From a virus, in IMG/VR virus record IMGVR_UViG_3300032304_002551, positions 1-30,883 of that record: DNA of 30,883 bases; one strand, 5' to 3'. Positions 1 through 30,883 of the stretch are shown here, piece by piece. A model generated the notes under the pieces. The model was not told where the DNA came from. It saw only the letters and a list, made by a program, of their open reading frames with translations, and made no database searches. Every line of letters starts with the position of its first letter. Positions within the stretch are counted from its first letter, which is position 1. A program made the translations under genes and the position numbers.

Positions 1-16
1 AAATAAAGTTAGAATT

Positions 17-757
17 GTGAAAGTCCTTGTATTCGGTGAATTGTGTCAAGATAAATTTATCTATGGTTACTCTAAGAGATTGAGTCCTGAAGCTCCTGTT
101 CCTGTATTTGTCCCTGAGAGAGTAGAAGTAAATCCGGGTATGGCTGGTAATGTTGTAGAGAACTTAAAATCAATTTGTTCTTGTGTTGTTAGATTATATT
201 CACAATCTTGTCAGATTACAAAAACAAGATATGTTGATGATAAATCAAATCATATGTTCCTTAGAGTTGATGAAGGTGAAGAAGGTGTCACCTCATTTCA
301 ATTGACAAATGAGATAGTTGAAGAAATAAAATCATCTGATATTGTAATTGTAAGTGATTATGATAAAGGATTTTTAACTACAAGTGATATTATTCAAATT
401 GGTAGATTATCAAAATTATCTATCATTGATGCTAAAAAAAAATTAAGCCGAGAGATTTTAGATACTTTCACTTTCCTTAAATTAAATGAAAGTGAGTTCA
501 AACATAATCAGGATTTAGTTCATGGATTTGAAGATAAATTACTTATAACACTTGGAATTCGAGGTTGTCAAAATGGTTCAGAAATCTACCCGGCTGTAAA
601 TCCAAAAGTAACTATGGATGTAAGTGGTGCTGGTGATACATTCACCGCTGCTTTTATATCAAAATACTTTATAACTAAAAATATTTCAGAATCTATCAAA
701 TTTGCTAACCAAATGGCATCAATTGTAGTATCAAAAAGAGGAGTTCAAACACCATGA
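17..757 (+). CDS. PfkB-family sugar kinase, HldE/RfaE kinase-domain-like (D-glycero-D-manno-heptose 7-phosphate kinase)
   Basis: A ribokinase/PfkB-family kinase. The start (VFGELCQDKFIYG, then RLSPEAPVPVF and NPGMAGNVVENL) matches the substrate-binding N-terminus of the heptose-7-phosphate kinase domain of HldE. The C-terminal DVSGAGDTFTAAF is the PfkB signature with the catalytic Asp and anion hole. At 246 aa it is shorter than the usual kinase domain of about 320 aa, and the cytidylyltransferase-like half of HldE is absent here. The expected role is phosphorylation of a heptose 7-phosphate on the way to ADP-heptose. The GTG start at 17 forms a GTGA overlap with a TGA in another frame, matching the ATGA overlaps at the next two junctions. 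The frame is open to the window edge, however, so a longer upstream start or a fusion cannot be excluded. Family is confident; substrate is inferred from the motif and the neighbouring epimerase. Confidence 0.8.
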   Translation: MKVLVFGELCQDKFIYGYSKRLSPEAPVPVFVPERVEVNPGMAGNVVENLKSICSCVVRLYSQSCQITKTRYVDDKSNHMFLRVDEGEEGVTSFQLTNEIVEEIKSSDIVIVSDYDKGFLTTSDIIQIGRLSKLSIIDAKKKLSREILDTFTFLKLNESEFKHNQDLVHGFEDKLLITLGIRGCQNGSEIYPAVNPKVTMDVSGAGDTFTAAFISKYFITKNISESIKFANQMASIVVSKRGVQTP

Positions 758-1563
758 GAAAAGTTATTATTACCGGAACAAAAGGTTTCATTGGTTCTAA
801 CCTTAAAAAAAAATTAGAATCAGATTTTGAAGTTATTGAAATCAATGAAGATATATTTGATAATCCTAATTGGAGAGATGAATTAGAATCAATTATTAGG
901 AAATCAGAAGCTCATGTTTTTTATCATGTTGGTGCTTGTTCAGATACATTGAATCAAGATGTTAATTATATGATGAAGTTGAATTTTGAATCAACTAAAA
1001 TAATATCTGATGTTTGTTTTGATATTGATCTTCCTTTAATTTATTCATCATCTGCTGCTGTTTATGGAATCGATGATAAATCTCCTTCAAATCTTTATGG
1101 TTGGTCAAAATGGATGGGTGAATGTTATGTTATCCAAAATGGTGGAATTGCTCTAAGATATTTCAATGTTTATGGACCAGGAGAAGAAAAGAAAGAAAGG
1201 ATGGCATCTGTGGCTTATCAAATGTTTCAGAAAAGTAAAAGAGATGAAGAAATCAAATTATTTCCTAATAAACCGAGCCGTGATTTTGTTTATGTTGGTG
1301 ATATTGTCTCGGCTAATATTTTTGCCTTTGAAAACTACTATGATTTACTGGGTAAGTGGTATGAAGTTGGAAGTGGTGAAAGTAGAACTTTTGAAGATGT
1401 TCTAAATATACTAGGTATTGATTTCGGATATCATTCAGAAGACTTGATACCTCAAGGTTATCAATTCTTTACAAAGAGTCAATCAATTAGATGGATGAAA
1501 GGTTGGCTTCCGGATTATAACTTAGAAAAAGGATTAAACAAATATAAAAACTATTTAATATGA
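754..1563 (+). CDS. hldD: NAD(P)-dependent sugar epimerase, ADP-L-glycero-D-manno-heptose 6-epimerase-like (HldD)
   Basis: An extended short-chain dehydrogenase/epimerase. It has the Rossmann GxxGxxG at residues 8-14 (GTKGFIG), the active-site YxxxK at Y115/K119 (YGWSK), and an upstream Ser-rich strand (YSSSAAVYG). GACSDT, RYFNVYGPGE and SRDFVYVGDI are characteristic of HldD-type heptose epimerases rather than of generic GalE proteins. At 269 aa it is shorter than cellular HldD (about 310 aa). It overlaps the kinase by ATGA, so the two are probably translationally coupled and act in one pathway: kinase, then (missing) phosphatase and adenylyltransferase, then epimerase. The product would be ADP-L-glycero-D-manno-heptose. 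Isomerase, phosphatase and nucleotidyltransferase genes are not in the window; they may be upstream or supplied by the host. Confidence 0.8.
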   Translation: MRKVIITGTKGFIGSNLKKKLESDFEVIEINEDIFDNPNWRDELESIIRKSEAHVFYHVGACSDTLNQDVNYMMKLNFESTKIISDVCFDIDLPLIYSSSAAVYGIDDKSPSNLYGWSKWMGECYVIQNGGIALRYFNVYGPGEEKKERMASVAYQMFQKSKRDEEIKLFPNKPSRDFVYVGDIVSANIFAFENYYDLLGKWYEVGSGESRTFEDVLNILGIDFGYHSEDLIPQGYQFFTKSQSIRWMKGWLPDYNLEKGLNKYKNYLI

Positions 1564-1832
1564 AAAGAGAAGATTTAGAATTTTTTGAGAATTTAGTTGG
1601 TAAAGAAAATCTTGATGGTGGATTTGGTCGTCAGTATAACTTATTCGCAATGGAACAAGCTATAGTAATAGCTGAGGAACTTCAAACCAAAGAGGCTATT
1701 ATTGAGTTTAAAGATAAAAGTTGGGATGAACAAAAAAGTTTAGTTCCAGGTTTAGATGATGGACATTCTGGAAATACTTTTGGTATGGCTGTTAGATTTG
1801 CGATAGCTTATTTACCAGAGATGAGAGAATAG
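1560..1832 (+). CDS. Small protein of unknown function, coupled to the epimerase gene
   Basis: A 90-aa mostly helical, acidic protein (MKREDLEFFENLVG start, SGNTFGMAVRFAIAYLPEM near the end). No catalytic motif, signal peptide or membrane segment is visible. Its ATG overlaps the epimerase stop as ATGA, so it is the third member of the coupled cluster. It could be an accessory to the sugar pathway, but phage gene order often mixes functions and no role can be assigned. About 85 bases with no gene follow before the helicase gene. Confidence 0.7.
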   Translation: MKREDLEFFENLVGKENLDGGFGRQYNLFAMEQAIVIAEELQTKEAIIEFKDKSWDEQKSLVPGLDDGHSGNTFGMAVRFAIAYLPEMRE

Positions 1833-1905
1833 ATTCAGTTATTAATTAATATCGTAAAATCTCCTTATCTTCACACTTTATATATTAAACTAAAATCTTA
1901 AATAG

Positions 1906-1912
1906 TATATAA
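1906..1912 (+). promoter_or_regulatory. TATATAA box before the split helicase gene
   Basis: TATATAA ends 5 nt before the ATG at 1918. It belongs to a recurrent AATATATA-type box seen at many starts here. It resembles the T4 late-promoter core (TATAAATA), but its closeness to the ATG would make a transcript nearly leaderless. Confidence 0.3.
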
Positions 1913-1917
1913 TTCCT

Positions 1918-2763
1918 ATGTCATTAAAAACCGATTTAGAAAAATATAATCCTCGTAAAGACCAAACTAACTGTATTGACTTTATCGATACTGAATACCG
2001 TAAAAATAAAGAAAATAAATTCTTCTTACTTAACTTACCCCCTGGTGTTGGAAAATCTCATCTTTCTCTTATGATTGGTAATTGGTATTTGAAAAATGTC
2101 CATGGTGGTGCTAAAATTGATATAATAACTTCTGGAAAACTATTACAGGATCAATATTCAAAAACATATGAGTCGATTAATGATTTAAAGGGTAAAGAAA
2201 ACTATTCTTGCTCTCAATATGCTTGTTCATGTGCTCAAGGTGCTGAGTTTAACCGTTTAAATAAGACTTCTTGTGAATCTTGTCCTCATTCTGGAGCTCG
2301 TGAGGGTTTTATATCAGGTAAAATATCTTTAACTAACTTTTATCTTTATATACTCTACGCTCTTTATATGCCAAAATCCTTAGAAGTAAGGGGTGCTAAT
2401 GTTTTAATTGTTGATGAGTGTTTGCACCCTGATACTCAAATATTAATGTCTGATGGGATCACTAAAAAAATAAAAGATGTTGATGTTGGGGATAATGTTG
2501 TTACAGTAAATGAAGTTACTGGAGAACTAGAAAATAAACCCGTAGTTAAATTACACAGCAATTTAAATAAAGGCTCTCAAATGTACGAAATTGAAATGGA
2601 TAATGGAGATATTATTAAAATAACAGGCAATCATAAAGTTAAATTATTAAATGGTGATTGGAAGAAAGTGCAAGATTTAGATGGGACAGAGGAAATTTTA
2701 TATATAAATGAAAAATTAGAACTCCATGAATTTGACAATAGAGGAAAAGAACAGTATATATGA
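1918..2763 (+). CDS. XPD/DinG-like Fe-S DNA helicase, N-terminal part, ending in an N-intein
   Basis: Residues 1-167 are the N-terminal half of a superfamily 2 helicase of the Rad3/XPD/DinG group. Walker A is seen as LPPGVGKSHLSL. A Cys cluster (YSCSQYACSC then SCESCP) sits where XPD/DinG proteins carry their 4Fe-4S cluster, followed by LTNFYLY. The sequence reads VLIVDE up to residue 167. Cys168 then starts an intein (CLHPDTQILMSDG). The DECH box is completed only in the C-terminal gene at 3588 (CHEFDD). The two exteins would give about 556 aa, a sensible size. The box TATATAA lies just before the ATG at 1918. The likely role is DNA repair or recombination-type unwinding; exact function is inferred from the family. 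Confidence 0.85.
   Translation: MSLKTDLEKYNPRKDQTNCIDFIDTEYRKNKENKFFLLNLPPGVGKSHLSLMIGNWYLKNVHGGAKIDIITSGKLLQDQYSKTYESINDLKGKENYSCSQYACSCAQGAEFNRLNKTSCESCPHSGAREGFISGKISLTNFYLYILYALYMPKSLEVRGANVLIVDECLHPDTQILMSDGITKKIKDVDVGDNVVTVNEVTGELENKPVVKLHSNLNKGSQMYEIEMDNGDIIKITGNHKVKLLNGDWKKVQDLDGTEEILYINEKLELHEFDNRGKEQYI
2419..2763 (+). other. Split intein, N-fragment (114 aa) in the helicase DECH box
   Basis: Starts with Cys1 (helicase codon 168) and contains block A (CLHPDTQILMSDG, then VDVGDNVVTVN) and block B (GDIIKITGNHKVKLL with the TxxH-type His). It ends at the stop at 2761. This is the canonical split position used by most natural split inteins. The matching C-fragment is at 3588-3692. Confidence 0.85.
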
Positions 2764-3607
2764 TTATTTATCTATGAATAAAGATAAATTCATCTATAAA
2801 AAAGATAGAAAAAGTGGAATATTATCAATGAATGACATTATAAGTGAGTTAATTATGGGTGTTGAATTTAATTCCTTTGAGGAATGTTTTAATATTTTAA
2901 CTGAACATTGGGAGAAAAAATGTAAAAATGACAAGTGTGATAATGATCGAAAGATCATTAGTTTGTTTCCTGACCGACAAGATTTTAATTTGGTTGCAAA
3001 AAAATATGGGATTTTTAAATTTTGCAATAATATTGAATGTAACTATGATTCTATATCAAGAAGACAAACTGGTGAAAATAATACATCACATAGAATGTCT
3101 GAAGAGACATTCAAAATGATGTGTAAGAAAAATTCTATAAAGATGAAGGAGAAAATAAAGAATGGTGAGTTTATTCCTAATATTACAAATAGCTGGGCAA
3201 AGTCAAGGTGTGAGTTATCTTTTATTAGAGGATCAGAGACTATTAATATGAAAACAAGATCAACTTGGGATGCTTACTTTCAATTGTTTAATAAGGAATT
3301 TTTATATGAGAAAATTATTATTCCATATAAACACAATGGTGAGTATCATAATTATATCGTGGATTTTGTTGATGTGTCTAATAAAATTTTATATGAAATT
3401 AAACCAAATTCAACATATAATAATTCAGTCAATATATCTAAATATAAATTTGCCAAAAGATGGTGTAAAATTAATGGGTATAAGTATGTTGTTGTTAAAA
3501 ACAATTGGTTTAAAAAAAATTATAATCCTGATTTATTAATAGGACAACCATCAGAGGAGAAAATGAAGAGAAATTTAAAACAATTTTATGAAAATAAAAA
3601 GCATTAA
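2726..3607 (+). CDS. Homing endonuclease with PD-(D/E)XK-like nuclease domain, inside the split helicase
   Basis: A 293-aa protein in a third reading frame between the helicase halves. The C-terminal third carries a PD-(D/E)XK-like core: RSTWDAYF, YEKIIIPY, the metal-binding Asp in YIVDFVD, then YEIKP as the ExK half-motif. This layout is common in phage-encoded homing nucleases. Upstream RMSEETFKMMCKKNS resembles a NUMOD-type DNA-binding helix. The ORF overlaps the N-intein by 38 bases and the C-intein gene by 20. An internal ATG at 2774, 13 nt after a TATATA box, avoids the first overlap and may be the true start. It would cut intein-less alleles and so spread the whole insertion. Confidence 0.75.
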   Translation: MNLTIEEKNSIYDYLSMNKDKFIYKKDRKSGILSMNDIISELIMGVEFNSFEECFNILTEHWEKKCKNDKCDNDRKIISLFPDRQDFNLVAKKYGIFKFCNNIECNYDSISRRQTGENNTSHRMSEETFKMMCKKNSIKMKEKIKNGEFIPNITNSWAKSRCELSFIRGSETINMKTRSTWDAYFQLFNKEFLYEKIIIPYKHNGEYHNYIVDFVDVSNKILYEIKPNSTYNNSVNISKYKFAKRWCKINGYKYVVVKNNWFKKNYNPDLLIGQPSEEKMKRNLKQFYENKKH

Positions 3608-3692
3608 GAAAATAGATTATAAGGACGATGTTTATAATCTTCATGTGCAGGATAATCATAATTATTTTGCAAATAATCATTGTGTGAGTAAT
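3588..3692 (+). other. Split intein, C-fragment (35 aa)
   Basis: Block F reads DDVYNLHVQDNHNYFANN and block G ends HCVSN, followed by extein +1 Cys. The terminal Asn and +1 Cys needed for the last steps are present. The usual penultimate His is replaced by Ser, with a His four positions before the Asn. Confidence 0.8.
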
Positions 3693-4862
3693 TGTCATGA
3701 GTTCGACGATGTTATGTCAGACTTCATCACAATCAAAATAACAGAAACTCTTGTTAAGAGATTGAAATTTTCAAATGAAGATGAAATCATAAAGAAACTT
3801 AAAAAAGTGACATCAATCACAAGTTATATAGAGTTTTTATCCTATTTACAAGGTGAAGTTGCATCCACAATTGCTGATATTGAAAAATCACTTGGTTCGC
3901 AAAGAAGAAATCCTAAGATGGACAAACGGGATAATAAATTATCTAAACTCTTTGGAACTAAGAATGCTGATACTAAGTTGATGCAAGTCATAACTGACCT
4001 TCTTCAATATCAATCTAAAATTGAAATTTTCTTAAAAGAGTATAAGGATAATCCAAATAATTGGGTTCTTGAATCTAATTATAATGAGAAAACTAAACAA
4101 AAAGAGTTATCATTAGAACCGATTTGGGCTTTTGATTATCTTGATAAGTATGTTTTTTCTAACTATGATATGGTTTTTCTAATGTCTGGAACTATTTTAG
4201 ATAAGAACTTATTTTGTCAATTAAATGGCCTTGATGTAACTAAGGCAGTTTATTATTCGATAGATTCACCTTTTCCGGTTCAAAATCGTCCAATATTTTA
4301 TATGCCTTTGGGTAAGATGTCATATACTAAGAAGGAGGAAACCTTTAAACAATATGTTCCTTATATTCAAAAGATTTTGAATAAATATCCTGATAAGAAA
4401 GGTATAGTTCATACTAATTCTTTTGAATTGGCTTCTTGGTTTAGTCGGGATGTCAAGGATCCTCGATTAGTTTATCATGATTCGTCTAATAAAGATGAAG
4501 TTCTACAAGAACATTTTGGCACTGAAAAACCTACTGTACTTGTCTCCCCTTCGATGGATACGGGGGTTTCATTCGATGATGATAAGGCGAGATTTCAAGT
4601 GATTGCTAAGATTCCTTATCCATCATTAGCTTCACAAAAGAATAAATTAAGGCAGAAGAATAATCCTGAATGGTATTTTTGGAAAACGGTTTCGGGTTTG
4701 ATTCAAATGACTGGAAGAGCGGTTCGTAGTAATCAAGATTTTGCTGACACGATTATTATTGATGGTTCTTTTTCTGACCTTTTAAGACATTCAGGACACT
4801 TATTTCCTCATTGGTTTCAAGAGGCGATTAAGAAAGTCGAAATTAAGCAAAAAGTTAAATAG
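3588..4862 (+). CDS. C-intein plus C-terminal part of the XPD/DinG-like helicase
   Basis: Residues 1-35 are a C-intein. Cys36 onward resumes the helicase with CHEFDDVMSD, completing DECH. Later helicase motifs follow in order: VFLMSGTILDKNLF (SATL-like motif), KKGIVHTNSFELASWF, VSPSMDTGVSF (motif V region) and GLIQMTGRAVRS (motif VI with the arginine finger). This gives 389 extein residues. The gene overlaps the endonuclease by 20 nt. It ends at a strong bidirectional terminator. On its own this fragment lacks Walker A and the Fe-S domain, so function requires trans-splicing or association with the 1918 product. Confidence 0.85.
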   Translation: MKIKSIKKIDYKDDVYNLHVQDNHNYFANNHCVSNCHEFDDVMSDFITIKITETLVKRLKFSNEDEIIKKLKKVTSITSYIEFLSYLQGEVASTIADIEKSLGSQRRNPKMDKRDNKLSKLFGTKNADTKLMQVITDLLQYQSKIEIFLKEYKDNPNNWVLESNYNEKTKQKELSLEPIWAFDYLDKYVFSNYDMVFLMSGTILDKNLFCQLNGLDVTKAVYYSIDSPFPVQNRPIFYMPLGKMSYTKKEETFKQYVPYIQKILNKYPDKKGIVHTNSFELASWFSRDVKDPRLVYHDSSNKDEVLQEHFGTEKPTVLVSPSMDTGVSFDDDKARFQVIAKIPYPSLASQKNKLRQKNNPEWYFWKTVSGLIQMTGRAVRSNQDFADTIIIDGSFSDLLRHSGHLFPHWFQEAIKKVEIKQKVK

Positions 4863-4906
4863 TTCTTGGAAACCACTATTATCTAATATATTTCATACTT
4901 TAAAAT

Positions 4907-4935
4907 AAAAAACCACTTTTTCAAGTGGTTTTTTT
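4907..4935. terminator. Bidirectional rho-independent terminator
   Basis: CCACTT (4913-4918) pairs with AAGTGG (4923-4928) around a TTTC loop, flanked by six A on the left and seven T on the right. It can stop transcription of the helicase (+) and of the minus-strand gene at 5026-5373. Confidence 0.85.
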
Positions 4936-5025
4936 ATTATTTCTTATACCTAAAATTTATACTCTTAGCTTGCTTGACCGATTTTTTCATTTTCTTGCCA
5001 ATTTATTTTTAAAAATTGTTCAAAA

Positions 5026-5373
5026 TTATTTCTTTTTTGCTTCTTTAGCTGCTTTCTTCATTGATTCTTTCTTATCACCATCTTTATCTAAATCCAAAAA
5101 ATCAGGTTTAGCTTTTCCTTTTGCAGTTGATTTTGTTCCAGCGCCTTTCTTTTTCTTATCTAAGTAAGCTTTAAGACCAGCAGGTAATTTTTTCTTTTCA
5201 AGAGTTACTTCTGATTCATAACCTTCTTCTTCCTCTTCTTCATGAGCCATTGTTCCACATTCTTCGTCTTCTTCACAAACTTCTTCATCTTGATCCATCA
5301 TCATGTCATAAGCTGTTGGTTTTAATTCCATTTCTTCAGCTTCAAAGTTTTCAAATTTTTTAAGGTATTTCAT
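5026..5373 (-). CDS. Acidic/basic low-complexity phage protein with DxDxDG motif
   Basis: 115 aa in three parts. First is a short aromatic leader (MKYLKKFENFEAEE). Next comes a very acidic stretch (DQDEEVCEEDEECG, then EEEEEEGYESE). Last is a Lys/Ala-rich basic tail containing DLDKDGDKKE. The DxDxDG segment recalls a calcium-binding loop, but the hydrophobic residue and final Glu of a true EF-hand are absent. The leader resembles those of several other proteins here and of T4 internal proteins carried in the capsid. The charged composition would fit a head or scaffold-associated protein. That role is inference and no enzyme motif is visible. It is convergent with the helicase and shares its terminator. 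Confidence 0.65.
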   Translation of the reverse strand: MKYLKKFENFEAEEMELKPTAYDMMMDQDEEVCEEDEECGTMAHEEEEEEGYESEVTLEKKKLPAGLKAYLDKKKKGAGTKSTAKGKAKPDFLDLDKDGDKKESMKKAAKEAKKK

Positions 5374-5429
5374 AATATCGATTTATTTTTAATTATATAT
5401 TATAGTCATAAAGTGATTTTTCTACTTTT

Positions 5430-5438
5430 TATATATAA
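5430..5438 (+). promoter_or_regulatory. TATATATAA box before the 5440 gene
   Basis: The box ends directly before the paired ATGs at 5440 and 5443. It supports a start there rather than at the GTG at 5413, which would place a non-coding-like leader (IFLLFIY) on the protein. Confidence 0.3.
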
Positions 5439-5439
5439 T

Positions 5440-6453
5440 ATGATGAAAATTAAAAATTATTTTCAATTTCTTTTAGAAAATCAAAAAGAATCAGAGCTAA
5501 CTGTACCTTTACAATTCAGTAAAAGGTTCTTAGATGTTTTAGGTAATCCTGGATTTGGTATTATCTCACCGATTAAAGACGCTTTTATAGATCTTAGATT
5601 GACACCTCAACAACTTTCTTTAGTTGATATTGGTAAGGAACCTGATACAGCTACTTTTACAACTGTTCAGAAGTTATCTACACATTTCAAAACAACTGAC
5701 CAATCTATGTTAAATACTTTAATCAAACCACTAACTCGCGAAGATGCTCTTGTTTATCACATAAACAGAGTTGAAATAAGAATTGGTAGATTAATTAAAA
5801 AACTTTTTCACGATACATTTAGTGATGTCGAAATAGAAAAATTTGTTAATCAGTATAAGTCAATTTTAGACCAAACTGCATTAGATTTTGAATTGTGGAG
5901 AGGTGTTGATATTGGAAGAGGATATGTTTCCTCTAATTATACTTTTACTGGATCAAGTTCAAATGCACTTATGAATTCTTGTATGAATGATTGTACAGAC
6001 TGGATTGATTTTTATATGGGTTGTCCAGTACAATTACTTGTTCTATTAAATGAAGAAGGACACATTTTTGGTCGGGCTCTTATTTGGGAGATAGGGAAAG
6101 GAAAATTTTTGATGGATAGAGTTTATGTTTCTTTTGACAGAGATTATTTTAAATTCATTGATTATGCTAAGTCAAATGGATGGTGGTGGAAAGCTGAGAA
6201 TAAATCAGGAGCATCTATTCCTTATACAAATGGTAAAGTGACCGATTGGTTTCCAGTTGAAATAAAATTAAATTTTGATTTTGATGAATATAAGGATTGG
6301 GGAATACCTTATTTAGATACATTTTCATATTGTCAGGAGGATAAATTGACAAATTATATACCAAAAGATGGTACTTATTACATTTTAACATCAACTGATG
6401 GTGTGTATGATACTAATAATGTGAAAAGTGTAGATTTTGAAGAGATAAATTAA
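5440..6453 (+). CDS. Conserved phage-type protein of unknown function (SCM...RALIW type)
   Basis: 337 aa from the ATG at 5440; 5443 is equally possible. The frame is open back to a GTG at 5413, but the TATATA box and the leader MKIKNYFQFLLENQ favour the later start. Notable segments are ELWRGVDIGRGY, SSSNALMNSCMNDCTDW, VQLLVLLNEEGHIFGRALIW and FLMDRVYV. Together they look like a compact domain with conserved Cys, Arg and Trp residues. I have the impression of similar proteins in other large phages but no known activity. The leader groups it with other possible capsid-targeted proteins in this window. It is followed at 11 nt by a membrane protein gene. Confidence 0.65.
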   Translation: MMKIKNYFQFLLENQKESELTVPLQFSKRFLDVLGNPGFGIISPIKDAFIDLRLTPQQLSLVDIGKEPDTATFTTVQKLSTHFKTTDQSMLNTLIKPLTREDALVYHINRVEIRIGRLIKKLFHDTFSDVEIEKFVNQYKSILDQTALDFELWRGVDIGRGYVSSNYTFTGSSSNALMNSCMNDCTDWIDFYMGCPVQLLVLLNEEGHIFGRALIWEIGKGKFLMDRVYVSFDRDYFKFIDYAKSNGWWWKAENKSGASIPYTNGKVTDWFPVEIKLNFDFDEYKDWGIPYLDTFSYCQEDKLTNYIPKDGTYYILTSTDGVYDTNNVKSVDFEEIN

Positions 6454-6459
6454 TATATA
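6451..6459 (+). promoter_or_regulatory. TAATATATA box overlapping a stop codon
   Basis: TAATATATA begins with the TAA stop of the preceding gene and ends 4 nt before the ATG at 6464. Confidence 0.35.
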
Positions 6460-6463
6460 GTGT

Positions 6464-7276
6464 ATGTCAAAGATTTTAAGGTATAAAGATTATAGTCTAT
6501 CAGAAGAAAGGGCACTTGAGTTAATTCAAAATATATGTAATCCTCAAATGAATGAATCTAAATTAGGAGATGATTTTAAATCAATTGCTTCGAAGTTATC
6601 TAAAGATATAAAATTTAATTTTGTACTTATTGCTACTTTTGGTACCGGAATTAAATTAATGTTGCCAGTTGTGAATAGTTTTATTAAAAATGGAACATTC
6701 AACTTTGAATTAAATCAGGAAAATCTAATACTTTTGACAATAACCATAGTTGCTATTTTTTATTTAGAGGAAACTGCAAATAAAGCGGGAGATGAGTTAA
6801 ATGCTGATGGTGAAAAGAGTATAGTAACTAAGAAAGACGCACAAACTTTGTTAGAAGAGCTAAAGATGAGAGGTATAGGACAGGGAATAGTAAAGAAATT
6901 TGTTGCAGCTTTTGGTTCGATTAGTAAATTTTTCAAGATGTTGTTCCGTGGAACTCCTTATGTTATCAATGGTCTTTTAGATATGTTTGGATATGCTTCA
7001 CTTATGGTTCCATGCATGAATGCACTTTCATCTTTCATTGGAAAGTATGATATGACTATTGAGACTATTTCGACCAACTTACTAAGTCTGGGAGTTGGAG
7101 TAGGTGCTCTTTTAGCTAAACAAGGAGTTTCTTGGTTAGTAAAAAGTATTAGTAAAGGATTAGGTATAAAGAAGTTAGGAAAAGATTTAGAAAAACCGAT
7201 AGAGGTGAGGCCTTTTGATATCATTGATGTTGAGACAGATAATCTAGAAAGAACGAAGTTAATTAAAGAGCAATAA
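6464..7276 (+). CDS. Predicted membrane protein of unknown function
   Basis: 270 aa with the leader MSKILRYKDYSLSEE and about four hydrophobic segments: FNFVLIATFGTGIKLMLPVV, NLILLTITIVAIFYL, FGYASLMVPCMNALSSFI and LLSLGVGVGALLAKQGVSWL. Between the second and third is a charged helix (KKDAQTLLEELKMRG). The C-terminus is hydrophilic and acidic. The aromatic leader resembles those of the neighbouring gene at 5440 and others, so virion association is possible. A role in the host inner membrane fits the topology equally well. No family is recognised. Confidence 0.65.
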   Translation: MSKILRYKDYSLSEERALELIQNICNPQMNESKLGDDFKSIASKLSKDIKFNFVLIATFGTGIKLMLPVVNSFIKNGTFNFELNQENLILLTITIVAIFYLEETANKAGDELNADGEKSIVTKKDAQTLLEELKMRGIGQGIVKKFVAAFGSISKFFKMLFRGTPYVINGLLDMFGYASLMVPCMNALSSFIGKYDMTIETISTNLLSLGVGVGALLAKQGVSWLVKSISKGLGIKKLGKDLEKPIEVRPFDIIDVETDNLERTKLIKEQ

Positions 7277-7327
7277 GTGTTTAAATGTAGTAATTTTAAT
7301 TAAACAAGATTATCAATAAAATGTATA

Positions 7328-8062
7328 ATGACTATGATAAATAGTTCACTTGAAAAAGTATTTTTCAATTACATATTAAATAATAGAAAATTTTTTGAAT
7401 TAGTAAAGCCTTATTTCTTTAGAAACTCTGAAATTCAGTTTGTTTATGGTGTTATACGAGAATACATGATAAAAAAAACTGGTGCTAAAGCACCAAGTCC
7501 AAAACAAATCTTAGATATGATTGCTTTAGAAGATAAAGAAGGTATCATTACTAAAGAAATTCTAAAATCAATTTTACAGGTTAATTTAGCTGAATACGAT
7601 GAAAAGAATTTTATCGAACCTAAATTCAATGCTTGGGTTTTGACTAATCGGTTGAAAACTGGAACGGTAGATATTATTGACGAAACAAGAAATTTTGATT
7701 CTATCTCTGATTTTGAGAAAGCTATCGAAGCTGCTGAAAGAATTAGAGGAATAGTAGATGAAATGTCATCGACTAATTTTGTTGATGATGATGATATTGG
7801 TTCTGACTTTGATGATCCTGAGCATCACTTACAAGATACATCTAAATTTAAAGTTAAATCAGGATTTGAAACCGTTGACCATATGCTTGGTGGTGGTTGG
7901 GATATACAAACTTTGAATTGTATTATGGCTGAGACCAATAATGGAAAATGTACTTTTTTTACAACCAAATTAGATATTAGAAGTGTCAGATCTAATAAAA
8001 TTTTCAATATTGAAATTGGTGGTATTTTTACCAAAATTAGTAAGGGGGATTACAATATTTAA
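7328..8062 (+). CDS. T4 gp41-like replicative DNA helicase, N-terminal part, ending in an N-intein
   Basis: Residues 1-207 are the N-terminal domain and linker of a DnaB-family (SF4) helicase of the T4 gp41 type, up to the P-loop: GFETVDHMLGGGWDIQ, then IMAETNNGK. The Walker A continues only in the gene at 9282 (SLWMQNFAVKSADMG). Cys208 starts a short intein fragment that ends at the TAA at 8060. Joined exteins give about 445 aa, close to T4 gp41 (475 aa). The protein would form the hexameric replication-fork helicase. The start may be 7328 or ATG 7334; an eight-codon ORF at 7321 overlaps it. Without splicing this fragment lacks a complete nucleotide-binding site. Confidence 0.85.
   Translation: MTMINSSLEKVFFNYILNNRKFFELVKPYFFRNSEIQFVYGVIREYMIKKTGAKAPSPKQILDMIALEDKEGIITKEILKSILQVNLAEYDEKNFIEPKFNAWVLTNRLKTGTVDIIDETRNFDSISDFEKAIEAAERIRGIVDEMSSTNFVDDDDIGSDFDDPEHHLQDTSKFKVKSGFETVDHMLGGGWDIQTLNCIMAETNNGKCTFFTTKLDIRSVRSNKIFNIEIGGIFTKISKGDYNI
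7949..8062 (+). other. Atypically split intein, short N-fragment (37 aa) in Walker A of gp41
   Basis: Only block A-like sequence is present (CTFFTTKLDIRS, then KIFNIEIGGIFTKI) before the stop. The Block B-like sequence is on the C-fragment. This resembles atypically split inteins such as AceL-TerL, which has a roughly 25-aa N-part. Cys1 is present directly after the Walker A Lys. Confidence 0.8.
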
Positions 8063-8068
8063 TATATA
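8060..8068 (+). promoter_or_regulatory. TAATATATA box at the HEG start, also supplying the stop codon
   Basis: The first three bases are the stop of the N-intein ORF. The following leader to the ATG at 8084 is closely similar to the leader of the HNH gene at 19656. Confidence 0.4.
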
Positions 8069-8083
8069 AAAATAAAATGTTGT

Positions 8084-9289
8084 ATGAACGCTGATGCTAA
8101 AAAAAGATATAAAGATATTGAGTTTCCATTCACTTGTCCAATTTCTAATAGAACTTTTGAAACCTCACAAGGATTATCTTGTTATGTAACCAAAACTTTA
8201 AAAATTAATCATGAGGTATATTATGATATTTATATAAATCATAGAGATAGTTCTTGCTTTTTTTGTGGAAGAAAAGGTAAGTTCATTTCTATATCAAAAG
8301 GATATAGAAATTTGTGTGAGAATAAAGATTGTGTTAAAAAGTCATTCAATTCTCATAGTGTTGAGGGTTTTATGTATAGGAATATGTGTTCCAAAGAAGA
8401 AGCAGAAATACTTTTTAAATTAGAAAATGAAAGACAATTAAATGAAAGGTTGAAAACTCAACGTGAATTAAGAAAAGTAGATCCACTTTGGGATAAAAAA
8501 AGGAGTAGAAATTGTAAAGAATTTTGGATTAACAAGGGATATACTGAAGAAGAAGCTATTTTAAAGTCAAAAGAAGTTATGAATGAGGTACATTCAAAAA
8601 CATCTATTAAATTAAAGTCTAATCCTGAAAAGTATGCTTGTAAATATCCGACAAAAATTGAATATTATTTAAAAAAAGGATTTAATGAAGAAGAAGCAAA
8701 AGAAGAAATATCTAAAATTCAAAATAGGTTCTCATTAGAAAAATGTATTGAAAAATATGGCAAGATAGTGGGTGAGAAGACATTTAATGAAAGACAATAT
8801 AAGTGGATCAATACTTTGAATTCTAAGACGGATGAAGAAAGAATAGAAATCAACCGAAAAAAGATAACAGGTTGTTCATATTCGCCGATATCACAAAGAT
8901 TGTTTTGGGAGATCTACAATATTGTTGGTAATGATAAAGTTAAATTTGCCGAACTAAAAAGTAAGTTTCACTTATTGAATGAAAATAAAGAGTGGTTCGC
9001 TTATGACTATGTTGATATGTTAAGAAAAAAATGTATTGAGTTTAATGGTGATTTCTGGCATTGCAATCCCACCTTGTTTAAGGCGGATGATGTTCATAGG
9101 ATTAAGAAAAAGAGAGCTGAGCAAATTTGGAAAAATGATTATGAAAAAATATCTTTTATTGAAAAAAAAGGATACCAAGTACTCACAATATGGGAATCTG
9201 AATATAGAAAAAATCCACAACAAACTTTAGAAAAATGTATAAAATTTATCAATGAAGAAGAAAAAATTAATAATATTTTAAATGATTGA
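8084..9289 (+). CDS. Homing endonuclease, Vsr-like (EDxHD-type), inside the split gp41 gene
   Basis: 401 aa. The N-terminus has Cys pairs typical of a zinc-binding fold (FTCPISNRTF, SSCFFCGRKG, NLCENKDC). The middle carries repeats of the type FWINKGYTEEEAILKSKE and EYYLKKGFNEEEAKEEI, probably DNA-binding. The C-terminal nuclease has WFAYDYVDMLRKKCIEFNGD, then FWHCNP and KNDYEKISFIEKKGYQVLTI with WESE. This matches the very-short-patch-repair-like fold of the family first described with fractured phage genes and split inteins. It overlaps the C-terminal helicase gene by 8 nt (9282-9289) and has its own TAATATATA box. It would promote spread of the intein plus HEG into gp41 alleles lacking them. 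Confidence 0.8.
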   Translation: MNADAKKRYKDIEFPFTCPISNRTFETSQGLSCYVTKTLKINHEVYYDIYINHRDSSCFFCGRKGKFISISKGYRNLCENKDCVKKSFNSHSVEGFMYRNMCSKEEAEILFKLENERQLNERLKTQRELRKVDPLWDKKRSRNCKEFWINKGYTEEEAILKSKEVMNEVHSKTSIKLKSNPEKYACKYPTKIEYYLKKGFNEEEAKEEISKIQNRFSLEKCIEKYGKIVGEKTFNERQYKWINTLNSKTDEERIEINRKKITGCSYSPISQRLFWEIYNIVGNDKVKFAELKSKFHLLNENKEWFAYDYVDMLRKKCIEFNGDFWHCNPTLFKADDVHRIKKKRAEQIWKNDYEKISFIEKKGYQVLTIWESEYRKNPQQTLEKCIKFINEEEKINNILND

Positions 9290-9725
9290 AAATTATGAAA
9301 TAATAGAAGCAGATTCCTTATTAGAGGGTAAATACGATATGCCTTTATATGATAAATTTATTGAAGCATATGAGGTAAATGACTTACAAGTTTTTACTCC
9401 AAATGGCTGGGTTGATATTGAAGGTATTGGCAAAACCGTTGAATATGATGAATGGAGAATACTAACTTCTGGTGGTAATGAATTAATATGTGCTGATAAA
9501 CATCTTTTATATAGATGTGATAATATGGACTTTAATAATAAGAAGTGTGATCTAACTGAAATTTACTGTGAAAATATACATCTTGGTGACTTTATAATGA
9601 CAAAAAAAGGTCCAGAAATGATAGTTGAATTTGGACTGACTGGCAAAAAATCACATATGTATGATTTACAATTATCAGAAGGATCTAATAAACAATATTA
9701 TACTAGTGATATATTAAGTCACAAT
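9282..9725 (+). other. Atypically split intein, long C-fragment (148 aa)
   Basis: Carries a middle region (NDLQVFTPNGWVDIEGIG), a block B-like segment (GGNELICADKHLLYRC), block F (SHMYDLQLSEG) and block G (ILSHN) with penultimate His, terminal Asn and extein +1 Ser. The Ser is also the Walker A Ser/Thr. Confidence 0.85.
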
Positions 9726-10442
9726 TCACTTTGGATGCAAAACTTTGCTGTTAAATCGGCAGATATGGGTTCAAATGTTCTTTACATTACTTTAGAGATG
9801 TCGGAAAGAAAAGTAATGAAGAGATTAGGATCAATGCGTTTGAAGATACCTATCAATGATTATGATAAACAAAGTAAGGATACTGAGTTTATTAGAAAAA
9901 GAATTGATAATATGGGTTCTTTGAAAGAAGGTGGTGATTTATTTCAAAAATCAGTTGGTAAGATATTTACAAAATTCTGGGCAGCTGGTACAGCTACAAT
10001 ATTAGATTTTGATAATTATATACAAAAACTACAACAAAGAAGAGGTGTAAAAATCGATTTAATCATTGTAGATTATATTACTTTGGTAGCTTCACCAAAG
10101 GGCGCTAATGATTCTCTTTACACAAAAGGTAAACATTTAGCAGAAGGTTTAAGAGCACTTGGTGCTAAATATAAGTGTCCGGTAATAACAGGAGTTCAAG
10201 TAGCTAAAGATGCTTGGAATTCGAGTGATATTACATTAGAAAGTGTTCCAGAAAGTAAAGCAATCGCAGAGACCGCAGACACTTTTTGGGCAATTATAAG
10301 AACAGAAGAAATGAAACGGTTAAATATGTATCGATTCAAATTACTCAAGCAAAGGGATGGTGACTTTTTGAAAAGTCAGATTAAACTTACATTAAATTCA
10401 ACCTTTCTGACTTTAGAAAATGACCAATTTATAGATGCTTAG
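9282..10442 (+). CDS. C-intein plus C-terminal part of the gp41-like helicase
   Basis: Residues 1-148 are a long C-intein. Ser149 starts the extein with SLWMQNFAVKSADMG, the rest of Walker A and its helix. Then come VLYITLEMSERKVMKRLG (motif H1a region), IDLIIVDYITLVASP (Walker B), EGLRALGAKYKCPVI, TGVQVAKDAW (motif H3 Gln) and ESKAIAETADTFWAIIR, ending FKLLKQRDGDFLKS (arginine finger region). All are collinear with T4 gp41. The extein part is 238 aa. The 3' end overlaps the convergent HEG at 10429 by 14 bases. Confidence 0.85.
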   Translation: MIENYEIIEADSLLEGKYDMPLYDKFIEAYEVNDLQVFTPNGWVDIEGIGKTVEYDEWRILTSGGNELICADKHLLYRCDNMDFNNKKCDLTEIYCENIHLGDFIMTKKGPEMIVEFGLTGKKSHMYDLQLSEGSNKQYYTSDILSHNSLWMQNFAVKSADMGSNVLYITLEMSERKVMKRLGSMRLKIPINDYDKQSKDTEFIRKRIDNMGSLKEGGDLFQKSVGKIFTKFWAAGTATILDFDNYIQKLQQRRGVKIDLIIVDYITLVASPKGANDSLYTKGKHLAEGLRALGAKYKCPVITGVQVAKDAWNSSDITLESVPESKAIAETADTFWAIIRTEEMKRLNMYRFKLLKQRDGDFLKSQIKLTLNSTFLTLENDQFIDA

Positions 10443-11268
10443 AAAGCATATAATCAATATCATCTTTATAGGATATTCTGAGTAATTTAATTTCATTTTT
10501 CAAACAAAACTCATTTTTTATTGCATCTTTTATTTGAGTTTTTTTAAATTCTTCTTCACCACCAAATGCTTTGACTGCTTTAAAATGTTGAATTCCATCA
10601 AATTCTATAAGTAAATTATAGTCAATGAGATAAAAATCAAATGGCAATTCATTCACAAACTTACACTCTTTGAATTTCTTTTGTCTAATAAATTTTAAGT
10701 TTTTTTCTTCTAAAATATTTCTGATTTTTCTCTCACCTAACGATTCTCTACAAATTGGACAACCCTTACCTTGAAGGTGGTTAGATACTATTTGATAAAA
10801 TTGATGGTCCTCTTTACAAGTGATTTTAATTTTAGTGTGTAAATTTTTATAGTCAGTTAATTCGTATGTGTAATAATTTCCGTGTATTTTATCTAACTTT
10901 TGAATTAGAATATCCTTGGTTATGTTTCTTTTGTTTTTTCTACACTCTTCACATTTTCTACCGGATAGTAAATTTCTTCTATCTTGAAAGTATTCGTGTC
11001 CATTTTTGCACTTTATTTTTAACTTCATACCATCTATCGATATTAGTTTTACTATACCAGTGCTTAATAAATCTGATTTTTCGAGGAGTTCACAATAAGA
11101 GCATTTGAAGTTTGTATATGATAGGTTTCTATAATTATTAGTTATTTCGTAACTACATCTCTTACATCTACAAACTATTTTCTTGTGGTCAATATAATTA
11201 ATAATAGTTAGGTTATTACATTCTATTTTTTTAATTCTGTCTGTTATAACTTTTTCTAATGATTTCAT
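10429..11268 (-). CDS. Free-standing homing endonuclease-like protein: zinc ribbons plus Vsr/PD-(D/E)XK-like nuclease
   Basis: 279 aa. Repeated CxxC knuckles come first (VCRCKRCSYE, CSYC, CEEC, CPIC), separated by segments such as KIKCKNGHEYFQDRRNLLSG, as in treble-clef/zinc-ribbon DNA-binding arrays. The nuclease domain follows: SLGERKIRNILEE, KKFKECKFVNELPFDFYL, LLIEFDGIQHFKAVKAFGG and FCLKNEIKLLRISY. The same domain is found in the truncated gene at 30470. It is convergent with gp41 and overlaps its 3' end by 14 bases. It has its own box (TAATATATA on the minus strand at 11273-11281). It probably acts on a nearby target to spread itself; no intron or intein is associated. Confidence 0.75.
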   Translation of the reverse strand: MKSLEKVITDRIKKIECNNLTIINYIDHKKIVCRCKRCSYEITNNYRNLSYTNFKCSYCELLEKSDLLSTGIVKLISIDGMKLKIKCKNGHEYFQDRRNLLSGRKCEECRKNKRNITKDILIQKLDKIHGNYYTYELTDYKNLHTKIKITCKEDHQFYQIVSNHLQGKGCPICRESLGERKIRNILEEKNLKFIRQKKFKECKFVNELPFDFYLIDYNLLIEFDGIQHFKAVKAFGGEEEFKKTQIKDAIKNEFCLKNEIKLLRISYKDDIDYMLSKHL

Positions 11269-11272
11269 ATAA

Positions 11273-11281
11273 TATATATTA
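11273..11281 (-). promoter_or_regulatory. TAATATATA box for the minus-strand HEG
   Basis: On the minus strand, TAATATATA ends 4 nt before the ATG at 11268. This is the same spacing as at 14686 and 6464. Confidence 0.35.
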
Positions 11282-11301
11282 AAAATTAACTACTCGTAAG
11301 A

Positions 11302-11320
11302 TAAAAGTGATACACTTTTA
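11302..11320 (+). other. Small perfect hairpin in the 5' region of the 11340 gene
   Basis: TAAAAGTG and CACTTTTA pair around an ATA loop, 19 nt before the ATG. There is no T-run on either strand, so it is not a terminator. It could be a leader structure. Confidence 0.4.
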
Positions 11321-11339
11321 GAAAAAATAAAAAACATGA

Positions 11340-12263
11340 ATGTCAAAGAAAAAACAATTTGATGAAGAATCAGAGGATGACTTTTTAGAAAATGAATCCG
11401 AAAATTTAGATGATTATAAACTTGAGGAAGAAACTACTGAAATAAATGATGAGATTGTAGTTGTTCCGGATGATGAAGATAACATAGATATTGTTATTGA
11501 AGTATCTGAAGAAGAATTAACTGGTGAAGAATCTACTGAAGAGGTTGATGATGTGGTCCTTTCTAAACATAAGATACAAGGTAAACACTCTCTAAAATAT
11601 GATTCAATCTTTAAAGGGAAAAAAGAAGATGTAAGTGAGGAGGAAGACGTTAGTACATATTATTATAATGATAAATTTGAGGTTGATAGAGGTAGTGTAT
11701 TTTATTCAGAATCTTATGATAATGAATCTTATCTTAGACTCAAAAGAGTTAAAGAGAGAGTTTATGAGGTACTTTCTACAAAAACTTCTCTTAATTTCTT
11801 GAATAACAGAAGAAAACCTTCGCGTGTAGATTTTAATAATTATTACTTATTACTTACGGTTGAATTAAATTTTGAGAAATTCACTAATGTTGAGTTATTC
11901 AATGAATTATCTGTTTATTTTTCTGATAACTTATTCAATATGTTTAAGTTACTGGATAATAAATGGAGGAATCTAATAATTTTAGAGTTACAAGACCATA
12001 TTGGTAAAAATAATTCTTCTAAAGAAATAACTAATCGTAATATTTATCTTGGAACGGAGTTAGAGTTTGAACATCAGGATATACTCGGTGAAGTTAAATT
12101 ATTCACAGGAGTTGTTGTAGAAACGGATTATAATAATTCAATTTTTAAGATTGATTCTTATGAGAATGTGTATGAGATTCATATTTCATCCATTACCAAG
12201 ATACTCAACAACACCAAATTTAAACATAATCTAAATAAATTAGACAACATCGATTTTCTCTAA
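11340..12263 (+). CDS. Acidic N-terminus protein of unknown function
   Basis: 307 aa. Residues 1 to about 110 are a low-complexity acidic region rich in Glu and Asp (DDEDNIDIVIEVSEEELTG). The remainder is a folded-looking domain with many aromatic and hydrophobic positions (NNYYLLLTVELNFEKF, WRNLIILELQDHIG, LGTELEFEHQDILG) and a beta-rich end (FTGVVVETDYNNSIFKI). No motif identifies it. It lies between the gp41 and RNR blocks, so a link to replication is possible but unsupported. The A-rich leader has no Shine-Dalgarno sequence. Confidence 0.65.
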   Translation: MSKKKQFDEESEDDFLENESENLDDYKLEEETTEINDEIVVVPDDEDNIDIVIEVSEEELTGEESTEEVDDVVLSKHKIQGKHSLKYDSIFKGKKEDVSEEEDVSTYYYNDKFEVDRGSVFYSESYDNESYLRLKRVKERVYEVLSTKTSLNFLNNRRKPSRVDFNNYYLLLTVELNFEKFTNVELFNELSVYFSDNLFNMFKLLDNKWRNLIILELQDHIGKNNSSKEITNRNIYLGTELEFEHQDILGEVKLFTGVVVETDYNNSIFKIDSYENVYEIHISSITKILNNTKFKHNLNKLDNIDFL

Positions 12264-12301
12264 AAAAACCAAAATACGGGAAAATTATTAAATATGTCTT
12301 C

Positions 12302-12310
12302 AATATATAA
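12302..12310 (+). promoter_or_regulatory. AATATATAA box upstream of nrdA
   Basis: The box lies about 30 nt before the ATG at 12340, a spacing compatible with a real leader, in contrast to the boxes lying 4-5 nt before an ATG. Confidence 0.35.
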
Positions 12311-12339
12311 AAACTCATTAAGAAAAAAATAAACAATTT

Positions 12340-14652
12340 ATGGAGGAAACCTTTTTAAAAGAAACAAAAAAAACCAAATCAAATAGTCTTAGTGTCACTA
12401 AGCGTAACGGAGTTGGAGAAGAATTCAACGCTGAGAAAATAAATAAAGTTCTGATTTGGGCCACAAGTGGAATAAGTGGAGTATCAGCTTCTGATGTAGC
12501 CATGAATTCTCATATTCAATTTTACCCTGGAATCAAAACATCGGAAATTCATAAAGTTTTGATTCAATCAGCGGTAGATCTGATTTCAGAAAAAACACCC
12601 AATTATCAGTATGTTGCCTCAAACCTACTTAATTATCTTCTTCGTAAAGAAGTATTTGAAACTAAAGTTGAAATGCCAACTTTACTAGAAGTTATCAAAA
12701 GAAACATTAAGTTGGACTTATATGATAAGATTATCTTAGATAACTATACAGAATTAGAATTAGAAAAGGTTAATTCATACATTAAACATGATAGAGACTA
12801 TCAATTGACTTATGCTGGTCTTCAACAATTGATTGATAAATATTTAGTTAAAGATAGAAGTACGGGTAAGTCATATGAAACTCCACAATTCTGTTTTATG
12901 ATGATTGCTCTTACCGTTTTTGCTTCTTATGATAAGGAAACTAGAATGGATTACATCAAAGAACTTTATGATCTAATTTCCGAACATAAGATTTCGCTTC
13001 CAACTCCAATTATGGCTGGTATTAGAACTCCAAATCGTCAGTTTTCCAGTTGTACTCTAATTGAGATTGGGGATTCATTAGATTCAATTTTCTATGGTAA
13101 CGTGGCTATTGGTCAATATGTTGCTAAGAGGGCTGGTATCGGTATTAATGCTGGGAGTATTAGAGCTCTTGGGTCTAAGGTTAGGAATGGTGAAGTTGTT
13201 CATACTGGTGTTATTCCTTTTTTAAAGATGTTTCAATCTACTTTACATTCTTGTTCACAAGGAGGTATTAGAAAAGGTTCAGCCACTCTTTATTTTCCTT
13301 GGTGGCATAAAGAGATTGAAGATGTTCTAGTTCTTAAAAATAATAAGGGTACTGATGATAATCGAGTAAGACACATGGATTATGGAATTCAATTTGAGAA
13401 AACATTCTATAACCGATTTGTTTCTAATGGTGAGATTTCACTTTTTTCTCCATCAGATGTTCCAGGTCTTTATGACGTTTTTGGCCTTCCTCAATTTGAG
13501 GAAGTGTATTTGAAATGTGAATCTGATAAGAAAATACCAAGAAAGACAATTAAAGCGCGTGATTTAATGAATGCTTTTGCTCAGGAAAGAATCGGAACGG
13601 GTCGTATGTATGTTATGAATATTGATAATGTTAATAATAATTCACCTTTTATCGGTAGAGTTAAAATGTCTAACCTCTGTGTTGAAATTTGCTTGAAAAC
13701 TTCACCAATAGAATCAATTTATGATGTGGATAATAAAAAAGAAACCGAACATTTATCAAATGGTGAAATCGCTCTTTGTACTTTGGCAGCATTTAATTTA
13801 GGCAATATTAAATCTTGGAATGAACTCTACAAAGTCGCTGAATATATTGTTAGGATTCTTGATTATGTAATTGAGAACCAGGATTATCCGATTAACGCGG
13901 CTAAGAAAATGTTAAAACGTAGAAGTATTGGTGTTGGTGTGACTAATTTTGCTTATTGGTTAGCTAAACAAGGTATTAAATACTCTGATAAAGAAGCTCT
14001 TTTCTATGTAGATGAGTTGTTTGAACACATTCAGTTCTCGTTATTGAAGGCTTCTAATAAATTGGCTAAAGAGTTTGGTAAGTGTGAATGGTTTGATGAT
14101 ACTACTTATTCAAAAGGTGTTCTTCCAGTTGATAGGTATAACAAAAATGTTGATGAATTAATTAAGAGAGATTATTCTTGTGACTGGGAATCTTTAAGAA
14201 AAGATATTGAGGAGTTTGGTTTGAGAAATTCAGTTCTAACAGCTTTGATGCCGGCAGAGAGTTCTGCCGTAGTTCAAAACGCGACGAATGGAATCGAGCC
14301 AATTCGATCTCTTGTGATTACTAAAAAATCAAAATCAGGTTTGGTTAAACAAGTAGCTCCTGAATGTATTAAATTGAAGAATAAATATGAATTAGCTTTT
14401 GATATGCCGGATAATCGTGGATATACAAATATTTGTGCTGTTATTCAAAAATGGATTGACCAATCCATCTCTGCTAATCATTATTACCAATATTCTTCAG
14501 AAGGTATTTCAATTGGTGGTGTTATTAAAGATATTCTATATTCGTATAAGTATGGTTTGAAAACACTTTATTACGCTAATACTGATGATAAAAAATCTGA
14601 TGATTTAGATACAATGGGGAATGGTTGTGAATCTGGATCCTGCACATTGTGA
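12340..14652 (+). CDS. nrdA: Class Ia ribonucleoside-diphosphate reductase, alpha subunit
   Basis: 770 aa, matching the usual NrdA length (about 760). It makes dNDPs from NDPs with NrdB. An ATP-cone-like start (SVTKRNGVGEEFNAEKINKV) may bind allosteric nucleotides. Redox Cys238 lies in RQFSSCTLIEIGDS. The active-site loop is SNLCVEICL with Asn, Cys447 (thiyl radical) and Glu. The partner Cys480 lies in IALCTLAAFNLG. PAESSAVVQNATNGIEP is the phosphate-binding region. The C-terminus ends CESGSC, the flexible Cys pair reduced by thioredoxin or glutaredoxin. The gene is intact, with no intein or intron. An HEG separates it from nrdB. Confidence 0.95.
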   Translation: MEETFLKETKKTKSNSLSVTKRNGVGEEFNAEKINKVLIWATSGISGVSASDVAMNSHIQFYPGIKTSEIHKVLIQSAVDLISEKTPNYQYVASNLLNYLLRKEVFETKVEMPTLLEVIKRNIKLDLYDKIILDNYTELELEKVNSYIKHDRDYQLTYAGLQQLIDKYLVKDRSTGKSYETPQFCFMMIALTVFASYDKETRMDYIKELYDLISEHKISLPTPIMAGIRTPNRQFSSCTLIEIGDSLDSIFYGNVAIGQYVAKRAGIGINAGSIRALGSKVRNGEVVHTGVIPFLKMFQSTLHSCSQGGIRKGSATLYFPWWHKEIEDVLVLKNNKGTDDNRVRHMDYGIQFEKTFYNRFVSNGEISLFSPSDVPGLYDVFGLPQFEEVYLKCESDKKIPRKTIKARDLMNAFAQERIGTGRMYVMNIDNVNNNSPFIGRVKMSNLCVEICLKTSPIESIYDVDNKKETEHLSNGEIALCTLAAFNLGNIKSWNELYKVAEYIVRILDYVIENQDYPINAAKKMLKRRSIGVGVTNFAYWLAKQGIKYSDKEALFYVDELFEHIQFSLLKASNKLAKEFGKCEWFDDTTYSKGVLPVDRYNKNVDELIKRDYSCDWESLRKDIEEFGLRNSVLTALMPAESSAVVQNATNGIEPIRSLVITKKSKSGLVKQVAPECIKLKNKYELAFDMPDNRGYTNICAVIQKWIDQSISANHYYQYSSEGISIGGVIKDILYSYKYGLKTLYYANTDDKKSDDLDTMGNGCESGSCTL

Positions 14653-14672
14653 TATAGGGACTTGTTGTTGTT

Positions 14673-14681
14673 TAATATATA
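14673..14681 (+). promoter_or_regulatory. TAATATATA box before the nrdA-nrdB HEG
   Basis: The box ends 4 nt before the ATG at 14686, with about 20 nt between it and the nrdA stop. Confidence 0.35.
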
Positions 14682-14685
14682 ATTA

Positions 14686-15900
14686 ATGATATTAAACAAT
14701 ATAGTAGTAAATTCTAGAAAAAATTTACTTAGATTAGTAAAAAAAATCGATATTCAAACTTTAGAAGATATAGATGACGATTTTGAAAAGTGGTTTGAAT
14801 TAAAAATAACAGATAGTGGTAAGATATTAATTCTTAATATAATAAAAGTATATAAGAGTAATAGAATACTATCTATCTGTTTATTTTTTAAAACAAATAA
14901 TATTCTTGATTTTTCGGAAGAAAGATTTAAAAAATATATGAATTATATTGAACTTCATCCTAAAGATAAAGTATCCAAAGATTATTATAAACTTAGATAT
15001 GGGAAAGAATATGAAATTTACTACAATAATAGGATTAAAAATGGAGCTCTAAGCAAGGAAAAATTCATTAGTAAGTATGGTGATATTAATGGTATTGTAC
15101 GGTATGATTTGTGGAAAGAATCACAAAAAAAATCATCAAAGAGAACAATTGGATATTGGTTAAATATTTATGAAAATTTAGATGTGGCAAAGAAAAAATT
15201 AAAAGAATATCAATCCAATCACACTAAGAAACATTTAAGTGGAAAATCAGAAGAATATATAAAAGAGTATAATCAAAAGAACTCACCGTGGAGAGTTGAA
15301 TATTATGTTAATAGGGGTCATAGTGAAAAGGAAGCTAAAGAGATTATATCTAAAATAAAAAAGGAGTCTTCTATGTTTTGTTCAGAATATTATCAAAAAT
15401 TAGGACATTCACTTGAGGAATCTAGCAATTTAAGCTATGAATATTGGAAAGACCATTGTTATAAAAATAATTCTAATGTTTCTAAAGAATCATTGAAAAT
15501 ATTTTCAGTTATTCACGAAAGAATAAAAGATTTTACTAATATGTGTGTTTATTATGGTGACACCAATATTGGTAAAAAAGAATACTTCTTATATGATAAG
15601 GTTGAGAAGAGATATTATTTTTATGACTTTGTAATATTAAAGGATGATTTAAAATTTATAATAGAATATAATGGTTCTAAATTTCACCCAAGAAAGGATA
15701 GTTTAACAGAAGAGGAGTGGAAAAACTGGAGGTGTCTATTTAATGAGGATGTTGATGCTGATACTAAGTATAAATATGATTGTTTAAAGAGAGATTTGGC
15801 TTTGAAAAATGGATTTAAATATTTGGAAATTTGGTCTGATGATGATTTCGATCATAATATACAAAAATCAATTGATTTTATTAAAAATTTAAACATTTAA
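14686..15900 (+). CDS. Free-standing homing endonuclease, Vsr-like (EDxHD-type), between nrdA and nrdB
   Basis: 404 aa, clearly related to the HEG at 8084. It has the same repeat type (EYYVNRGHSEKEAKEIISKI, YYQKLGHSLEESSNLSYE). The same nuclease layout follows: YYFYDFVILKDDLKFIIEYNG, SKFHPR, then KYKYDCLKRDLALKNGFKYL and EIWSDDDF. There are few Cys residues at its N-terminus, so the zinc-binding part of the 8084 protein is absent or replaced by a different N-terminal domain. The nrdA-nrdB spacer is also a HEG site in T4-like phages (for example mobE). Both flanking genes are intact. A 17-bp tandem repeat follows, just before nrdB. Confidence 0.75.
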   Translation: MILNNIVVNSRKNLLRLVKKIDIQTLEDIDDDFEKWFELKITDSGKILILNIIKVYKSNRILSICLFFKTNNILDFSEERFKKYMNYIELHPKDKVSKDYYKLRYGKEYEIYYNNRIKNGALSKEKFISKYGDINGIVRYDLWKESQKKSSKRTIGYWLNIYENLDVAKKKLKEYQSNHTKKHLSGKSEEYIKEYNQKNSPWRVEYYVNRGHSEKEAKEIISKIKKESSMFCSEYYQKLGHSLEESSNLSYEYWKDHCYKNNSNVSKESLKIFSVIHERIKDFTNMCVYYGDTNIGKKEYFLYDKVEKRYYFYDFVILKDDLKFIIEYNGSKFHPRKDSLTEEEWKNWRCLFNEDVDADTKYKYDCLKRDLALKNGFKYLEIWSDDDFDHNIQKSIDFIKNLNI

Positions 15901-15915
15901 AGATTTTGTCTCTAT

Positions 15916-15949
15916 AATAAAGACATTAAAATAATAAAGACATTAAAAT
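15916..15949 (+). repeat. Perfect tandem repeat, 2 x 17 bp, upstream of nrdB
   Basis: AATAAAGACATTAAAAT occurs twice with no spacer, at 15916-15932 and 15933-15949, immediately after the HEG stop and 6 bases before the nrdB ATG. It could be a by-product of HEG insertion, or slippage in AT-rich DNA. Confidence 0.85.
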
Positions 15950-15955
15950 AAAATT

Positions 15956-17038
15956 ATGAAGCATATATTAAACATAAATCAAGAATCTGATTTTACTAAA
16001 CAACCACTTTTTTTCGGAAATGATGGTGGCCTTTCGATCCAGAGGTATGATAAGTTCCGATATGAGAAGATATTCAATATGTTTAAACAACATATTTCTT
16101 ATTTCTGGCGTCCGGAGGAAATTAATCTTTCAAAGGATAAAGGAGATTTTCAATCCTTGACTGAGCATGAGAAGTTTATTTTTACTAAGAATCTCGGATA
16201 TCAAATTCTACTTGACTCAGTTCAAAGTCGTGGTATTTCTAACTTGTTAAAATATTGCTCAAACCAAGAAGTTGAGTTATTTGCTAAGACTTGGGAGTTT
16301 TTTGAAACTTTACACTCATACTCTTACACTTATATTATTAAGAATATTTACTCTAATCCAAGTGAGGTATTTGATTCAATTATGAAAGATGAAGAAATCT
16401 TGAAAAGAGCTTCATCAGTAACTCATTATTATGATAGCTTGATTAATTCAATTCCAGAAGAAACTGAGTATGATAAGAAAAAGAAACTTTATTTGACTCT
16501 TGTGTCAATCAATATACTTGAGGGTATTCGATTCTATGTAAGTTTTGCTTGTTCTTATTGTTTCGCTCAAAATAAGAAAATGGAAGGAAACGCTAAGATT
16601 ATTTCTTTAATCAATCGTGATGAAAATCTTCATATGGGTTTCACTTCTTTTATTCTAAAACAATTTAAAGAAGAATGGGAAGAAGGATTTCAAAAGATAG
16701 TTGAAGAATGTGAGCCTCTTGTTTTAAAGATGTATGAAGATGCGGCTAAAGAAGAGTTAGAGTGGGCTGAGTATCTTTTCAAAGATGGATCAATGATTGG
16801 TTTGAATGCTGAGATTTTGACTCAATATATGAAATGGTTAACTAATAATCGTATGAAGATTATTGGATATGATTCGATTTTCGAGAAAGTTCAAAACCCA
16901 ATTACTTGGATTAATGTTTGGACCGGTGGTTCAACCCAAGTGCAAAATGCTCCACAGGAAACTGAGATAGATTCATATACTATTGGAGCATTTAAACAAG
17001 ATGTTGATGAAGAAAGTTATGATGAATTTTCTTTCTAA
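15956..17038 (+). CDS. nrdB: Class Ia ribonucleoside-diphosphate reductase, beta subunit
   Basis: 360 aa ferritin-like radical subunit. The di-metal ligands and radical Tyr can be read: Asp87 (LLDSVQSRG), Glu117/His120 with Tyr124 (FETLHSYSYTYIIKNI), Glu189 (ILEGIRFYVSF) and Glu223/His226 (NRDENLHMGF). Presence of Asp, Tyr and all ligands indicates a standard class Ia type. The acidic aromatic C-terminus (DEESYDEFSF) is the tail that docks in NrdA. It is separated from nrdA by the HEG at 14686, so co-expression must run through or around that gene. The start context is A-rich with no Shine-Dalgarno sequence. Confidence 0.95.
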   Translation: MKHILNINQESDFTKQPLFFGNDGGLSIQRYDKFRYEKIFNMFKQHISYFWRPEEINLSKDKGDFQSLTEHEKFIFTKNLGYQILLDSVQSRGISNLLKYCSNQEVELFAKTWEFFETLHSYSYTYIIKNIYSNPSEVFDSIMKDEEILKRASSVTHYYDSLINSIPEETEYDKKKKLYLTLVSINILEGIRFYVSFACSYCFAQNKKMEGNAKIISLINRDENLHMGFTSFILKQFKEEWEEGFQKIVEECEPLVLKMYEDAAKEELEWAEYLFKDGSMIGLNAEILTQYMKWLTNNRMKIIGYDSIFEKVQNPITWINVWTGGSTQVQNAPQETEIDSYTIGAFKQDVDEESYDEFSF

Positions 17039-17045
17039 ATATATA
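17036..17045 (+). promoter_or_regulatory. TAAATATATA box overlapping the nrdB stop codon
   Basis: The TAA is the nrdB stop. The box lies about 20 nt before the ATG at 17065. Confidence 0.35.
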
Positions 17046-17064
17046 CTTAAAAATTAAATAATTA

Positions 17065-18597
17065 ATGGAAAAAAAATTATTACCATATTTGGTAGTGATA
17101 TCGGCTCTGTCGGTATCACTATCAGCCGCTTTTTATTCAGTTACCGGGATTGGTAAGATGTTTTCAGGATCTTCGACTAATGTTATGATTATGATGGCAT
17201 CACTAGAGATTGCGAAATTAATTCTAGCTTCTCTTCTTTACCAATATTGGGGGAAATTAAATGCTTTACTTAAAACATACTATTTTATAGCTATTTTTAC
17301 ACTTATGGTAATAACGTCAGCTGGTATTTATGGATATTTATCATCAGCTTACTCTGAAACATCATATAAAGTAGAGAATGTTGATAAACAAGTGGGCGTA
17401 TTAGAAGTTAAGAGAAAAATGTTTGAGACTCAATTAAATGATGTTCGTCTTGAAAAGCAAATAATATCTGATAATATAAGTGATTTGACAAAGGGTCTTT
17501 CAAATAATACTCAGACCTTTAAAGATAAATCTGGTACTATTCTGACAACGACATCCTCGGCTAATAGAAAATCATTTGAATCTCAGTTAAAGTCCGCTCA
17601 AACAAGGAGAGATGAACTTTCTGTAAAAGAAACAGCACTAAATGATTCAATTACTAAAATTGACCTTCAAAAGTTAGATTTAGAAACCAATGCTGATTTA
17701 GCTGGTGAAATTGGACCTTTGAAATACATCGCAAGAATAACAAATACATCTATGGATGTTGTAGTCAATTGGTTTATTATTGCTCTGATGTTAGTTTTTG
17801 ATCCATTAGCAGTATCTCTGGTTGTTGGTGCTAACGTTATTTTCTCTGATAGAAAGAAAACGCAAGAAAAAATAGATTTATCTAAGCAAATTGATGATAA
17901 AATTGAGTCTTTTAAATCTCAAGAGATTGAGTTTGAGTCCAAAAAATTAGAATTTGAAAATCGATTAAAAGAAATTGAAGATAAAGAAAAAAGTTTGACT
18001 CAAAAAATTGAGAAAAGTGAATTAGATTTTAAAGAAAAAGAGTCAAAGTTAGAATCAGAGTATCAAGAAAAACTAAATTCTTTAGATTCGAAAGAAAAAG
18101 AATTATTTAATAATTATGAGAATAAAGAGAAAGTAGTTGAGACTTCTTTTCAAGAAAGAAAATCCGAACTTGAGGATAGAGTATCATCAAGAGAAAAAGA
18201 ATTACAGGATAAATTGAAAGAAGCTAACTTGAAGCTTGAAAAAATTCAAAAGGATGAGGATAAATTGAGAGATAAGATAAGAACTGAGGAAGCCAGATTG
18301 AAGAGATTTGAGATTGAACTTCTTGGTGAAAAGGAATCTATCAAAGATGAAAAAAAAGTGATTGTTAATCTTAGAAAAGAAATTGACAGACAGACAAAAT
18401 TAATTAAAGAGGATAAAAAGGATTTAGAACTTCAAGTTTCAAAATTAGAAGATATTAAAGAAGAGTTAGCTCAGAAAGAATCGCAAATTGAAGCGGCTAA
18501 AGATGAAGTTTTAAGGATTGATGAGGAAATTAAAGCATGGGAATCGCAACATTGGAAAATGAAACGAAATCCACCATCTTCAGCAATTTTAGATTAA
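17065..18597 (+). CDS. Transmembrane protein with long coiled coil, unknown function
   Basis: 510 aa. Hydrophobic segments lie at about residues 7-27 (LVVISALSVSLSAAF), 39-60 (VMIMMASLEIAKLILASLLY), 71-93 (FIAIFTLMVITSAGIYGYL) and 233-258 (WFIIALMLVFDPLAVSLVV). A coiled-coil-like stretch of about 100-220 lies between the third and fourth. From about 262 to 500 the sequence is a continuous charged heptad-type coiled coil (for example EKEKSLTQKIEK). The C-terminus is WKMKRNPPSSAILD. The architecture suggests a membrane-anchored protein with a long rod, either in the host envelope during infection or as a virion component. No enzymatic motif is present. A strong terminator follows. Confidence 0.75.
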   Translation: MEKKLLPYLVVISALSVSLSAAFYSVTGIGKMFSGSSTNVMIMMASLEIAKLILASLLYQYWGKLNALLKTYYFIAIFTLMVITSAGIYGYLSSAYSETSYKVENVDKQVGVLEVKRKMFETQLNDVRLEKQIISDNISDLTKGLSNNTQTFKDKSGTILTTTSSANRKSFESQLKSAQTRRDELSVKETALNDSITKIDLQKLDLETNADLAGEIGPLKYIARITNTSMDVVVNWFIIALMLVFDPLAVSLVVGANVIFSDRKKTQEKIDLSKQIDDKIESFKSQEIEFESKKLEFENRLKEIEDKEKSLTQKIEKSELDFKEKESKLESEYQEKLNSLDSKEKELFNNYENKEKVVETSFQERKSELEDRVSSREKELQDKLKEANLKLEKIQKDEDKLRDKIRTEEARLKRFEIELLGEKESIKDEKKVIVNLRKEIDRQTKLIKEDKKDLELQVSKLEDIKEELAQKESQIEAAKDEVLRIDEEIKAWESQHWKMKRNPPSSAILD

Positions 18598-18604
18598 ATT
18601 CTGT

Positions 18605-18638
18605 AAAAAATCCACATCTTCAAAAATGTGGATTTTTT
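18605..18638 (+). terminator. Rho-independent terminator after the coiled-coil gene
   Basis: ATCCACAT (18610-18617) pairs with ATGTGGAT (18626-18633), preceded by A-run and followed by T-run. It separates the gene from the RNA locus downstream. Confidence 0.85.
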
Positions 18639-18654
18639 GTTTTCATATATATTT

Positions 18655-19132
18655 TACTTAAACGGAAAAAATACTTAAAATTTTTAAACTTTTTTAGATT
18701 CTATCCTTATAAGTAAGACAAACAAAAAATCAGTAGTTATTCTGACTGTTACTTCGTATGGTTAATGAAAAAAACACAGTTGGAAAATTTTCTCTGGTAA
18801 TTTTGAAAAATATAGCAAACATAGCGATAGGTTGAGATACTTCGTATAACAATTACAACTATGATCTTCTGAAAGCTAACTCAAGCAATCAGATTAGCTC
18901 TGAACAAAGTTCAGATGTCTAACAAAAAGAGTAGAGAATCACACTTCAAGTGGTGAAGAAAATAATCATTTCTTCTAAATAAAAGATTAGGATAAGATGA
19001 AAATCCTTAAAACATCGATTGGAGTTTAGGAGAAATTCTTCAATGACAGCTCAGGCTAAATTATCTTGTTTGCTTTTTTATATTTCAAAAAGACCAGATT
19101 TAACAGAAATGTTTTATCTGGTCTTTTTTTTT
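18655..19132 (+). ncRNA. Candidate structured non-coding RNA upstream of the Ro60-like gene
   Basis: This gene-free stretch of over 500 bases lies between two terminators. No credible ORF is present. Several local hairpins can be paired by eye: ATAC/GTAT with GTT/AAC (18831-18850), AGCTAA/TTAGCT (18874-18899), CTGAAC/GTTCAG with an AAA loop (18900-18914), GAAGAAA/TTTCTTC (18955-18975) and TTAGGAT/ATCCTTAA (18987-19010). It ends in a strong terminator hairpin. A CATATATATT box near 18645 could start it; the 5' end is uncertain. ACTTCGTAT occurs twice (18751 and 18839). Its position just before a Ro60-like gene suggests a Y-RNA-like partner, since bacterial Ro proteins are often encoded beside Y RNAs. 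At up to about 475 nt it is much longer than Y RNAs, so another class of large phage RNA is possible. Confidence 0.55.
19087..19132 (+). terminator. Terminator of the candidate RNA, 29 bases before the Ro60-like gene
   Basis: AGACCAGAT (19091-19099) pairs with ATCTGGTCT (19116-19124), with an inner AACA/TGTT closing a GAAA loop, followed by nine T. Only about 29 bases separate the T-run from the ATG at 19162. The Ro60-like mRNA therefore depends on read-through, processing, or a promoter within the RNA region. Confidence 0.85.
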
Positions 19133-19161
19133 GTTAAAATTAAAAAATTAAAAATAAAGTT

Positions 19162-19632
19162 ATGTCACGTTTCAATCAAACTATCCAAAAAGGAAAAACC
19201 AAAACCGTAAATTATGCTGGTGGTGAAGCATACAAACAATCTAAAGAGTTAGAATTAGTTTCTATTCTCTTAACATCATTCGTGAGTGATACATTCTATC
19301 GTTCATCTAGTGATACATTAGATAGATTAAAGGCACTTCTTTCTGAAGTTGATCCTAAATTCGCAGCTAAGGCGGCTATTTTTGCTCGTGATAAATTCGG
19401 TATGAGAAGTATTACACATGCTCTTGCTGGTGAGCTTGGGAAGTACCTATCAGGTGAGGAATATGCAAAGAATTTTTATGAGAAAGTTGTTGTTAGGCCA
19501 GATGATATGACAGAAGTTTTAGCATATTATACACAAAATTGTGGAGAAAAGATTCCTAATTCAATGAAAAAAGGATTCGCAAAGGCTTTTGATAAATTTG
19601 ATAATTATCAATTGGCAAAGTGGAAAAATTAA
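19162..19632 (+). CDS. Ro60-like TROVE-domain protein, N-terminal fragment
   Basis: 156 aa matching the first part of a TROVE (Telomerase, Ro, Vault) domain. Segments are VNYAGGEAYKQSKELELVSI, FYRSSSDTLDRLKALLSEVD, KAAIFARDKFGMRSITHALA and FYEKVVVRPDDMTEVLAYY, ending KFDNYQLAKWK plus one Asn before TAA. In Ro proteins the helical repeat continues directly with a K-rich stretch and VDVVNLVHP; here that is in the next fragment at 20434. The TROVE ring binds Y RNAs and the 3' ends of misfolded RNAs. The stop codon is the TAA of the HNH gene's TAATATATA box. With no intein or intron remnants visible, the protein is probably made in two pieces. Confidence 0.8.
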   Translation: MSRFNQTIQKGKTKTVNYAGGEAYKQSKELELVSILLTSFVSDTFYRSSSDTLDRLKALLSEVDPKFAAKAAIFARDKFGMRSITHALAGELGKYLSGEEYAKNFYEKVVVRPDDMTEVLAYYTQNCGEKIPNSMKKGFAKAFDKFDNYQLAKWKN

Positions 19633-19638
19633 TATATA
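19630..19638 (+). promoter_or_regulatory. TAATATATA box of the HNH gene, supplying the Ro60 stop codon
   Basis: The TAA ends the N-terminal Ro60 fragment. The box and leader up to the ATG at 19656 closely match 8060-8084. Confidence 0.4.
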
Positions 19639-19655
19639 CAATAAAAAAATTGTGT

Positions 19656-20465
19656 ATGGAAAGGGATTACTTAATAAAATTGTATTATGAAGAAAATAAA
19701 ACACCTACAGAAATTGAAAAAATAACAGGATTGTCATTTTTTTATTATATGAAAAAGTATGACTTGAAATTAAAACCCACTTTTAATATTTCTATTGAGG
19801 AATTAAAAAAATTGTATTATGATGATAAATTGTCATATTCACAAATAGAAAAAAAATTAAAATTAAAAAGAGGAAGAATATATAGCTGGTTTAAGAAATA
19901 TGAAATTGAGCCAAGAAATCAATCTTCTTGTATGGAAGGAAGGAAATTTAGTGAGGAACATAAAGAAAAAATAGCTAAGTCAAATTCTAAACCACATACA
20001 GAAGAACGATGTATAAATATATCAAAATCTAAAAAAGGAAAAACTATAATAAGTGAGGAACATAAAGAAAAAATAAGGCAAAAGTTTATAGGTCTTAGAG
20101 TTGGTGATAAGCACCCTATGTGGAAAGGAGGACTTTCTATGATTAGAAATAGATTGCGACAAACCTATGAATATAAAAATTGGAGGAATTTAGTTTATAA
20201 GAGAGATGAGTTTATTTGTCAGATTTGTGGATCAATTGGTGGGAAATTAAACTGTCATCATATTGAAATGTTTAGCGATATTGTTAAGGAATATGAATTA
20301 AAGGAATATGATGATTATATAAATTGTGATAAATTATGGGATTTAAATAATGGAATAACATTATGTAAAAATTGTCATATATCGATAAAAGGAAAAGAAA
20401 AAGAATTAGAGCAAAATTTTAAAAAAATAATAAATGAAAATTATGAAAAAAACAAAATTATTTAA
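19656..20465 (+). CDS. HNH homing endonuclease interrupting the Ro60-like gene
   Basis: 269 aa from the ATG at 19656. The frame opens at a TTG at 19620, but the box and leader favour 19656. Order of domains: two helix-turn-helix-like repeats (ELKKLYYDDKLSYSQIEKKL then RIYSWFKKYEIEPRN), two NUMOD3 motifs (GRKFSEEHKEKIAKS, ISEEHKEKIRQ), and an HNH nuclease (WRNLVYKRDEFICQICG, KLNCHHIEMF, LWDLNNGITLCKNCH) with the zinc Cys pairs and catalytic His. The gene fills essentially the whole gap between the Ro60 fragments and overlaps the start of the second by 23-32 bases. It would cut Ro60 alleles lacking it. Confidence 0.85.
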   Translation: MERDYLIKLYYEENKTPTEIEKITGLSFFYYMKKYDLKLKPTFNISIEELKKLYYDDKLSYSQIEKKLKLKRGRIYSWFKKYEIEPRNQSSCMEGRKFSEEHKEKIAKSNSKPHTEERCINISKSKKGKTIISEEHKEKIRQKFIGLRVGDKHPMWKGGLSMIRNRLRQTYEYKNWRNLVYKRDEFICQICGSIGGKLNCHHIEMFSDIVKEYELKEYDDYINCDKLWDLNNGITLCKNCHISIKGKEKELEQNFKKIINENYEKNKII

Positions 20466-21414
20466 ACTTGTTGACGTTGTAAACTTGGTTCACCCAGTTC
20501 CAACTTCAAAGAACAAAGAAGCTCTTTCAAGCCTTATCTCTGGTGATTTGAAAAATACCAAAACTTGGGAGTCTATGTTGTCACAGGCTGGTCAACAAGC
20601 TTCTAATGAAGAAGAATTGGGCCAATTAAAGGCTGATGCTTGGAAAGAATTAATCTCTTCTAAGAAGATTGGAATTATGGCTGCTTTGAAAAATTTAAGA
20701 AATATTATAAACACTTGTCCTGAACTTACTGATTCAGTTTGTGAGTTAATAACTAATGAGAACTCAATCAAAAAATCTAGAATTTTGCCTTTCAGATTTA
20801 AAACTGCTTATGATGAAATTGAGAAGTTGAATTCTAAAGAATCTAGACAGGTCTTGTCGGCAATATCTAAAGCTTTAGATTTGTCTGTAATGAATGTGCC
20901 AAATCTAACTGGTGAAAACTTAGTTGTTGTGGATGTGAGTGGATCCATGAGTGGAAAACCATCAGATATTGCATCACTTTTTGCTGCTATTATAGCTAAA
21001 TCTAACAATTGTGATGTAATGACATTTGCAACTAAAGCTCAATATGTTTCTTTTAATCCAAATGATAGTGTAATCTCTATAAGAAATAGTTTCAAATTTA
21101 CAGGTGGTGGTACAAATTTAAATGATGCCTTCATTAATGCTAATAAAAAGTATGAAAGAATAATAATTTTGAGTGATATGCAAAGTTTTATAGGTCTCCA
21201 CACACCAGTCAGAGAATTGAATCAATATAAAATTAAGTACAATGCTAACCCTTACATTTATTCTTGGGATTTACAAGGATTAGGTAGTTTGCAATTTCCA
21301 GAAAATAATGTCTTTGCTTTGGCTGGATTCTCTGATAAAGTTTTTCAGATTATGGGAGTTCTTGAGACCGATAAAAATTCACTAATAAAAGAGATAAATT
21401 CTATTACACTATAA
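20434..21414 (+). CDS. Ro60-like protein, C-terminal fragment: TROVE end plus vWA-like domain
   Basis: 326 aa, or 323 from the ATG at 20443. It resumes TROVE with KTKLFKLVDVVNLVHPVP and continues the helical repeats (WKELISSKKIGIMAALKNLR, ILPFRFKTAYDEIEKL). A von Willebrand A-like domain follows, with a complete MIDAS: Asp167 in VVDVSGSMSG (DxSxS), the Thr in FTGGGTNLNDAF, and the Asp in IIILSDMQSF. Domain order equals that of Ro60/Rsr proteins. The two fragments add up to about 480 aa (human Ro60 is 538). Fragment 1 probably binds this piece non-covalently. Its 3' end overlaps the convergent HEG by 11 bases. Confidence 0.85.
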   Translation: MKIMKKTKLFKLVDVVNLVHPVPTSKNKEALSSLISGDLKNTKTWESMLSQAGQQASNEEELGQLKADAWKELISSKKIGIMAALKNLRNIINTCPELTDSVCELITNENSIKKSRILPFRFKTAYDEIEKLNSKESRQVLSAISKALDLSVMNVPNLTGENLVVVDVSGSMSGKPSDIASLFAAIIAKSNNCDVMTFATKAQYVSFNPNDSVISIRNSFKFTGGGTNLNDAFINANKKYERIIILSDMQSFIGLHTPVRELNQYKIKYNANPYIYSWDLQGLGSLQFPENNVFALAGFSDKVFQIMGVLETDKNSLIKEINSITL

Positions 21415-22273
21415 ATCTATCGGCATAATCATCACTTTCTCTATCGGAATAGATATAATTATCAAAATTTATAAATTGATTTATCCTTTCCGATAGAGAA
21501 TATATTGAGTGTTTTTTAATTTCCTTTTCCCATAAAACTAAACATCTCCAATCTACCTCTTCATATTTATTCACTAAAATATTAGGATCTTCATTTTTAT
21601 GCCAATAATCACCAAACACTTCAACACAGATTTGGAAATTTCCAAAAATAAAATCTGGATTTTTAAAACTACCATCTTTAAATCTTATCCATTTCTTCCT
21701 ATCCCCGGTATAGATTAGACCTAAACCCGAATACGAATCTAATACCTTCATTTCGGGCTTTGTGAATGAAGTTTTTGTTGATTGTAGTAATTTTATTTTG
21801 TGTTCCTCTGATAATTTTCTACCCTTCATTCCGTTAACATAATTTTTTGCTCTAATTTTTTGAGCACAGGATACACATAATTTTCTGTTAGTTTTTGACT
21901 TGATGTTATTACAAATCTGACAATTTGTATATTTGGTGTTTTTCAATTTACTCTTTGATATGTTCATTTTGTGTTCCTCGGACTTAGGTTTTTTTAATTT
22001 TTTAGAGTAATTCTCTATTGACTTATGATCCATTTTTTTCAGACCTTTGTTCCAAGTGGTGTGATTTTTATGTTTCACTCCTTTTTTGAATCCTATATTT
22101 TCATTATTTCTTGCATTATCGGCTAATTTTTTTGACACTTCATCTGAAACTATTTTACTATCTGGATACATTTTTTTATATTCTTGCATAGTAATATTGT
22201 GTTTTTTAAGATGTGTTGGACTAATCATCTCAAAAAATTTTTTACAAATCCGGCATTCAATTTTACTATTCAT
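21404..22273 (-). CDS. Free-standing homing endonuclease: zinc finger, NUMOD3 motifs and Vsr-like nuclease
   Basis: 289 aa. The N-terminus IECRICKKFFEMISPTHLKKH and NITMQEYKKMYP resembles the Ros/MucR-type zinc finger. NUMOD3-like helices follow (KSEEHKMNISKSK, GRKLSEEHKIKLLQS), with a CxxC knuckle pair between (NCQICN, CVSC). The nuclease is KPEMKVLDSY, NPDFIFGNFQICVEVFGDYW, then WRCLVLWEKEI, the same Vsr-like core as the 8084 and 14686 proteins but on a different DNA-binding scaffold. It converges on the Ro60-like gene with an 11-base overlap, so its target may lie near that gene's 3' end. No intron is present. Confidence 0.75.
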   Translation of the reverse strand: MNSKIECRICKKFFEMISPTHLKKHNITMQEYKKMYPDSKIVSDEVSKKLADNARNNENIGFKKGVKHKNHTTWNKGLKKMDHKSIENYSKKLKKPKSEEHKMNISKSKLKNTKYTNCQICNNIKSKTNRKLCVSCAQKIRAKNYVNGMKGRKLSEEHKIKLLQSTKTSFTKPEMKVLDSYSGLGLIYTGDRKKWIRFKDGSFKNPDFIFGNFQICVEVFGDYWHKNEDPNILVNKYEEVDWRCLVLWEKEIKKHSIYSLSERINQFINFDNYIYSDRESDDYADRFIV

Positions 22274-22285
22274 TTAATATTTATT

Positions 22286-23056
22286 TTATTGTAAATAATT
22301 ATCACCCAAGTATTCACCACAATCACCATTTTCATAATAATCTAAGGCACGTTCTAGTTCTCTTTTATCAAAGAATAATTGTTTTTTATCCTTATCGTAG
22401 GTTGCAACAGCGATTATCTCACTATTTGTCATAAATCCAAAAACAACATAGTCCATATCTTCGTAATCTGGATGAGCATCGATTAGTTTATTGGCATGGT
22501 TTTCTGGGATTCCATTTTCAATCACTTTTTTAATCACTCGTATATATGCAAGTCTTAAAACATTATCTAATTTTAGGAAATCTTGATAAGATTTACTAAA
22601 TTCATCAGATGTTATTTCCTTTTCGAAGATTATTTTCAAATCTAAGTCATCATAATCAATAGTATTGTTTCCGGCACCTTGGAATGGTATTTTATCTATT
22701 TCATATCTTGAAAGTTTTGTTTCCTGATCATGTGATATCCTTTCAGAAGTTTTTATAACCCAATCTAAATCAAAATTTTGCAATTTTAGATAATCTTGAT
22801 ACTCTTTAAATCCTTTTGGGTTTTTATATCGTTTGAATAAGTTAATATGTGTCACTAATACAAATGAATTATCGGTTATGTTTTTAATGAAATTTTGAAC
22901 GCTCCTAAATTGAAAATCTGTTTCATCTGATAGATCGTCTAGAAAGTCCTTTATATCTTCTTTCTTGATAGAATACTTATATTTTAAGTTTCTATACTCA
23001 TCAGATTCTTCAAAATGAATCTTAGACTCATTAAATTGTTGCCAAGATTTAATCAT
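22286..23056 (-). CDS. Unknown protein with aromatic leader
   Basis: 256 aa beginning MIKSWQQFNESKIHFEESDE. The leader resembles those at 5373, 25005 and 30473. The rest is acidic and alpha/beta mixed (RSVQNFIKNITDNSFVLVTH, DYVVFGFMTNSEIIAVATYD). No catalytic motif is seen. It follows the baseplate-like gene at 23842 in the same direction with a 15-base gap, so a structural or assembly role is possible. The start is supported by a TAATATATA box directly upstream on the minus strand. Confidence 0.65.
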   Translation of the reverse strand: MIKSWQQFNESKIHFEESDEYRNLKYKYSIKKEDIKDFLDDLSDETDFQFRSVQNFIKNITDNSFVLVTHINLFKRYKNPKGFKEYQDYLKLQNFDLDWVIKTSERISHDQETKLSRYEIDKIPFQGAGNNTIDYDDLDLKIIFEKEITSDEFSKSYQDFLKLDNVLRLAYIRVIKKVIENGIPENHANKLIDAHPDYEDMDYVVFGFMTNSEIIAVATYDKDKKQLFFDKRELERALDYYENGDCGEYLGDNYLQ

Positions 23057-23060
23057 AATC

Positions 23061-23069
23061 TATATATTA
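23061..23069 (-). promoter_or_regulatory. TAATATATA box for the 23056 gene
   Basis: On the minus strand the box ends 4 nt before the ATG. Confidence 0.35.
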
Positions 23070-23071
23070 AA

Positions 23072-23842
23072 TTATTTCCAAATCTTTTCTAAGTCAATTT
23101 TTGCAGTTACATCAATTATTTTAGTGTCTTTCTTGAGTGAATACCTACCAATATTAGAAAATGACTTAACAATTTTCCTGATTTTATTTTTATCATCATC
23201 AGTTAGGTCAAAATTGAATATTTGAATTAGGTTATCAATTTCAGAGAATGAAAGATAAGCTTTATGTCCTAAGAAATAAAGAAAGTCATAAGAATACTTA
23301 TTGTAGGCATCAGCATTGGGATCATCAGATTTACTTATTAAAAAATGTGTTAGTGAGTTTTCAACACCAATACAGGGTATAGAGTACTTAAATCCATCTA
23401 TTACAAATTCTTTTGTAACTGAATCATATGATTTAATTATTTTTCCATCTAACTTGGCATAGTTGAAGTTATTAGAGTCAAAGCTGATTATATCATCTTT
23501 GCCGATGGTATCATCAAAGTATTTGATTTCGATTTGTTTATTATTAGTGAACTTAACAATCTCTAAAAACAAATAAACAATATCAATGCTTTTAACATCA
23601 TGATAAGAATATTCTTTTGATAGTATAACATTCTTTTCGACAATTTTTTTAACTCTGGTAATTACTAAGCCTAAATCTTCTTTTTCGTATTGATATTCAT
23701 ATTCGATTATATCTTCAACATCAGCTTTTTTAATCCATAATTCGAAATCATCTTTGTAGAAAAGTCCTTGTGAAGGAAGTGTTTTGACATTGATTTTCTT
23801 TTGTAAATTAAGGATTCCTCTTACAATATTTGCTAAACTCAT
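23072..23842 (-). CDS. T4 gp26-like baseplate hub protein (probable)
   Basis: 256 aa. LPSQGLFYKDDFELWIKKAD near the N-terminus, followed by DIVYLFLEIVKF and a compact C-terminal half (YDFLYFLGHKAYLSFSEIDN), resembles the T4-type baseplate hub subunit family to which gp26 belongs. In those proteins LPS-x-G-x-FY and an adjacent charged strand recur. The length is slightly above T4 gp26 (208 aa). It would sit in the central hub of the contractile-tail baseplate. Assignment is by motif memory only. Neighbouring minus-strand genes (22286 and 23875) may be part of the same tail-assembly group. Confidence 0.5.
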   Translation of the reverse strand: MSLANIVRGILNLQKKINVKTLPSQGLFYKDDFELWIKKADVEDIIEYEYQYEKEDLGLVITRVKKIVEKNVILSKEYSYHDVKSIDIVYLFLEIVKFTNNKQIEIKYFDDTIGKDDIISFDSNNFNYAKLDGKIIKSYDSVTKEFVIDGFKYSIPCIGVENSLTHFLISKSDDPNADAYNKYSYDFLYFLGHKAYLSFSEIDNLIQIFNFDLTDDDKNKIRKIVKSFSNIGRYSLKKDTKIIDVTAKIDLEKIWK

Positions 23843-23874
23843 TCAGATAAATTTTCTTTTATATATTCAGAGAA

Positions 23875-25005
23875 TTACATTTCACTCATAATTAAAAAGA
23901 GATTTTCTCCAAGTTCCTCTAAGTCACATTCTTCTAACTGTTTATCAAACTCATCAAGAATCCTGACTTTATTTGTTTGATTGTATAAAAGATTCATTAT
24001 AGATTCTTTATTTTTCCATTTTACAATAACTTCAAAGGGAGTTCCAATCTCTGGTTCTGATGTTAATTCAATATGAATTCCTGATTCATCTAAGTTGTTA
24101 AGATTTTTTAGGAGATTATCATATTTTCTAGTCCTGTCATTCTCAAAAAATGGAAAAACTTCTTCTTCTAACCAAGATAATATTTCATTCATTATAGTTT
24201 CTACTGAGTCGGTAATATGATACATAAAAACTTCATTAGTAGATTTTTCAAGTTTTTTTACAAAATTTTCGAATTCTTTTAAGTTTTTTTTATATTCTTC
24301 TAATCTGACATCTGGTAATTCAGGCGAGAACCGAGATTTCTGAAGTTTATAATCGTCCGGTTCTATTATTGAGAAATAAACATCCCAAATAATATCATCA
24401 TTTATTTCAATAGTTGGCATGTAGAAATTAATATGTAATCTTGGAAAGCTTGGTTTTAATTTTACTGAATTGGGTATAGATTCAATCCTCCATAATTGGA
24501 TTGAAACCTCTCTCGATTTTACATCAGGCATTTCGATAAAAACCGCACCTGACCATTTAGACCATTTCCCCTCACCTGATTCTATTTCACCTGCTACATT
24601 TTCTAAAGCATCTACAAAACGATAATAAGATTCTATTTTTTGAATTAGTTTTTTATGAGTTATAATAATATCAGCATTATATCCCTTGATACAAGTTAAA
24701 TTTTCATCTATATTAGAAACTAAAAAGGATAATCTTTCAAGTGGTAGATTGTATCTTTGTTTAGAAACAAAAATGCAGTTTATACCAGGAGTGTCTTCAT
24801 CATCTTGTGTATATTTAAAGGCATAAAATCTACCTTCGTTGATATAAGGTTTAATAAATCCTTCCTTGATTTCTGGTAGTGATTCTTCAACAACATCTGA
24901 TAAGTAATCAGTCAAAACCTCTTTTATCTCATCTATTAATTCTTCACTTAAATGAAAAGAATTAATATCATCATTAAATTGACTATATTCTAAAAGGAAC
25001 TTCAT
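23875..25005 (-). CDS. Unknown protein with aromatic leader
   Basis: 376 aa starting MKFLLEYSQFNDDINSFHLS. It has several beta-rich stretches (GRFYAFKYTQDDEDTPGINC, AVFIEMPDVKSREVSIQLWR, RLHINFYMPTIEINDDIIWD) and an acidic coiled region (LEEYKKNLKEFENFVKKLEK). No recognisable family, membrane segment or enzyme motif. The leader and its position upstream of the baseplate-like gene point to a virion or assembly role, by inference only. It is divergent from the methyltransferase at 25034, with a TATATA-rich spacer able to serve either strand (25013-25022). Confidence 0.6.
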   Translation of the reverse strand: MKFLLEYSQFNDDINSFHLSEELIDEIKEVLTDYLSDVVEESLPEIKEGFIKPYINEGRFYAFKYTQDDEDTPGINCIFVSKQRYNLPLERLSFLVSNIDENLTCIKGYNADIIITHKKLIQKIESYYRFVDALENVAGEIESGEGKWSKWSGAVFIEMPDVKSREVSIQLWRIESIPNSVKLKPSFPRLHINFYMPTIEINDDIIWDVYFSIIEPDDYKLQKSRFSPELPDVRLEEYKKNLKEFENFVKKLEKSTNEVFMYHITDSVETIMNEILSWLEEEVFPFFENDRTRKYDNLLKNLNNLDESGIHIELTSEPEIGTPFEVIVKWKNKESIMNLLYNQTNKVRILDEFDKQLEECDLEELGENLFLIMSEM

Positions 25006-25033
25006 GTTATGAGTATATATAAAGAAAATTGAA

Positions 25034-25756
25034 TTGTTATTTGTGATTATAAATGCTGATTGTTTTGATTATTTGAAGACAATTGAATCCAATAGTGTGG
25101 ATTTGATTTTAATTGACCCACCATATGATATTTCCAGAAATTCTAATTTTAGTAAAGTATCTGAAGAAACTTCAGATTTTATGAAAACCAAATATTCAAA
25201 ACATTCAATTCATTTTGGGGAATGGGACACTAATTTAGATTTAGATAAATTATTTGAAGAGTATTATCGTGTTTTGAAGAAGGGTGGAACTTTAATAATT
25301 TTCTTTGATGTTTGGAAATCAAATCAATTAAAAGAAATGGCCCAAAAGTGGAAATTCAAACAACCAAGAGTTGGAATGTGGTTGAAAAATAATCCAACAC
25401 CAATCAATTCTAAGAGTAATTATCTTTCTAATGCTCACGAATTCTTTTTCACTTTTGTTAAAGATAAAAAGCCAACATTTAATTCTGAATATGATAATGC
25501 CATTTATAGATATCCACTTTGTCATGGTAAAGATAGATTGGAACACCCAACACAAAAACCACTAATTTTGATAAAACAGATGATAGAGAAACACTCGAAT
25601 CCGGATGATTTAGTTTTAGATACTTTTTCAGGTAGTGGAACGGTTGCTGAAGCTTGCTTATTGACAGGTAGAAGATTTCTTTGTATTGAAAAGGATGAGA
25701 AGTATTATCAAATGTCTTTAGAGAGAATTAAACAATTACAATTAAAACAAATATAA
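25034..25756 (+). CDS. DNA adenine/cytosine-N4 methyltransferase (DPPY type)
   Basis: 240 aa from a TTG at 25034; a GTG at 25043 (IINADCFDYL next) is an equally good start. Catalytic motif IV is DPPY (Asp28 in LILIDPPYDISR). The SAM-binding motif comes near the C-terminus (LDTFSGSGTVAEACLLTGR), preceded by EHPTQKPLILIKQM. This permuted order (catalysis before SAM binding) places it among beta-class amino-methyltransferases making N6-methyladenine or N4-methylcytosine. No restriction enzyme gene is beside it, so it probably protects phage DNA or regulates rather than forming a restriction pair. The target site cannot be read from the sequence. Confidence 0.9.
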   Translation: MLFVIINADCFDYLKTIESNSVDLILIDPPYDISRNSNFSKVSEETSDFMKTKYSKHSIHFGEWDTNLDLDKLFEEYYRVLKKGGTLIIFFDVWKSNQLKEMAQKWKFKQPRVGMWLKNNPTPINSKSNYLSNAHEFFFTFVKDKKPTFNSEYDNAIYRYPLCHGKDRLEHPTQKPLILIKQMIEKHSNPDDLVLDTFSGSGTVAEACLLTGRRFLCIEKDEKYYQMSLERIKQLQLKQI

Positions 25757-25771
25757 AAAATAAAAGTTAAT

Positions 25772-26173
25772 ATGGGATTTACAGTAAAAAATTCACAACT
25801 AAATAATGAAACTTTAGGAGTTCTTAATCAACTAATCGAATTAGATATCAATGCTTCAGCAGCTTTTAGATTGACAAGAATTATTAAGTATCTTTCTTCT
25901 ATTGTTGAAGATAAATTAAAATCAGAGAAAAGAATTTATGATAAGTGGATCCAAAGAGATGAAGAGGGTAATCCAGTTATTCCTAAAGATGAAGAAGGAA
26001 ATCCAATTCCAGGTTCTGTTAGTATCTCTGATATGACGGCTTTCACTAAAGAAATGACAGAATTTTTAGAAATTGAAAGTGATGTTCCTTTTGAAAAATT
26101 GAATTTCGAGGATTTGAATCTTCAAACGGCAAAAATCAAAGATTTAATTAAAGTTGAATTTCTTTTCAACTAA
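25772..26173 (+). CDS. Small conserved-looking phage protein of unknown function
   Basis: 133 aa: a helical start (LGVLNQLIELDINASAAFRL and TRIIKYLSSIVEDKL), a loop with two imperfect repeats (DEEGNPVIPKD and DEEGNPIPGS), then a helical or acidic end (LEIESDVPFEKLNFEDLNLQ). Short proteins with this helix-DEEGN-helix layout recur in other tailed phages, but I know no established function. It follows the methyltransferase by 15 bases and ends at a clear terminator, so the two probably share a transcript. Confidence 0.65.
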   Translation: MGFTVKNSQLNNETLGVLNQLIELDINASAAFRLTRIIKYLSSIVEDKLKSEKRIYDKWIQRDEEGNPVIPKDEEGNPIPGSVSISDMTAFTKEMTEFLEIESDVPFEKLNFEDLNLQTAKIKDLIKVEFLFN

Positions 26174-26174
26174 T

Positions 26175-26204
26175 AAAAACGAGTGAAAGAATCACTCGTT
26201 TTTT
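26175..26204 (+). terminator. Rho-independent terminator before the fibre genes
   Basis: CGAGTGA and TCACTCG pair around a short loop (stem 26180-26186 with 26192-26198), flanked by A-run and T-run. Confidence 0.85.
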
Positions 26205-26233
26205 GTTTTTATTAATATTGAGAAATTTCTTTT

Positions 26234-26242
26234 TAATATATA
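26234..26242 (+). promoter_or_regulatory. TAATATATA box before the fibre genes
   Basis: The box lies about 20 nt before the ATG at 26262 and directly after a terminator, so it is the best placed candidate for a genuine promoter of the structural genes. Confidence 0.45.
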
Positions 26243-26261
26243 CATAAAAACAAATTAGTAA

Positions 26262-27803
26262 ATGTCTTTTGCTACGTACAGTATATTTCCAAATACAACT
26301 CAAGAAGCTAACTCTTTTAATAACATCAGTGATGTATTAACCGTAATACCAGATAATACTCAAAAACTAATTAATCCAAGAGATGTTAGAGATGCTATTT
26401 TCTCAAATTGGGAAAATACAGTAATTCGATATACTTCAAATACTTCAGGTACTCAATATATTGGTATTGCCAGAGAAGATATAAAAGATAAGTTATTTTT
26501 TGGTAAAAAAAGTTTATCCGGTTCTAATATATTAAGTAATACAGTTTTATCAGCCCAAACGGATGTTGATATTTTCTTTTATAATACAAAATCAGATACC
26601 GCTCCTTCTCAAAACCTAAGAATTGGCTTTATCGCTGGTTCTTCACAATCATTACATACAAATGTTCCATATTTAGAAGTGGTTCAAGTCAGTGGAGGTA
26701 CTCCCTCTTTGGGGTTAAACTTAACTCACAATCAACCGTTTGGTGGTGATTTTAATTTTGAAGCTGGTCAATATGGTAGAATTGGATTGAACAGTTTGGT
26801 TGTTCCATCAGTTACAGAAATTGCTTCTATGGTTTCTTCACCATCTGCATCAATAGTTGGTGATTTATTTGTAGTAAGAAGTAGCTCTGGATATTTAGAA
26901 TTTAGAACCGGTGGTTCTATTACTTCAACTTTAGGTTCGCCTGGATCACCAACTAATATTTTTGGTAGTGTAGTGAATGTTAATGGATATCCGTTAGAGT
27001 TTACGGATTCGACTCCAACAGTTCAAGACTTTGGTGGAGTTCCACAAGGATCAACATTCAGCAATGTGCCATTAGTCGAAATGATTAGACAATTACTTTA
27101 TCCTTATTTGGGTCCACAAGTAACTTTGACTATTACAAATCCTATTCAAGAAAGAAATCATATATTGGTTTCTCCAGCAGGTACTAATGTACCTTTTGAT
27201 TATACATTAACTAAAAGAACTGCTGATTTAACATCGACTACTATACAAATTAGAAATAGTGCTGGAGTAGTTTTGACAAGTTATTCTGGTCCAGTTTTAA
27301 CCGGTTCAGGATTTATTAGTCAGTCATATACAGATAGCTTTACCTTTTCAGGCGCTCAAATTTCAGCAAACCTTAATGGTTCATTTACATTTTCAGTCTC
27401 GACTACTGATGGAACTCAATCTGTAACTGCAACTACTAGCTTAAATTTTGTTTATCCATATTTTTATGGATTTTCTGCTACAACTTCGAATACTCAGACC
27501 ATAATTAATGGTTTAACTAAATTAATTGATCTGCAAGATGACCAAACGGTTTCACTAGCTGGTACAGGATATTTATATTATGCTTATCCGGCAAATTACT
27601 TAACATTGGCTAAAATATATGATGGTAATGGATTTTTATTATGGCAATCTGGAACAACATCTACATCTTGGACTTACTCTACCAATACGATAAGTAGTCC
27701 AAGTGGAATTTGGGGAGGAACTAGCTATCTGGTATTTAGAACAACTAATGTTGTTACAATACCAACACCTTCACAGGCATATCAATTTAATTTCACACCA
27801 TAA
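26262..27803 (+). CDS. Virion appendage/fibre-type structural protein
   Basis: 513 aa, rich in Ser, Thr, Gly, Asn and Val and poor in charged residues, as in phage fibres. The N-terminus INPRDVRDAIFSNWENTVIR looks like an attachment segment. The middle has beta-type repeats. PLVEMIRQLLYPYLGPQVTL introduces a C-terminal half with Ig-like strands (FDYTLTKRTADLTSTTIQIR, NLNGSFTFSVSTTDGTQSV). Host-receptor or carbohydrate binding is plausible. It is followed by a second fibre gene after 16 bases, and the two probably form one transcript from the box at 26234. Confidence 0.7.
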   Translation: MSFATYSIFPNTTQEANSFNNISDVLTVIPDNTQKLINPRDVRDAIFSNWENTVIRYTSNTSGTQYIGIAREDIKDKLFFGKKSLSGSNILSNTVLSAQTDVDIFFYNTKSDTAPSQNLRIGFIAGSSQSLHTNVPYLEVVQVSGGTPSLGLNLTHNQPFGGDFNFEAGQYGRIGLNSLVVPSVTEIASMVSSPSASIVGDLFVVRSSSGYLEFRTGGSITSTLGSPGSPTNIFGSVVNVNGYPLEFTDSTPTVQDFGGVPQGSTFSNVPLVEMIRQLLYPYLGPQVTLTITNPIQERNHILVSPAGTNVPFDYTLTKRTADLTSTTIQIRNSAGVVLTSYSGPVLTGSGFISQSYTDSFTFSGAQISANLNGSFTFSVSTTDGTQSVTATTSLNFVYPYFYGFSATTSNTQTIINGLTKLIDLQDDQTVSLAGTGYLYYAYPANYLTLAKIYDGNGFLLWQSGTTSTSWTYSTNTISSPSGIWGGTSYLVFRTTNVVTIPTPSQAYQFNFTP

Positions 27804-27819
27804 AAATAATAGATAAGAA

Positions 27820-29805
27820 ATGGCAATCAATATAATAGATGGTTTTTATTTAGGTTCATCAACTCCAATAGATTCAAGATTTGTAGTATCTAATTCTACT
27901 GAGCGTGCAGCTATAGTATATAAATATGATGGTTTAAAAGTTTTTCAAATAGATAATAGAACTACTTATATTTGGAATTCAACTACATCACTTTGGGAAG
28001 TTGAAGGTAGTGGATCTTTATCTGGTACAGGAACTCTTAATTATGTACCACGTTGGGCTTCTGGTTCTACATTAGGAACATCTAGTTTATATTCTAGTGG
28101 TAATGGCAAGGTGGGAATAAATGATGCAAATCCTCTTTCAAACTTACAGATAAAAGAAAATACATTAAGTGCTCCGCTTTCTTTAAATGTTAGGTATATA
28201 AGTGGAACAAATGATTCTGCTGTGATTGGTTATAATTGGTATTATACAACAAGTGATCAATCTTTTACCTCTACTAAGAAATCAGCTTATATAGAAATGA
28301 CTTCACAAGATGGATTTCTTTTGAAGACTCGAAATGGTGGAACCTCAACATGGACAACCAATTTAGAATTAAACAATTCATCTTCTGGTTGGAATATTAT
28401 TAGAAGTTCTGGAAGTGGAACATTTATTTCTGGAACATTAAGTTTAAGTAGTTCTTCTTCGCCTGGGACAGTAAATCAGATGGTTACATTTGATGGAAGT
28501 TTTAGAACTTTAAAATCAATTTATAAGAATGTAAAGTATCTTACACTAACATCAAATTATGCTGTTCTTCCAGAAGACCATGAGATAATTATAACTACTT
28601 CTCTAACCAGAACAATAACATTACCCACATTAACTTTGAGTCAATTAGGTAGAGAATTATCATTTACATTACAACAAAGTTCATTGAGTGTTAATTTAAT
28701 TTTTTCACATTCTGCTAACATTATTGACTTAGGTGGTGGTGTATTTAATGGTGTTTTAAGATTAGAGGGTACGATTAAATTTGTAGCATTTGATTTTGGA
28801 GGAGGTAATTATAGATGGAAAGTATTTCAAATTGGTAATAATATTTTATCATCTGGAAATGATGGTGAGTTTATGACAAACTCATCTGGCAATTGGATTA
28901 GAAGAAACTTTTTATCACATTTATCAAGTAATTCCAATTTAGGGACAAATGTGGGAACTTTTCTTAGATTGAATGGAAATTCTTCAAATGGTAATGAGCT
29001 TTCATTAAGTGGCAATGGATCTTCAAAATTACAAATTAATCACTCAACATTTACACTAATTCAGAATGGACCAATATCTCCAAGTACTACTGGAACTTCA
29101 TTGTATATTATTTCTTCTAATTATTCAAATTCTGTTGGAGATGAAAGAATAAAAATACAAACTAAATCATTAAATATACCTATTCCAAGTGGAACAACAT
29201 CAGATCCATTTTCAGGTCAAGGTTCAATTCAATTGGCTAGTAAAAAGGCCATTGAAATTATATCACAGACAGGTGAGTATTATATGGGACCGGGTTCGAG
29301 TGGTGCTACAAGTGTTGTTTTGCCTCCAACAAATAATTCTCCTCAAGATTGTTTAGTTTTAAACACATCCAACGGGCAAATTCAAAGATCAACAAATTTG
29401 CAAACACTTTTGACTTTTAAAAATGATGTAGAATCGGCTTTTCAAAATTATACTACATCACTTTCTAATATTTTGAGTGGTAGTCCTACAATCACATCAC
29501 AATCTTGCTTTTATAAAGTGATTGGCAAGGTTTTATTTCTTCAATTAGATATTAGTATTTTAAATTCTGCAAGTAATTGTCTTGGGTTTAATCTGTTGTT
29601 GCCTACTGGTATAACCTCTAAAACTGGAAGAAGTCAAAATTTTAGACGCCAGTATTCATTGAATGCTGCTGCTGCTGCTAACATGAGAGTTTCTGTTTTT
29701 TCGAATTCAAACTCTATCATAATTGGAAATAATTCTGAAGGTTTTAGTATTCCAAATGGTGGTAGTATAAGTTTGAGATTAGATTTGACTATTGAGATTA
29801 ATTAA
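27820..29805 (+). CDS. Tail fibre-like protein without a visible self-cleaving chaperone
   Basis: 661 aa. The N-terminal segment (INIIDGFYLGSSTPIDSRFV, KYDGLKVFQIDNRTTYIWNS) is of the type seen at the start of phage fibre proteins. GKVGINDANPLSNLQI is the common fibre phrase seen where a trimeric shaft begins. The rest is low-complexity, Ser/Gly/Thr-rich beta structure. The end (GFSIPNGGSISLRLDLTIEI) is a compact beta tip. There is no C-terminal peptidase-S74-type intramolecular chaperone, which many fibres with this phrase carry. A separate chaperone, or none, may be used. The 3' end overlaps the minus-strand gene at 29802 by 4 bases. Confidence 0.75.
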   Translation: MAINIIDGFYLGSSTPIDSRFVVSNSTERAAIVYKYDGLKVFQIDNRTTYIWNSTTSLWEVEGSGSLSGTGTLNYVPRWASGSTLGTSSLYSSGNGKVGINDANPLSNLQIKENTLSAPLSLNVRYISGTNDSAVIGYNWYYTTSDQSFTSTKKSAYIEMTSQDGFLLKTRNGGTSTWTTNLELNNSSSGWNIIRSSGSGTFISGTLSLSSSSSPGTVNQMVTFDGSFRTLKSIYKNVKYLTLTSNYAVLPEDHEIIITTSLTRTITLPTLTLSQLGRELSFTLQQSSLSVNLIFSHSANIIDLGGGVFNGVLRLEGTIKFVAFDFGGGNYRWKVFQIGNNILSSGNDGEFMTNSSGNWIRRNFLSHLSSNSNLGTNVGTFLRLNGNSSNGNELSLSGNGSSKLQINHSTFTLIQNGPISPSTTGTSLYIISSNYSNSVGDERIKIQTKSLNIPIPSGTTSDPFSGQGSIQLASKKAIEIISQTGEYYMGPGSSGATSVVLPPTNNSPQDCLVLNTSNGQIQRSTNLQTLLTFKNDVESAFQNYTTSLSNILSGSPTITSQSCFYKVIGKVLFLQLDISILNSASNCLGFNLLLPTGITSKTGRSQNFRRQYSLNAAAAANMRVSVFSNSNSIIIGNNSEGFSIPNGGSISLRLDLTIEIN

Positions 29806-30473
29806 TCTTCAATTTTTTCAAACCACCAATTAAAATAGATAAAATTATCACCAGTTAAGGCATATTTATCATTTTCATATTCAAAAATGATTTTATTGTC
29901 GTAAGATTTTAAAACTTCAATTTCTGATCCTTGACTCATTTTAAGCATTTTTCCAGATACTAAAGAGTAACAAATAATCTCATCGGATAATGATTTGAAT
30001 TTTCCGAATTGTGGTTTTAGGAAATTTTTAACTATCTTTATAATTAGACCTTTCATTTTAATTACCCATTCTCTAGTTTGTACTAAGTCATGGTCTTTAA
30101 ATACCTCAGATTTGAATTCTGAGTTTCCAAGAATATCTTTAATAACTCCCCAATATTCTTCTTCTTGAATTTTAAAATTTAGATAAACATCATATTGTAA
30201 GGAGTTTTTTACAATACGAATTATTTTCAATTCTTGAATTTCTTGATCTTCTAGTGCCAATTTAGATTTCAATGTTCTATAAGCAGCTGAACCCGTCAAT
30301 GAACCTTGTAATTGACCAATTCGAGAAATAGCCTGTCTAACTAAATCTTCATGTTTATCAAAGGCAGAGATAGAGAGACTAGGATCATCAACATGTACTG
30401 ATGCCTGAACTGAATCTGGATTAAACCTTTGAAGGTTGAACTCGCTAAACTCTCTTATTAAATATTTTTTCAT
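29802..30473 (-). CDS. Unknown protein with aromatic leader and conserved-looking N-terminus
   Basis: 223 aa: leader MKKYLIREFSEFNLQRFNPD, then an unusually information-rich stretch (VHVDDPSLSISAFDKHEDLV and RQAISRIGQLQGSLTG), a helical linker (LKSKLALEDQEIQELKIIRI), and a beta-rich C-terminus (YALTGDNFIYFNWWFEKIED). I do not recognise the family. The leader groups it with other possible capsid-targeted proteins. Its ATG overlaps the stop of the upstream HEG as ATGA, so it is probably translated from the HEG transcript as well as from any own promoter. Confidence 0.65.
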   Translation of the reverse strand: MKKYLIREFSEFNLQRFNPDSVQASVHVDDPSLSISAFDKHEDLVRQAISRIGQLQGSLTGSAAYRTLKSKLALEDQEIQELKIIRIVKNSLQYDVYLNFKIQEEEYWGVIKDILGNSEFKSEVFKDHDLVQTREWVIKMKGLIIKIVKNFLKPQFGKFKSLSDEIICYSLVSGKMLKMSQGSEIEVLKSYDNKIIFEYENDKYALTGDNFIYFNWWFEKIED

Positions 30474-30883
30474 TTTATAATCAGTTTATTTTCTATATTC
30501 TCATCATATCTTATCTCTATGAATTCAATATTATTTTTTTTACAGAATTTTTTCTTCAAATCATCTTTTATTTTTTGTTCTTGAAATTTCTTATCACCTC
30601 CGAAAAACTTTATAGATTCGAAATGTTGTTTACCATGAAATTCTATACACATATTTTTGTCAGGTAAATAAAAATCAAATGGTAATTCCTTTATAAAAAT
30701 ACATTCCTTGAATTTATATTCTCTGATATAGTTTATATTTAAACTTGTTAATTTTTCTGCAATTTTTTTTTCACCATTCGATTCTTTACAACTTGGACAA
30801 CCGTGTGTTAAATGAGTTCTAGGTATCTGCTCAAATGTGCCGTGGAATGAACAAATAATATTTACCTTTGAATTATTATTCTT
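30470..30883 (-). CDS. Homing endonuclease-like protein, C-terminal part, cut by the window edge
   Basis: The frame is open across the right edge, well beyond the first in-frame ATG at 30652, which is internal. The visible part has a zinc knuckle (HGCPSCKESNGEKKIAEKL) followed by YKFKECIFIKELPFDFYLPD, MCIEFHGKQHFESIKFFGG and FCKKNNIEFIEIRY. This is collinear with the nuclease domain of the 10429 protein. The start and N-terminal zinc ribbons must lie outside the window. It overlaps the next minus-strand gene by ATGA. Confidence 0.75.
   Translation of the reverse strand, partial: KNNNSKVNIICSFHGTFEQIPRTHLTHGCPSCKESNGEKKIAEKLTSLNINYIREYKFKECIFIKELPFDFYLPDKNMCIEFHGKQHFESIKFFGGDKKFQEQKIKDDLKKKFCKKNNIEFIEIRYDENIENKLIIK

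Follow-up and report, generated by a model that had tools for sequence, protein, structure and literature searches.

The question raised by this locus is what interrupts a helicase gene within the motif that binds ATP, and whether its two halves may still yield one enzyme. The window, i.e., the whole 30,883-nucleotide stretch of IMG/VR record IMGVR_UViG_3300032304_002551 that was analysed, appears to come from an uncultured phage whose relatives are contigs of 80–480 kb, and the interrupted gene encodes a T4 gp41-like replicative helicase of the DnaB family. The original prediction, made from the letters of the DNA, had placed a split intein between the Lys and Ser of the gp41 Walker A motif, and our analyses make it very likely that this is a naturally, atypically split class 1 intein in the helicase P-loop, which would act by trans-splicing and spread as a homing cassette. 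The features concerned are as follows.

7328..7948, plus strand: N-extein of the gp41-type replicative helicase, 207 aa, ending in AETNNGK of Walker A (phrog_19, DnaB-like replicative helicase, E 2.2e-12; continuous in L014-L018 and others).
7949..8059, stop 8060-8062, plus strand: N-intein, 37 aa, with Cys1 (aligned from Cys1 in register with a TerL Walker A intein; strand-strand-helix in the L007 homologue model).
8060..8069, plus strand: TAATATATAA element, overlapping the N-intein stop just 5' of the endonuclease gene, which might tentatively be taken for a phage late promoter.
8084..9289, plus strand: free-standing homing endonuclease of the EDxHD/Vsr type, 401 aa, with N-terminal zinc-finger-like motifs (model matches to Vsr, 1cw0, and I-Bth0305I, 3r3p).
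9282..9725, plus strand: C-intein, 148 aa, with a block B-like GGNELICADKH, block F MYDLQL...YYT and block G ILSHN (CatC and TerL-intein matches).
9726..10442, plus strand: C-extein of the gp41 helicase, 238 aa, stop included, beginning with the +1 Ser that is the Walker A Ser (DnaB_C, E 2.7e-14; phrog_19, E 1.4e-42).

The predicted junctions proved exact to the nucleotide, as did the two intein lengths. The N-half ORF (7328-8062) reads AETNNGK, followed from 7949, where the Cys1 codon begins, by CTFFTTKLDIRSVRSNKIFNIEIGGIFTKISKGDYNI (37 aa) and a stop, and the C-half ORF (9282-10442) opens with the 148-aa C-intein, which ends in DILSHN at 9725 and runs on into SLWMQN and the remainder of the helicase. 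The codon at 9726-9728 opens the C-extein with the +1 Ser, which had been proposed to be the Ser of Walker A, and empty alleles indeed read GKS. An uninterrupted GKS was found in 43 relatives of the helicase set, the scan of viral contigs having yielded 67 loci, and these alleles, together with the DnaB_C match, place the insertion between the Lys and Ser/Thr of Walker A in a DnaB-family helicase. One of the empty alleles, L014, matches the window at 99.5% identity over 5475-7956 and 98.5% over 9723-10444, carries an intact AETNNGKSLWMQN, and reads AATAATGGTAAATCACTTTGG at the window's insertion point; because it is empty there, the insertion must fall exactly at the boundary of the Lys and Ser codons of Walker A, and two sequences this similar imply a recent gain or a precise loss. 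The two differ by one SNP within 400 bp left of the site and by none within 377 bp right of it, which rules out a long co-conversion tract from a diverged donor. The coexistence of an occupied allele (L001) and an empty one (L015, 93%) in a single metagenome, 3300037189, could be read as a sign that an assembler had joined two phage populations at gp41, but L001, a separate contig, repeats 7392-15212 of the window at 99.97%, and the same architecture recurs in 13 more distinct contigs, taken from other samples, leaving such a chimera vanishingly improbable.

An hmmscan of the window's two halves reported no Hint or intein family, PF14890 surfacing only in scans of the homologues. The C-intein had its best PDB sequence match in CatC (6dsl_B; E 3.5e-5 alone and 5.9e-7 as a profile), Cat being an engineered consensus of atypically split inteins, and seven of the ten C-inteins of the homologue set matched Pfam Intein_splicing (PF14890, best E 5.7e-4). 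A profile match of the N-intein had been set beforehand as the test of the prediction: the N-intein profile aligned with a TerL Walker A intein in register from Cys1, at an E of 0.015 that is weak alone, and no significant match to the N-intein alone was obtained in the PDB (by profile) or Pfam. Cys1, block-B His74, His147, Asn148 and Ser+1 are invariant in the members, with Cys1, the block-B His, the penultimate His and the Asn kept at 13 further distinct loci besides the window. The class 1 catalytic set, from nucleophile 1 and the block B His through the penultimate His and the Asn to nucleophile +1, is thus complete, and a class 3 mechanism as in DnaBi1 does not apply, Cys1 being invariant. 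The block B-like region, GGNELICADKH, sits in the C-intein, the side on which it had been expected, and in the window its core is ADKH, not TxxH. In canonically split inteins, such as Npu DnaE and gp41-1, IntN has about 90-120 aa and IntC about 35-40 aa. The 37 and 148 aa found here do not fit such a division (IntN about 100 aa, IntC about 35-40 aa); they correspond to a short IntN and a long IntC that carries block B, and, as in two-gene S2 split inteins, IntN stands at the end of one product and the complementary IntC at the start of the other.

Structural modelling pointed the same way, with the proviso that what was modelled is the L007 homologue rather than the window's own two chains, folded as one chain read through two TAA codons from an alignment of 16 sequences. 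This joint model had a pLDDT of 77.6, with the N-intein core blocks at 95 and 88 and the linker low. Its top PDB match in Foldseek was VidaL (6vgv; E 2.5e-8, Z 16.1, 27% identity), which is probably the one named VidaL T4Lh-1, from a T4-like helicase, and many other inteins came next. A second aligner scored many inteins at Z 14-18 across residues 3-207 of the model (VidaL, Cat and RadA were among the PDB matches), a span which argues that both fragments join one HINT fold. The N- and C-inteins together are thus predicted to form one HINT domain. A helix at model residues 23-32 ends the N-intein, i.e., the break falls after the first helix, alpha1, and contiguous TerL inteins run on through the gp41 break point; it is from the register with the latter that the gp41 break can be assigned to the S2 site.

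These results also bear on an interruption at the level of RNA, by an intron or trans-spliced exons, with no intein involved. Group I introns often house phage endonucleases, and introns commonly sit at conserved catalytic codons, but an Rfam search of the window gave no match, and the helicase flanks continue in frame into HINT-fold sequence with the catalytic residues of an intein. We regard an RNA-level interruption as extremely unlikely, and a split intein remains the favoured reading.

The nearest kin of this intein were encountered in another ATPase. A search of named phages with the C-intein returned 306 records, and the functionally named matches listed were nearly all terminase large subunits (TerL); matches in Salmonella phages, which were first taken for helicases, are actually TerL and led to the recognition of a sister family. 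Kuttervirus PM10 TerL has a contiguous Walker A intein, RQSGK/CVKGDTLVTVYDTLSQEELLLTIGELHSRFEDVN...SHN/TTVV (slashes denote the splice junctions), which the C-intein profile matched at 39% identity (hhalign, Prob 99.4, E 1.2e-21) and with which the N-intein profile had aligned from Cys1. Vibrio phage SD25 has CVDHDTMINIRHKVTGEIKNISIGDFHHMKE at the equivalent place of TerL, and the TerL of Agrobacterium phage Atu_ph07 is split likewise (gp110/gp109), with Ser1. As judged from sequence, the closest relatives of the gp41 intein are the Walker A inteins of phage TerL, which are contiguous in the Ackermannviridae. The TerL inteins of T4-like phages are homologous to it, with the same P-loop position (GK/C...HN/T) and equal block order, but their host protein is the terminase and they are mostly contiguous.

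Among characterized inteins, the resemblance to AceL-TerL that had been proposed is upheld by the CatC match, the TerL Walker A intein match, the joint HINT fold and the 37-aa IntN. Of the profile comparisons, that with CatC was clear and that with VidaL reached E 0.1, and AceL-TerL was compared by its published features. AceL-TerL, GOS-TerL and Cat all have a short IntN (25, 37 and 30 aa, respectively) and a break after the first helix, which is the S2 site in AceL-TerL and GOS-TerL (PMC13014065), and the 37 aa of GOS-TerL IntN (PMC11766414), the length also found in the window, is the upper end of the 15-37 aa range of known natural atypically split IntN (PMC13014065). They differ in that AceL-TerL and GOS-TerL reside in TerL and pair Cys1 with Cys+1 and Ser1 with Cys+1, respectively, whereas the gp41 intein pairs Cys1 with Ser+1, and IntC is 104-115 aa in AceL-TerL, GOS-TerL and Cat versus 148 aa here; an N-terminal extension of about 20 aa is common to the C-inteins of most members. 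VidaL is also atypically split and Cys-dependent, besides being the top structural match, but its IntN of 16 aa is broken after strand 2, at S1 (PMC13014065). The Mycobacterium smegmatis DnaBi1 intein (DnaB site b) occupies the same position in a homologous helicase and has the P-loop Ser as its +1 residue (PMC6195587), so this use of the Ser is not new; DnaBi1 is contiguous and of class 3, whereas the gp41 intein is split and, by its residues, of class 1.

Between the two helicase halves lies the endonuclease ORF, which overlaps the C-half start by 8 bases and which falls inside the interval 7949-9725 of the original prediction, where it went unmentioned. Eight homologues have invariant D308, E319, D323, H326 and D352, and Cys pairs near the N-terminus. 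Foldseek matched the endonuclease model to 1cw0 (Vsr) and 3r3p (I-Bth0305I) with a probability of 1.00 but E values of 0.02-0.07, and the sequence match to Vsr reached only E 0.1; a Vsr-like fold with the E, D, H, D signature is nonetheless what the model and the alignment display. Free-standing endonuclease genes of this type have company in fractured genes: according to Dassa et al. 2009, EDxHD endonucleases reportedly occur in those with the split inteins gp41-1, gp41-8, NrdJ-1 and IMPDH-1. In the gp41-1-type fractured genes, as here, such a gene stands between two intein-bearing halves, but the intein is split at the canonical site; the gp41-1 intein gave a fold match and a weak sequence match to the gp41 intein of the window. 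EDxHD is one recognised homing endonuclease family (PMC3943268).

At least eight members have the endonuclease gene between their halves (the window at 8084-9289, L002, L005, L008, L009, L011, L085 and L089), and at least five lack it (L003, L007, L010, L012 and L088). The gap of L003 retains 43 bp of the endonuclease 3' end (88% identity, E 4e-11), from which we conclude that the endonuclease was lost there and the split kept. In four endonuclease-free loci, the N and C ORFs share a frame with 2-5 in-frame stops between them, often of different kinds, and readthrough joining the two ORFs was rejected on this account. In all, both halves of the gp41 intein were found in 14 distinct genes (the window, L002, L003, L005, L007-L012, L085, L088, L089 and L091), and a search of bacterial and archaeal genome contigs found no relative. 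On a helicase tree of 53 rows (14 split and 39 empty, with the window and L001 as two rows and L012 left out), intein presence required at least nine changes, whether gains or losses, eight of them forced by well-supported branches. Extein and C-intein distances were uncorrelated in the main clade (Mantel r 0.17, p 0.22); they do correlate across all members because of the distant L085-L091 group. The uncorrelated distances of the main clade and the scattered presence together form the pattern of a mobile element.

It could be argued that the gene is simply broken, a decaying remnant of an endonuclease insertion in which nothing is spliced. The pN/pS of the gp41 N-intein, mostly 0.65-1.4 in pairs of split inteins, is what decay might give, and block B lacks its usual Thr, but in the same pairs the gp41 exteins and C-intein are under purifying selection, with a pN/pS of about 0.2 (0.1-0.4), the catalytic residues are invariant in all members, an N-intein of 32-40 aa and its open frame have been maintained in 14 distinct alleles, and a second helicase match is absent from 11 related records, all of them possibly incomplete. 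A dead gene is accordingly quite unlikely, and a working split intein is much to be preferred. In such a phage, the helicase halves would be made as separate proteins; the 37-aa N-intein, comprising two strands and the first helix, would dock on the 148-aa C-intein and complete the HINT fold; and the catalytic residues (Cys1, His74 of block B, His147, Asn148 and Ser+1) would carry out trans-splicing in the cell, so that AETNNGK is ligated to SLWMQN and Walker A is regenerated. Presumably by cleaving empty alleles, the endonuclease would turn the insertion into a homing cassette able to invade unoccupied gp41 genes, and some lineages would have dropped the endonuclease and retained the split.

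The original prediction had gone further, suggesting that, beyond any selfish spread, the intein gates the helicase such that replication begins only after splicing. The helicase would probably have no ATPase activity before splicing, as the Walker A Ser is itself the +1 residue, the ATPase of RadA is blocked by P-loop inteins and the same has been argued for mycobacterial DnaBi1, whose splicing is oxidation-responsive (PMC6195587), and Cys1 makes redox control chemically possible. Nevertheless, the 43 intein-less alleles in close relatives imply that no such control is generally needed, and the patchy distribution and the homing endonuclease fit a selfish element, so a gating role seems to us rather doubtful.

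The gp41 intein is often not alone in its genomes. The contigs of L009, L010, L003 and L007 encode a TerL split at MASRQ(V/I)GK/C...HN/T, with an EDxHD-type endonuclease between the TerL halves in two of the four, and the L021 contig carries a gp46/Rad50-like ATPase with its split at GNNGNGK/S...HN/SSFLSSF. One TerL C-intein shares 27-44% identity with gp41 and gp46 C-inteins, and each of the two TerL fragments is extended at the break by a long helix-like segment. With a three-kind profile, homologous inteins outside gp41 were detected in 5/6 independent split-gp41 records versus 1/13 empty-gp41 records (one-sided Fisher test by hand, p about 0.003), a count for which near-duplicate records were merged and short matches to the C-terminal end only were left out, and in which records may be incomplete.

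The halves of the split gp41 inteins evolve at different rates. In pairs with C-inteins 70-80% identical, the split N-inteins average 30% identity (26 pairs) versus 72% for the equivalent N stretch of contiguous TerL inteins (20 pairs), in which pN/pS is 0.29 for the N stretch and 0.23 for the C-part; the comparison uses non-independent pairs, spans few residues, and takes its control from a different gene in other phages. Split N-inteins thus diverge about three times faster than their C-inteins, unlike their contiguous relatives. This is most simply explained by relaxed constraint, and selection for pairing specificity on N-inteins, given several homologous split inteins per genome, is possible. 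We therefore offer, as a tentative proposal that may well prove wrong, that a homologous family of split inteins has specialised on the Walker A GK/S or GK/T of phage ATPases, two per genome (gp41 with TerL, or gp41 with the gp46/Rad50-like protein), in which N-inteins and break helices have been selected towards orthogonal pairs because cross-splicing would yield chimeric enzymes.

P-loop inteins of DnaB-family helicases and atypically split inteins were already known, the latter few in number: a comparison in 2025 had five natural examples to use (PMC11923092). The combination of a helicase P-loop, an S2 split, an endonuclease cassette, several ATPases per genome and a fast N-intein is, as far as we could find, undescribed, and VidaL may be closer to it than it appears. 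To the known examples the family adds 14 distinct gp41 inteins, several TerL ones and a single gp46-like case, and it comes with relatives that are contiguous and with alleles that are empty or lack the endonuclease. With it, a selfish element occupies the ATP sites of three different phage ATPases; the family is also a natural experiment in the origin of split inteins, endonuclease loss and the avoidance of cross-talk, and its N-inteins, at 32-40 aa, are short pieces for chemical protein synthesis. A minor observation concerns the TAATATATAA elements, of which there are four in the window versus 0.64 expected; one stands at the place equivalent to 8060-8069 in L002, L005, L008, L009 and L011.

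The terminase large subunit (TerL) of Campylobacter phage CP21 (L092:2485-4930) carries a contiguous intein (RQ/C...HN/SSKST, slashes marking the junctions). Downstream of this intein, the CP21 TerL ORF ends in a second N-intein, CLENTRVQVRNKYTNKIETLTIKELYARLQELKKS followed by the stop codon, after which come CP21_126 and then CP21_127; judging from this arrangement, the second N-intein is likely part of another atypically split intein, here in an isolated phage. In Salicola phage SCTP-2 (L093:2992-3885), ORF 267 has a TerL C-intein of the Walker A type at its start, for which the matching TerL N-half was not located in SCTP-2, and the end of ORF 267 resembles an intein N-part, which would belong to a second intein. 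In the split TerL inteins of five loci (L104, L105, L106, L107 and L094), long, amphipathic-looking helices flank the break on both sides, e.g., SKERKLTILEKIKIKLYDYLYRLENL and MIKSVLIRIIKFLITFIERVEL, whereas the contiguous relatives are without them, and these helices are possibly added association domains.

Among the gp41 loci with a split intein, L006 has an internal deletion of ~58 aa in the gp41 N-half (L006:966-1520), directly before the P-loop (...GIVDEINGK/C), and yet both intein halves are intact; the deletion is either an assembly error or the mark of a decayed allele. In the window, gp41 is adjoined by a second insertion:

10429-11268, minus strand, zinc-ribbon and Vsr/DUF559-like endonuclease ORF

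Comparison of the window with L014, an intein-free gp41 allele, showed that L014 is without the stretch 10445-11237, and that identity falls from 98.5% to 86% past 11238, as if this nuclease marked a recombination boundary.

A further endonuclease-like ORF lies between the ribonucleotide reductase genes:

14686-15900 (region 14673-15900), EDxHD-like ORF

Both it and the gp41 endonuclease are preceded by the element TAATATATAA, which may be a late promoter of free-standing endonucleases.

A second fractured gene, encoding a helicase-like ATPase with a canonically split intein, occupies 1918-4862:

within 1918-4862, ATPase N-half with N-intein of ~108 aa, junction LIVDE/CLHPDTQ
2726-3607, 293-aa ORF between the ATPase halves
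within 1918-4862, ATPase C-half with C-intein of ~35 aa at its start, junction CVSN/CHEFDD

A Ro/TROVE-like gene (19162-21414) seems to be broken up by an ORF of the HNH type (19620-20465); an Rfam search of the window gave no intron match there.
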